Source: Argentina anserina
Lineage: Eukaryota > Streptophyta > Magnoliopsida > Rosales > Rosaceae
DNA length: 64,000 nt
Direction: 5' to 3'
Assembly: GCF_933775445.1 (NCBI RefSeq)
Contig: NC_065874.1
Span: forward strand, 29,458,501-29,522,500
The notes below the pieces were generated by a model. It was not told the DNA's origin. It did not search any database and saw only the letters and a list, made by a program, of their open reading frames with translations. Of this stretch, positions 1 through 64,000 are shown one piece after another. Each line of letters starts with the position of its first letter. The first letter of the stretch is position 1. A program made the position numbers and the translations under genes.

Positions 1-2177
1 CTTTTGGAAAATTCAAAGTGAAATCTTAATTATGCCTCATAAAATCTAATTGAATGATATTATTGTTTTTTATTAATTAATGACATGACATGATTTTGTT
101 TGAAAATGTGATATGTCTATGTGACAATGCATGCCACATAGAAATGATAAGATTTTTTATTGTCTTTGAGGCCTAAATTTTTTAGGCCCTATATCATTGC
201 TCATAACAATATTAGAATAAAACATAATGCAAGCCTAAATTTAATAGAGTTTCATTGACATAGAAAACGCGGGGACAGAAAGTACTAATTAACCCTAGAG
301 TCATTGTATTATGATGAACACATGGTTTGTTTTAACTGTTGCCCTTTTCTTTTTTTTAATTCTGGAGATCGAAGATGATATGGATAGGAACATGTGACAA
401 CTCCAACAAGCCATACGTGCTGAAAGCATAGTTATGGTGAATGTATATAACTATATATTCCCCAATAAACCTAGACGGCTAGACTGATTATAGCGCACGT
501 ACAACCTTGAAGATAGCCAACGTACAAAGACCCATTTATGGAACGGCATATATAGATGCCACGAAGTCCATGCATGCAGCTTGTTCCACATAAGATATTC
601 ACTAGATTTGAAGGATTCACGTACAACTATGCCTACTGATCGAGGCGCAACCCTTGTACTCCGGCCATAACCTTCGGCCTAAACTATATATTACCGGCTT
701 TTTTAAACCCATTACTCCATTAGATCCATGTGATCGACCTCTATCCACACCAAAAACAAACCCAAGCGACCACTTTCCATTGACGTCTCTTCATCGGATC
801 AAGTACCAACAGCTTGCTATCGGAGACACCAGTTTCGCCAGCACGTTGAGTACCGGCCATCAACGTTGTACGAGCAAATCCAACTCTTGCTATGACCTAA
901 AGAAATCTAGTCGAGGCATGCATCAGAAACAACCAAAGGAAAAAAGTCGAAACATCCGATCAGAATAAGAATCAAAATTATTCGATTAATTAGACTATCT
1001 GCCGCAAGGACTTAGCACATAGCTGAAGCATTACGACGGCTGTTTAATTAGCTTCCAATGTCAAGAGTGGTAAACTGGTAATGTATATAGTATAATTAAT
1101 ATGTATATTAACATCTTCATCAAGTTTTGGGTTATTACAAAATGCTTATAAATTAACTTATTAAATATAGTATCACTATATATGAAGCGCCTATATTATG
1201 TGCCCCCATTACTCTATAGCACATTTGCGGCCATTGCAAGGAGGAAAGCCATGCATGCATGCATAATTCTTCCAAGTCACCAACTATGGCCCTTGACTAG
1301 CCATCATTCCCCATCAACGTACGTCAATTTTCTCTACATTAAGGTTGGACCACCATCAATCGATAGCATCAGTACCCCGAAATCATGTACGTTTATAGAG
1401 CATATATAATTACAATGTGATGATGAACTGTAACAGCTTAATAATGATCGAAGTCAATACCATGCTCTCACCATGTATCTCTAGTTGTAGTTAGTTATCA
1501 ACTAGACCGTAAAATATATGACAGTGTCTGAATCTAAGTAAACGTGCAAAGTTTCAAACATCCAAGCTAGTCGGTAGTGAGAAGAAGAAAAGGCTGATTA
1601 AAATTCTCCTTAGAATTCCGACGCTCCGGACTTCCTCACCTACGTGTCGCTCTCTTGTTGGTTACTTGTTTAATAGAAGAGATTGCCCGCCCTTCCTATT
1701 TTGCTACGATGTCAACGCACACGTGGCCGGCAGCAATACAACACTTGTGAGTTGTGACGGGAGGCAGAGGATTACAGATGTGGTATTTTCAAAACGGCTT
1801 CGTTTTGTGTTATCGATTCATACGGACACAGGTGTCAAACTAGGGTGCGCTTGGTGATGGGAACCCACAATATCTAAAAGATCCGGGCATTGATGCCACA
1901 ATTAGTAGAGTGGACGGTCGTGATCGGTCATAATCATTGGCTAAAGTACATTTATTTTTAAGATGAAATCTGGATAAGATTTATTTGTGGAATTGTGGAA
2001 TTAATAGACGAACCTTTGTTTTTTCTTAAAATGTTAACCAATAACGGACCTAGGATTAGAACCGAAGGTGAGTTTGCCAATAGCAAAATAAAAAAATATC
2101 TTTAGGAGAAAATTCATTAACTGGAAACAAAAAATACCCACTAAGAGATAAGGATATAAAACCCCTCAAATAAATTA
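1..2177. other. host intergenic DNA
   Basis: AT-rich sequence. The only open frames are short and have no recognisable domain or codon pattern. I see no RNA gene, TIR or LTR. The right edge (2178-2182, attag) is the left target-site duplication of copia element A. Confidence 0.6.
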
Positions 2178-2182
2178 ATTAG

Positions 2183-2367
2183 TGTTTGAGGATGAAATAC
2201 TTGTATATTATTGAATGATATGGGGGCCTATATATAGGCATTTACAACACCACAATCCCGTAGGATTCGGAGTCCTAATCTACTACGGAGATGCTAATCT
2301 ATCTCCTAACAGGAAACCTATTAGGCTAAGACACACACAAGGGTAGAATAGTAATTCTCCCGGAACA
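2183..2367 (-). repeat. 3' LTR of copia A
   Basis: 185 bp beginning TGTTTGAGG and ending CCGGAACA on the plus strand (TG...CA ends). It is identical to 9306-9490. The adjoining plus-strand ctcccccttgt is the complement of the polypurine tract. Confidence 0.95.
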
Positions 2368-2379
2368 CTCCCCCTTGTG
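2368..2379 (-). other. polypurine tract of copia A
   Basis: On the element's sense strand this reads cacaagggggag, directly before the 3' LTR. It is the expected primer site for plus-strand DNA synthesis. The same motif abuts the 3' LTR of elements C (before 49960) and D (after 59347). Confidence 0.8.
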
Positions 2380-2554
2380 TCGCATGCCTAGGTTGCATGG
2401 TGCACACATCGTTGCCTCGGTAAAAACCTTGTCAAGCAAAACAAAAACCTCTTGGGTAAAACAAAAGCTTGATCGAAGGGAAAAAGAGCACAACGCACCA
2501 ACTTCTTAAGGATCTTAACATGTGATGTAGACTCCCCCTGAAGTCTACCAAACT

Positions 2555-5500
2555 CTAGTGTTCCGATAAACGACGCATGCCAATGCTCTTCACATGTTTC
2601 ACAAAAGTAGATTTAGGCAAAGACTTGGTGAACAAATCCGCAACATTGGATTCTGAACTCACTTGATTAATCTGAACATTCAAGAACTTCTGTTGTTGAA
2701 CGTTGTAGAAGAACTTAGGCGAAATATGCTTGGTGTTGTCTCCCTTGATGAAACCTAACTTTGTCTGCTCTATGCAAGCAGCATTATCTTCATAAATGCA
2801 CGTAGGTTGATCAGTTGTAGAGACTAATCCACAAGAATCACGAATATGGCGAACAAGTGATCGTAGCCAAACACATTCTTTCACTGCTTCATGGAGAGCG
2901 ATGATCTCCGCGTGATTCGAAGAAGTAGCAACAAGAGATTGCTTTATGGATCTCCAAGATATCACCGTATTCCCAATGGTAAACACATAACCGGTTTGAG
3001 AACGAGCCTTGTGAGGGTCAGAGAGGTACCCTGCGTCGGCATAACCAACTAACAAGTTGTTTGGAGTCTTTGCATCGGGGGATAGAGCTGCACGGGACCG
3101 GTGGCTGCTCTCGGCACCGCGCACGGTCTCCACGCCATGGCGGCCGGCGGCGTACGGCGGCAAGGCCGGGGTCGGCGACGGCGGTGGTGTGGGGAGATAC
3201 CGTGGCGGTGTTCTCTCTGCAATAGGGGTAGAACAATCCCATGTCAAGGGAACCTTTCAAGTATCGAAACAAATGCTTGATTCCATTCCAATGACGTAGC
3301 GTGGGTGCGGAGCTAAATCTAGCCAATAAGTTCACTGCGAAAGATATGTCCGGTCTAGTGCATTGAGCAAGATACAATAGTGCCCCAATCGCACTAAGGT
3401 ATGGAACTTCAAGACCAAGAACGTCTTCATCATCCTCTTTAGGACGGAAGGGATCCTTCTTGATATCTAGACTTCGGACGACCATGGGAGTAGACAATGG
3501 ACTGCATAGATCCATATTGAAACGTCGAAGCATCTTCTGCGTGTAATTTGACTGATGCACTAAGATGCCGTCGGCCCTATGCACAAGCTCAAGGCCGAGA
3601 CAGAATTTCGTCCTCCCTAGGTCTTTCATCTCAAATTCCGACTTCAGATAAGACACGGTCTCTTCAATCTCATCAAGAGTACCGATTATGTTCATGTCAT
3701 CAACGTAGACCGCAACGATGACGAATCCGGAATTTGTCTTTCGTATGAACACGCATGGGCATAGTTCATCATTCTTGTAACCCCTTCTCACCAAGTATTG
3801 ATGCAACCGATTGTACCACATTCTTCCGGATTGCTTTAACCCGTACAACGAACGACGTAATCTGACTGCATGAGCACTCCGTGGTCTGGAGGCACTTGAT
3901 GGAGGTAAAGGTAGTCCCTCAAGAGCTTTTATGTATATCTCTGCGTCAAGATCCCCATAGAGATAAGCTGTGACCACATCCATAAGCTGCATGTTTAGTC
4001 TTTCGGACACTACCAGACTAATAAGGTAGCGGAAGGTAATGATGTCCATAACAGGAGAATAAGTCTCTTCATAGTCAATACCAGGTCGTTGTGAGAATCC
4101 TTGCGCCACGAGTCTTGCCTTATAACGCACGATCTCGTTCATCTCATTACGCTTACCAACGAAGACCCATTTATGTCCAACAGGTTTGACATCTCTTGGA
4201 GTCAATTCAACCTTTCCGAAGACTTCTCGCTTCGCTAATGAGTCAAGTTCTGCCTGGATTGCTTCCTTCCACTTCGGCCAATCTGCTCTGCGTTCGCATT
4301 CAGCTACAGAGCGAGGTTCAACGTCGTCTTCAGATATGATCTCAAGTGCGACGGAATAAGCGAAAACGTCATCAATGCATGTGGTGGCTCGGTTTCGGAC
4401 CGACTGCTCACTTGTGTAGTTCACTAAGATTTCGTTGTTCTCTGGCATCAAACAAGGTTCCATAGCGTCCCACGGAAACACTTGAGTTGATTCATGGACA
4501 TAGCTGTAATCAGAGACAACTTCATACGATGGTGATTCATCGTTGATGACGCGCTGTGCCTTAGTCATTCGCTTCTTTCTAGGTTTTGAATCCCTAGAGT
4601 TTATCGGTCTTCCCCTTTTTCTTTGAGGAGCCGAGGCCGAAGCTGCTCCATGCCGGGCCATCTCGGCATCGTCGCCACAAGGGGCGCCGGCAACACCACG
4701 GCGTACGGTGGTGCCGCCATCGGCCTCCGTCCCACTGTCAGGGGCGGTGCCAACGTTGCTAGGTCCAGGAGCTTGTCTTCCACGCCCATATTTCGGGACA
4801 TCCAACCGTGCCGGTACGTTCGCAGCGGGTATGTTTGATCTCGTCACTTTAGCAATATCTACAAAGCCGTCGGGCATCGAATCCGCGACTTTCTGGAGGT
4901 CGATAATGCGTTGCACTTCTAACTCACTTTGAGCAGTGCGGGGATCATAATGAGACATAGTGGGGACACACCACGTCAATTCCTGACGTTCATTTGGAAT
5001 GATAACATTCCCATCTCCCCCTAACGACGGGAAGCATGTCTCATCAAAGTGACAATCTGCAAATCTTGCAGTAAAGAGATCTCCGGTGGTTGGTTCTAAG
5101 TAGCGGACAATCGTTGGGGAATTATAGCCAACATAGATACCTAATCGTCTCTGAGGACCCATCTTAGTACGCAGCGGAGGCGTAATAGGCACATAAACGG
5201 CGCAACCAAAGATGCGTAAGTGTGAAATATTGGGTTCGTAACCAGTTACCATCTGGTACGCACTAAACGCTTGGTTAGCCGCGGGTCGGAAACGAATAAG
5301 TGTCGCTGCATGCAACACTGCATATCCCCACGCAGAGACCGGCATGTTAGTACCCATAACCATTGCCCGAGCAACAAGCTGAATACGCTTGATGGTAGCC
5401 TCTGCTAGACCGTTCTGTGAATGAACATGAGGAACGGGATGTTCAACTTCGATCCCAATAGACATGCAGTAATCATCAAAAGTTTTGGAGGTGAATTCTC

Positions 5501-6530
5501 CAGCATTATCCAAACGAATGGATTTGATAGTATAATCGGGGTGGTGAGCCCGAAGTTTGATGATCTCAGCTAATAACTTAGCAAATGCAGCATTCCTTGT
5601 GGATAGCAATGCGACGTGTGACCAACGCGTCGATGCATCAACCAATACCATAAAATATCGAAAAGGTCCGCATTCTGGTTGAATAGGTCCACAAATGTCA
5701 CCTTGGATACGTTGTAAGAATGGAATGTTCTCGGTTGAAGCCTTAGCAAAAGAAGGACTTCCTTGAAATTTAGCAAGAGAACAAGCTTTGCAAAACGAGC
5801 GATGGGCATCAGAAATTGCCATGGAGGCATGTGAAAGCACGGGAGGCATCACAAGCTCCTGTGAAGGAGGGGATGCCGCCACCGACGGCATGAAAGCCAT
5901 GGAGCTGCCGAGTGAGGCATGCTCGGCCTCACCATGCGGTGCATGGGTCGGCACGGCCTCACCGTGCGGAGCACGGGTGAGGTGATCCTCCAATCGCTTC
6001 CGGGACTTGAAAAATGGATGATCATGTGAATTCTTAAGAATTCTAATCATCATATCACGTCCAGGGTGCCCAAGACGGGCATGCCAAAGCATATAAGAGT
6101 CCGAATCACAAAAGTTGCGTTCAACCGCATATGATTCAAAGATCCGAATGGAAGTAAGATTCAAACCATTCCCAAGACTCTTCATCTTCTCTAAGATGCG
6201 GCGATGGCCTGCTTTCTCAGAGGTAACGCAAAGATACTCCTCTCCATTCTCAACATAAGTATCGAGGTGAAAACCATTGGCACGTATGTCCTTAAAACTT
6301 AGCAAGGTGCGGGGAGACTTCGGCGCATAAAGAGCGTCTACGACGTTAAGAGTCGTACCATTAGGCAACATGAAAGAAGCAGTGCCTCTTCCCTGAATGA
6401 TGGATTTCGAGCCAATCATTGTAGTCATCGAAGAAGTCGAAAACACTAGATCCGTGAACAACTGCCTGTGCCGTAGGACAGTGTGGGTGGTTCCGCAATC
6501 AGCTAGACATTCGATTTCACCGCGGGACAT
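2555..6530 (-). pseudogene. pol of copia A (protease, integrase, RT, RNase H), frameshifted
   Basis: The polyprotein would process gag, integrate cDNA and copy RNA. The frame opens with ATG at 6530 and reaches ADCGTTHTVL within about 15 residues. This aligns with the retroviral-type aspartic protease site, with Cys where Ser or Thr is usual. It is followed by the integrase zinc-finger His pair (WHARLGH), the integrase core (GDICGP, LDNAGEF, NGLAEA), reverse transcriptase with YVDD near 3700, and RNase H (YADAGYLSD, YEDNAAC). Compared with the intact copy at 59534-63520, 11 bases are missing near 3145-3152 in the RT/RNase H linker. The first frame therefore runs out at 3018, and RNase H continues in another frame (from within 3247 to 2555). 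ATG 6530 follows a splice-acceptor-like tttgtag. Confidence 0.92.
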
Positions 6531-6829
6531 CTACAAAATGACAATTAAGAGAGTCAGCGACACGGGAATAATTCTATACAATACGCCGTAGGATATTGTA
6601 AGAAAGGGAATCGGAACAAAGTGCGATTCCATCGAATGTATCACATGGCAATAGTACTACATTCTTCAACTAAAGAGTTGGAAATCATGGTATTGAAGCA
6701 GTGAAATACCAAACAGTAAACGAGGGTGGTAGAAACCATCCAATAATGGTGTGGAAACACACACAAAGAGTACCGGTGAGTGCATATAACGGACTTGGAG
6801 AAAACCGGAAAAACAAACCGGAAAACCAT

Positions 6830-7160
6830 GTCAAAAGAACTCTAAACCGGGTGAATTTTGGACGAGGAAAACGTGGCAGCAGGGGCTGCTGCAATATGCC
6901 GGAAGAATCACGAGAAAACGACGAAAAATCGTCGAAAAACTCGGTGGAAAACCGCCGACACCTATTGCCGGAAAAACCGGCCGGCGGCTGTCGAAACTGG
7001 CCGGTATGGAGGCCGGGACTTCAGGTCCGACAGGGGACGCCGGCAGGGACCGAGTGGCGGTGCCGGAAACGCCGGGAAATGGCCGGAAGACGGCGAATAC
7101 GCCGGAAAAACGTGCCGGAAACGCCGGAATAGTAACCGGGGCCGGCCAAGGCAAAACGAC
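6830..7160. repeat. CCGGAA-rich inter-ORF segment of copia A
   Basis: GC-rich stretch between gag and pol, built of irregular repeats of the ccggaaacgccgg kind. Short open frames on both strands are by-products of this composition. A diverged counterpart exists in element C (about 30130-30480), so it is an old family trait and not a recent insertion. Confidence 0.6.
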
Positions 7161-7497
7161 GTCGTTTTCGACGTTCCGAGGTTCGTTTTCCGAATTTTAA
7201 GTTCCAAATTCACAATGTAGTGCTATTGGGGTCCCATGTGACCCAAAAAGCGTCCAATTTAAAAACCACGTGAGTTGCACACGTTGATCATCATGCTAAG
7301 TGTCGGATAAATAAAATTCTCAAAAAGAGATCGTCTTGTAAGCAAGAAATGAGAAATTTTATTGAATGCCAATCTTTAATACATCACACATGAACTTCTA
7401 ATTCCAAAATCAAAAGACTATTACAAAGTCAATGAAAATAACAATGGCGGTCGGCCATAACAATACTTGAATCATAAAGCTAAAGAAGCTAAAACGA

Positions 7498-8565
7498 CTA
7501 ATCAAAGTCGGGAGTATCCATGGTAGCAACCGGAGGCCTAGCTTTAGAAGCAAGGGGCTCGGGTTTCATGGAGATATGGTGAGTCTCGATCTCATGGTCC
7601 TCATCCACATGATTCGATTCGGGTTGTAGAAACTTCTTGTAGGCGGAGTAAGCCTTGATCATCTCTTTGCTAGCGCGACAATCGCGATTAAAGTGCTTGA
7701 AGGAGCCACATTTGAAGCATGGAGACTTGCCATTACCGGAAGTGGAGGCATTAGGAGGTGCACGGCCTCCTTGGAGTGTGGGACGGGGACGGCCTCCCCC
7801 TGAGGGTGCGGCGCCGCCACCATCACGGGTCCATGTATTGGACCGAGGCCGAGATCGGCCTTGTTGCCTCCCACCACGAGAGTTGTTATTTTGGTGCTGA
7901 TATGGAGCGTTCCTTGATTGATTCTTTTGCTTAGGAGCTTTCCCATAGTTAGCCTGTGGCGTAGAAATTCTTTTAGTGCCAACAGGTCTATTGTTGTTGT
8001 TGAGGAGAATCTCAGAATGTCTCTCCTTCTTAGCTAAGAGTGCCATTAAGTCGGCAAAAGACCGGATCTTCCCTTCCTCTACATGAGTGCGGTACGTATG
8101 AGCTTGAACCTCATAGTTGATTGGAAACGTGTCCAATGTCTTATTGAGAAGATCTAGGTCGGTCTTGATGACACCAACAGTGCCAAGATCGGATTGCAAG
8201 CATAGCATATCCTGATTGAAATCATCCACTCTCTTATAGTCCAATAGACGGATGTTATCCCATCTAACGGTCAATTCAGGAAGAAGCTTATCATGAACGT
8301 TGTTGTACCGCATGCGTAGTTTGTCCCATAATTCTTTAGGATCTTTTACGTTCAAGTATTGCCTCTTGAGAGTTGCATGGATGTGACGTCTCATAAAGAT
8401 GAGAGTCTGAGTCTTAGCCATAGGTGGGAAATCAGCAGGAGAGTCGGCAAACATGCCTTCAATCCCTCGGCTCTCAAACGCGAGTTCCATGTCGGAAACC
8501 CAGCGGTGGTATTCCTTTCCTTCTAGATCAAGAAGGCCAAATTCCGGTCGAGATGGCGATGACAT
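7498..8565 (-). CDS. gag protein of copia A
   Basis: A 355-residue nucleocapsid-type protein that would form the virus-like particle and bind element RNA. The N-terminal two thirds has the alpha-helical gag organisation typical of plant copia elements (LWDKLRMRYNN near residue 90; FNQDMLCLQSDLG in the middle). A basic, glycine- and arginine-rich stretch (about 220-270) precedes one CCHC zinc knuckle, CFKCGSFKHFNRDC, near residue 285. The ATG at 8565 is the first in frame and lies immediately after an acceptor-like tttgtag. The ORF ends about 970 bases before pol, so ribosomal frameshifting or stop readthrough cannot link the two. Copy D lacks it and copy C has lost it. Confidence 0.9.
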   Translation of the reverse strand: MSSPSRPEFGLLDLEGKEYHRWVSDMELAFESRGIEGMFADSPADFPPMAKTQTLIFMRRHIHATLKRQYLNVKDPKELWDKLRMRYNNVHDKLLPELTVRWDNIRLLDYKRVDDFNQDMLCLQSDLGTVGVIKTDLDLLNKTLDTFPINYEVQAHTYRTHVEEGKIRSFADLMALLAKKERHSEILLNNNNRPVGTKRISTPQANYGKAPKQKNQSRNAPYQHQNNNSRGGRQQGRSRPRSNTWTRDGGGAAPSGGGRPRPTLQGGRAPPNASTSGNGKSPCFKCGSFKHFNRDCRASKEMIKAYSAYKKFLQPESNHVDEDHEIETHHISMKPEPLASKARPPVATMDTPDFD

Positions 8566-8911
8566 CTACAAAACGAATACGGAATCGATTAGATTCAAGT
8601 ATAATAGGAATTAGAAGGGGTGACGTATATGGTCACAAGAAAAATCGATGCAAGCGGCGATACTCATGATCGCACCCAAAACAGTGGTGCACTCAGGCGA
8701 CCACACAAAAATCAATTAACTTCCCTTTCAAAACAATCGTGACTCCCCCAGGACCGTCACACAGAAAACATCGACCAAGAGGGGAAACCCATCCCTCTAT
8801 AGTCTCATCGGCGTTATAAGAAAGGCCGGAATTAAGACAAGAAGAAGGCTAATAGCGCCCGATATAATATATCTATACGTTCAAAAGCGGGAACGTTTAT
8901 AAAAATTTACC

Positions 8912-9305
8912 TTGGGAGGTTTGTAGTATACGGGAGTAGCTTCTCTTGAGCGAAGTCCTTGCTTGTGACTTTCACGTCTCTTGCGTGAATATGTGGGAGG
9001 AGCAATTTTGAGTGATTTGATGCGGGAACTTGCGGGGCAAAAAGATTTCTTTGCGGAGCGAATGCAGAGGAAGCGTTGCGGGGCTGCGGGGCTGCAGGGC
9101 TGCGGGGCTTGCGAGGGCAGGGGCTGCGAGGGCAGGCAGGGGCTGCGGCGGCGGCAGGAGGTTGCGGCGGCAGCAGGGGGTTGCGGCGACAGCAGGCAGG
9201 GGCTGCAGCGGCGGCAGGAAGCTTGCGGCGGCGGAGGAAGGGAAGAAAAAAAATTTCGGAAGGCTCTAAAAGATTCAGGGTTTTTAGGGCTTCGTGCTGA
9301 TAACG
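8912..9305 (-). other. 5' leader exon of copia A
   Basis: Untranslated leader between the 5' LTR and the splice donor. Sense sequence starts cgttatcagcacgaag directly after the LTR. This is where the primer site should be, and it shares only the TATCAG core with the usual tRNA-iMet site. The middle (about 9060-9240) is a GC-rich imperfect repeat. Long open frames on the plus strand here reflect base composition only. Confidence 0.7.
9060..9240. repeat. GC-rich microsatellite-like array in copia A leader
   Basis: Repeats of gcggggctg and ggcggcagcag kind, with a strong purine/pyrimidine bias between strands. The equivalent position holds a different array in D (63604-63830) and a C-rich array in C (28280-28560). 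Confidence 0.8.
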
Positions 9306-9490
9306 TGTTTGAGGATGAAATACTTGTATATTATTGAATGATATGGGGGCCTATATATAGGCATTTACAACACCACAATCCCGTAGGATTCGGAGTCCTA
9401 ATCTACTACGGAGATGCTAATCTATCTCCTAACAGGAAACCTATTAGGCTAAGACACACACAAGGGTAGAATAGTAATTCTCCCGGAACA
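9306..9490 (-). repeat. 5' LTR of copia A
   Basis: 185 bp, identical to 2183-2367. It is followed by the TSD attag at 9491-9495. In sense orientation it should hold the promoter. The sense strand contains a tatatatagg segment as a possible TATA element. Confidence 0.95.
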
Positions 9491-9547
9491 ATTAGCTAAA
9501 TTTAACTTGCTGTGAATTAAACAGAAAGCACTGCCAAGACGCTGAAG

Positions 9548-12335
9548 TAGACCGGGCATTAGGGCGGGTTAGTCGGGTTCGCGGGCCTAACGGGTTGCTT
9601 AGCGGGTTATAATGGGCTCAACCTGTTGGGTTTGCGGGTTGCCCGTTGGAACCCGTTAATGTCATTTTTTATTTTTGTTTTACAGTATTATTTTATTATA
9701 ATTTCTCATATATTTTTTTCAATTCTGTAAATTTGTTATTTTCTTATTTAGGTTTTCTTTTTAAACAAGTACCTTAAACTCTATTATTATTTACTTTCTA
9801 AAAAAAATCATATTCTTTGGTCTTATTTTTGACAACAGCAATAAGAATTTGTTAAATTTAATTAAAAAGTGTAAAGATTTTCAATTCGTTTGGCTTTGTT
9901 GGTCCATTGTTAAGTCCAACACATCTTCAGTGAGTTCATCTGCATCAACTTGGTCTCCATCTAAAATAAATGTAAGAAAAGAAAAATAAATTAATTGATA
10001 TAAATAAGTATGAGCACAAAGAAATTAAGAAATGCTAGAAAGTGATAGAGAATTTACCTTTCTTACCAAACAACCAATCTCTAGTACATAGCAAGGCTTG
10101 GACGGTTTCAGGCAATAATAAGCTACGATATTGATCCAGTACTCTACCGGCAATACTGAATGCAGATTCAGATGCAACAGTAGACACAAGAATCGTGAGC
10201 ACATCACTAGCTAAGCGGAAAAGTATGGGATACCGAAATTGCTCCATCCTCCACCAAGAAAGAACATCTAACTCCATTCTTCTATCCAACCTTTCATCAT
10301 CAAGATACTTGTCAAGTTCAGTTTTCATACTCGAACTTGACCGATTCTTGTAAGAGGCATCAAAATCCTTCACAATATAAACCAAACGTGCAAATTAGTC
10401 ATAATATATCAATACAAGAAAATTCATAATGTGTAAGACTATTGATTGTGTTTACTTGTTAAACATTCTCTTCATCTTCAGTTTGAGAGCAACTCTCACT
10501 CCTTAAAGTATCATCGAGATTAGACCACCTCTCCATATATACATCAAATAGGAAAACTAATGTGTCCTTGAATTCCTTAAATTCCTCAGACTCTTCGCCA
10601 TAAAGCTTCTTGTAGGCCCACTGTACAAAATCCAATTTATAGTGTAGCAGAGCGAGGAGAAGCCACATTATCTGAAGTGTAACAAATGTCATGATGACGT
10701 AACATACTAGTAGTCCCCGTAAGAGGATCACACTTATAGTCGACTCCACACTTATTGCACACTGCATGTTGTTCTCCATCCGCACCCACATCCAATCTTG
10801 TGAAGAATAGCAAACAACGAGATTTTCTCTTTCACTCTTTTCTTGAACTTGAACTAGATACTTGTGCACTTCCAACAATATCTTCTTTTTGTTCCAGGTC
10901 ATTATTCATCTGAAAAACAAATCAGCAATAAAATAAATATAACTAGAAGATCAAATAAGGAGAATTTTCCTAAACAGTAATAGTATGAGTTATTTCTTGA
11001 ACATATTATAATGCAAACCCAGCTTGTTATCCTCATAGAAAACCCTTCATTTCCCACATTCTAAAAAAATCACAAAATCATTCAAGAAAATTAAAAAAAA
11101 TGAAGTAGGCAAAATTGATATAGATGGCTCAGTTCAGCGGGGTTGTCGACATGCAAACATCTCTAAGTAATATTAGAGAAGCCTACAATCCGGTCTGTTG
11201 AGCTTGAATTTATTGGGTCATCACCGCCATCTAATCCCTATTTCCAATACACAAGATTTAGCAAAACAAGAAACACAAATGAACAACGATAGAACAAGAC
11301 TAAAAGACAGAAGCTAACGAACGAAATATAGAAACCAAGGAAGTCCTGGTTCGGTTCTGCAAGCTGAGAAGAGAAGATGAGAGTGTGACTGCAGAGGATT
11401 GTGTTTTTGGGTGTGGTTTATCATAATGCAGACCCAGCTTTGATATATCATAACTTAATCTCTATCAATTCTGAAATGATCATAAGGATGTGTGCTACAA
11501 TTTACATGAAGAAACCTACTTTCATTACTGAATTGAAAATTACGATATCTTAGTAAAATGGCATCTGGGTCCAAAATGCAAAAAACTTAATAACATAATG
11601 CAGAACTCTGCTTTGACGCTTGAACTCGACCAACGAATTCTAAATCAAATTACATGAAACTACACATATAAAGCCTAAAGTGCGAGCTTTTAATATATGC
11701 AAATGAATTCTGATATAGATGTTTTAAACAAAACTTGATTTACAAACTAATCTTACATATGAATATCGCAACCAATAGCTTCCTTAACGAACCCAAATGA
11801 TACATAAGCCACCGAATTGAAGTTGGGTTGATCTACTGAACCCAGAAAACTTCCAAATGCTACACAGCCACACACGAACCCCTTGGAGTCCGAAATTGCT
11901 AGAGCAGATTCCAATTCTTTGAAGAACAACGAAGAACCCAGAAATCCAAAATCGAGTTAGTCCGAAAATCGATTAAATTGGAAAACTAAAACCACCAAAA
12001 TGATGAGAATGACGAGATGAATGATTCTCATACCAAAATCTATCGAATTGGCGACTAGAAACGCAGGTACCACTTCAAAGCGGAGAAGTCTCTGTAGTCT
12101 TTGTAGAGCGGCGTTTCTTATCGTCTCTGTAGTCTCTAATGAAAATTCCAGGTTTATAATTGGGTTTTATTTTCTTAACGGGTTGACGGGTTCCATTAGG
12201 CTGCTCGTTTCTGCCCGTTGGTTAGCGGGTTGTCAGCCTGTCAACCGAAAAAATCTTATCGGGTGGGTTTGGACGGGTTTTTAATGGGCGGGTATCAAGT
12301 GGTTAACGGGTTCACTGCCTGAAATGCTAGGTCTA
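9548..12335 (-). mobile_element. degenerate hAT transposon
   Basis: A 2788-bp element flanked by a perfect 8-bp duplication, cgctgaag (9540-9547 and 12336-12343), the size typical of hAT insertions. Short imperfect terminal inverted repeats begin tagacc and end ggtcta. Both subterminal regions are rich in acgggtt/aacccg motifs (9560-9660 and 12175-12315), as expected for transposase-binding repeats. Internal remnants of a minus-strand hAT transposase remain (10035-10902). It lies 52 bp from the end of copia A. Confidence 0.9.
10035..10902 (-). pseudogene. hAT transposase remnant (BED finger and dimerisation domain)
   Basis: Three pieces of a plant hAT transposase survive in order on the minus strand. 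A BED-type zinc finger reads CNKCGVDYKCDP followed by LRHH (about 10690-10800), in a different frame from the long ORF that covers it. A middle-domain piece reads HYKLDFVQWAYKKLYG (about 10590-10640). The C-terminal hAT dimerisation domain is at 10035-10385, with DVLSWWRMEQFRYPILFRLA and ASESAFSIAGRVLDQYRS. Most of the catalytic domain between the finger and the middle piece is missing and frames are broken, so the element is not autonomous. Confidence 0.88.
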
Positions 12336-12343
12336 CGCTGAAG

Positions 12344-13299
12344 GAATGACGTCGTGAAACCTCTGCATGTCTCTGAGTCTCTAACTTCGTCGCTAACTCA
12401 TTGCATTGTTTTGTGGCTGCAAAATGCTATAGAAGAATAAGTGTGTTGTTTATAGAGTCTTTAGGATTGGGTGATTGAGCTTCTAAACTTCTATTAGGCT
12501 AAGTTTATTGGTCTAAAGGGTTTGTTTTGTATATATACATATATGGCATTAGGAATTTTTTTTGTTTCCGTGAGAACTGGGTGGACTTGAGTCCACTCAA
12601 CCTTACACTTGGGTCCGCCCCTGCTGTTAACTATATATATTTAGCATTTGGGCATGCGCTAAGTCATTGCAAAAGATGGAACCAAATTAGCCGATCACCC
12701 TAAATTGCCACCAAAATGCACACCCTCCTTAATTGACGCCACATGTACTCTTCTTCATTTGGTTTAACTATGGTTAACTAAGAAATTAATTATAAATCTT
12801 ATAGGGAAAAAATCTCTTGCATTTAAGGTCTTGTTCAATTAGAAATATTATTACTTTTTTCTCTCCTCTTTATTTCTCTAAAAAAGCCGTTAAGCATTAT
12901 TCTTCTTTTTTGGTCGTTTCACATATCCCAATCAAGGGTTTGAGTTTGATGTCTATTTGGTTTTCTAATACTAGTTTTATAGTGATTATCATTTTGCTTT
13001 ATACTTACTCTTGAAATTTGGGGTTTTATGGACGGTGAGTTTTGACGTATTACTCTAGTTGCAGCCTTAAAAAATAATCCAGAATATATGATCAATCACT
13101 TAAGGAAGTGAGAGAAAATATTCACAATTAAGAAATGTCCTTATAAACAAAGAGTTCTAAATTGATTGAGTTAATCTTGATCTAAATTAAACTAATTAAC
13201 TCAAACTCATAAAAATCATTCAGTAACATTTAGGAGTCGCGAGAGATTTAACAAAAGCGAAAACTCCTTAGTCTGCTAGGGCTAGGGTTAGCTTGTTGT
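12344..13299. other. host intergenic DNA
   Basis: No gene seen. Around 12569-12623 the reverse strand starts caggggcggacccaagtg, which resembles one terminus of a hAT-type element. No partner end or duplication was found, so it is at best a fragment. Confidence 0.45.
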
Positions 13300-13359
13300 C
13301 GGGGTATTTTCTAGAGATCTGCTTGTGCAGTGCAGGTCGGAGTCGTTCATCTCTCGAGG

Positions 13360-13515
13360 ATGAACACACTGGTGTGGAATTATCCGGGGATTGTGAATGG
13401 GAAAACTAGGTTTGCCTTGAGGAATTTGGTTCAGCGGCACAAGGTAAGTATGGTTTTCCTATCCAAAACGCACTGTGATGAGGAGGCGCACAAATCGTTG
13501 GGTGCATCGCAATGA
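13360..13515 (+). pseudogene. LINE (L1) endonuclease N-terminus, fragment
   Basis: About 50 codons open with MNTLVWNYPGI and continue RHKVSMVFLSKTHCDE. This is the characteristic start of the apurinic endonuclease domain in plant L1 ORF2 (usually LVWNxxGL and VFLxET). The frame stops at 13513. The rest of the endonuclease and the start of the RT are absent, and the RT remnant resumes at 15717 on the same strand. The gap holds a TIR element and unassigned sequence, so this is one broken LINE. Confidence 0.8.
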
Positions 13516-14632
13516 TTGAAAATGGGTCATCTAGACACAAAACAATAAAGTTATATAAATTTCGGTTCGTGTACAACTTATGACTGGTTGATAATTTTTA
13601 AGTTTGCATGTTACCGCGGTTATTTCGATTTATAAAAGCTGTTGGGAATGCATCGATACGAGTTGTGGACGTAGTGATTGAAAATATCTGATCTATAACA
13701 AAGCAACACACACGTTTTTTTCTAGAAAAAATGGACTAAATGGTATCACACATATTTCCTATTCTAACCTTTGGTATCTTACGTTTCAGAAATTTCAACT
13801 GTATCTCACATTTGTTCCCCAACCTATTATTGGTATCTCTAGACGTTAGCTTTGCCACGGAGCATAACAGATGCCAATTTTGTACTGAACTTGACTAATA
13901 TACCCTTTTTAAAATTTTGTCTGTTCCATATAATAATACAAAAAAAAAATCCTGTGTGTTGGTTTTCTCTTTCGACCGAAACGACTGGGTGACTGAGATG
14001 CCATTGCAGACTTTTATACATAATTGGCAACTTGGCACACAACCAAGAATAAATTTCTAAAAATTAACCGAAGGACCTGTGTGGCATATTGATCAAATTT
14101 TGTTGGGATTCTTCGTCTTAGCCTTAGAAGACTTGGGTTCAAAACTTCAATGAATGCTAAGTAATAATCACACCTGTCCATCTCTGAAACTACTCCTTCT
14201 CCAGGAAGATGAAGATCGAATAGTTGAATTTATTTCTGAATTATCTGGTTCTCCAAGCTCACATTGGCAGAAAAACTACTAAAATTAAAGCATGTGGAAG
14301 GCGATTCGAATTTATTATTGGTGGCCGTATTAGATGTCGGGTTTCCGGCTTGTGTAATTGTTGCAATATTTAAAAGGTGAAGGCGCCGCCGCATGTGGTT
14401 GCTGCTTATTGTTCTCCTCCTTCGAATGGCCTTGAGATTTAAGATGGTCAAAATTGAGAGCCCAGTTTTGTGAATCAAAGGCAGCAGCTGCAGCGCAATA
14501 ATTCCTGAATCCGAATTGTACCCAGCCCGGAGTTGATTGAAGGAGGTGATTTGAAATCTTTCTCTCATTCCACTACTGCTTCGGGGTTGAAGACGACAAG
14601 CTAAGAGAGATGGACGGAGAGATCGAAGAACT

Positions 14633-14675
14633 TTTTAATAATAATAATAATAATAATAATAGTAATAATAATAAT
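14633..14675. repeat. (TAA)n microsatellite
   Basis: About 14 taa units with one interruption. It is the target of the adjacent foldback MITE and continues on its far side (15448-15457). Confidence 0.9.
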
Positions 14676-15447
14676 TGGTAAAATTGTCAAAATACACCCT
14701 GAATTTAATTCAATTTGTCAATTTACATCCCGAATTTGTAAATGCGAAAATTTACCTCCTCAACTTGACAAAAATTGCTGGTTTGCACCCTCACAGTTAA
14801 ATATAACATTTTTCATCCAATTTATGGTCACATGTCATTCACATGATGGATATTTTTGTCATTTAATATTTATTTTATTTTTAATGATAAAAATGTATAA
14901 GGAATTTAAGTTTTGTAAAATTATATTTGCTCACTCATTCACTTCACCATATTTATCTTTCTTGATAAAAAAAATTTCCAAAATAACGATACATAATTAT
15001 TACCATAAGTGAATAATTAAAACTAATGAATTATGTCTATAGTCTCTAGTAATCGTCAAGTTTACTTCCAAAATTTTGTCGTTTCAGAAGTTTGAGTTTT
15101 GTCTTGTGTCCTTACTTAATTAACTAATGATGAATGTTAAGTGTACTAGCGGAGAAAAAATATTAAGAAAAAAAAATTATGAAGTAATGAGTGAACAAAT
15201 ATAAGTGTACAAATATTAAATTCCTTGTGTTTTTGTTATTAAAATAAAAATATATATTAAATAACAAAAATATCAATCATGTGCATGACATGTGACCACA
15301 AATTGGATGAAAAATGTTAAATTTAACGGTGAGGGTGCAAATCGACAGTTTTTACCAAGTTGAGGAGGTAAAATTTCGCATTTATTAATTCGGGAAGTAA
15401 ATTGATAATTTGAGTCAAATTCATAGTGTATTTTAGTAATTTTGCCA
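14676..15447. mobile_element. 772-bp foldback MITE with long inverted arms
   Basis: Ends tggtaaaatt and aattttgcca. The arms match over more than 200 bp: cctgaatttaa, tttgtaaatgcgaaa, cctcctcaacttg and cacatgtcatt each recur inverted. Flanks are taataataat on both sides, consistent with a 9-10 bp duplication, but the target is a TAA repeat so the true size is ambiguous. No coding capacity. Confidence 0.85.
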
Positions 15448-15689
15448 TAATAATAATATATAAAGCATGAAAGGATGAAAATACCCTTTAAAAAACTGAA
15501 GTTGTTAGATGCTGTAACGGAGTAAACGGCCGGGGATACCGATACTGGATCGGCCTACAAAGGTGAGATATGGTTTTGACATTTCTGAAATTTGAGACAC
15601 CAAAATTTAGAATAGAGAAAATATGAGACCCTCTGATCTATTTTCTAAAGATCGATTCCGTTAATGAAAGAAAAAAATATTATTAAAAA

Positions 15690-17495
15690 AAACAACAACT
15701 TCTAAACACATATTTCTTGTCTGTCAGACTAATGTTTAACATCATCATAGCTCAGGAGATGTTCCATATCCTAAAGCTTTATCGTTCCGGAAATGAAGGT
15801 TTTTTAACAATGAAATTAGATATGAATAAGGTGTATGACATGGTTGAATGGTCTTTTCTTCAAGCGGTGCTTCTGCAAATGGGGTTTCATGTAGCTTGGG
15901 TGAACTTGATCATGCAATGTCTATCTTCAGTGACATTCTCTGTTCTTTTAAATGGCCGGCCTGAACAGTTTTTCCAACCTACTCGGGGCCTTCGTCAAGG
16001 CGATCCGTTATCACCGTTTCTGTTCCTCTTCATTAATGATGCTCTGTCTCGCATGCTCATAAAGCTTTGTAATGCAAATATCCTTCATGGTCTCCGTGTC
16101 AGTGATGCCGGCCCTCACATATATAAGTCACCTCTTTTTCGCGGATGATAACATTTTCTTTCTCAAGGCTTCAATGTCCAATTGTGAGATTCTTTCTGAT
16201 GTTCTTTACCATTACTGCTCCGCGTCTGGTCAGAGAATCAACAATGCGAAATCCTCCTTGTACTTTTCCCCAAATACTCCTTTTGAGGTAAAATGTCTTT
16301 TCTACCTAGTGTTCTTGATATGCGCCTGTTCGTGATCCCGGTCAATATTTGGGTCTGCCTACCATATAGCCTCGTTCCAAATCGTCGGCTTTGGCGTTCA
16401 TCCGTGAATCTGTTGAGAAGAAAATTAAGAGTTCGAAGCTACTCACCTTATCCCAAGTCAGGAAGGAAATTCTCATCACGTCGGTATCCTCTGCTATTCC
16501 GGCTTATCCAATGCATTGTTATAAATTCCCTAAATCCTTGTGTCAATCCATTAATACGGTTTGGGTCGTTTCTGGTGGAATACCTCAGGTAACTCATCCT
16601 TACATTGGCACTCATGGCAAAAGTTATGTATCCCAAAATTCGCCGGTGGTCTAGGTTTTCGGGACTTGGAGTCTTTTAACGATGTTTTGCCGCTACAAAA
16701 TCTTTTGGCATCAAACACATTTAAATGTGGCTAGAATGTGGGTGTTACTCATGTGGCTAACCCCTTAAAATCTCACAAAACCCCTAAACGTGAAAATAAT
16801 TAACAAGCCACATTTATAGGATTTTGTGAGATTTTAAGGAATTTGTCACATGGGTAACACTCATATTCTAGCCACATTTAAATGTGCCTAATGCCAAAAA
16901 AAATTGTAGTGTGCTCGAAACAAGGTTGGCGGCTTATTTAGGAACCATCAGCCCTCTGGGCTCAGGAGCGTAAGGCACGATATTTCCCTTCCTCATCCTT
17001 CTTTCAAGCGGTGAAGGATGCGTCTCCTTCTTGGATTTGGTCTAGCATCTTGGGAGCCCGCCCTCTTTTGCTTTCTGGTGGTCTGTGGCAAGTAGGTAAT
17101 GGTGACTCCATTAGAGCTTGGCAGGATAAATGGATTCCTTCCCTTCCTCATCATTCCCTGTTGCATCACAATCAGCCTTCTACTCTTTTGGTAAGCTCTC
17201 TGATCAACACCTCCACTTCTTCGTGGAACCTCTACGCGCTTGGTCCTATCTTGTCCATGATTGAAAAGAGGGCTATTCAAGCAATCCCTGTCCCTTCTGG
17301 TACTTCTGGGGACCGTTTTGTGTGGCCGTTAGTGAACACTGGACTCTTCTCAGTTTGTTCGGCATACCATAGTAGTTCAGAACAAGCGCAGTCAATTGGT
17401 TCATCAGGCTTTCTCTTCTCATCAGGGGTTTGTTCATGGCCCCTGTCCCCTTGTTTGTTTTATGATACCATCAATCAAAAAACAAAATGCTAATG
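15690..17495 (+). pseudogene. LINE (L1) reverse transcriptase remnant
   Basis: Degraded ORF2 of a non-LTR retrotransposon. Seen in order on the plus strand: NIIIAQEMFHILK (about 15735), GLRQGDPLSPFLFL (about 15990), the RT active site FFADDNIFFLKAS after a frame change (about 16140), the thumb region KSSKLLTLSQVRKEIL (about 16430) and the C-terminal zf-RVT-type motif GNGDSIRAWQDKWIPSLP (about 17100). At least three frame changes and one MITE insertion (16693-16909) break it. No poly(A) tail or target duplication could be assigned. Confidence 0.88.
16693..16909. mobile_element. MITE inserted in the LINE
   Basis: A 217-bp foldback sequence with terminal inverted repeats of about 90 bp. ctacaaaatcttttggcat on the left pairs with the inverse of atgccaaaaaaaattgtag on the right, and cacatttaaatgtggctaga recurs inverted. 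Its ends are flanked by LINE sequence. The exact target duplication is unclear. Confidence 0.82.
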
Positions 17496-19300
17496 TTTAA
17501 CAAATGTGTGCATAGTCAACTAAACTATTTGCAAAATATCTCAAACTAAGATTTCATGGACCTACGTTAATGTTTCTAAATTGTACACTATGATTGATGT
17601 CTGTTTCTACTGAATTTGGATTTCTATCTATGTACTCATTATTTGACATTTTATTTTGGTTAGACCGACGGAATATGATAGAGATTAACAAATCTAGCAA
17701 TGAATGATCAATTGGGTTCCCTTTTTTTTTTTTTTTCAATTAAGTGTTTTTTTATCATTCATTGCTAGATTTGTCAATTAAGTTGGATGCAAGCATATAC
17801 TTGAATCATTAAATCTTTTGTGTTGTTTCGTTGTAAGAATCTCATCCACAATTCCATTCAGATTGCTGATTCATCCACATGTACTTTAAACCATCCTTGA
17901 AAATGCTAAAGAGCTACAGAAAGAAATCATTCGAGCTTAGATAGGAGAGTGGCGAATATCATATATATGATACAAGATCAACTAATCGCGCATATGTGAA
18001 CTTTGATCAGTGCTGGACAGAAGTGCTATTGATCCGGTGTCTTTGTTAAATATTTAGATGATATGTATCCAAAGTTTTTGGCGGGACAGTTGTGGGATGG
18101 CCTCTAGCTACGATATTAACAAGCACTGAAGCACTCTCACCTGAAGGTGATTGATTCCAAACTTGTTAGTGTATGTCATTTTCTCATCTCATCTCAGGTT
18201 AGCATGAACTTAACAATTGATTTGTGACAAGAAGGTGGAGAGTTACTGTAACTAATGCAGCAAGTTTGTTAAATAGTACAATAGCGTCAAGTCACGAGTT
18301 TGGATCTCCACTCTCATATCTCCATTCGGAAGGATTATATCAAATAACTATAATAAGCATAGTCATATCCGTGGTCCGCCATTGCACTGATTGTTATTGT
18401 CTCAATTTAAATGTTGAGTTTCAATCACAAAAGAACTCATTATAATTTACTGTGTACGATCCACCCACTTATTTTTAATTTTTTTAAAAGGTTTAAATTT
18501 TTCTTTTATGATGTGTGATATCTTCCCTCCAACAAATGTTCATTAATTATTGTGTTGCACACTTTATTCGATATTATACGACTTGAAACTACAGAGAAAT
18601 GTTATAAAAAAAACTACAGAGAAATGCAGATTCATTTATATCCTAAAATTTGTAACAAATTAGACTGATTAGAGGAATTGAAAAAAATGCGGTGTCATCA
18701 AAACAAATTTAGCCACTTCTTCTGAATATATGCATACACTACCTTTGCTTTGCATTACTATGCAACGTTTACATAAATCAGTAATTGGGCCTTTGGTTGT
18801 ACTATTTTTATATCTTTTATTTCAATTGGGCCTTGTCCGCCAAATAGTTGAGCCTTTGCTATTTCTTTGTTCATGGTTTTGTAACAAGCAGTCGTGTGTG
18901 GTCGAAATTGAAAGTTCGAAACTCGCAATTTATCTAGGTTAACACTCCTGTTTCCCGCGCTTTCGGACATGTGGCTCGCCCTCGTACAGTAAAATTGATC
19001 AGATTGACGACACGTGAACGTCAAATCCAGCATAGGTGTCCCTATCGCCACCACAAATTGAATAAAAGTCCCTCCTAAAGGCAAGTAGCTCCTTCCAGAA
19101 GACGTTTTCTTTACCTAAAAAAGCAACTTCCAGAGTAAGCCAAAGCCACCAGTACTACGTTTTCTTCTTGTTCTTGTTCTTGTTCTTCTTCTTCTTCTTC
19201 ATAAAGCTACCCTTTTAATTTCCTTCTCAGCTTCTCTTGTATCTCTGTACCCGATCCTTCTTCTTAAACTTGGGAGCTTTATAGTTCACGGCAGTAGTAG
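17496..19300. other. host intergenic DNA
   Basis: No convincing gene. A short perfect-looking hairpin lies at about 17686-17776: aatctagcaatgaatgat and its inverse, around a T-rich loop. The last 200 bases (cttcttgttcttg repeats, then pyrimidine-rich sequence) could be the 5' UTR of the ORF at 19306. Confidence 0.5.
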
Positions 19301-19305
19301 TTAAT

Positions 19306-19500
19306 ATGGTGACGATGATGATAGAGATGGAAGGGGAAGCAGGTTTTTCTACACCCATGCGAATGGGGAAAGATGTGAGTTACTCTACCGTCTCTACGCC
19401 TAAACGCGGGGAGTGTGAGATTCTTGAGCGGTCGCTGCTGCCTCTGGCGCCGAGGAAAAGGCCATATTTTGTGGGGGAGAAGCAGGGCCGGTCCATTATA
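19306..19500 (+). CDS. first coding part of a possible SMR-like (CDK inhibitor) gene, truncated
   Basis: An ATG-initiated frame of about 65 codons after a pyrimidine-rich leader that looks like a plant 5' UTR. The residues STPKRGECEI and LAPRKRP resemble the spacing of two motifs in SIAMESE/SIAMESE-RELATED proteins (TPK..ECRIP and CPPAPRKKR), which inhibit cyclin-dependent kinases and promote endoreduplication. The resemblance is weak: Cys-Pro-Pro is absent. After about 19483 (cagggccggtcc) the sequence becomes AT-rich and looks non-coding. This may be where another insertion cuts the gene. It could also be an unrelated short gene. Confidence 0.3.
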
Positions 19501-19659
19501 TTTAGAGGCCTAGTGCTAAATTTTTTTTTTAGTTCGGTAAGTAATTTTATTTGGTATTTTAAAATATATATATATATATCAGTCTCTATCTAAAGTAAAC
19601 TTTCATTCTGAAATTACAGAGTGAAGTTCCAATTTTAACACACTTTTCGGTCAAATTTT

Positions 19660-19915
19660 TGTTGGAAACGAAACTTGATTGCAACAAGTTTAACTCACAA
19701 TTGGAATTCAAACACACTGCTTTATTCAACTTTGAGATAGGCATATATATAGCCTTCTCGATGTAATAGAAATCCTAAACAGAAGCACTCGTTTTCAGCT
19801 ACGAGTTCTAACAAACCAGGAATAATTCAACTTAACTAAACCCTACTGACTAGGACTAATCCCAACAGACTAGGACTTTATTTAACCAACAAGAAAACCA
19901 AGTCAAAACTCAACA
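19660..19915 (-). repeat. 3' LTR of copia B
   Basis: 256 bp, tgttgg...caaca. It differs from 24313-24568 at about two bases. The adjoining aactctcccttaaac complements the polypurine tract. Confidence 0.95.
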
Positions 19916-19947
19916 AACTCTCCCTTAAACTGAACCAGTGCAACGAT

Positions 19948-22900
19948 TCAGTTTACTTCAGCTGCTTCACACATTCCAAGCTTGGTGCGAAGATGAACAA
20001 AAGCTTCAGTCTTCAAAGGTTTAGTCATGATATCAGCAGTTTGCTCAGCTGTCCCACAGTAAGACAATGAGATCGATCCTTGTTTAATGACATCTCTGAG
20101 AAAGTGATACCTTACATCTATGTGCTTACTGCGTCCATGAAGAACTGGATTCCTTGACAACTTAATGGTGGAGCTGTTGTCACACTTGATGTCTGTACAG
20201 ACCTCTTCTTCTTCTTCTCCTAGTTCTTTGAGAACCCGCTTTAACCAAATTGCTTGACAAACACAGCTTGCAGCAGCAACAAACTCGGCTTCAGTGGTTG
20301 AAAGTGTCACAATTGGTTGTTTTCTTGAACTCCAAGATACAGCTCCAACTCCAAGCATGAACACATACCCACTAGTGCTTTTACGATCATCACAGTCTCC
20401 TGCATAGTCACTATCGGTAAAACCTTGCAGTTTGCAACCTTCAACTCTTCTGTAAAAAATGCCAAAATCCATCGTTCCCTTCAAGTAGCGCAATGCTCGT
20501 TTCACAATTTGTAAGTGCAGCTCTGTGGGCTTGGACATGTATCGACTAGCCAAACTTGTGACAAACATCAAATCCGGGCGAGTAGCTGTCAGATACATGA
20601 GACTTCCTACAAGCTGTTTGTAGTAAGTCTCATCAATCACTATGCCTTCCTCATCTCTTGAGACTCTTGTGCCAGGAACAATAGGGGTAGACACTGGCTT
20701 ACTCTCTAGCATACCAAACTTCTTAAGAATTTCCATTGCATACTTCCTTTGACATATGAAGATCCCTTGTGACTTCTGTATAACTTCTATGCCGAGAAAA
20801 TAACTCAAACTTCCCATATCACTCATGTCAAATTCTTCCATCATAGACTTCTTAAAATCGAGCAAGAAATCAACATCATTACCAGTGTAAATCAAGTCAT
20901 CAACATAAAGACTTACAATGATAATTTTGCCATCCTCACTCTTCTTTGTGAACAAGGTTTGCTGTCGCATCTGTGAAATCCATGGTTGACGAAGTAAGTT
21001 TCGATCCGACTAAACCAAGCTCGAGGAGCTTGTTTTAGTCCATACAAGGCTTTGAACAGTTCATACACCATGTGCTCCTTCCCCTCTTTCTTGTAACCTT
21101 GAGGCTGCTCCACATAGACTTTCTCGACAAGCTCACCATGAAGAAATGCAGATTTTACATCAAGCTGAAACACCTTCCATTTGTTTTGAGCTGAGGCTGC
21201 AAGGATGGTTCGAACTGTATCTAAACGAGCAACAGGTGCAAAAACCTCCAAGTAGTCAATTCCTTCCCTTTGAGTGTAGCCTTTTGCAACAAGTCGAGCT
21301 TTATGCTTGATGATCTCTCCATGTTCATTGTGTTTAGTCTTGTAGATCCACTTCACTCCAATTTTCTTTGCTCCTTTTGGCAGCTCTGTCAACTTCCAAG
21401 TCTTGTTCTTCTCGATAGCATTGATCTCACTATCCATTGCCTGCCTCCATTTAGCTTCTTCAACAGCATCTTCGAAATAAACTGGATCAGCATTCTCTCC
21501 ATCTTCGATCAACAAGACTTCATCCTCATTTAGGTCATTACCAACTACATAGTCATCCATCCAATCCGGTCTCCGACGCTCTCTCCCTGCATGTGATATA
21601 CTCTCAACCACTGTTTCTTTTCTTCGAGGTTTAGTTTTTGGATTTGGCAGGCTAGGATTTTGAACAGAGGTAGGGTTTTGAACAGAAGTAGGGATATGAA
21701 CGAGGCTAGGGTTTTGAGTGTGACTAGAATTTTGAGTGAGGGGACTAGGGTTTTCAACTTCTTCTTCAAGGTTAGGATTTTGATTTCTCACATTTCCCTC
21801 ACTGTTTTGGTTACTCTCACCACTGTTTTGGTTACTCTCACCCCCCTCATTGTTTCCTTCGTCACCTGTCTCTCCCTCAAACCCTTCACCCTCAAAATTT
21901 TCACACTCATTCTCATTTCCCCAAGCCAGCTCAAAACTGATCTCCCTCTCATGTTCCTTTCCCCATTCCCACTGTTTGTTTTCTTCAAAAAACACATCCT
22001 TACTAAACACAACCTTTTTCTCTACTGGATCATACAATTTGTACCCTTTGGACTGTTCACTCACCCCCAATAAAACACAAGGAAAGCTACGGTTATCCAA
22101 TTTACCTCTCTTTTCTTCTGGTACATGCACATGACCAATGCACCCCCAAACTCGAAAGTGATCCACAGAAGGTTTAGTTTTGCTCCATGCCTCTTGAGGT
22201 GTAACATCCTTTACTGCAAGTGTTGGTGAACGATTCAAAACATAGAACGTCCATAGCACAGCTTCCGGCCAAAAAGTTCTAGGCATTCCCTTAGCAACCA
22301 GCATGGAACGAACCAGATTCATCACTGTCCGATTCTTCCTTTCTGCCACGCCATTCTGTTGAGGAGTGTAAGCATTGGTGAGTTGCCTTTTAATTCCCTC
22401 TTCTTGACAGAAATCATTGAAAGCATTAGATGTGAATTCTCCTCCTCTGTCTGTTCTCAAGCATTTGATTGAAACTTCTGCACTTTTCTCCACTAGCTTC
22501 TTGAAATTCTTGAAACAGTTTAAAGTTTCTGATTTCTCACAAATGAGATACGGCCATGCTTTACGGCTATAGTCATCAATAAAACATAACACATACCTCT
22601 TTCCACTGTTTGAAGTAGGAGTGATCGGTCCACATAAATCAGAATGTATCAATTCAAGTACCTTGCTGGCTCTCCATAAACTTCTCTTTGGTATCACACC
22701 TCTTGGTTGCTTTCCGATCAGGCATTCTGCACAAATTTCTTTAGAAGCTCCAAAATGAGGCAAGCCATCTACCATCTTCTTGTATTGCAGCGTCCTCAAA
22801 CCCTTGTAGCTTAGATGACCATATCTTTGATGCCAAAGATATGTCAAATCTGAAGAAACTGAGGTTTGAAAGCAGCGACCATCTTGTGCACTCGAAACTT

Positions 22901-24242
22901 GTGAGTCTTCAGAGAATAGAACAAACATCCTGTTTGTGCTCATTTTAGTGCTTGCAATCAGTCCTCTCCTTGAGTGATAGATCTTACACGTTCCATCTTG
23001 GATCAAAATGGCAAGACCCTTCTCTTGAAGCTGTCCAATACTTAGCAGATTGTTTCTCAAATCCGGAGCAAAATAGACATCTTCTATAACATACCTCATG
23101 CCTTTGAAAGAGACTTTGACACTGCCTTTGCCAACGACGTTCATCCTCGAATTGTTTCCAAGCTTGACAGAATGAGAAAAATTTGTGTTCAAGCTTGTAA
23201 ACAAGTCTTTGTCTCCACACATATGGTTTGAGCATCCGGAGTCTAGAAACCATGCACTACTTTTCTGCTTTTCTGCTTCCTCAACATAGGCCATCAGTAG
23301 CATTTCTTCCTCTTCATCGAACTCTGCATAATTAACTTCCTTGTTCCAAGATGGACACTCATTTTGAAAGTGTCCTAGTTTATGACACTTGAAGCACTCA
23401 ACTGTGGCTCTGTTGAAACTTTGTCTGCCTCTACCTCTTCCTCCACGTCCACGTCCTCGATTTCCTCTTCCACGAATGCTTCCTTCACCATAAGTCACCT
23501 TGAGAACCTGCTCCTCTCTCATGCTTCCGTTGCTTCTGTTCAGCCTCTGCTCATGCACAAGCAAGCTGCTTTGTAGCTCATCAACTGTCAACAAGTCAAG
23601 GTCATTTGACTCCTCGATAGAACAAGCAACATAATCAAATCTAGGAGTCAAAGATCTCAGAATCTTCTCCACAACATCCAACTGTGGCATGTTTTCTCCT
23701 CCATGAATCTTCAGCTTATTGATAATGGTTAGGGTTCGAGCAAAATAATCATCTATCTTCTCGTCTTCTTTCATTTGAAGCATTTCAAATTCCTTCTTCA
23801 AGGCCTGTCTCTGTGCTCGTTTTGCTCGATTCGTTCCATGATATTTCTGTTTCATGGAATCCCAGATGCTCTTCGAGCTTGACTTGTCGAGAATGGTCTC
23901 CAGGATTGTTCGAGGAATGGCTTGAAAGAGATAGCTTTTGACTGTGAAGTCATCTTCTCTCATCCTCTCAACCCTTTGTCGCAACTCTTCTGCTTGCTTC
24001 CTTTGTGCCTCAGACTGTGTTCGTTGTCCTTGCACAACCGTGGAGAATGTCTCAGCTTGTTGTGTCACTTGGGTAGGCGTTGGTATGCCAACTTCAATGT
24101 GGTGCCAGGCCTTCTTTGATCTGATGAAGTTCTCCATCAAAAGTGACCAGTGATCATAATGTCCATCAAAAATTGGAATGGACAATGGTGCCGAGCTTCC
24201 CTCAGCTCCAGGCTTCAACAGTGCAGTACTACTTTCTGCCAT
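19948..24242 (-). pseudogene. gag-pol polyprotein of copia B, one frameshift
   Basis: Canonical copia polyprotein in one frame from ATG 24242 (MAESST; an upstream in-frame ATG at 24281 is close to the primer site and less likely). Gag region with CCHC knuckle CFKCHKLGHFQNEC (residue about 282). Aspartic protease DSGCSNHM (about 334). Integrase zinc finger WHQRYGHLSYKG...CAECLIGK with normal spacing, then core DLCGP, RTDRGGEF and NGVAERKNR. RT begins near 21440. Near 20955-20970 a small deletion shifts the frame, and RT continues with YVDDLIYTGND (about 20900) and RNase H (DSDYAGDCDDRKSTSGY) to the stop at 19948. Without that indel the polyprotein would be about 1430 residues. Confidence 0.93.
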
Positions 24243-24296
24243 CACAAATCTCTCCCTTAGTGTTTCTCTCTTTACACACAATCAGGCCCTTTGCAG

Positions 24297-24309
24297 AGCT
24301 CTGATACCA
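24297..24309 (-). other. primer binding site of copia B
   Basis: Sense-strand tggtatcagagct, complementary to the 3' end of initiator tRNA-Met, two bases downstream of the 5' LTR. Confidence 0.9.
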
Positions 24310-24312
24310 GAT

Positions 24313-24568
24313 TGTTGGAAACGAAACTTGATTGCAACAAGTTTAACTCACAATTGGAATTCAAACACACTACTTTATTCAACTTTGAGATAGGCATATA
24401 TATAGCCTTCTCGATGTAACAGAAATCCTAAACAGAAGCACTCGTTTTCAGCTACGAGTTCTAACAAACCAGGAATAATTCAACTTAACTAAACCCTACT
24501 GACTAGGACTAATCCCAACAGACTAGGACTTTATTTAACCAACAAGAAAACCAAGTCAAAACTCAACA
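24313..24568 (-). repeat. 5' LTR of copia B
   Basis: 256 bp, near identical to 19660-19915. It is followed by the TSD atttt. Confidence 0.95.
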
Positions 24569-25109
24569 ATTTTTTCATCATAATCAATTCAATATTTAAG
24601 TATGTTATTCAAGATCATCTCTACAAAATTTCATCAAATTCGGACAAGGTATCGAAATTAGATTAAATCAATAAATGAATTAAAACTGTTCAACGTGAAC
24701 CGTTCATGTAAATCTCAATTTTGAAAGCTCAAACCATTATCAAATTGGATGAAACTTTGTAAAGATAATCTTGAATAATATACCTAAATATTAAATCACT
24801 TATGGTGAAAACATTTGACCGAAAAATGTGTCAAAATTAGAATTTCACACTGTAATTTCAGAGTGAAACTCCACTCTCGATAGAGACTATATATATATAT
24901 CATGACAAGATGATGAGAGAGACAGAGGAAAAAATAAATTGTGACCACAAAATAACATAGATCCACCAAAAATTAAAGAAAGTGACACACAAAAAAGAGA
25001 TACGAGGCATCACATTTGAAAATGTAAACTGTAAGAGCCGAACCTTTAATTTCAAGAAACTAACAAAATATAAACTTTTAATGACAAAATTATATCATAT
25101 ATAATATAA

Positions 25110-25291
25110 AACCCATCGGAGGCTCTCCAGGAAGTTGAGGCACAGTGCCGCCGCATATTTCCAACACCCCATGTGCCGCCCCTAGGGAGAAGAAGCCGGA
25201 GCCACCCAAAGACGGGTACTTCAACTCGCCGGATATAGAACTTTTCTTCGTAGCAGCAATGACTCCCAGAAGCCAAACTAGCTTGGCTTAG
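25110..25291 (+). pseudogene. SIAMESE-RELATED (SMR) CDK-inhibitor C-terminal fragment
   Basis: On the plus strand the frame CAAPREKK, PPKDGYFNSPDIELFF and PRSQTSLA stop (25172-25291) closely follows the C-terminal half of SMR proteins: CPPAPRKK, then YF.PPDLE.LF and a PRRQ end. Just upstream, in another frame, EAQCRRIFPTP (from 25137) resembles the ECRIP motif, so one frame change separates them. No good start codon was found. Whether this is a decayed gene or a sequencing-level indel in a live one cannot be told here. Its relation to the ORF at 19306 is unclear, since both carry an APRxK-like motif. Confidence 0.5.
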
Positions 25292-25975
25292 TTCAGAAGC
25301 TAATTCCTCCTGCCCTTTTTGGTTGTTTTCAAGAGGGATTTTACTTTTCCGGTATATTTTGTTGTGGAATATGTACGTATGAATATATGGTGGTAGTGCT
25401 GATTGACTTGTTTTGTTCTGGGTCATGTTTACTTGAATTACTTGATTCAAAGGAAGCTTCACCATGAACAACATGTAGTTTGGAATTGTTATATGATACT
25501 TTTAAGGTTTTGTATTAGTTTTATCACTTTATGCAACCATTGCAATGAGAGGTTTGGGCCTTTCTGTTAATTTGGTAATCACTTGGATGTCATATGTTGT
25601 GGGTTTTGTTTTGGGCCTCCTGGACAGCTGAGTCACTGAAATTATTAGGTACTGAGCTTAAACCATCAAGAGATCTATACGCTCAAAACAATCATCAATT
25701 ACTTTAAAATAGAACCTAATCTAATGAAGATTATTCAATTCATTACAGTAACATGTTTTGGCTTGTGTTTTGTACGCACCACTCAAGGAATGCGTTACAA
25801 TACAAACTGTGCATTAGCGTCAACAATGTAGAGTTACAAATTGAGCCCCCAGAAATCTGTATAATCATCAATACTTTATACATAGTTTATACACATATCT
25901 ACACAAGAAAGAACAAACAATCGATCAAGCTAGAATACTAGATGATCTTAGGTCTTAATTTTGGTATCGTCGGTA
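25292..25975. other. 3' flank of the pectinesterase gene
   Basis: No coding sequence recognised. The part nearest 25975 should hold the 3' UTR and polyadenylation signals of the minus-strand pectinesterase. Confidence 0.5.
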
Positions 25976-27193
25976 CTAAGTGCGCGTCTTCCTCTTGAAA
26001 CTGGTTGGTACTGACCTTATCCAAGCATTGGCATCAATCAAGTCCTTAGTCAAGAAGGGTTCGACTTCTTCGCTCGTAAGGTCTCGTGCCCATTCTACTC
26101 TTTTCGATGTTGTTGCTCCCCTTCCAGAACATTTGTACTGCCCATAGTACACAGTGCTACAAAACCAAGAACAAGCAAGTTAAGATTAATTTTCTGATAT
26201 TGATCCTCATTTTTTAAAGAATTTAAATGAGTTTCAGTTTTTTGATCGAATATATAGTACATCTACTAATTAAGTACCTTAATTCGTCGACTGAGTTTCC
26301 CCAATTTTCCCAACCTTGTGGCAGTACGGCGCTAGTCATGTAACTGAAGGCAAAGACCACTCTTGAATATGTACCCCAAGGCCTTCCCAACACCGCCGTT
26401 TTGACACCGGTGACCTTGCATCCGAAGAAAGTGAACCCCGTTTCTTCAGCGGGTGACATTCTCCGTTGTGCCGTTATGGCCCCGATTCCTTGAGAAAGTG
26501 AATGCAAATGGCACTTCTCATAGAAAGAAGCAGCATTTCCACATATGAAATCGACATCTCCTTCAATGTAACAGTTGTTGTAGTAGTGCCTCCCTGTATC
26601 ATCAAGTAGAGTGTCTTGATGAGATAAAATACTGCACCCGTAGAATGCTGCTTTATCTCCAGACACCCTTAATGCCACCGCTTTCGCACCTGCTCCATAT
26701 GTATTCTGTTGATCGACGAGGATAAAAGTCAGAACCAACTCAATTGCTATAAAAAATTCAATAGCGTGAACATGATTATATGTGAAACATATCACGATAA
26801 CTGTACCTGAATTGTGAGGTAACGTCCTACAAAATCAGAAGCCTGGACAGAGAACGTCGGAGACTCAAATATCTCCCCACTATCGTTCCATCTTATAACC
26901 GTGTCAACTGCCTTTGTACCACTTATTGTAATGAATGGCTTGTCCGCCGGAACCGTAACTTTTTCTTCATATACTCCGGGCTCAACCCTAATAAAAACGA
27001 GCTCTGCGTTGTTGGACGCCACTGAATCAATTGCTTCTTGTATTTTCTTGTAATCACCTTTGCCCGATTGGTCAACTGTTATGAGAACCGCTGTAGCGCT
27101 CGTGTTTCTTCCTTCGGCTTGAGAAATTGAAATAGCCATGAAAGCATACAAGGCAATGAATACAAGGTTGATCATATTAGTACCACGAACCAT
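25976..27193 (-). CDS. pectin methylesterase (pectinesterase), 3 exons
   Basis: Demethylesterifies homogalacturonan in the cell wall. I place exons at 26807-27193, 26278-26705 and 25976-26156, joined by GT-AG introns (101 and 121 bp), giving 331 residues. The start ATG 27193 is preferred because it gives a signal peptide (INLVFIALYAFMAISISQA). The ATG at 27298 would put extra sequence in front. Family motifs in order: GVYEEKV (about 76), the catalytic region HQDTL (about 159), DVDFICGNA (about 178, catalytic Asp) and LGRPWGTYSRVVF (about 232, catalytic Arg), ending in exon 3 with VYYGQYKCSG. There is no N-terminal inhibitor-like pro-region, so it belongs to the short pro-less class. A TATA element lies upstream. 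No break was seen. Confidence 0.92.
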
Positions 27194-27331
27194 CTTGTTC
27201 CACTGTAATCGATCTAGTAGCAAGAGAGCACTTAGTCTCGAATAAATGGATGAATAAATCAAAGAATCAAAGAATAAATGGAGAATGTTTTGCAGCACTG
27301 AATCACAATATGACGAGTGTTGTTAGTAGCG

Positions 27332-27344
27332 ATTATATATAATA
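27332..27344 (-). promoter_or_regulatory. TATA element of pectinesterase gene
   Basis: Sense tattatatataat, about 140 bases upstream of the chosen ATG, a plausible core promoter position. Confidence 0.5.
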
Positions 27345-28026
27345 GTTGTCCCAGGTGAATGTCAAAGAAGAAATGGCTGCTTTCTTGCCGATCAAGCTTT
27401 TGGGATATCTTTGAACCAGTTTTGACGTAAACGAGTCAAAGCCAGGCAGGACGAAGAAGATAATGTCTTAGAGAGTAGGGGTTTCCATAGGAATAGAAGT
27501 AGCTGGCAGCGAGTTTGTGCTTGCGAGTGAAGAAACAAATTATTGTTTGAAACAGGAGCATGGTCTGGCAATAGTTTAGTATGGAAAAGCTTATGAGAGA
27601 GGCGGCGGTAGTGAATTATTGTTGTTACACAAGTCTTGTGGTAGCTTAACAACCAGGTTAGGATGTCATTTGTGTGCGATTTATCGTTGCTCACCCATTA
27701 AGTTTTCTATTGACCGGGCAGCTAGCGGCTTCGTTCCTTGGTTTGGGGATTGCCCTTCTCCATGACTGCCCCCCTTGGGCAATATATACGACTTTTTTCC
27801 TTTGATGAAATAGATAAAATAATTTTTCATATAAGGAAGAAAAGAATGCAGTTTCTGCTACCAAAGAACTTTTTTAGATGAAAATATCGTGTACTTATGA
27901 TGTATTTTAATGGTATAGTAAAAAAAATAGACACTTGCAAATTGTAATATAGTGGATGAGCGCCTGTGATTCTGGAATCTCAGTTTGTAATATTGAATGA
28001 TATTAATTTTATTTTTCTAAACATAA
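27345..28026. other. host intergenic DNA
   Basis: Upstream region of the pectinesterase gene. No ORF with recognisable content. It ends at the TSD aaaac (28027-28031) of copia C. Confidence 0.5.
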
Positions 28027-28031
28027 AAAAC

Positions 28032-28216
28032 TGTTCTGGAAGAATTACTATTCTACTCTTGTGTGTGTCTTAGCCTAATAAGTTTCCTGTTTCGAGATAG
28101 ATTAGCATCTCCGTAATAGATTAGGACTCTGAATCCTACGGGATTGTGGTTTTGTAAATGCCTATATATAAGCCCCCGTATCATTCAATAATACATGATT
28201 ATTTCATCCTGCATCA
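28032..28216 (+). repeat. 5' LTR of copia C
   Basis: 185 bp, starting tgttctgg and ending cctgcatca. It is homologous to the LTRs of A and D but with many substitutions. Confidence 0.9.
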
Positions 28217-28279
28217 CGTTATCACGCACTTTGCCCTAAAATCCTGAACTTTTAGAACCATAGATTTTTTTTCTCTCTT

Positions 28280-28560
28280 CTCCACCTCCGCAGCCTCTGC
28301 CCTCCGCTCCTGCTCACCGCCGCTGCAACCCCCCCCCCCCCCCCCCGCAGCTACCCCCGCAGCCCTACACGCAACCCCTGCAGCCCCCACACCCGACCCT
28401 GCATGCAGCCCCGCACGCGACCCCTGCAGCCCTGCCGCCCCTGCAACCCCCATGCAGCCCTGCAGCCCCTGTGACCCCCCTTGCTGCCCCTGCAGCCCTG
28501 CCCGCAGACACGTAGCCCCGCAAGGTCTCCTCCGCAAAAAAAAAAAAAATCTTTTAGCCC
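28280..28560 (+). repeat. C-rich repeat array in copia C leader
   Basis: Includes an 18-base C run (28329-28346) and ccctgcagcc-type repeats. It corresponds in position to the GC-rich arrays of A and D. Confidence 0.85.
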
Positions 28561-29060
28561 CGCAAGTCCCCGCATCAAAGCATTCAAAATTGCTTCCCCC
28601 GCATATTCACGCAAGAAACGCGAACTTCATAAGCAAAGTCTTCGCTCACGAGAAGCTACTCCCGTCTTCTCTACCCTTTTGGGCCTCTGGCCTGCCGAGC
28701 ATAATAGTCATTTGGGCTTCATACTATATTTTCTTTTCCTTTTACTTTTTCCTATTTCATTATTTAAATGTTCATTGGCACGTTTTTATTTCTAACGATA
28801 TTTCACGTGCTCGTATAGGTAAAATCATTGCTCGTCGTACTATGGTGATGACATTCATGCCGAGATGGACGATACTTTTGTCATCTACATACGATTTCGA
28901 TCGTATCCTCCCAAGATTTTTATGTCATCGGACGAAGATCGAAAAGGAATTCATCAAGTAACTTCATGCATGACAATCGATTTGCAGACCAATTTAATTA
29001 TATGAGGTCTATTTGGCAGACCAACAAGTATGTTTTTTCTTAAAGTTGCTGCTTTTGAAC

Positions 29061-29087
29061 ATATATATATATATATATATATATATA
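29061..29087. repeat. (AT)n microsatellite
   Basis: About 13 AT units inside the intron-homologous part of copia C. Confidence 0.9.
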
Positions 29088-29089
29088 AA

Positions 29090-29990
29090 TTATCGGGTGC
29101 ATTTTTCATGTCTTCTTTTCCGGCCTTCTTATTACGCCGATGAGACCAAAGAGGGATATGATTCCCCTCTTGGTCAATGTTTTTCGTGTGACAGTCCTGG
29201 GGGAGTCACGTTATTATTTAACAGGGAAGATATCGATTTTGTGTGGTCGCCTTAGTGCACCGCTGTTTTGGGTGCGATCATGAGTATCGCCGATATGCAT
29301 CGATTATTTTGTGATCATATACATCACAACCCTTCTAATTTCGGTTACATACTTGACTAGTTTCGATTATTCGAAACCTATACAACCCTCGTTTTCTCAT
29401 GGATGCGTCGCCATCACGACTGTTATTTGAATGTTTAAGTTTTCTTAAACTCATGTCTATAACTATAATCTCAAGGTCTACGTACTCATTTATTTGAGTT
29501 GAAATTCATTACTCTGAAGCAGCACTATTTGCTAACAAAAGATCTCAAAAATAATACATTCTATGGGACACACTTAAAGTGATTCAATAAACGTCTATGG
29601 CGTTGTATTACTAGAGTTGATCTTGAATCATACTCCACATCCGAGAAACTCATGCCATTTTTGGCACTTGTATTTATTTCTTGAGGGAATTTTGGAGATG
29701 GAAAAGTAACATTTTTCCATTCTCAAGTAAGCACATTTTTTAGCCTCAGGCTACGGCTCCGTCCGATGCGATATGCAAGATTTTGTTGCTACGGACTTTT
29801 GATTAGTCAATCTATTTTGACTATGTTTTCTGCTTACTATTTTTCAAGTATGACGTTCGCATCACTATGTTTATTGCTCGACTTTAGTTTAAGTTGTCTA
29901 TTGGAATTAGAAGCTTGTTTGTGTTGTATTAAATATTGGCATATTTAATAAAATTTCTCGTATTTCTTAGATGAACTCGTTAGAATTTTA
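29090..29990 (+). pseudogene. intron-homologous segment and lost gag of copia C
   Basis: 29090-29340 matches the sequence upstream of gag in A (cagtcctgggggagtcacg, gggtgcgatcatgagtatcg). A trace of the gag start follows (tcgccatcacga, about 29409). The next 430 or so bases show no gag reading frame. From ttggaattagaagc (about 29900) the sequence again matches the region after the gag stop in A. The gag CDS, 1068 bases in A, is therefore deleted or replaced. Confidence 0.7.
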
Positions 29991-30757
29991 TTTCTCTTAA
30001 ACCTAGCATAAATGGTTAACGTTTGCAACTCACGTGGTTTTTAAATTGGACACTTTTGGGTTACATGGGACCCCAATAGCACTACATTGCGAATTTGGAA
30101 CTTAAAATTTGGAAAACGGACTTCGGAACGTAAAAATTGACGTCGTTTTTCCCGGTTATTCCGGCGTTTCCGAAACGTTTTCCGGCGTTTTACCAGCATA
30201 TTCGCCACCGTCCGGCCACTTGCTGGCGTTTCCGGCGCAACCATCCAGTTCCTACCGGCGTCTCCTGTCGAACAACAGCCCTAGCCTCCTTGCCGGCCAG
30301 CTCCGACTGCTGCCGGGTTTTCTGGCAATCGGCGCCGCCGGTTCCGGCGAGTTTTTGACTATTTTTTCATCGTTTCTCGTCATATTTCCGGCATATTTAA
30401 AACAGTTTTTACTGCCACGTTTTCCCAATCCAAATTTCACCTGGTTTTGAGTTATTTTGACATGGTTTTCCGGTTAATTTTCCGGTTTTCTCCACGTCGT
30501 TTCATAGATCAAACGATTTTATTATTATTAGTGACCACCCGCATCAATTGGATGGTTTTTACCACCCAAATTGTTTGGTATTCAACTGCTCTAATACCAT
30601 GTTTTTCCAACTTTTAAGTTGAAGAATTTAGTTTTATTCTCATGTGATACATTCGATGGGATTGTCATTTGTTCAATCCCCGCTCTTACAATATCTTACG
30701 GCGTATTGTCTAGAGAAGTTCACTGCGTCGTTGACTCTCTTAACCTTCATTTTAAGA

Positions 30758-32982
30758 ATGTCCCGCCGTAAAATTGAGTGTCTTGCTAATTGCGTATCCA
30801 CCCACACTGTCCTACGGCGCAGGTAGTTGTTTTACTGATCTCGTGCGGAGATTGTGTTTTATATCTTCGTGCCTTGCTAAGTTTAAAAGGCCATATATGC
30901 CCGATACATTTTCATCTTGATATTTGTGTTAAGAATGGAGAGGAATAAATCTGTCAGATTTCATTGACAGTAACTTTTTCAAGCTTAGACATAGCTTTGC
31001 TTGCCTCCAGCAGTAGTTTTATGAAACTCAAGATTCTTTGAATCATGGATATTTTTCATGTTCACGAAGAGATTGGACGACCACCTCACCCGTGCTCCAC
31101 ATGGTGAGGCCATGCCTATTCGTGCAAAGCACGGTGAGGCCGAGCCTGCCCCTCTCGGCGGCTCCATGGCATTCAGGCCATCAGTGGCGGCATCCCCTCC
31201 TTTACAGAAGCTTGTGATGCCTCCCGTATTTTCTAATGCCTCCATGGCAATTTCTGATGTCCATCGCTCATTTTGCGACGCTTTTTCTCTTGCTAGATTT
31301 AAAGGAAATCCTTCTTTGCTAAGGCTCCAACCGAGAACATTTCATTCTTATAAAGTATTTAAGGTGACATTAGTGGACCATATCCAACCGAATACGTACA
31401 TTTTTCAATATGTTTATGGTATAGGTTAAAAGCATCGACGTGTTGGTCACACTTCGCTTTGCTTTCCACATTGAACGATGCATTTGCTAAAGTTTATAGC
31501 TATGATCATCATCCTAAGGGCTCACCACCCTTCCCATCCTCTCAAATCTATTTGATTGGATACCGTTGGAGAGTTCACCCCCAGGAGTTTGATGATTTCG
31601 TTTTGCATGTCTATTGGGATCGTCGTTGAACATATTATTCCTCATGTTCATTCACTGCACGATCTAGCAGAGCTCGGACTTGGTTATGGGTACTAACCTG
31701 CCGATTTTTGCATGGGGATATGTAATGATGTTGCATACAGCGACACTTATTCATTTCAGACCCACAACTTTCCAAGTGTTTAGTGCGTACCAGATGGTCA
31801 CTGGATACGGTCCCAACGTTCATTTCCTTAAACGCCTATTTGGTTAAAGTTGTTTATGTGCCTCTATTGTAGTTATCTCAATGGGTCTACTTGAAACGAT
31901 TAAGTATTCTGGTTGGTTATGATTTATGAATCACCAACACTTGTCCGCTATTTCCAATCTACAACCGTTGATCTCTATCGTGCGATATTAGCAGACGGTC
32001 ACTTTGATAAGACATACTTCCCGTCGTTAGGGGGAGATATGGAATGCTCCCACTCCGGTTTTAACGCCAGGAAGTGACGTGGTGTGGCACTATGTCTCAT
32101 TAAGATCCCGCACTACTCAAAGTGAGCAAAAGTGCAACGCATTATCAACCTCCAGAAAGTCAAAGATTTGATGCCCAATGACTTTACCGATATTGTGAAA
32201 GTGACGAGATCGCACATAAATGTTGTGATGTGCCGGTAAGGTTGGAACTCTCAGAATATGAGAGAATTTCATATGACCTGATCCTAGCACCATTTGCACC
32301 ATCCCTGACAGTGGGAAGGAAGCCAGTGATGGCACCATCGTACGCTGTGGTGTTGTCGGCGCCCGTGGTATTGCACCAAAAAACAAGGGCGGCAAACGCA
32401 AAGATGGACTAGTAAGGGTCATAGCTTCGGTCTTGGCTCCTACCTAGATGAGGGGGAGACCATTATTCTCTGGAATCAAAACCAGAAAGAAGCGAGGTGC
32501 GTAGCACAAGTATTTCGCCCATCATCAAGAGATATTCTCTAAACATGTGTATCAACTAAGTTTATGTGGGACACTACAGACTCCTTTTGTTAATGATTAG
32601 AGAAGAATAGAAATCTCACAAATTGATCGTATACAGCGCGCGCATGTGTTTAATCGATTGATCTCCCATGATTGATGATGTATTCGCTTATGCTCTTATT
32701 CCGTTGTAAAGCATCAACGATGAGTAACTTGACCGAAGTGGAAAGAATCAATACAGACTGAACTAGACTTGTTATGTTGGTCGTTGTTCGTAAGTGTATT
32801 GAGAAAGATGAAGTCATGTGATATATGCATGACTTATGGCGCAAAGATTGTCTCATTATCCTAGTATTGACTACGATGAGTTATATTCTCTCGTTATGGA
32901 CATAATTGTTTTCCGCTACTTGATCAGTAGTAGTGTCCATGAAAACTGATTTGCAGCATATGATAGTGGTCATAGAATATAT
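30758..32982 (+). pseudogene. pol remnant of copia C, part 1
   Basis: Starts with an ATG and residues resembling the pol start of A (atgtcccgccgtaaaattga). It then keeps recognisable pieces of protease, of the long integrase zinc-finger spacer (31080-31250: SMAF, PPLQKLVMPPV, DVHRSFCDA), of the integrase core (31380-31850) and of RT (to 32982). Frames change many times and several hundred bases are missing relative to A. The acceptor motif before the ATG has decayed to tttaag. It is interrupted by the gypsy element after its TSD tatat (32978-32982). Confidence 0.82.
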
Positions 32983-33093
32983 TGTAGAACGATAATCTGA
33001 AAACCAACAAGAGAATGCAGACACGTATACAAATAAATGTAATTTATTGAATATCAAGCGCGGGGTTACAATCTTTGGTGAACTCCTCTGATT

Positions 33094-33588
33094 CTATCTC
33101 CGTATGTGATTTGGCTCAAGGGTGATATGCACTTGATCTTGAGGATTTGAGTTTGATTTGAATTTGATTTGATGAAGAACGAGCGATTTGGCCGCTTGAT
33201 GATTCTTCGTGGACTTGAGTTTGGATTGGATTTGGATTTGATGAAGAAGGAGCGATTTGGCCGCTTGATGATTCTTCGCGGACTTGAGGTTGGATTTGGA
33301 TTTGGATTTGATGAAGAACGAGCGATTTGACCGCTTGATGATTCTTCGTGGACTTGAGGTTGAATTTGGATTTGATGAAGAACGAGCGATTTGGCCGCTT
33401 GATGATTCTTCGTGGACTTGAGGTTGGATTTGGATTTGAGGAAGAACGAGCGATTTGGCCGCTTGATGATTCTTCGTGGATTTGATGATCTTCGTGGACT
33501 TGAGAGACTTCGGGATTTTTCGAGAGTGATTCTTGCTCGAGTGATTTCTCTCCTTCTTCTCCAAGTCTAAAAATCCCCCTCTCTTCAT
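33094..33588 (-). other. repetitive 164-codon ORF inside the gypsy LTR
   Basis: A frame starting MKRGGFLDLEKKER that crosses the whole minisatellite without a stop. It gives a Lys/Ser/Gln-rich protein of STKNHQAAKSL repeats. An identical-length frame is in the 5' LTR (47832-48326). The frame is kept open despite repeat-length changes because the units are mostly multiples of three. No known domain. It could be incidental. In the rearranged gag region a variant of it is fused to gag. Confidence 0.4.
33150..33500 (-). repeat. minisatellite in the gypsy LTR
   Basis: About five copies of a unit near 60 bp (core gagcgatttggccgcttgat, then gattcttcgtggacttga), varying by extra gatttg hexamers. It is repeated in the other LTR (47890-48240) and, with fewer copies, in the internal fragment (45950-46200). 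On the sense strand it is open and encodes KNHQAAKSL-type repeats. Confidence 0.9.
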
Positions 33589-34012
33589 GTTGAAGGGGTC
33601 TATTTATAGAGTCAAAATTTCTATTTTGTAGAATATTTTAATGACATTAAAATAATAAATTCTTTAATTGTATAATTAAATCAATATGTATTTTCCGATT
33701 AATTTAAAATTAGTTATTCTCATAACTAAATTAAACAGAAAATAATTGATTTAATTATGACTGTTAAGAAATTTATTAATTTAATCAAATATCCGATTAC
33801 CATTTCGAATCGTCAATGACATTCAATTTTCTGATGCAATTCGGAATCACGTAGCTTCGATTACGATCATCCGTTTATGTGCTGACACGAGTTTTATTCG
33901 GATCCGCACCAACTTTGTTGACTTTTGGTCACGTGTGCAATTTTTTCGGGCTCTTGGTCGATTTAATTATTTAACGAAGATAATTTACTTCATTAAATTT
34001 CATGTGTCTACA

Positions 34013-35957
34013 AATGCCCCCACTTTAAGTCGTGCTGCAGACATGTCGTCGTCACGTGTCAAAAGCGCAGCTTGAAGTATGTACTTTGATTTGGAGAATT
34101 TGTTGAGTTAGCTTCCAAGGCTCCGCATATTTTGTAGTAATCTTTCCTTATCAACTCCGAGATTTTGTTCGACATGAAGGGAATTATTTGCCTCTCCGTC
34201 AATTCATTAAAAATATAGATTTTTTTTTATTTACCCATCAAGGCAGGATGTTCACATTCCCAACATTTTCTTTTTGAATATTCCAGTCGGAAAGACCACG
34301 GCTTTGGTTGGTACTACTGCTAAGTGGACATGACATAAAGAATCTCTGATAAACCATTTGGTCTTTCATTCACATTGATTGAAAGATTTGTCCTTTACTT
34401 GACAACATAGCCAAGCTGCTGTTATGAGTCTGTGACTCAAGGCCATCTCATAGTGTATAAACTCTAGTGGTTCTGAACCGTACTATTATAAAGTCTGGAG
34501 TCTCTGGACCTCCATAGTAAATGCCATCTTCAAGCTTTGTCCTCTGGTACGTTTATGGGTCCCCTTAATACAACACACATATTACAGTGGCAGGTTGGGG
34601 ATTCAATTCCGTGAACTGTCCGGAAAGCTAAGGAGAAAGTGAGCATCTTTGGCTGTTTCTTTATGTAGTGGAGGTAATTGCGCCGAGCAATGATTGTCCT
34701 TGACATCTTTGCACCATGACAGGTACCAGCTAGAATACGACCCTTGATGGAGACATTTCTAGTGATTGGGTGGCCTGTGTCCATCAACCATCTTTTTGTA
34801 TTCAACAATATCCTCATTTTCTGGAAGAAATCACTCAAAAACATATTGTAAGTGCGAGCACAGCAGCGTCATTTTCATCATTGTGTCTCATAAAGCTCTT
34901 TGTAATTCTCTATTTATTCTCCTGCAATCTTCTTAATTCAACACACAGAAGAAAGAAAGGTAGTTTCCTGTAATATTGAAACTTCTATTCTTTACCCCCT
35001 GTTTGCACGGCGAGACAAAACCCCAATACCGAAGCTACTCCTTTGATTTGCTTCATTGCCGAGCCATGCTTCCCTTTGTTGCTCTTTGAATTCGATCCCT
35101 CTTTGTCCGTTAAGCTCTTGTCATCCTTCAAGTCAATTACAGTGGTGGCCTAGAAACAATTACATCTCGCCTCAATCTCAGCTCCTTGCCCTGCAGCAGT
35201 AGCCTCTTCAAGGTACGGTACTCGTCTTTGGATATATATATTTTGCATATAACAACTCCTGCAAGAAAGGCAGCTTAGCTCTCAAGATCACTGGCTGCTC
35301 GTGCTCGGCAGGAGAAAATATGAGGGTCTCAAGAAAAAAATGGGATCGAAAGATTGAGACTTCAGTCTCGGGCCAAAATGCCCTCTTTGTGAAGACCCAT
35401 CAAGTTGAGAATCTGGTGGAAAGAGTCTGCTGCCACTTGACTGTCGGCCACTGAAGAGAAAGGAGGAACAAGAATAAAAGGATGTGACTTTTGAGACAGT
35501 GGGTTTGAACGTTCAATTGAATGATTAATCATTCATTGATTGTGTGTGGCCGTGCTTTCATGCAATCGGTTACCTTTTTTTTTTTTTTTTTTTTGACCGA
35601 TTCTGACATTGACCAGATTTTCTCTTTTTTTTTCGTAGGATTTTGACAATCGATTCAAGTGCTGCGGTCAATCAAACCATTCGACTTCTTTCGAAAGGCG
35701 TTGATTTCTGGCGGATTTGAAGAACGTAAACGACCTAATCGCTTGACTGCTTTCAATTCATAGACTTGACGGCAGTCAACAAAAGTGGATTAGGCTTTAC
35801 GCATCACTTTAGTGGATTAGGCTTTACGCATCACATTCAACATGGAGACTTTCAAGAGTTTGAAGAACGTAAACGACCTAATCGCTTGACTGCTCTCATT
35901 TCATAGACTTGACGGCAGTCAAGAAAAGTGGATTAGGCTTTACGCATCACTTTCACC
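34013..35957 (+). other. upstream region of the antisense PMD gene
   Basis: Between the gypsy 3' LTR and the PMD start codon. No ORF of note. It begins with the element's polypurine tract (34013-34027) and should hold the PMD promoter. A direct duplication lies at 35720-35950. Confidence 0.55.
35720..35950 (+). repeat. tandem duplication before the PMD start
   Basis: gaagaacgtaaacgacctaa, then cgcttgactgct, and agtggattaggctttacgca occur twice, about 140 bp apart, with the second motif present three times. The first copy ends in a near-copy of the PMD start context (catggagactttcaagag, 35840), so a decoy start lies upstream of the real one (35958). Confidence 0.8.
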
Positions 35958-38900
35958 ATGGCGGCTTTCAAGAGTTTCAAGGACGGGACGATCACTATCC
36001 TCGAAGATGTTGAAGATGAGCAAAAAGAAGGCACCACTTTAACCGTGTATCCCTCTCTTACTGGGCCATTCGCTTTTAAAACTCCATTCTATGGCAGTTC
36101 CACTCCCGTCTCGCAGTGGACTCACGCAGTGAACCATCAAGTAGCCAGCTTCCAACCGTCTAAGTCAGGCAATGAGGAGTTAAGCTCAGATGTTTTGATG
36201 CTGAAGTCTGCACATTGTGACGAAGAGGCTCCCACGGCGTCATTCAAGCTTCTCAACGACTCTATATCCAACAACTCTGCGCGATGGGGTACCTTTCGAA
36301 CTAACGGCGGCTTTACCTACACGGAGTGCTACTGGGAGTGGGTAGAGGATGTTTTAAGCCGAAACAAAGACCACATCAAGAAAACGGGACTCTATCGAGC
36401 AGTGTTTGCGTCATGGTTCAGCTATGATCGTTTTCCTCCTGTTGTGCGAGCTTTTTGCGAGTATTGGTGCCCTGCTACAAACACTCTGCACACATCGCAA
36501 GGGGAGATGTCTATATCCCTTTTGGACCTTCAGCATATTGGAGGCTTGCCTATCCTTGGAAGGTTTTATGACGAAGTTGTTCCACCCATTGCCGAGTTTT
36601 CTGCCAAGAGTAAAGAAGGGGAGCTTCTCATTCCCAAAAGCTGTCGTTATTTGTTTCTTGCTTACCATAGACTGTGCAAGAGGGAGCGTGGCAACGTGAA
36701 GATAGCTACATGGATACAGTATTGGTACAAAGGCGAGATGAGATACAAGAGGCCTCCTACCAAGAGTACACGGAACAAGAGGGACCCGCCTACTAATACT
36801 CACGATCCATCGGGCGCCATTCCGGGGATTCGCCGGCGAACTCCGGAAGATCTTTTACCATTCGAGGACTTAGGCGTAGAAGAAGCAAGCATGGAATCTG
36901 TTTACCTTTCTGCCTTTTATGTGTGCTGGCTTTGTTTATTCGTATTCCCGAAGACTGATCCAGGTTTTATTCGTCCGGGAGTTTTTAAGATCGCTCACAG
37001 AATGGAGCGAGGTCAACACTACTGTCTAGCAGTTCCCGTATTGGCGAACATATATCAGGGTTTAAATGCCATATCCGTCTCAAGTGATCCAGGAAGCTGT
37101 CCAACTGTGCTCCCCTTTCATTACTTGTATGGGTGGTTGGGCGAGTATTTCAGCACCCATTTCTTCTCTCGACATCCAGAAAACTTCAGGCCTTTAATGG
37201 TTCATATTTCAGGGGAACTGTCGGCAAGAAATTTCGATGATGAACGGGCTCGTGCCAAAGTTTGCCAAAATTTCGAATGGGACGATTTGCCAAAGTTTCA
37301 AGTGCGCGCAAACTAATCGTTGACACCCACGAAGCCATTCCTTCAGATTCTGCCTATCTCATTAGTCTTCGCTCCGGATTTGTGTCCCTACGGCAAGATA
37401 GTTGGCGAGTCGTCGAACCCTATAACCCTCATCGATTCAGTCGACAATTCGGATATGTTCAGGGTGTTCCCGGAGATTTCCAAAGGGATAGTCGACCCAT
37501 ACCTTTGACTCGGACATACTCGCTTTGGGATAGCTTGACGAAGCTTGGCACAAAAGGTGAGGTAATTTTGCCTATGAAAAGTGACATCACTAAGTTTATG
37601 GTTACTCAAGACTACATCGAATGGTGGTCCAAAGTTCATCACTCTGCATCGAAGAGGCCTATGAAGATAACCATTGTAAATTTGCCACAGCAAGAGCCTC
37701 CAAAAGCTAAAGGAGACGACCGTGCGACAACTCCTCTCCAAATTTTGGTTTCCGCCGAAGCTTTGCCCCCGGTTGATAACTATCAGATTCCACCTCCTCC
37801 AGTTTTGGAAGGAATCGGAGATTCAGCAGATTTCCATCCCAAGTCGAAGGAGAAGGTTGCTACGTCCAGAAGGCATAGTAGAAGCAGCAGTAGTACCCAT
37901 AGTGACGTGCACTTCAAACGTCAAAAGAGGGATGATGCTGATCTTGGACCTATTTACTTCAACCCTAATGCCGACTTTGATCTTGGCGGCAATTTTCTTG
38001 GGGATGTTCCTGGTCCTTCAAAACTCGTGCATGCGCATGTTGAGGTATTCACTTAAACCATTTTGTTGTATTTGCTTTTGTGCTCGTCCCCTTTAGCTAT
38101 GTATCATATTCAACAGTTCACTTATCGCCAACTTGATTCGATTTTGTTCTTCCCAGCTTGAAGATATCGGTTATTTTGATGAAGTCTGCTCAGGTGACGG
38201 CGTTCGATTTCCTTTTAAGGAATGTGTAGCTAACATTTTTCCAGAAAAGGACGTACGTCGAAAGGAGAGTGAACCACAGCCGGTTGACCAGAGAGGTACA
38301 CACGAATTTGTTTATATATTATTTTCCGTATTTCTTCAATATTTTACGCCCATTTTCACCCTCATATACACAGGTTTGTCCATGGCTACGGGAAGTACAA
38401 AACCTTCTGAAAAAGCAATATTTCCTGAAGCTTCTACGTGCGATGTTGAGGTAGTGGACACAAGTCAATGGCTCCGCGATATCCGCATGCGAGCAGCTGC
38501 GGAAGTTTGTGCAAAGATAGAAGGCGTGATAGCGACGTATTCTCTGAAAATGATTATTGAGGGGAGGAATGAGCTTGATATGTTGACGAATGAACTTGGA
38601 AAATATGGAGTCGACCCATCAGCAATAAAAAACAAATTGGAGCAGTTGATGACAAGCGCTACCCTATATGACTCGGTAAGGCTTGCATGTGCTCACAAAT
38701 GTGCCATGGGTGCCATGAGCGCCCAAAAATTGGTGGAGACAGAATCTGAAATCACGACAGCGCAAGAAATTCGACAAAATAGTTTTGATCAGCGTCAGTC
38801 TACACTTCAGTCCCTTGAGAACTTAAAGAAAGAACAACAGAAGCTGGAGCAGACGCTGGACTCGCAAGATGCAGACATTTTTCTTCATGATGCAAGACTT

Positions 38901-39035
38901 GCTGATCTAAAACAGAAGAAGAGTCAAATCCGAGAGATTCCAGAACTGACTGCAGCAGAGATTGAAGAGGCAAAGAAGTTGCGAGCCAATTTTGAAGAAC
39001 ATCGTAGGAGCTTCAAGGGTTTGACCTGGATATGA
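35958..39035 (+). CDS. plant mobile domain (PMD) gene carried antisense in the gypsy element
   Basis: The N-terminal part (35958-37316) has the aminotransferase-like plant mobile domain layout: TECYWEWVEDVLSRN, LYRAVFASWFSYDR, FCEYWCPATNTLHTSQGEMSISLLDLQHIGGLPILG and, later, LPFHYLYGWLGEYF. Host PMD proteins (MAIN/MAIL type) act in gene silencing and development, and related domains occur in transposons. Near 37305 one base shifts the frame, and the domain continues in 37311-38044 (LISLRSGFVSLRQDSWRVVEPYNP). A GT-AG intron (38045-38156, phase 0) joins HVE to LEDIGYF, and a second candidate (38296-38373, 78 bp) keeps frame. The end (to 39035) is a coiled-coil rich in Glu, Gln and Lys. The frame change may mark a pseudogene. 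It is convergent with pol, 315 bp away. Confidence 0.72.
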
Positions 39036-39350
39036 TAACTGACTTGAATGATCAGGACTTGCTCCTTTTTTTTTCAATCATTTTGTAATCAATCGATTTT
39101 GCAATTCAACTTATTGTCGGTGAAATAAGAATTTGATTTATGATTGGCAGACAAAACTCCCCTTTTTTTATTTTTTATTTTGATGTGACTGAACTTAAGA
39201 TTGTTATTCTCAAGCTGCCTACGTATCCTTTTTAAAGAAGGAATCAAGTCATCACGTAGTTCAAGGGGTTTTTTTTTTGTTTTTTTTTTTGTGTGTCTTG
39301 CGCAGTTTAAGCTCGTGCAGACTTGGAGCATACTTTGTTTTTTTTTTTTT

Positions 39351-42300
39351 TCAAGCATAATACTTCTTCAGGAACTTGCCGTTGATGGGACCGATTCTCA
39401 AACCGTCTTCCGCCACAATTTTGTAAGCTCCATTGGTGTAAACTTCTCTGACGACGTAAGGACCATCCCACTTTGACTTGAATTTGGAGCCAGACTTGTG
39501 CGTCATAATGATGGGTCTTCGAACAGCAAGGACTAAATCATCAACTTGAAATGACCGTGGTCGAACACCTTTGTTGAAGGCGTGTGACATCCGAGCTTGG
39601 TAGCATTCCAGGTGTTGTTGTGCGTCAAGCCTCTTCTCGTCCAAAGCTTCTAACTCTTGCAGGCGCAACTTGACATTTTCTTCATTTGTGAGACCTTCTT
39701 GCAAAGCGATTCTCAATGACGGGATTTCTTTCTCTTATGGTAACACGGCTTCGACACCATAGACGAGAGAATAAGGTGTAGCATTTGTGGCTGTTCGATA
39801 CGTCGTTCTATAAGCCCAGAGAGCTTCGCCCAATTTCTCATGCCAATCCCTCTGCTTGTTGCTGACAGTTTTCTTCAAAATGTTACATAGCGTTTTATTG
39901 AATGCTTCTGCCAATCCATTTGCCGAAGCGTTATACATCGAAGAGAAGTGAAGCCTGAAGTGAAATTTCTTGCTCAAATTTTCTGTTGCGGTATTCGAGA
40001 AGTACTTGGCGTTGTCTGTGATGATGCATCGTGGTATACCATAGCGTTGTATAATGTTTCCAGTAATGAAGTCCACAACATTTTCTTTCTTTATTTCTTT
40101 CAGCGGTATCGCTTCTGCCCACTTTGAGAAGGAATCTGTGGCTGCCAGAATGTACATATGCCCAGCCGATGATTTCGGAGTGATGGGTCCGATCGCATCC
40201 ATTCCCCATACATCGAACGGGTGCGAAGCAATTGTCGGATGCAACGGCTCAGGTGGCTGATGAATGAAGTTGGCATGAAACTGACAAGCTTGGCATTTTT
40301 GTGCATACTCCATACAATCCTTGACCATGGCAGGCCAATAATACCCTAGTCGTCTTACTTGCAAATGTAACTTTGGCCCTGACTGATGTGCTCCACACAC
40401 TCCAGAATGAACCTCTTCCATGGCTTTCACCGCTTCATCCTTTCCCAAGCATCGAAGGAGTACTCCGTCAAACGATCTTCGATATAAAGTTTCCTTGTAG
40501 TAGAGGAAGCGCGGTGCTCGTCGCTTGATGCTCCACTTTCGCTTCGAATCTTCGGGAAGCTTGTTGTGCTCAAGATAGTCGATAAAAGGATGTCTCCAGT
40601 CTTCAACATCAATAGTGTGAACTGACACTACATGAGAACTGGCACACTGGAGTGAAGGTTTTGTTGTCACGACCCACCTTTGGCAAATTGGGATGTCCAA
40701 AATTTCGTCTCCAGACAATGCCAAGGTCGCCGCCAAGTTTGCCAATGCGTCTGCCATTTGATTTTCTTTCCGTGGCACATGTATGAGTGTAACATTATCA
40801 AAGCCCTTCAAGAGTTGTGTGGCAAGTTGGAAATAAGGTACCAAATCTTCCTTTTTGACCTCGTAATTAGTGAGCAGTTGATCAATCACCAACTTCGAGT
40901 CTCCATATACTTCGAGACTTTGGATTTCAATCTCTAACGCTGTTTGCAATCCCATGATCAAGGCTTGGTACTCTGCGACATTGTTGGAGCACAATTCCCC
41001 AAGGGTGAAAGAATAAGGCAATATCTGCTTTTGTGGAGAGACGAAGATAACACCAGCCCCTGCTCCGTCTGCCCTAGATGAGCCATCGAAAAACATCTTC
41101 CAAGTAGGGAGGACCTCTGCAAGGAAGACTTCCTCATCCGGGAATTCATCTGAGATTTCCCAATCCGCTGGAATAGGGTGGTCTGCCAAGAAGTCGGCTA
41201 ACGCCTGCCCTTTCACTGCTTTAGCGGGCACATATACGATGTCGTATTGGTTCAATAGTAACAATAGTAACGCCCACTTAGCCATGCGTCCGGTTAGAAC
41301 TGGTTTCGATAATATAAACTTAACTGGATCGGCTCGTGCCACCAAATGCATTGTGTAAGCTTGCATGTAATGCCTCAACTTTTGAATGGCGAAGACGAGT
41401 GCAAGACACATCTTCTCTATCGGCGGATAATTTAACTCAGGTCCGGTGAGGGTCCGACTTAAGTAGTATAAGGCTTTCTCCTTTTTGGCTTCATTTTCTT
41501 GGGCAAGAAGGGCCCCAAGTGATCTCTCTTGAGCCGCGATGTAAAGGATAAGAGGTTTCCCGGCGATAGGTGCACCCAACACCGGAGGATTCGCCAAGTA
41601 TTTCTTTATGCTCTTAAAGGCATTGCGACAAGATTCGTCCCATACAAATGGAACATCTTTCTTCATGAGTCGACTGAATGGTTGGCAGCGGCCCGCCAGG
41701 TTCGATATGAACCGTCTGATGAAGGCAAGTCGTCCTTGGAGGCTTTTTAACTCGTGCAAATTTCTTGGCTCTGGCATTTCCTGGATGGCTTTAATTTTGG
41801 ATTGGTCTACCTCGATGCCTCGGTGCTTCACGATGAATCCAAGAAATTTTCCGGAACTGACACCGAATGCACACTTCAAAGGATTCATTTTTAACTGGTA
41901 TTTGCGTAACCTGTCGAATACTCTTCGTAGATCTTGCAGGTGATCAATTCTTTTCTTTGTTTTGACAACCAAATCATCAACATAGCATTCTACATACTTG
42001 TGCAGCATGTCACCGAAAATTTTTTGCATAGCGCGTTGGTACGTTGCACCGGCATTTTTTAACCCGAATGGCATGACCTTATAGCAATAAATTCCTTTGG
42101 GAGTTCGAAATGCAGTGAGTTCCTCATCCTCTAAGGCCATCCTTATCTGGTTGTAACCTGATGATCCGTCCATGAATGACAAAACCTCATGCCCGGTTGT
42201 CGCATCCACCATGAGCTCTATGATTGGTAGAGGGAAATCATCTTTTGGACATGCCTCGTTTAAATCACGAAAATCTACACAAACGCGGATTTGTCCGTTT

Positions 42301-44060
42301 TTCTTCTTGACAGGAATAATGTTTGCGATCCACTTGGGATACTGAACCTCTCTAATGAAGCCTGCGGCAATCAACTTATCAACTTCTGCTTCAATTTGAG
42401 GAATAAGTTCTGTTCGAAAACGTCTTTGTGTTTGCTTGGTCGGCCGAGCCTCTGGTTTGACAGCAAGTCGATGAACTGCTACTTTTGGATCTAGGCCGGG
42501 CATTTCTTTGTACGTCCAAGCAAATACATCTTTGTACTCGAGCAACAGATCAAGATGTTCTTTTTCTTCTTCAGAACTTAAAGACGCACTCACAAAAATA
42601 GGTCTTGGGTCTTCCTCTGTTCCCAAGTTAATCTCCTTAAGTTCATCCATAGTGGCTTGCCCCCCGTCTTCAAGTTCTGGAGGAGCTTCGTCTACTTCAA
42701 TTTCAAAATCTTCATGATCGTCTTCCTCTACGGCATCTGCTTCTGCCACCGTGACATGATAAGAAGTTTGGACAATGTCATCATCACCGTCATTATCGAG
42801 GTTGCCATCTCCTTTTTGGCCAGTGAATATGATGATATGTTGCTTCACTTTGAGTTGATCCGTGGAATTCACTTCCAACATACAATGCCTCTTCATGCGT
42901 GACGGGATAAGACTTCGGATTTCCTTGCTCTCCGCTTGACCACAAGTCATTTTCCTCTTGCATATCTGTCGTTCCTCAGGTGCTTGGATCCTTTCCAACG
43001 CAGGCTTTCGCGGAATGAGGTTTGCATTTTGCCTATCTTTGTCTGAACTTGACATCCTTTTGAATACGGAAGGCCGGGTGGTTGTAATACCGATGCGATT
43101 GAAGACTGAACCTCTACTTGATGTCATGTTCACACGGTCAAAAACCGACACCCTTGTGATTGATCCTTCATTGTGTTCAGATATTGCACTTCGGGAACCT
43201 GGACGAATGCGATCGAACGACGAAATGCGAGGGGTTGACTGAACCTCTCGACTCTTCTCTTCGACCACCTCGACACTGATATGTTGCACATTGGCTCGCT
43301 CTGCCCTTCTTCTTCCTGAAATTCTAATAGGCTTGCTCGAAGTGAAACCGAGACCAGCTTTAGAAGAATCAATTGTTGCCCCTTGCTCTCTTAACTTCTT
43401 TTGTGACTCATCGAGCTCATGCGCCCTCCTTGCTGCAGCCTGGTCGTCCTTTTTACTTGATGAACCAAAGTCGTATCCGGCCTTTTCTAACAGCTTGTAT
43501 GCGTTAGGATCGAACCCTTCACTTGTTCTTTTCTTGGGCAGCGATCCATGTTCCGTCTTACCTTGAATCGGTTTGACAAACCCCTCTAGTGGCTGCTTTT
43601 TGGGATTTCGGTTGTTCATCTTTATTAATGGCAATGTTGACTCCTCCTTCAACAATTTCACATCATCCTCTTCTAATTTTCGTGGGCAATCTTGTGACTT
43701 TGTCCCCACAAATGGGGACTCCCCCTCCCTTCGTCTAGACTTCGGAACATAGCGAAGGACCGAAAATGCATGGCTGGCTTTTCTTTCTGCAGAGGATGTT
43801 GCCACTTCAGATGAGACTTTTTGTGACACTTCACCATAAAGCTCAATGTCTTTTGATTTGGCATCATTCTCCCTAACTTTAGCGGCTTTCCCCGTGGAGG
43901 GTACTCCGACCGGAATGACTTCTTTCATTGACTCCTCATCTGTGTAGAATTTAGAATCCGCAAAGTATGATTCGGCTTCTGTGAAAGGTTTAGTATCTCC
44001 AACCACGGTTTTCACACCTCCGCGATAGAACTTGAAGCATTGGTGCAAAGTGGATGGCAC
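39351..44060 (-). pseudogene. pol of gypsy element (RT, RNase H, integrase), nonsense-interrupted
   Basis: Continues in frame from the protease part upstream, after a TAG at 44079-44081 placed where related proteins have Trp (GRP then stop then HENGIVPS). RT has FPLPIIELMVDAT, MPFGLKNAGATYQR and YVDDLVV (about 41975). An RNase H follows the RT (LGALLAQENE). A second RNase H with FDGSSRADGAG and ADALANLAA covers about 40720-41080. Integrase has HSGVCGAH...CQACQFH, DAIGP, TDNAK and NGLAEAFNK. A further in-frame TAA at 39735-39737 cuts off the last 121 residues (RPRSFQVDDLV, SKWDGPYVV), which form the usual integrase C-terminal domain and end at 39351. Otherwise the frame is open. Confidence 0.9.
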
Positions 44061-44078
44061 GATGCCATTTTCATGTAC

Positions 44079-45749
44079 CTATGGTCGTCCCAGCAACAAG
44101 TTGTACGAGGTCTTGGCATCGATGACATGGAACAAAGTGTTTGATTTTAGCTCTCCAATGTCCATGTCTAGTCTGATCATCCCTATCGCTCTTTGTCCTC
44201 CTTGGTTGAAACCTTGGATCATGAGACGACTCCTTGACAACTCATCAACGTTGATGCCGAGTTGAGACATGGTTGACTTGGGCATGATATTCACTGCTGA
44301 CCCTCCGTCTATGAGCATGCGATTCAACTTCCGCTCTCGCATGTACCCTGTCACAAAAAGAGGTCGATTATGTGGCTTAGAGCCCAATTGGAGGTCATCA
44401 TCCGTGAAGTGAATGGTATCACAATATGCATCACACACGCCACATTCTTTCATGCTTGTGGAGTGTTTTCCTACGTCGATAAGCAACTCCACAAGTGCGC
44501 GTCTCGTTGATTTTGGCAATTGCATCAAGTCAGAGAGGCTAAGTTGGGAAGGTAGACTCTCCAATTGTTTCAACACCTCATTCTTCTTTAACACTTGACT
44601 TGCACCTGTTTCTGTTGCTTCAGGTTTCTCGTCTTCTTTGGAGCTAACTTCACAACTCATGGCCATTGAAGTGACATTCGGTTGTTTTGTCGGCAAGAAT
44701 TCTTTTGACAAGTTCCGGCGAAGATGTTTATGCAAATGTGGAACGACTTTCGTTTCAAAATGTCCTCGTCCATTATCCTTCATGCGGGGATGTGATTTCT
44801 TATGACTTGGTCGGGCAACCGGTGAGTTTGGCATCATACCTTTGCGAGTTCTTCTTCGGGTGACCAATATCCATCCTTCATCATCGGCATTAGAGGCAAC
44901 TTGGAGGGTAGGCGTGGAAGCAGGACATTCTTTAACTTCTTTGGTCTTCTTATGTTCGCGCGCCTCCTTTATGAAACAGAACGGTGCTTTCATCAGGTGA
45001 AAAGAGAGTGGAACTGGCTCGAACGACCCGAATGTTACGGTAGTGCAATTGACTTCAGCAATGTCGTCAACGTCCAGCTCAATCTTCCCTTGCTTGGCGA
45101 GGTTCATTATCAAATCCTTGAGAACAAAGCACTTCTCTATAGGGTGACTAACGAGACGATGATATTTGCAATACTTCGGATCGTTGACTCGATGCATTTC
45201 TTCTGGACGTTTGCACTCCGGAAGCTCTATTATCTTGTTTTCGAGCAAATCCTCTAACATGCCCGCCACATCAGAGTCTGGGAACGGGTACGTCTTTCGC
45301 TCCATCTCCTTTAACGTGCGTTTACTCCTATCGTAGGTTCGAGGAGGTTCCACCTTATTAAATTCTTTCTTATCCCGCGTAGAGATCTTAACCGGTGCAG
45401 TATTGATGACCATTGATTCTTTGGAAGGCTTCTTCACAACCTTGTCAAATCTGCTTCCGAAGACTTTCTCTTTTCGTTGGTCGACCAAGGTTTCATTCTT
45501 CCCCTTATGACTTGCCAAGCTTAGCTCCATGTCGTGGGCTCGAGTAGCCAACTCCTCGAAAGAACGAGGCTTGATTCCTTGCAAGATGTATAACAAATCA
45601 AAGTGCATGCCTTGGATGCACATTTCAACGGCTGACACCTCTGACAGTCGATCCTTGCAATCAAGGCTAAGTGAGCGCCATCTATTGATGTAACCAATCG
45701 CGGGTTCATCCTTCCGTTGCTTCGTGTTAGTTAGCTCCATCATGCTCAC
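44079..45749 (-). pseudogene. gypsy gag C-terminal part and aspartic protease
   Basis: The first about 105 residues (MMELTNTKQRKDEPAIGYIN...) repeat part of the gag encoded at 46302-46612. Next come basic linker sequence, DPKYCKYHRLVSHPIEKCFVLK (a His/Cys motif usual in Tat-type gag) and the protease LIDGGSAVNIMP with YNLLLGRP at the end. The frame stops at TAG 44079-44081, in frame with pol. In sense direction this part is preceded by a primer-site-like sequence and an LTR fragment, so its own gag N-terminus is missing. Confidence 0.85.
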
Positions 45750-45771
45750 CGTCCCACTAGGCGTGCCAATT

Positions 45772-46297
45772 TGTAGAACGCGAATCTGAAAACAAATAAG
45801 AATGCAGACATGTGTACAAATAAATGTAATTTATTGAATATCAAGCACGGGGTTACAATCTTTGGTGAACTCCTCTGATTCTATCTCCGTATGTGATTTG
45901 TCTCAAGGGTGACATGCACTTGATCTTGAGGATTTGAGTTTGATTTGGATTTGACTTGATGAAGAACGAGCGATTTGGCCGCTTGATGATTCTTCGTGGA
46001 CTTGAGTTTGGATTGGATTTGGATTTGATGAAGAAAGAGCGATTTGGCCGCTTGATGATTCTTCGTGGACTTGAGGTTGGATTTGGATTTGATGAAGAAT
46101 GAGCGATTTGGCCGCTTGATGATTCTTCGTGGACTTGAGGTTGAATTTGGATTTGATGAAGAAAGAGCGATTTAGTGGCTTGACGATTCTTCGTGGATTT
46201 GATGATCTTCGTGGACTTGAGAGACTTCGGGATTTGTCGAGAGTGATTCTTGCTCAAGTGATTTCTCTCCTTATTCTCCAAGTCTAAAAAAATCCTC
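45772..46297 (-). repeat. internal fragment of the gypsy LTR
   Basis: Starts tgtagaacg like the LTR and runs through the minisatellite to agtctaaaaa, matching about 590 bases of the LTR (47721 to about 48310) with fewer repeat units. On the sense side it is followed by aattggcacgcctagtggga (45752-45771), the same sequence that follows the true 5' LTR (47701-47720). An LTR end plus primer region therefore lies in the middle of gag. Confidence 0.9.
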
Positions 46298-47650
46298 TCC
46301 TCGTCAAATCTGCTTCCGAAAACTTTATATGTTCGTTGGTCAACCAGGGACTCATTCTTTCTTTTATGACTTGCCAAGCTTAGCTCCATGTCGTGGGCTC
46401 GAGTAGCCAACTCTTCGAAAGAACGAGGCTTGATTCCTTGCAAGATGTATAGCAAATCAAAATGCATGCCTTGGATGCACATTTCAACGGCTGACACCTC
46501 TGACAGTCGGTCCTTGCAATCAAGGCTAAGTGAGCGCCATCTATTGATGTAGCCGATCGCGGGTTCATCATTTCGTTGCTTCGTGTTAGTTAGCTCCATC
46601 ATGCTCACCGTTCGCCTTGTACTATAGAATCGATTAAGGAACTCGCGCTCCATTTGGTCCCAACTGTCAACATACTCCGGTTCTAAATCTGTATACCACT
46701 CAAATGCATTTCCCTTCAACGAGCGAACAAACTGCTTGACAAGGTGATCGCCTTCTGTCCCGGCGTTACTGCAAGTCTCCACAAAGTGGGCGACATGTTG
46801 TTTTGGGTTCCCTTTACCTTCAAATTGTTGGAAATTTGGTGGCTGATACCCTCGCGGCATCCTTAAGCTGTCGATCCTCTTAGTGTAAGGTTTGGAGTAA
46901 GTGAGGGAGTCACGAGAAGGACCTCCATATTGAGCCTGAATTGAGTTGGTGATGATGTCCTGTAATTGCTGGAGTGATAAGGAACCAAGCGAGTCGCCAT
47001 CGTTCTTGGACGTTTCTCCCTTTTCATTTACTTTGCTCCTGTCAGGTGACCCCTTGGTGGAGTTATCATCATTTTGATCTTCCAACTTGCTATAGAGCTC
47101 AGCGATTTGCACATACTTTTCTTCAACCGTTCGGGTGAGCTTTTCAACCATCTCCAATAGATTGGAGAGTTGCTCCTCGACTGTGGATGTCCCCGTCACC
47201 AAGACCTACGCATTGTCAGAAGAGGATTCATGTGTCATAGAATGAAAGTTATCACCATCTTCTTTGGGACTTCCATGGTATGATGCCGTGCTTGATTCGT
47301 CATCAGAGAAAACGTCTTCTAGGATAGGGTCATCACCATGAACGGGTAGAAGAGATTGCTCACTTGGCTCCTTCTCCTTTGACACTTGCTTCTTCCCGCT
47401 TTGAAAGGCATGCTCTATTGCTCCCAAGCTCTCCAAGGTGATGACTGGTTGACGAGGCTTACTAGCAAGTGCCATGAACGTCGTGGGTTGAGCTCTAGCC
47501 ACGCTCCGGGTGACAAGGGCAATCGGTTCACTCTTCGATTTGGAGGATGTTTGCTTGGACTTCTTGACCAGCTCGGCCTCTCTGCTTAACCTCGCGGTTG
47601 TGGACTTGGATTTCTTCGTTGGAACGACTTGATTGTTCTTGGAAGCCATC
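45853..47650 (-). pseudogene. gypsy pre-gag and gag N-terminal part, fused to LTR sequence
   Basis: From ATG 47650 (MASKNNQVVPTKKSKS) a basic, Ser-rich 148-codon region runs to an in-frame TAG (47206-47208). The same frame then continues as gag: a coiled-coil-like start (VEEQLSNLLEMVEKLTRTVEE) and the retrotransposon gag domain (FQQFEGKGNPKQHVAHFVE, FEWYTDLEP, FLNRFYSTRRTVSMMEL, MHFDLLYILQGIKPRSFEEL). After SRFDEE (about 46300) the frame runs into the internal LTR fragment and adds the LTR-type KNHQAAKSL repeats, ending at 45853. The UAG may be a mutation or a readthrough site. The LTR fusion shows a rearranged gag. Confidence 0.82.
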
Positions 47651-47700
47651 GCACAAACGGATTTGATTTCTTCGGAGAAGGAGATGAGAGGCCAAAAATG

Positions 47701-47720
47701 TCCCACTGGGCGTGCCAATT
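47701..47720 (-). other. primer binding region of the gypsy element
   Basis: Sense aattggcacgcccagtggga, directly after the 5' LTR. The tRNA was not identified from sequence alone. A near copy follows the internal LTR fragment at 45752-45771. Confidence 0.6.
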
Positions 47721-48750
47721 TGTAGAACGATAATCTGAAAACCAACAAGAGAATGCAGACACGTATACAAATAAATGTAATTTCTTGAATATCAAGCGCG
47801 GGGTTACAATCTTTGGTGAACTCCTCTGATTCTATCTCCGTATGTGATTTGGCTCAAGGGTGATATGCACTTGATCTTGAGGATTTGAGTTTGATTTGAA
47901 TTTGATTTGATGAAGAACGAGCGATTTGGCCGCTTGATGATTCTTCGTGGACTTGAGTTTGGATTGGATTTGGATTTGATGAAGAAGGAGCGATTTGGCC
48001 GCTTGATGATTCTTCGCGGACTTGAGGTTGGATTTGGATTTGGATTTGATGAAGAACGAGCGATTTGACCGCTTGATGATTCTTCGTGGACTTGAGGTTG
48101 AATTTGGATTTGATGAAGAACGAGCGATTTGGCCGCTTGATGATTCTTCGTGGACTTGAGGTTGGATTTGGATTTGAGGAAGAACGAGCGATTTGGCCGC
48201 TTGATGATTCTTCGTGGATTTGATGATCTTCGTGGACTTGAGAGACTTCGGGATTTTTCGAGAGTGATTCTTGCTTGAGTGATTTCTCTCCTTCTTCTCC
48301 AAGTCTAAAAATCCCCCTCTCTTCATGTTGAAGGGGTCTATTTATAGAGTCAAAATTTCTATTTTGTAGAATATTTTAATGACATTAAAATAATAAATTC
48401 TTTAATTGTATAATTAAATCAATATGTATTTTCCGATTAATTTAAAATTAGTTATTCTCATAACTAAATTAAACAGAAAATAATTGATTTAATTATGACT
48501 GTTAAGAAATTTATTAATTTAATCAAATATCCGATTACCATTTCGAATCGTCAATGACATTCAATTTTCTGATGCAATTCGGAATCACGTAGCTTCGATT
48601 ACGATCATCCGTTTATGTGCTGACACGAGTTTTATTCGGATCCGCACCAAGTTTGTTGACTTTTGGTCACGTGTGCAATTTTTTCGGGCTCTTGGTCGAT
48701 TTAATTATTTAACGAAGATAATTTACTTCATTAAATTTCATGTGTCTACA
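47721..48750 (-). repeat. 5' LTR of the gypsy element
   Basis: 1030 bp, differing from 32983-34012 at about three positions. It contains the minisatellite and the 164-codon ORF (47832-48326). It is followed by the TSD tatat. Confidence 0.95.
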
Positions 48751-48755
48751 TATAT

Positions 48756-49959
48756 GTAAAGGGATCTTGACGCAGATATGAGAGTGCCCGAGGGACTTTA
48801 AATTCCTCCAGACCACGGAGAGCTTATGTAATCAAATTGCGATGTTCGAGAGAACGTAGTACAATCGATTGTAAGAACTCATACCCATATGTGTTCATAT
48901 GAAAGCTAATTCTTGATTCTCTATTCTGTCTAAGTAAAGATGATGAAGAGAATCAATGAGCTATATATTCATATATGTAAGTGTTGTTGGGACACTATTG
49001 CTTTCATTATGACGTAATTAACACACCAACGCCGCCAGCAGCTCCAGCAACATCAACATACGCCTTGATGTAGCAGTCGACACTGGTAGCGTAAAGGATA
49101 CGTACGGTTTCGCTTCATACCAAAATCAGTCCTTCATTGGTCCATTCCCCCATTCTTTTTGCGAAAGACACATTGAATGTGACAAATCAGAATCTGTCCA
49201 GTTTCGTATGTCAACTTCAACGAGACCTACAAGACAGCTCGCTCGATGAAATATGGTGAAATTGGTACCATTGGAAAGGTCTATGTGTCTACTTTCCAGG
49301 AACACCAACCATTTTTTCATAGCTATTATATTGAGTGAGTTATGGTCATTTTAGCAAAATAGGACAGTTCTGTCTGGAAAGTTGCAAGTCAGTCAACTTC
49401 GACAGAGCACTGTGAACTACTGCGATCGGATTAGGTTGTGAACTTTATGTCATTGGAAAGCCACGGGTGTCTACTTTCCAGAACATTTTACGGTTCGCTG
49501 ATACCTATTTTGACGAAGAAGTTATGGCCGTTTAAGTGAGTGAATGTCATTCTGTCCGAGAATCTGATTTTCATTGCAAACTCTTGTTTTGAGTTGTTAT
49601 GCAATCTTGTTTTCTAAGATCTAAGTTTGGCTAAGTATAGAATGTATGATCTAAGGATGTGTGGCTAGATTAATGATTAATCATTAGCCCAAGATTACGT
49701 TTGAGAAGCATGTAATGAACGTTATATACGTTGTTATTTGTACTCCATGATTATGACACTAATCAGGGGGAGTTGTTTCGTAAACTTCAGGAGGAGTCTA
49801 CCTCACATGATGCTATCAAATGTAGACGGTGCGTTGTGCTATTTTTCCCTTCGATCAAGCTTTTGTTTTTATCCAAGAGGCTTTTATTTTGCTTGATAAG
49901 GTTTTTACCGAGGCAACGATGTGTGCACCATGCAACCTAGGCATGCAACACAAGGGGGA
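48756..49959 (+). pseudogene. pol remnant of copia C, part 2, and 3' end
   Basis: Resumes at gggatcttgacgcagatatg, homologous to the RT of A after the YLYGD site. It decays quickly, and RNase H is not readable. 49200-49565 is filled by an unrelated imperfect direct repeat. From about 49680 the 3' untranslated sequence of the family is clear (accgaggcaacgatgtgtgc, then cacaagggggag, the polypurine tract). Confidence 0.75.
49200..49565. repeat. diverged direct repeat of about 180 bp inside copia C
   Basis: Two imperfect units (about 49200-49378 and 49379-49565) share gtcaacttc, cattggaaag, gtgtctactttcca and agttatgg in the same order. They have no counterpart in A or D. Possibly a fragment of another LTR element. 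Confidence 0.55.
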
Positions 49960-50144
49960 GTGTTCCGGGAGAATTATTATTTTACCATTGTGTCTGTCTT
50001 AGCTTAATAGATTTCATGTTTGGAGATATATTAGCATCTCTGTAATAGATTAGGACTCCGAATCCTACTGGATTGTGGTTTTGTAATGTCTATATATATG
50101 CCTCATATCATTCAATAATACACAATTATTTTCATCCTGAAACA
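49960..50144 (+). repeat. 3' LTR of copia C
   Basis: 185 bp, tgttccggg...ctgaaaca, followed by the TSD aaaac (50145-50149). Confidence 0.93.
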
Positions 50145-50402
50145 AAAACAATAATAATGGTCAATCAGTTAGTCAAGCAGAAAAACAAAAAAAACTGAGA
50201 AACCGAGAATTCAGAGATGCAATATTGTTACTACGATACTTCCAAGTTGGAATTTTAGAAAGTAGAAAGCCGACCAGGTTCTAACTGACTGGTCCTAAAT
50301 ATATACACATCTTGTAAAAGCTGGGAGGCTTGTGCGATCTGGGTCATCAGACCCTAGCTAGATTGTACATTCAACCCACGTGGAAAAAGCCAGATCCTCA
50401 GG

Positions 50403-50411
50403 CTTTATATA
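50403..50411 (+). promoter_or_regulatory. candidate TATA element of pri-MIR172
   Basis: tttatatag in a region that is otherwise not AT-monotonous, about 420 bases upstream of the miR172 star. A second candidate, aaatatatac, lies near 50298. Both are within 270 bp of the copia C LTR. Confidence 0.3.
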
Positions 50412-50466
50412 GAAAAGCTTGCCTTCACCACTATGAAAGTGGGACTCTGTGTATACTCTCTTTTAC

Positions 50467-50469
<3 letters not shown>

Positions 50470-50517
<48 letters not shown>
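50470..50517. repeat. (TA)n microsatellite
   Basis: About 23 uninterrupted TA units between the putative promoter and the MIR172 hairpin. Length is likely to vary between individuals. Confidence 0.95.
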
Positions 50518-50518
<1 letters not shown>

Positions 50519-50794
50519 GACAATCCCTCCCTTGGATTTCTATTCGATTCGCAACCAATCTATTGCTTCTGCTTTTGTTCGATCCATTAGAATTTCATTC
50601 AGGTGGATCTTGCTTCTGTAGTAGTAATGATTCAGAGAGTAGCTCTTGCCTGCTTTACCCGCCGTTCCTTCTTTTTTTGACTATTTTTTCCCCTACCTTT
50701 ACTTGGTGGGTTAATTTGTCTTCTTTTTAGGGTTAGGGTTTCTGCTTTTCATCTGCAGTCATTTGCATGGGGGCGATGATCTGTGCCACTGGTT

Positions 50795-50925
50795 TACAGT
50801 GATAGTCAGTTCTTGGTGGTGCGGCATCATCAAGATTCACGTACTTTTAACCGAAAGGCTCAAGCCTTTGAAGTACTGGGAATCTTGATGATGCTGCATC
50901 AGCTAGTACATGACTCTATAAGATT
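50795..50925 (+). ncRNA. MIR172: miR172 precursor hairpin
   Basis: Mature miR172 (ggaatcttgatgatgctgca plus a final t) is at 50879-50899 on the 3' arm, where plant miR172 always lies. The star strand gcggcatcatcaagattcac is at 50821-50840, pairing along its length with one A-to-G change that makes a G:U pair. The loop side is also paired (gtactt with aagtac, aaaggct with agccttt), and the lower stem continues below both strands. The variant beginning GGAAUC is the miR172e-type form. miR172 represses APETALA2-like transcription factors in phase change and floral organ identity. A donor-like catg/gtaaga at about 50991 suggests that the primary transcript is spliced downstream of the hairpin. 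Confidence 0.95.
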
Positions 50926-50991
50926 GAAATATTCCCAATCTTTCTCAGCTCCAATTCGAAACAGGACCGGATCGGATTGAGAAGAACATGG

Positions 50992-53900
50992 TAAGAATTC
51001 CATGATATATTAGCTAGGTTTCTTGTCATTTAATTTCAGTTGATTTGAAGAGTATATATCAATTGTCTGTGAGTATGGACAGATGCGTAATCTTGGTTTA
51101 TAGCATATGGGCGGCTTATCTAGCTAGCTTGTTGATTGTTTCCTTCGCTTAATTTGCCTAGCATATAGACCACTCAAATCAGTATAAAAATCAATGATCG
51201 ACGATATTTTTAGACAAGGAGTTTTCTATATATATGCATATAGTTCAGTTAGCTCTTAAGTATCAAGCTGAATATTAGTGCATACTCTTATAGTATGATG
51301 CAGATAACTATACCTTTGCTTGATTAGGTTTACATCGAATTCTACGCATTCTTTAGTAACTTTATACAAATTGTACGAGGGCAGGGTAATATTGTATCAA
51401 AATTGCTTTGATCATATCATAAATCGTTTCGAAGGTTTCTAGTTAATAATTTGAAATACATATAATGTAGATATATCTGAACCAATACATTTCCAGGTTA
51501 ATTTGTTACATATATTATATATCTGATTGAGGCTTGTTCTTTTGTTGTTATCACATTTTTAAATATGTATGTAGCTTGGAGTTAGAGCTCAGATGTTTGT
51601 GTGACTCCTTGCTTCAAAGCTCTTTATTGGTATTTAATTTAGGGGTTTATCCAAGGATGTCAGGAATCTGATGTCTTATGCATGTTTCAGAGATTTCAGG
51701 TTTCCTGTACGAAATACTGTTCTATACAGATTCCATGATACTAGATAAAACACAGGAATATGTTTATTTTTATGATTAATTATAAAGCTTCTATCATTAA
51801 CTAGTTACTGTGGAAATAAAATGAATTAAGTTGCAAGGATAAGAAGAGAGAGTTGAGAATAATACATTACATCTAACATTTTGACAACTTGTGAAATTAG
51901 GCTCCCAGTTTGGTGATGATTTCTGCCTGAATTAATAATTAGATTGGTTTCACCATTTTTTGCATTCATGAAGCACATTGAATTTAATCTCTATTTTCAT
52001 GCCTGCGGCAAATGTTTTCTAAGCCAGGCGACAGCAGAGCTGCTTCGCAGTTATGATTTTTGACAGCAGCAGAAGGATCAAGCAAAGTTTCGGATTCTCT
52101 CTTTAAGATTGCTTCTCTTCGCTTCGGACTTAAATCTTCATTGTCACTTCTATTTACACGCACAGTAGCTATCTAGCTTCTTCGGTAATTCAGGTTAGTG
52201 TACTCACTTTAATAACTTTTATGCAAGTTGCAGTCTTTGAAGAGCATATCAATTGCATTGTTCAGCTATTCTATAGCTAAATTCTTTGACGCCAGCTATA
52301 TATAGTATTTACAAGCGTGCATTATCGGTGCATTGTACACTTTGCCGTATAAGTCCTGAATTGCCCCGTATCATCGGCCTGTGCTCTACAAAGAGAACAA
52401 CTGAGTGCAACCAGATACAGCATAATATATAGAGATTTATAGTTATCTAGTGATTTTCAATATAGGCCGGCTATATATGGCATATACGTACAGATGGATC
52501 GGATCTAGTATTCTAGTATGTTAGTAATATTAATCTTTCTATCTTCTCAAATCTAATTAATGTTAGCGTAACATCCATGATCGACTAATTTGTTTCATAT
52601 ATCTTCAGTTTTGATCTTTGCTGCCTTACCTGACATCCGATCTTGATTTACACCCTTATGCTCAAAGCCTCCAATCTCTGTTACTTTTGGAAGGTTTCTT
52701 GGTAAGGCTTCACCCTTGATCTTGTCTGTCCTGCTTCTCGCCTCTCCATGTCGAGGAGAAGAGTTGGGAACGGGCGACAATTGGCATGTCTTACAATTTT
52801 CACCTGCTATTGCATTTCAAGCATGTTTCTGGTTAGGTCTTACACTCTTACTATGTCGCCAGAGAGTTTATCTGTTTTCAAGTAGCTTGTTGCATGTCTT
52901 CATAGTTCTGTAGTTAGATGAATTCTACATTTAGGTTCAAAACAATTATGCGCCGAGTGAAATTATAGTTTTGTTGAAGGAAAGTGGATGATGGATTATT
53001 GTTCAAATATATCTACCCCATTGCCAACAAGAAGGACAACATCCATGAGGGGTTGGGACCCTTTGTGTGGGGGGCATCCTTCCTCATTCGATCATCTTCT
53101 GCCTACACAGAACTAGTCAAGTACACAGAGCCAGGAAGCTCATCTTTAGTGAAATTTTCTTGGGTCCATTTGCTGATCGGGAGTGACATGAAAGTAATAA
53201 TGGAGCAGCAACTGGTGCCATTATCAGTTTTGATATCTAACCCCTGCTGGAGTAATCTCAATGTGTGATCGTGGCCACTAGAATAACCACATTGCATGTG
53301 TTTGGGGTAATGTATGTGATGAGGAGCGGATATTGATCCCCAATGATTGATGATATTGTGGAAAGAGAAGGTAACCAAAGTCAAGAGAGGTTGAATGGGA
53401 TGGCATGAGGAGGTAACAGATTACTGATGTAATTAGATAAGTGATTGGCTTGAGCTTCCAAAATTTCCGGGAAAAATACAAATCCCTTCCTCGGTGATTG
53501 TAGTTTTCTCTATATTAGATTTAGACTATTGGTTTGTTGTTTCGTTTTCATTCTCGACATATTTCTTTTTTTAACTTTCAAGTTCGGCTTTTCTAGTGCT
53601 TGAGTTAATTTGACTAGTGGTATCAAGAGTTTTACATTGAGATCATTCAAGGTAGTCGATCATCTTTGGTTTAAACTTGTCAATATGAATTACCAGCACA
53701 TTAGGAGTAACTTTTTGCGTAATTAGAACCGTGATATGAAGACTTTGTAATCTTTGGTTATGACATATACTAACATGAGAGTTACCGCGTGAAACTTATT
53801 GATCTAGACATAAAGAAGTTTTGTTTTACTTAACATGTTAAACTTAAAATTGAAAGTGGAAATGTTTTGAATGAGAATGATGAAATTAGTATGCGCACAC

Positions 53901-54621
53901 ATCGATTACTTATTTTTTAAGAGACTTTATTTTAATTTAAGCGTGTAACAAGCTTTTATTTGACATTATAAATTTTAGATGCTTAAAAAGCTTCAATTGA
54001 AGTTGGTTTCATTTCATTCCGTCTCAAAGAAACAAAAATCGATCAATCAATATATATCATCGGAAGAATGAACTTATTTACCTCAGGGTCTGTATAATCG
54101 ATCAATGAACATATGATACATTGGCAAGTCACTGATAGTCGGTCATGTTATGTGTGCTTGGGAAAGTGTGCATGCACCCTTTGAAGTTTGAAGTTATGAA
54201 CAAAGCCCATCAATGCTTTGCACAAATCGGAATAAAATCATACCCCGAAACCCCCCAGAATAATATATATACAGCCCGATCGATCGGTTTCAAACGTCAC
54301 TGACACTGTTGTCTCCGGGGGTATATATGAAGGCCAACAATGTGAAACGTGAAGACCCTCTTATTTGCTTCTTCTTTTTTTTTAATTTAATCAAAACGAA
54401 GCTTGTGTAGACAAAATCATAGAGGGTGGGGTTTGACCAGTTTCTTTTTTAGGTAGTATAAGGGGTCCACTCCCTTCTAGGGTTCCCATCTTATGCTGCT
54501 CACATGTGTCCATGTGGGTCACTCTCCCAAAATGCTCATATTCTCAATCCCACATGACAATTAACCAACAAAATGACTTGGTTTAACACAAACTCTGAAA
54601 CACCATTCTTTGCAGCTTCTA
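50992..54621. other. host DNA downstream of MIR172
   Basis: No protein gene recognised. The first part probably contains introns and exons of the primary miR172 transcript. A 94-codon plus frame at 52984 and overlapping minus frames (53103-53481) have no recognisable domain. The rest is AT-rich. Confidence 0.5.
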
Positions 54622-54629
54622 GTTATAAG

Positions 54630-55154
54630 CAGTGTTCTAAATATCGGATATATCGGCGATATTTAGAAAATGATACAATATCGCCATATCGGTTGACTAT
54701 ATCGGTCAACGGTCAAATATCGGTCAAACTCCGATATATCGGTCAAACTTTGATTTTTTTTTATTATTTTCTCAATTTTTGTTTAATTTTTTAATATTTA
54801 TTTCCTCTTTTTTTTTTGAAAAACTTTTTTTTTTCATTTTTTCATATATATTTTTACTTTATATATATTTTAAATATATATGATGAATTTCAAGTCTAAA
54901 TAATCATTCTTAAATGCCTATTTTTATTATTAGATGTCGTTCGTGTACTTTAATTGTCATTAAATCAAGTATTTATTCTTTAGTTTACTTAGTACCGTTT
55001 TATTTGATACATATTGAAATATAATTTTATAAATTTTATTGAAAATAAGCAAATCCGATAAAACCGATATATCCCCGATAAAACCGATATATCCCCCGAT
55101 ATATCGTTTTACCTCTCGACCGATACGATACCAAAAACGATATTTAGACCATTG
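54630..55154. mobile_element. hAT-type nonautonomous element, 525 bp
   Basis: Perfect 8-bp duplication gttataag (54622-54629 and 55155-55162). Inverted ends cagtgttctaaatatcg and its diverged inverse cgatatttagaccattg. Subterminal regions are dense in cgatat and atatcggt motifs. The middle is AT-rich with no coding sequence. Confidence 0.92.
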
Positions 55155-55162
55155 GTTATAAG

Positions 55163-55950
55163 AGATGCATTGTAGACCATCGTTAACATAGCATGTGACG
55201 TTTATTTGACCCATCACTAGAATTTCTTTGAGAAGGTAGTCAAATTTGTTTTGTCACGGATGTCTAATCATAGATATTAAGAGGTTTCATAGCAATATGC
55301 TTGGTATCAAGTGCGAAATTGGTGGGTTTGTAATCAAAGAGAGCAGCGAGAAAGTTAGGATTACGACCAAATATTCAGGTGTTTTATGGCCTCAAGTGGT
55401 AAGAAATAATAAGGAAGAGCATTAGTATTAAAAAACATAAAGAGAATTTAACACAAGCGTCTATGAAGAATTTACTTTAAAGAATAAAAGGCCTATGACC
55501 AATTAAATTGTTTTTGAATCTCTTAACACAACCTAACTAGAGACTAAACATAGTTTAAAAACGTATTCTAGTCTTCGATCTCCTGGACATGATGTCCAGC
55601 GTGGTGCTATGGCGGCACAGTGCATTAGCCGTGTTTGGCGGTGGGTGTGTGCCTTGAAGGGATCGCTATGGATCAAAGGTATCATCCGAGGTATCATCTT
55701 CAATCATCCTTTTTCTGAGCGGTTTTGCGATGAATCTTCGTCAACGTGGAGTCAAAATGGCATAATTAAGTTGAGGTTTTTAGGCATCTACTATACTGTT
55801 TTGGTGGAACAATATAAAGCGAAAGTTGGAATTGAATTGGCCATACCAATTTAGATTTTCATGTACCTAAAACGGTATGAAATGATAAAGAAGTGAATTA
55901 GTATCGATCACAATACATAAGAATTTAACGTCATCAATAGAATAGGGTGC
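55163..55950. other. host intergenic DNA
   Basis: No gene seen. An 81-codon plus frame (55609-55854) lacks a recognisable domain. Confidence 0.5.
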
Positions 55951-55958
55951 CTTGGAAG

Positions 55959-57071
55959 CAAAGACTAAAATATCCATAATTTCTTTGATATTTCCGCGAA
56001 AGTTTCCATTTTTCGAGATATGAATATATCTATTACATACCAATCATTTTTCGATAGAAATTTTCAAAATTTCTCGATATATCCGGAAACTTTCGAAATT
56101 TCCCGATATTTTCATAATATCGCCACGTGTCAAGCCAACTTCAAATAAAATAAAAAATCACTGATTAGAAAAATCAAACCTCTGATTCATCCTTTTGCGA
56201 GCACAAAGTTATAGTCAACTCTACTACAACAACTTATTATTATATATGACGCTTTTTATTATATATTGCATTACATGTCTCAACATTCATTTAAAATTGA
56301 AATAAAACCGAACTAGTTGTTGAAGGGAATCAAACCCTTTTGGTCTAGGAGGAAGCAATGATGGACTTTACCCTTTGGGGGAAATTCAACATGATTTATC
56401 TACCATATTTATTCTCTAATGAGATGCAATCAAGTGAAAACATATGGACACAATCTGATGCACAATCTTCACAAATCTATGGTTATGGTCAAAGTCGAGA
56501 AATGCTTGATCCAAACGGGAACTACCAGTAGCACAACCCAGAATTAATCACTCATAACTCATATGGTTGGCATATAAGTCAATATATGCAAAATTAGAAA
56601 GGAGATGTATCATTTAATGACTATTCTTCACAATATACTCAGGATTTTACTCAAAAACATGATGAAATTGTATACCTCATAGATCATTTATGTGGTTCTA
56701 AATCACTCATGTAATTTCATATTTAATGTATCATTTGTAAATAAGGTGTGATGAGCTAGTCTCCCTTTAGGTAAATATATATATATATATATATTAAGTA
56801 GATTTTTAATAATGTTCGACGATTATTTCACCTCAAATTACTATAACTCACTATAAACTAATAGTTATATAATAATTCTTTATGACATATAGTAGATAAT
56901 TGATCAAATAAACATTTCTTAAAGTTTTATTCAAAATTTCCATGTTTTTATATAAATTTCCATCAATTTACTTAATTATTTTTTAAAAACGAAATTTCCC
57001 CGAAATTTCCATCGAAATTTCTAATTTTCGGATCATCGATATTTCCGTTCTCGCCGATATTTTATTCCTTG
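55959..57071. mobile_element. hAT-type element, 1113 bp, internally deleted
   Basis: Perfect 8-bp duplication cttggaag (55951-55958 and 57072-57079). Inverted ends caaagactaaaatatc and gatattttattccttg. Subterminal regions hold many aaatttcc and gatatttc motifs on both sides. Between about 56430 and 56715 one plus frame, broken by two stops, reads Gln/Ser/Tyr-rich sequence (WTQSDAQSSQIYGYGQSREM, SQYTQDFTQKHDEIVYLIDH). It may be the tail of a lost transposase. That part is uncertain. Confidence 0.88.
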
Positions 57072-57079
57072 CTTGGAAG

Positions 57080-57762
57080 AACAAAAGTGTCTCTGATACA
57101 TTGGAATAACCTTTACATTAGAGTATAAGACTGAGATCAGACCTAAGCTTTCAATAAGGGGCGGTGGACTTCTCTTAGATACGAACTCAACCGTACGGGG
57201 GTTTCATACCAACTCGACTATCTAGTGGTGAAGTCATATAAAAAGTTAGGTTTACCACCCTTGATTGTTTAAACACCCGAAACTAAATAGTTTCACTCTC
57301 GAAAGAAAATTTTGTACAACAACTACATGCCACAAACCGGTGGACCATACAAAGGCGCGGCCTGTGTCGACTAAAGCATGTGCTCAACTGCTCATATCTT
57401 ATATATTTACCAGTCCATAGAGCAGAGCCATGCTGGGGTTAACTTGTACTCTTCACTAATTTAATCAAGTTTAAATTTATTGAGAACCCCCTCTTATGGT
57501 CAAATATTCCTTTAACAATGATTCAAAGTTTCTGTTATCCCATGTGACCCAATAGTATTTCCCTCGGAAATTTTAGTTTATCACATTAATACTAGTACTT
57601 AATTTCCCTAATTTTGCAAAATAGTTGAACTTTGACCCGTCAAATCTTCTAGCAAACACAAATAAATATCTGGCTAGAAGATTCTTCAGCTGCTCAGCCA
57701 TGTACTATAACATTTTAGGATTTTAGGATTTTGGAGCTCATTTATTGAACTTTTAGTGATTC
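57080..57762. other. host intergenic DNA
   Basis: No gene or repeat seen. Confidence 0.5.
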
Positions 57763-57778
57763 AAATTCAATCCTATAA

Positions 57779-58683
57779 CAAAGAAAAAATGCTCCGGATC
57801 TTGCGGAGCTTTTTGGAGAGGCGAAACCTAGATTTCGTGGTGGCGGCGGTGAGTTTCATGCTCTCCCGATTGTATGTTGGCGGAATGGCAACGGTGTCGG
57901 CCCAAAGTTTCTCTAGCTACGGTGTCGAGGTCCAGACCAAGTTCGATCCTTGGCTCCAATAGAGACAAGAGGTTGTTTCTCCATGGAAAGATGATGGTGA
58001 TGCCGGCTCTGATATGCTCTTGAGGTGGCTGGTGGTGGCTCGACATGGGTCAGAATATCCATGTCGGATTGTATCTCTGTCGGGGATCGGGGGCCGGCAG
58101 TGTCAATCGGGACTGTGCTGGGTTTTGGGCGAGTCATCCTTGACGGCCGTGGTCGTGGTCGCAGTTGTAGCTGGAAAGCTTCATTCTTGGAGGTAGATCC
58201 AATGGGATCTCGGCCTTTTGTGGACTCAGCAGGGATGATGCTGCGTTGCTAGGATTTTGATGGTTGTTCACCAGCGGACTCGGCGTCGGCAAGGATACTT
58301 CGATCTGGGTCTGCTCGGGTCGGGGTCTGGCTTGGGCAGCATTGGCTTGGTTGGGTCTGATTGGGCTTTTGGCCTCTTTTGGGCTAAAATTGAGTGATGT
58401 GGCCGGGGATGCTTGACCCAATGTTGGTGATATTCGCCCAAGGGCCAAGCACAATTTAGTTTATTTTCTTAGCATATTGTTATACTTTGATATGTCATAA
58501 AATAGAGTTCTTTTTTATTTTTATGTTTTCAATTCTAGGATAGTTCTAAAAATATATATACCTATATTATGTACTAAGTTTGGGTTTTGGCTCAAGACAT
58601 CTTGTCTATTGTATGCAGAAGAGTATGTAATGGCTATTCAGACCTTCATTTTATATAAAATCTTAGTGGATTCCATACATAAA
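57779..58683 (+). mobile_element. non-LTR retrotransposon fragment or retrosequence
   Basis: A 905-bp insertion flanked by a perfect 16-bp duplication, aaattcaatcctataa (57763-57778 and 58684-58699). The 3' end is A-rich (catacataaaaa). Long duplications and an A-rich tail indicate target-primed reverse transcription. The left 600 bp are G-rich with a broken coding look (ILRSFLERRNLDFVVAAV near 57800). I cannot assign a LINE domain, so a 5'-truncated LINE or another retrocopy are both possible. A third partial copy of the duplicated motif lies at 58723. Confidence 0.75.
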
Positions 58684-58787
58684 AAATTCAATCCTATAAG
58701 ATTGTCAAAAAAAAAATCAATCCTATAAAGCTAACTGTTTTTCTTCATCTTCTTCTTGGTAACAAATCCTCTTTAAGTTTTAAAAGA

Positions 58788-59143
58788 GAAATTATTATAT
58801 ATACCCGCTACATATCTCACATGGCATACCCCCTTAATGTTATTAGTCAATATTTTACTGTGATTGTTTCTTATATGTAAAAAAAACTTTTGTCATTTTC
58901 ACTGTGTGCGTGTTAATTATACCATGACGTAATATAATTGGCTAGGTATGCCACATGACAGTGTCACATGGTGTACCCAGCCAATCATATTACGTCATGG
59001 TATAATTAACATACACGCGGTGAAAATGACAAAATATTATTTACACATAAGAACCAATCAGAAACAATCACAGTAAAAAATAGACTAATAACATTAAGGA
59101 TGTACGTCACGTAGGATATGTGGCGGGTATATATAATAATTTC
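58788..59143. mobile_element. foldback MITE, 356 bp
   Basis: Near-complete inverted repeat: gaaattattatatataccc, then ccttaatgttattagtc, ttttactgtgattgtttct and accatgacgtaatat are each found inverted on the other arm. The arms meet near 58967. No coding sequence. The target duplication is unresolved; ttaa on each side is possible if the ends are placed slightly further out. Confidence 0.85.
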
Positions 59144-59162
59144 TTCGTTAATATTATGTGTT

Positions 59163-59347
59163 TGTTTGAGGATGAAATACTTGTATATTATTGAATGATA
59201 TGGGGGCCTATATATAGGCATTTACAACACCACAATCCCGTAGGATTCGGAGTCCTAATCTACTACGGAGATGCTAAACTATCTCCTAACAGGAAACCTA
59301 TTAGGCTAAGACACACACAATGGTAGAATAGTAATTCTCCCGGAACA
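59163..59347 (-). repeat. 3' LTR of copia D
   Basis: 185 bp. It differs from the LTRs of A at about two positions (aaact for aatct, caatgg for caaggg). The polypurine tract complement follows at 59348. Confidence 0.95.
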
Positions 59348-59533
59348 CTCCCCCTTGTGTCGCATGCCTAGGTTGCATGGTGCACACATCGTTGCCTCGG
59401 TAAAAACCTTGTCAAGCAAAACAAAAACCTCTTGGGTAAAACAAAGCTTGAACGAAGGGAAAAAGAGCACAACGCACCAACTACTTAAGGATCTTAACAT
59501 GTGATATAGACTCCCCCTGAAGTCTACCAAACT

Positions 59534-62500
59534 CTAGTGTTCCGATAAACGACGCATGCCAATGCTCTTCACATGTTTCACAAAAGTAGATTTAGGCAAA
59601 GACTTAGTGAACAAATCCGCAACATTGGATTCTGAACTCACTTGATTGATCTGAACATTCAAGAACTTCTGTTGTTGAACGTTGTAGAAGAACATAGGCG
59701 AAATATGCTTGGTGTTGTCTCCCTTGATGAAACCTAACTTTGTCTGCTCTATGCAAGCAGCATTATCTTCATAAATGCACGTAGGTTGATCAGTTGTAGA
59801 GACTAATCCACAAGAATCACGAATATGGCGAACACGTGATCGTAGCCAAACACATTCTTTCACTGCTTCATGGAGAGCGATGATCTCCGCGTGATTCGAA
59901 GAAGTAGCAACAAGAGATTGCTTTGTGGATCTCCAAGATATCGCCGTATTCCCAATGGTAAACACATACCCGGTTTGGGAACGAGCCTTGTGAGGGTCAG
60001 AGAGGTACCCTGCGTCGGCATAACCAACTAACAAGTTGTTTGAAGTCTTTGCATCGGAGGAAAGAGCTGCACGGGACCGGTGGCTGCTCTCGGTACCGCG
60101 CACGGTCTCCACGCCATGGCGGCCGGTGGCATCGCTGCGTTGTACGGCGGCAAGGCCGGGGTCGGCGACGGCGGTGGTGTGGGGAGATACCGTGGCGGTG
60201 TTCTCTCTGCAATAGGGGTAGAACAATCCCATGTCAATGGAACCTTTTAAGTATCGAAACAAATGCTTGATTCCATTCCAATGACGTAGCGTAGGTGCGG
60301 AGCTAAATCTAGCCAATAAGTTCACTGCGAAAGATATGTCCGGTCTAGTGCATTGAGCAAGATACAATAGTGCCCCAATCGCACTAAGGTATGGAACTTC
60401 AAGACCAAGAACGTCTTCATCATCCTCTTTAGGACGGAAGGGATCCTTCTTGATATCTAGACTTCGGACGACCATGGGAGTAGACAATGGACTGCATAGA
60501 TCCATATTGAAACGTCGAAGCATCTTCTGCGTGTAATTTGACTGATGCACTAAGATGCCGTCGGCCCTATGCACAAGCTCAAGGCCGAGACAGAATTTCG
60601 TCCTCCCTAGGTCTTTCATCTCAAATTCCGACTTCAGATAAGACACGGTCTCTTCAATCTCATCAAGAGTACCGATTATGTTCATGTCATCAACGTAGAC
60701 CGCAACGATGACGAATCCGGAATTTGTCTTTCGTATGAACAAGCATGGGCATAGTTCATCATTCTTGTAACCCCTTCTCACCAAGTATTGATGCAACCGA
60801 TTGTACCACATTCTTCCGGATTGCTTTAACCCGTACAACGAACGACGTAATCTGACTGCATGAGCACTCCGTGGTCTGGAGGCACTTGATGGAGGTAAAG
60901 GTAGTCCCTCTGGAGCTTTCATGTATATCTCTGCGTCAAGATCCCCATAGAGATAAGTTGTGACCACATCCATAAGCTGCATGTTTAGTCTTTCGGACAC
61001 TACCAGACTAATAAGGTAGCGGAAGGTAATGATGTCCATAACGGGAGAATAAGTCTCTTCATAGTCAATACCAGGTCGTTGTGAGAATCCTTGCGCCACG
61101 AGTCTTGCCTTATAGCGCACGATCTCGTTCATCTCATTACGCTTACGAACGAAGACCCATTTATGTCCAACAGGTTTGACATCTCTTGGAATCAATTCAA
61201 CCTTTCCGAAGACTTCTCGCTTCGCTAATGAGTCAAGTTCAAACTGGATTGCTTCCTTCCACTTCGGCCAATCTGCTCTGCGTTCACATTCAGCTACAGA
61301 GCGAGGTTCAACGTCATCTTCAGATATGATCTCATGTGCGACGGAATAAGCGAAAACGTCATCAATGCATGTAGTGGCTCGGTTTCGGACCGACTGCTCA
61401 CTTGTGTAGTTCACTGAGATTTCGTTGTTCTCTGGCATCAAACAAGGTTCCATAGCGTCCCACGGTAACACTTGGGTTGATTCATGGACATAGCTGTAAT
61501 CAGAGACAACTTCATACGATGGTGATTCATCGTTGATGACGCGCTGTGCCTTAGTCATTCGCTTCTTTCTAGGTTTTGAATCCCTAGAGTTTATCGGTCT
61601 CCCCCTTTTTCTTTGAGGAGCCGAGGCCGAAGCTGCTCCATGCCGGGCCATCTCAGCATCGTCGCCACAAGGGGCGCCGGCAACACCACGGCGTACGGTG
61701 GTGCCGCCGTCGGCCTTCGTCCCACTGTCAGGGGCAGTGCCAACGTTGCTAGGTCCAGGAGCTTGTCTTCCACGCCCGTATTTCGGGACATCCAACCGTG
61801 CCGGTACGTTCGCAGCGGGTATGTTTGATCTCGTCACTTTAGCAATATCTACAAAGCCGTCGGGCATCGAATCCGCGACTTTCTGGAGGTCGATAATGCG
61901 TTGCACTTCTAACTCACTTTGAGCAGTGCGGGGATCATAATGAGACATAGTAGGGACACACCACGTCAATTCCTGACGTTCATTTGGAATGATAACATTC
62001 CCATCTCCCCCTAACGATGGGAAGCATGTCTCATCAAAGTGACAATCTACAAATCTTGCAGTAAAGAGATCTCCGGTGGTTGGTTCTAAGTAGCGGACAA
62101 TCGTTGGGGAATTATAGCCAACATAGATACCTAATCGTCTCTGAGGACCCATCTTAGTACGCAGCGGAGGCGTAATAGGCACATAAACGGCGCAACCAAA
62201 GATGCGTAAGTGTGAAATATTGGGTTCGTAACCAGTTACCATCTGGTACGCACTAAACGCTTGGTTAGCCGCGGGTCGAAAACGAATAAGTGTCGCTGCA
62301 TGCAACACTGCATATCCCCACGCAGAGACCGGCAGGTTAGTACCCATAACCATTGCCCGAGCAACAAGCTGAATACGCTTGATGGTAGCCTCTGCTAGAC
62401 CGTTCTGTGAATGAACATGAGGAACAGGATGTTCAACTTCGATCCCAATAGACATGAAGTAATCATCAAAAGTTTTTGAGGTGAATTCTCCAGCATTATC

Positions 62501-63520
62501 CAAACGGATGGATTTGATAGTATAATCGGGGTGGTGAGCCCGAAGTTTGATGATCTCAGCTAATAACTTAGCAAATGCAGCATTCCTTGTGGATAGCAAT
62601 GCGACGTGTGACCAACGCGTCGATGCATCAACCAATACCATAAAATATCGAAAAGGTCCGCATTCTGGTTGAATAGGTCCACAAATGTCACCTTGGATAC
62701 GTTGTAAGAATGGAATATTCTCGGTTGAAGTCTTAGCAAAAGAAGGACTTCCTTGAAATTTAGCAAGAGAACAAGCTTTGCAAAACGAGCGATGGGCATC
62801 AGAAATTGCCATGGAGGCATGTGAAAGCACGGGAGGCATCACAAGCTCCTGTGAAGGAGGGGATGCCGCCACCGACGGCATGAAAGCCGAGGAGCTGCCG
62901 AGTGGGGCATGCTCGGCCGCACCATGCGGTGCATGGGTAGGCACGGCCTCACCGTGCGGAGCACGGGTGAGGTGATCCTCCAATCGCTTCCGGGACTTGA
63001 AAAATGGATGACCATGTGAATTCTTAAGAATTCTAATCATCATATCATGTCCAGGGTGCCCGAGACGGGCATGCCAAAGCATATAAGAGTCCGAATCACA
63101 AAAGTTGCGTTCAACCGCATATGATTCAAAGATCCGAATGGAAGTAAGATACAAACAATTCCCAAGACTCTTCATCTTCTCTAAGATGCAGCGATGGCCT
63201 GCTTTCTCAGAGGTAACGCAAAGATATTCCTCTCCATTCTCAACATAAGTATCGAGGTGAAAACCATTGGCACGTATGTCCTTAAAACTTAGCAAGGTGC
63301 GGGGAGACTTCGGCGCATAAAGAGCGTCTACGACGTTAAGAGTCGTACCATTAGGCAACATGAAAGAAGCAGTGCCTCTTCCTTGAATGATGGATTTCGA
63401 GCCAATCATTGTAGTCATCGAAGAAGTCGAAAACACTAGATCCGTGAACAACTGCCTGTGCCGTAGGACAGTGTGGGTGGTTCCGCAATCAGCTAGACAT
63501 TCGATTTCACCGCGGGACAT
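59534..63520 (-). CDS. intact pol polyprotein of copia D (protease, integrase, RT, RNase H)
   Basis: 1328 codons with no break. Domains by residue: aspartic protease ADCGTTHTVL (about 10-19; Cys replaces the usual Ser/Thr); integrase zinc finger with WHARLGH at about 148 and CKAC at about 245, an unusually long spacer; integrase core GDICGP (about 277), LDNAGEF (about 343) and NGLAEATIKR (about 376); RT from about 753 with YVDD at about 940; RNase H GYADAGYLSD (about 1164) and YEDNAAC (about 1250). The ATG at 63520 opens directly at the end of the leader and is in perfect register with pol of A. With no gag in the copy, particles would have to be supplied in trans. It is very close to pol of A but keeps the 11 bases that A lost. 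Confidence 0.95.
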   Translation of the reverse strand: MSRGEIECLADCGTTHTVLRHRQLFTDLVFSTSSMTTMIGSKSIIQGRGTASFMLPNGTTLNVVDALYAPKSPRTLLSFKDIRANGFHLDTYVENGEEYLCVTSEKAGHRCILEKMKSLGNCLYLTSIRIFESYAVERNFCDSDSYMLWHARLGHPGHDMMIRILKNSHGHPFFKSRKRLEDHLTRAPHGEAVPTHAPHGAAEHAPLGSSSAFMPSVAASPPSQELVMPPVLSHASMAISDAHRSFCKACSLAKFQGSPSFAKTSTENIPFLQRIQGDICGPIQPECGPFRYFMVLVDASTRWSHVALLSTRNAAFAKLLAEIIKLRAHHPDYTIKSIRLDNAGEFTSKTFDDYFMSIGIEVEHPVPHVHSQNGLAEATIKRIQLVARAMVMGTNLPVSAWGYAVLHAATLIRFRPAANQAFSAYQMVTGYEPNISHLRIFGCAVYVPITPPLRTKMGPQRRLGIYVGYNSPTIVRYLEPTTGDLFTARFVDCHFDETCFPSLGGDGNVIIPNERQELTWCVPTMSHYDPRTAQSELEVQRIIDLQKVADSMPDGFVDIAKVTRSNIPAANVPARLDVPKYGRGRQAPGPSNVGTAPDSGTKADGGTTVRRGVAGAPCGDDAEMARHGAASASAPQRKRGRPINSRDSKPRKKRMTKAQRVINDESPSYEVVSDYSYVHESTQVLPWDAMEPCLMPENNEISVNYTSEQSVRNRATTCIDDVFAYSVAHEIISEDDVEPRSVAECERRADWPKWKEAIQFELDSLAKREVFGKVELIPRDVKPVGHKWVFVRKRNEMNEIVRYKARLVAQGFSQRPGIDYEETYSPVMDIITFRYLISLVVSERLNMQLMDVVTTYLYGDLDAEIYMKAPEGLPLPPSSASRPRSAHAVRLRRSLYGLKQSGRMWYNRLHQYLVRRGYKNDELCPCLFIRKTNSGFVIVAVYVDDMNIIGTLDEIEETVSYLKSEFEMKDLGRTKFCLGLELVHRADGILVHQSNYTQKMLRRFNMDLCSPLSTPMVVRSLDIKKDPFRPKEDDEDVLGLEVPYLSAIGALLYLAQCTRPDISFAVNLLARFSSAPTLRHWNGIKHLFRYLKGSIDMGLFYPYCRENTATVSPHTTAVADPGLAAVQRSDATGRHGVETVRGTESSHRSRAALSSDAKTSNNLLVGYADAGYLSDPHKARSQTGYVFTIGNTAISWRSTKQSLVATSSNHAEIIALHEAVKECVWLRSRVRHIRDSCGLVSTTDQPTCIYEDNAACIEQTKLGFIKGDNTKHISPMFFYNVQQQKFLNVQINQVSSESNVADLFTKSLPKSTFVKHVKSIGMRRLSEH

Positions 63521-63960
63521 CTTGGAGGGTTTGTAGTATACGGGAGTAGCTTCTCTTGAGCGAAGTCCTTGCTTGTGAATTTCACGTCTCTTGCGTGAAT
63601 ATGCGGGGCGAGCAGGCGGCGAACAGGCGCAGCGAGCAGGGCTCGGCGAACAGGCGCGGCGAGCAGGACTCGGCGAGCAGGCGCGGCGAATAGGGCTCGG
63701 CGAACAGGGGCGGCGAGCAGGACTTGGCGAACAGGGGCGGCGAGCAGGCGCGGCGAACAGGAGTGGCGAGCAGGGCTCGGCGAACAGGGGCGGCGACAGG
63801 GGCTGCGAGGGCAGGCAGGGGCTGCGACGGCGGTAGGAGGTTGCGGCGGCAGCAGGAGGTTGCGGCGACGGCAGGAGGCAGCGGTTTGGCGGAGGTAAGG
63901 AAAAAAAAATTTCGGAAGGCTCTAAAAGATTCAGGGTTTTAGGGCTTCGTGCTGATAACG
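63521..63960 (-). other. 5' leader of copia D
   Basis: Homologous to 8912-9305 of A at both ends (tttgtagtatacgggagtag on the pol side; tgctgataacg at the LTR). The centre has a different repeat array. The primer-site region reads cgttatcagcacgaag on the sense strand. Confidence 0.85.
63604..63830. repeat. GC-rich minisatellite in copia D leader
   Basis: About a dozen units of gcgaacaggcgcg / gcgagcagggctcg kind (15-17 bp) followed by gcgacggcgg repeats. The unit differs from that in A and C. Confidence 0.9.
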
Positions 63961-64000
63961 TGTTTGAGGATGAAATACTTGTATATTATTGAATGATATG
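63961..64000 (-). repeat. 5' LTR of copia D (first 40 bp only)
   Basis: Begins tgtttgaggatgaaatac, identical to the start of the other LTRs. It is truncated by the window end. Confidence 0.93.

Follow-up and report, generated by a model that had tools for sequence, protein, structure and literature searches.

Copy D, a gag-less Ty1/copia element in Argentina anserina, is very probably a spliced subgenomic RNA that was reverse transcribed and integrated. Comparison of the copies suggests that its Bianca-like parents splice past gag to supply Pol, and that RNA of this kind has re-integrated at least three times. The DNA analysed (the window) is a stretch of 64,000 nucleotides, C3:29458501-29522500, and the genome searched amounts to 237 Mb in 146 contigs. 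Copy D and its intron-bearing counterpart, copy A, both lie on the minus strand (Table 1).

Structure of copies D and A

Copy D (locus L009) is a complete LTR element: both LTRs are present, GTGTT is duplicated perfectly at its flanks, and its pol reads through 1328 aa without a stop. Its pol contains Pol_BBD, gag_pre-integrs, rve, SH3_retrovirus and RVT_2 domains. In the pol of both D and A the integrase precedes the reverse transcriptase (rve 273-364, RVT_2 777-1017), which is the Ty1/copia order, and the LTRs are flanked by the 5-bp target duplications of a Ty1/copia LTR retrotransposon (ATTAG in A, GTGTT in D). The right flank of D lies beyond the window, and the preliminary description had predicted that it would carry GTGTT. 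The motif is present there, after the 5' LTR (equivalent of 64144), and matches the GTGTT before 59163. An insertion without a matching duplication is thus ruled out, and D occupies an insertion site of its own. Alignment of the two LTRs over 184 bases shows 2 substitutions and 1 gap. With an assumed 1.3e-8 substitutions per site per year, these differences give a rough age of 0.4 million years.

The leader of D ends with CCCTCCAAG at 63521, and the pol ATG follows directly at 63520. This join, described previously, is seen directly in the sequence, and the LTRs, the leader and the intact pol are all retained as had been stated. On the sense strand of A, the exon end CCTCCCAAG at 8911 is followed by GTAAAT at 8910, and TTTTGTAG ends at 6531, directly before the pol ATG at 6530. 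The intervening segment does begin with GTAAAT, end with TTTTGTAG and hold all of gag, but the preliminary description was off by one in its length (2380 bases, not 2381) and in the exon end (8911, not 8912). Comparison of the copies found no part of this 2380-base segment in D. Copy A spans 2183 to 9490 with LTRs of 185 bp each, and from the pol ATG to the 3' LTR it is 98.4% identical to D over 4162 aligned bases. D lacks exactly one GT-AG segment and keeps the rest of the element, as a retrotransposed spliced RNA would. The join is ambiguous by two bases (AG), which permits three placements; the canonical GT-AG placement is reported.

Two further features adjoin these parts of D. The pol frame is open 5' of its ATG, across the entire ATG-free leader and into the LTR (63521-63985). 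On the other side of the element, a 358-bp near-palindrome (58787-59144), 81% self-complementary, ends 13 bases short of the left target duplication.

Table 1. Features of copies D and A within the window.
Feature	Position	Strand	Remarks
D left target duplication, GTGTT	59158..59162	.	right one just past window end, after equivalent of 64144
D 3' LTR, 185 bp	59163..59347	-	
D pol ORF, 1328 aa + stop	59534..63520	-	begins at the ATG adjoining the join
D leader-pol join	63520..63521	-	putative spliced junction
D leader, 440 nt	63521..63960	-	no ATG; primer site at 5' end
D 5' LTR, portion inside window	63961..64000	-	whole LTR ends at equivalent of 64144, 144 bases past window
A 5' LTR	9306..9490	-	target duplication ATTAG at 9491-9495 and 2178-2182
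A leader, 395 nt	8911..9305	-	no ATG; primer site CGTTATCAGCACGA at 9292-9305
A segment missing from D, GTAAAT...TTTTGTAG, 2380 bp	6531..8910	-	putative intron of pol mRNA
A leader donor to gag ATG, 345 nt	8566..8910	-	ends TTTTGTAG; four ATGs; possible intron of gag mRNA
A gag ORF, 355 aa + stop	7498..8565	-	Retrotran_gag_2, E 4e-4, 20.3 bits, under curated cut-off of 27
AATAAA, 135 nt past gag stop	7358..7363	-	possible early poly(A) signal
A pol frame, 1170 aa to first stop	3018..6530	-	remainder in another frame
A 3' LTR	2183..2367	-	identical to A 5' LTR

The genome's own tRNA-Ile(AAT) pairs through its anticodon arm with 14 bases of the primer site CGTTATCAGCACGA, and the sole difference is the first anticodon base. 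That base (A34) is edited to inosine in tRNA-Ile, and a half tRNA-Ile(IAU) primer is a trait of the Bianca lineage (PMC6317226). Bianca elements also carry gag and pol as two separated ORFs, which has been read as a sign that they are expressed by "a unique strategy" (Neumann et al. 2019, PMC6317226). Both traits are found in A, whose gag and pol ORFs lie 967 bp apart. Judged by primer site and ORF layout, the element has published Bianca-lineage traits of Ty1/copia and may be assigned to that lineage. The TGTT/AACA families of Rosaceae, characterized by unusual LTR ends and Ale placement (PMC5659011), do not fit, because the LTR here starts with TG and ends with CA and the primer site is of the half tRNA-Ile type.

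The window contains several other elements. Copy B (19660-24568, target duplication ATTTT) is a copia element of another kind: a single ORF encodes its gag and pol domains together, unlike the split ORFs of A. Copy C (28030 onward), an older Bianca-like copy, was considered as an old witness of the splice sites and set aside, its donor and acceptor regions being decayed. Nested in C is a Ty3/gypsy-type element on the minus strand (32983-48750), with LTRs of about 1 kb that are 99.6% identical, a TATAT target duplication, and gag, RVT_1, two RNase H-type and integrase domains; the pol matches of C break at 32975 and restart at 48805. Within the gypsy element, on the opposite (plus) strand, an ORF at 35937-37313 matches the Pfam plant mobile domain (PMD, E 8e-21) and may be an extra or captured gene.

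Recurrence and origins of the join

The leader-pol join was searched for in the whole genome with at most 3 mismatches tolerated across 26 bases, and reversed sequence served as the control. Four places were found, against none in the control, which argues against chance: D, C6:2681 kb (C6a), C6:3057 kb (C6b) and C4:1863 kb (C4). Further gag-less copies with the identical junction, one of the expectations raised by the preliminary description, thus number three besides D. Because the search targets this one junction, it cannot by itself show that other junctions are absent. No leader-gag join was found in the whole genome at the same threshold. Match counts are lower bounds. Within the stated mismatches, the genome holds at least 183 pol starts, at least 222 leader ends and at least 265 places with the leader donor context, of which 100 each were listed; gag starts preceded by TTTTGTAG occur in at least 243 places.

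Among the joined copies, an exact target duplication could be demonstrated in D only. The flanks of C6a agree at 4 of 5 bases (AAATT/TAATT) and those of C4 at 3 of 5 (TATCA/TGTCC), and no 5' LTR of C6b could be located within 3 kb outside the retrieved stretch. The LTRs differ at 11/185 positions in C6a and 18/184 in C4, and the three copies other than D have early pol stops, at codons 435, 9 and 23. C6a, C6b and C4 are older than D.

A tree was built from the first 1500 bases of pol, with 32 intron-bearing and 4 joined copies and copy C as the outgroup. The four joined copies occupy separate places on it, and three changes are the minimum compatible with its starred branches. A single clade of the four was rejected (AU p 6e-17; p 1e-5 without the long row L033), as was a clade pairing D with each of C6a, C6b and C4; C6a and C6b as sisters were rejected weakly (p 0.03). 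Descent of the four joined copies as one lineage is rejected by these clade tests. Beside the join, the bases found in D, in C6a/C6b and in C4 are not the same, and they vary in the manner of intron-bearing copies. Together, the placements and these bases point to at least three origins of joined copies among intron-bearing relatives.

The leader variants of the joined copies are also found in intron-bearing relatives. The leader end of D, CCCTCCAAG, precedes GTAAAT in 3 among the 100 donors listed, and three copies with a D-type leader end pair with a pol start 2334-2381 bases away. The leader end of C6a and C6b, CCTTCAAAG, also precedes GTAAAT in at least 117 places. C6a shares one leader base, present in 2 of the 17 aligned rows, with the intron-bearing copy at C1:6545 kb, which is also its neighbour on the pol tree (support 89/76, not starred). 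The leader set has some redundancy, since L054, L055, L060 and L061 repeat L041, L042, L040 and L043, and L058 gave no leader. The D leader variant and the nearest pol relatives of D belong to different copies, so some recombination is likely to have been at work as well. A parent of D with equal leader repeats was sought and rejected: among the 40 of 635 candidates that were scored, full-length matches besides D reached at most 77%.

A junction-independent survey of the same region provides a control for ordinary deletions. Among 98 listed pol starts, 35 had no listed leader end, leaving 63 paired copies. The leader-to-pol span is 2319-2424 bases in 55 of them, 0 in D and at least 2706 in three; the remaining four have spans of 1202, 1239, 2007 and 2074 bases. 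The region does suffer deletions, each of these four (4/63) being more than 300 bases shorter, and two of the four have wholly lost gag (L071 at C5:13773 kb and L072 at C3:12615 kb). A genomic deletion or unequal recombination after insertion, with splice-like ends by coincidence, could in the same way have removed the gag region from ordinary copies, and the two-base AG overlap at the join would suit it. However, the deletions in the four short-span copies have scattered, unrelated ends; filler sequence or brief homology is seen at them, GT-AG is not, and these copies retain the donor and the pol acceptor, gag-less L071 and L072 included. D and three further copies, on separate branches, have one exact GT-AG join. 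Scattered junctions had been named as evidence that would speak against splicing, yet none of the four deletions read is splice-like and the four leader-pol joins found agree with one another. An origin of the gag-less copies solely from scattered deletions is rejected on this contrast, and post-insertion loss as the source of the join is highly improbable.

Strand switching occurs in LTR elements, and a reverse transcriptase that switched template on unspliced RNA at a short homology could have skipped the segment. The two bases common to both ends of the join would serve such a switch, but they are little homology, copies whose leaders differ share the identical points, and the splice consensus at both ends accounts for the repeated use, so that we give this route scarcely any credence. 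It is also unlikely, though less remotely so, that splicing gave rise to one copy only and that the others acquired the join by amplification and by leader/pol recombination of co-packaged RNAs. The common CCTTCAAAG leader end of C6a and C6b, the weak rejection of their sisterhood, and the split affinities of the D leader and pol are compatible with a single origin. It is opposed by the clade tests, for all four copies and for D with each of the other three, and by the join-adjacent bases, which vary as in intron-bearing copies; even a single origin needs one splicing event. The reading of D as an integrated reverse transcript of a spliced pol RNA, put forward in the preliminary description, is supported by the exact GT-AG join, the target duplication, the join common to four copies and their separate branches. 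Counting against it are the 2-base overlap at the join, the restriction of an exact target duplication to D, the greater age and early pol stops of the other three joined copies, the signs of recombination in the D leader and pol, and the lack of a leader-gag join although the gag acceptor looks equally good.

Putative splice signals and proposed RNAs

The leader contains few ATGs. Nine of the 12 leaders measured, including that of A, lack any ATG, and the remainder contain 1, 1 and 2, whereas shuffling of mononucleotides predicts 2.6-4.0 in each. All 12 leaders are related to one another rather than independent samples, and L042 was left out as its primer site was not found. By comparison, in A there are fourteen ATGs in the 967 nt ahead of pol and four in the 345 nt ahead of gag. 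Since these ATG-rich stretches precede gag and pol in unspliced RNA and splicing from one donor would place the ATG-free leader before either, splicing would free both starts. The last ~90 nt of the leader before the donor are well conserved across copies. The middle of the leader, at 63615-63800 in D and in leaders elsewhere, consists of fast-changing GC-rich repeats that vary by copy, and leader length ranges from 330 to 600 nt.

At the pol acceptor, TTTTGTAG lies directly 5' of the ATG in 32/32 intron-bearing copies read, including L034, in which the surroundings are altered; the AG is partly selected, as 27 of the 32 came from a search favouring TAG before ATG. The gag ORF has its own acceptor-like TTTTGTAG directly before its ATG. 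One donor could serve both gag and pol. Of 27 other copies, 19 preserve the AATAAA site after gag and three have AATCAA instead; in the remaining five it was not located in its context.

These signals suggest how the element may be expressed. Transcription from the LTR would yield an RNA with a nearly ATG-free leader ending in the 5' splice site AAG/GTAAAT. Splicing to the TTTTGTAG that adjoins the pol ATG would remove gag and make this ATG the first past the leader, so that Pol would be made independently of Gag. A gag mRNA would result if this donor were joined instead to the TTTTGTAG ahead of gag, and the unspliced RNA would serve as the genome. Because the pol mRNA retains the leader, the primer site and the 3' end, it could be packaged by the Gag of other copies, reverse transcribed and integrated. 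DNA copies of the leader-pol-joined RNA include one with an open pol, which is D. We infer that splicing and translation take place in the cell in this way, with use of the gag acceptor and packaging in trans, and D would depend on Gag supplied in trans.

Two explanations may be offered for the absence of leader-gag joins: the gag acceptor may go unused, or the gag RNA may be cut short, perhaps by the AATAAA 135 nt past gag, and so escape reverse transcription. On the second possibility, a wider plan of three RNAs can be put forward tentatively, as a plausible but not the favoured outcome: an unspliced genome, a gag mRNA ended at AATAAA, and a pol mRNA from the same donor. Only the spliced pol RNA would keep both RNA ends, so only it would leak into particles and repeatedly re-enter chromosomes, giving gag-less, pol-only copies that live on the Gag of others. 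Such a plan might be common to Bianca across flowering plants.

Comparison with known systems

The element resembles published Bianca elements in its half tRNA-Ile primer and two separated ORFs, but the inter-ORF distance is 967 bp here versus a published mean of 172 bp (PMC6317226). The part of that account dealing with Bianca describes no splicing or pol-expression mechanism, whereas splicing is proposed here. Bianca is abundant in some strawberry species and accounts for 114/505 full-length elements in Potentilla micrantha (PMC10706760, PMC5893959). The joined copies act as natural cDNAs; they suggest from DNA alone how Bianca expresses Pol from a separate ORF, and they give exact junctions to seek in existing RNA data.

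Ogre elements of Ty3/gypsy likewise have two ORFs and an intervening stretch that some of the transcripts lose by splicing; there, gag-pro is joined to the rest by splicing, whereas here the entire gag would be removed (cited via PMC6317226). As with Ty1 carrying an engineered intron, intron-free new copies reveal an RNA intermediate, but that intron is artificial (cited via PMC12786077), while here it would be native to the element, and gag goes with it when it is lost.

The closest analogue is provided by foamy viruses, in which a dedicated spliced mRNA yields Pol independently of Gag (PMC2194720), as is proposed here from DNA. These are retroviruses, with an acceptor that lies inside gag, judging by the cited title; here the element is a copia and the acceptor is at the pol ATG, behind gag. 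No spliced copia pol mRNA, or integrated copy of one, was seen in the literature searched, outside which most subscription papers fall. Splicing past gag to pol in copia with repeated integration is therefore unreported in the literature searched, while splicing for Gag in copia and spliced pol in foamy viruses are known.

Among copia elements, alternative splicing separates the supply of Gag from that of Pol in BARE1 (PMC3735527), EVD (PMC8892269) and Drosophila copia (via PMC3735527). In these systems splicing favours Gag and disables pol, whereas here it would remove gag (PMC3735527, PMC8892269). The spliced gag RNA of EVD ends early (PMC8892269), and the authors of the BARE1 work report finding no barley DNA copied from the spliced RNA (PMC3735527). 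The BARE authors argued that re-entry of spliced retrotransposon RNA into the genome must be avoided (PMC3735527); the joined copies described here suggest that such RNA is able to re-enter.
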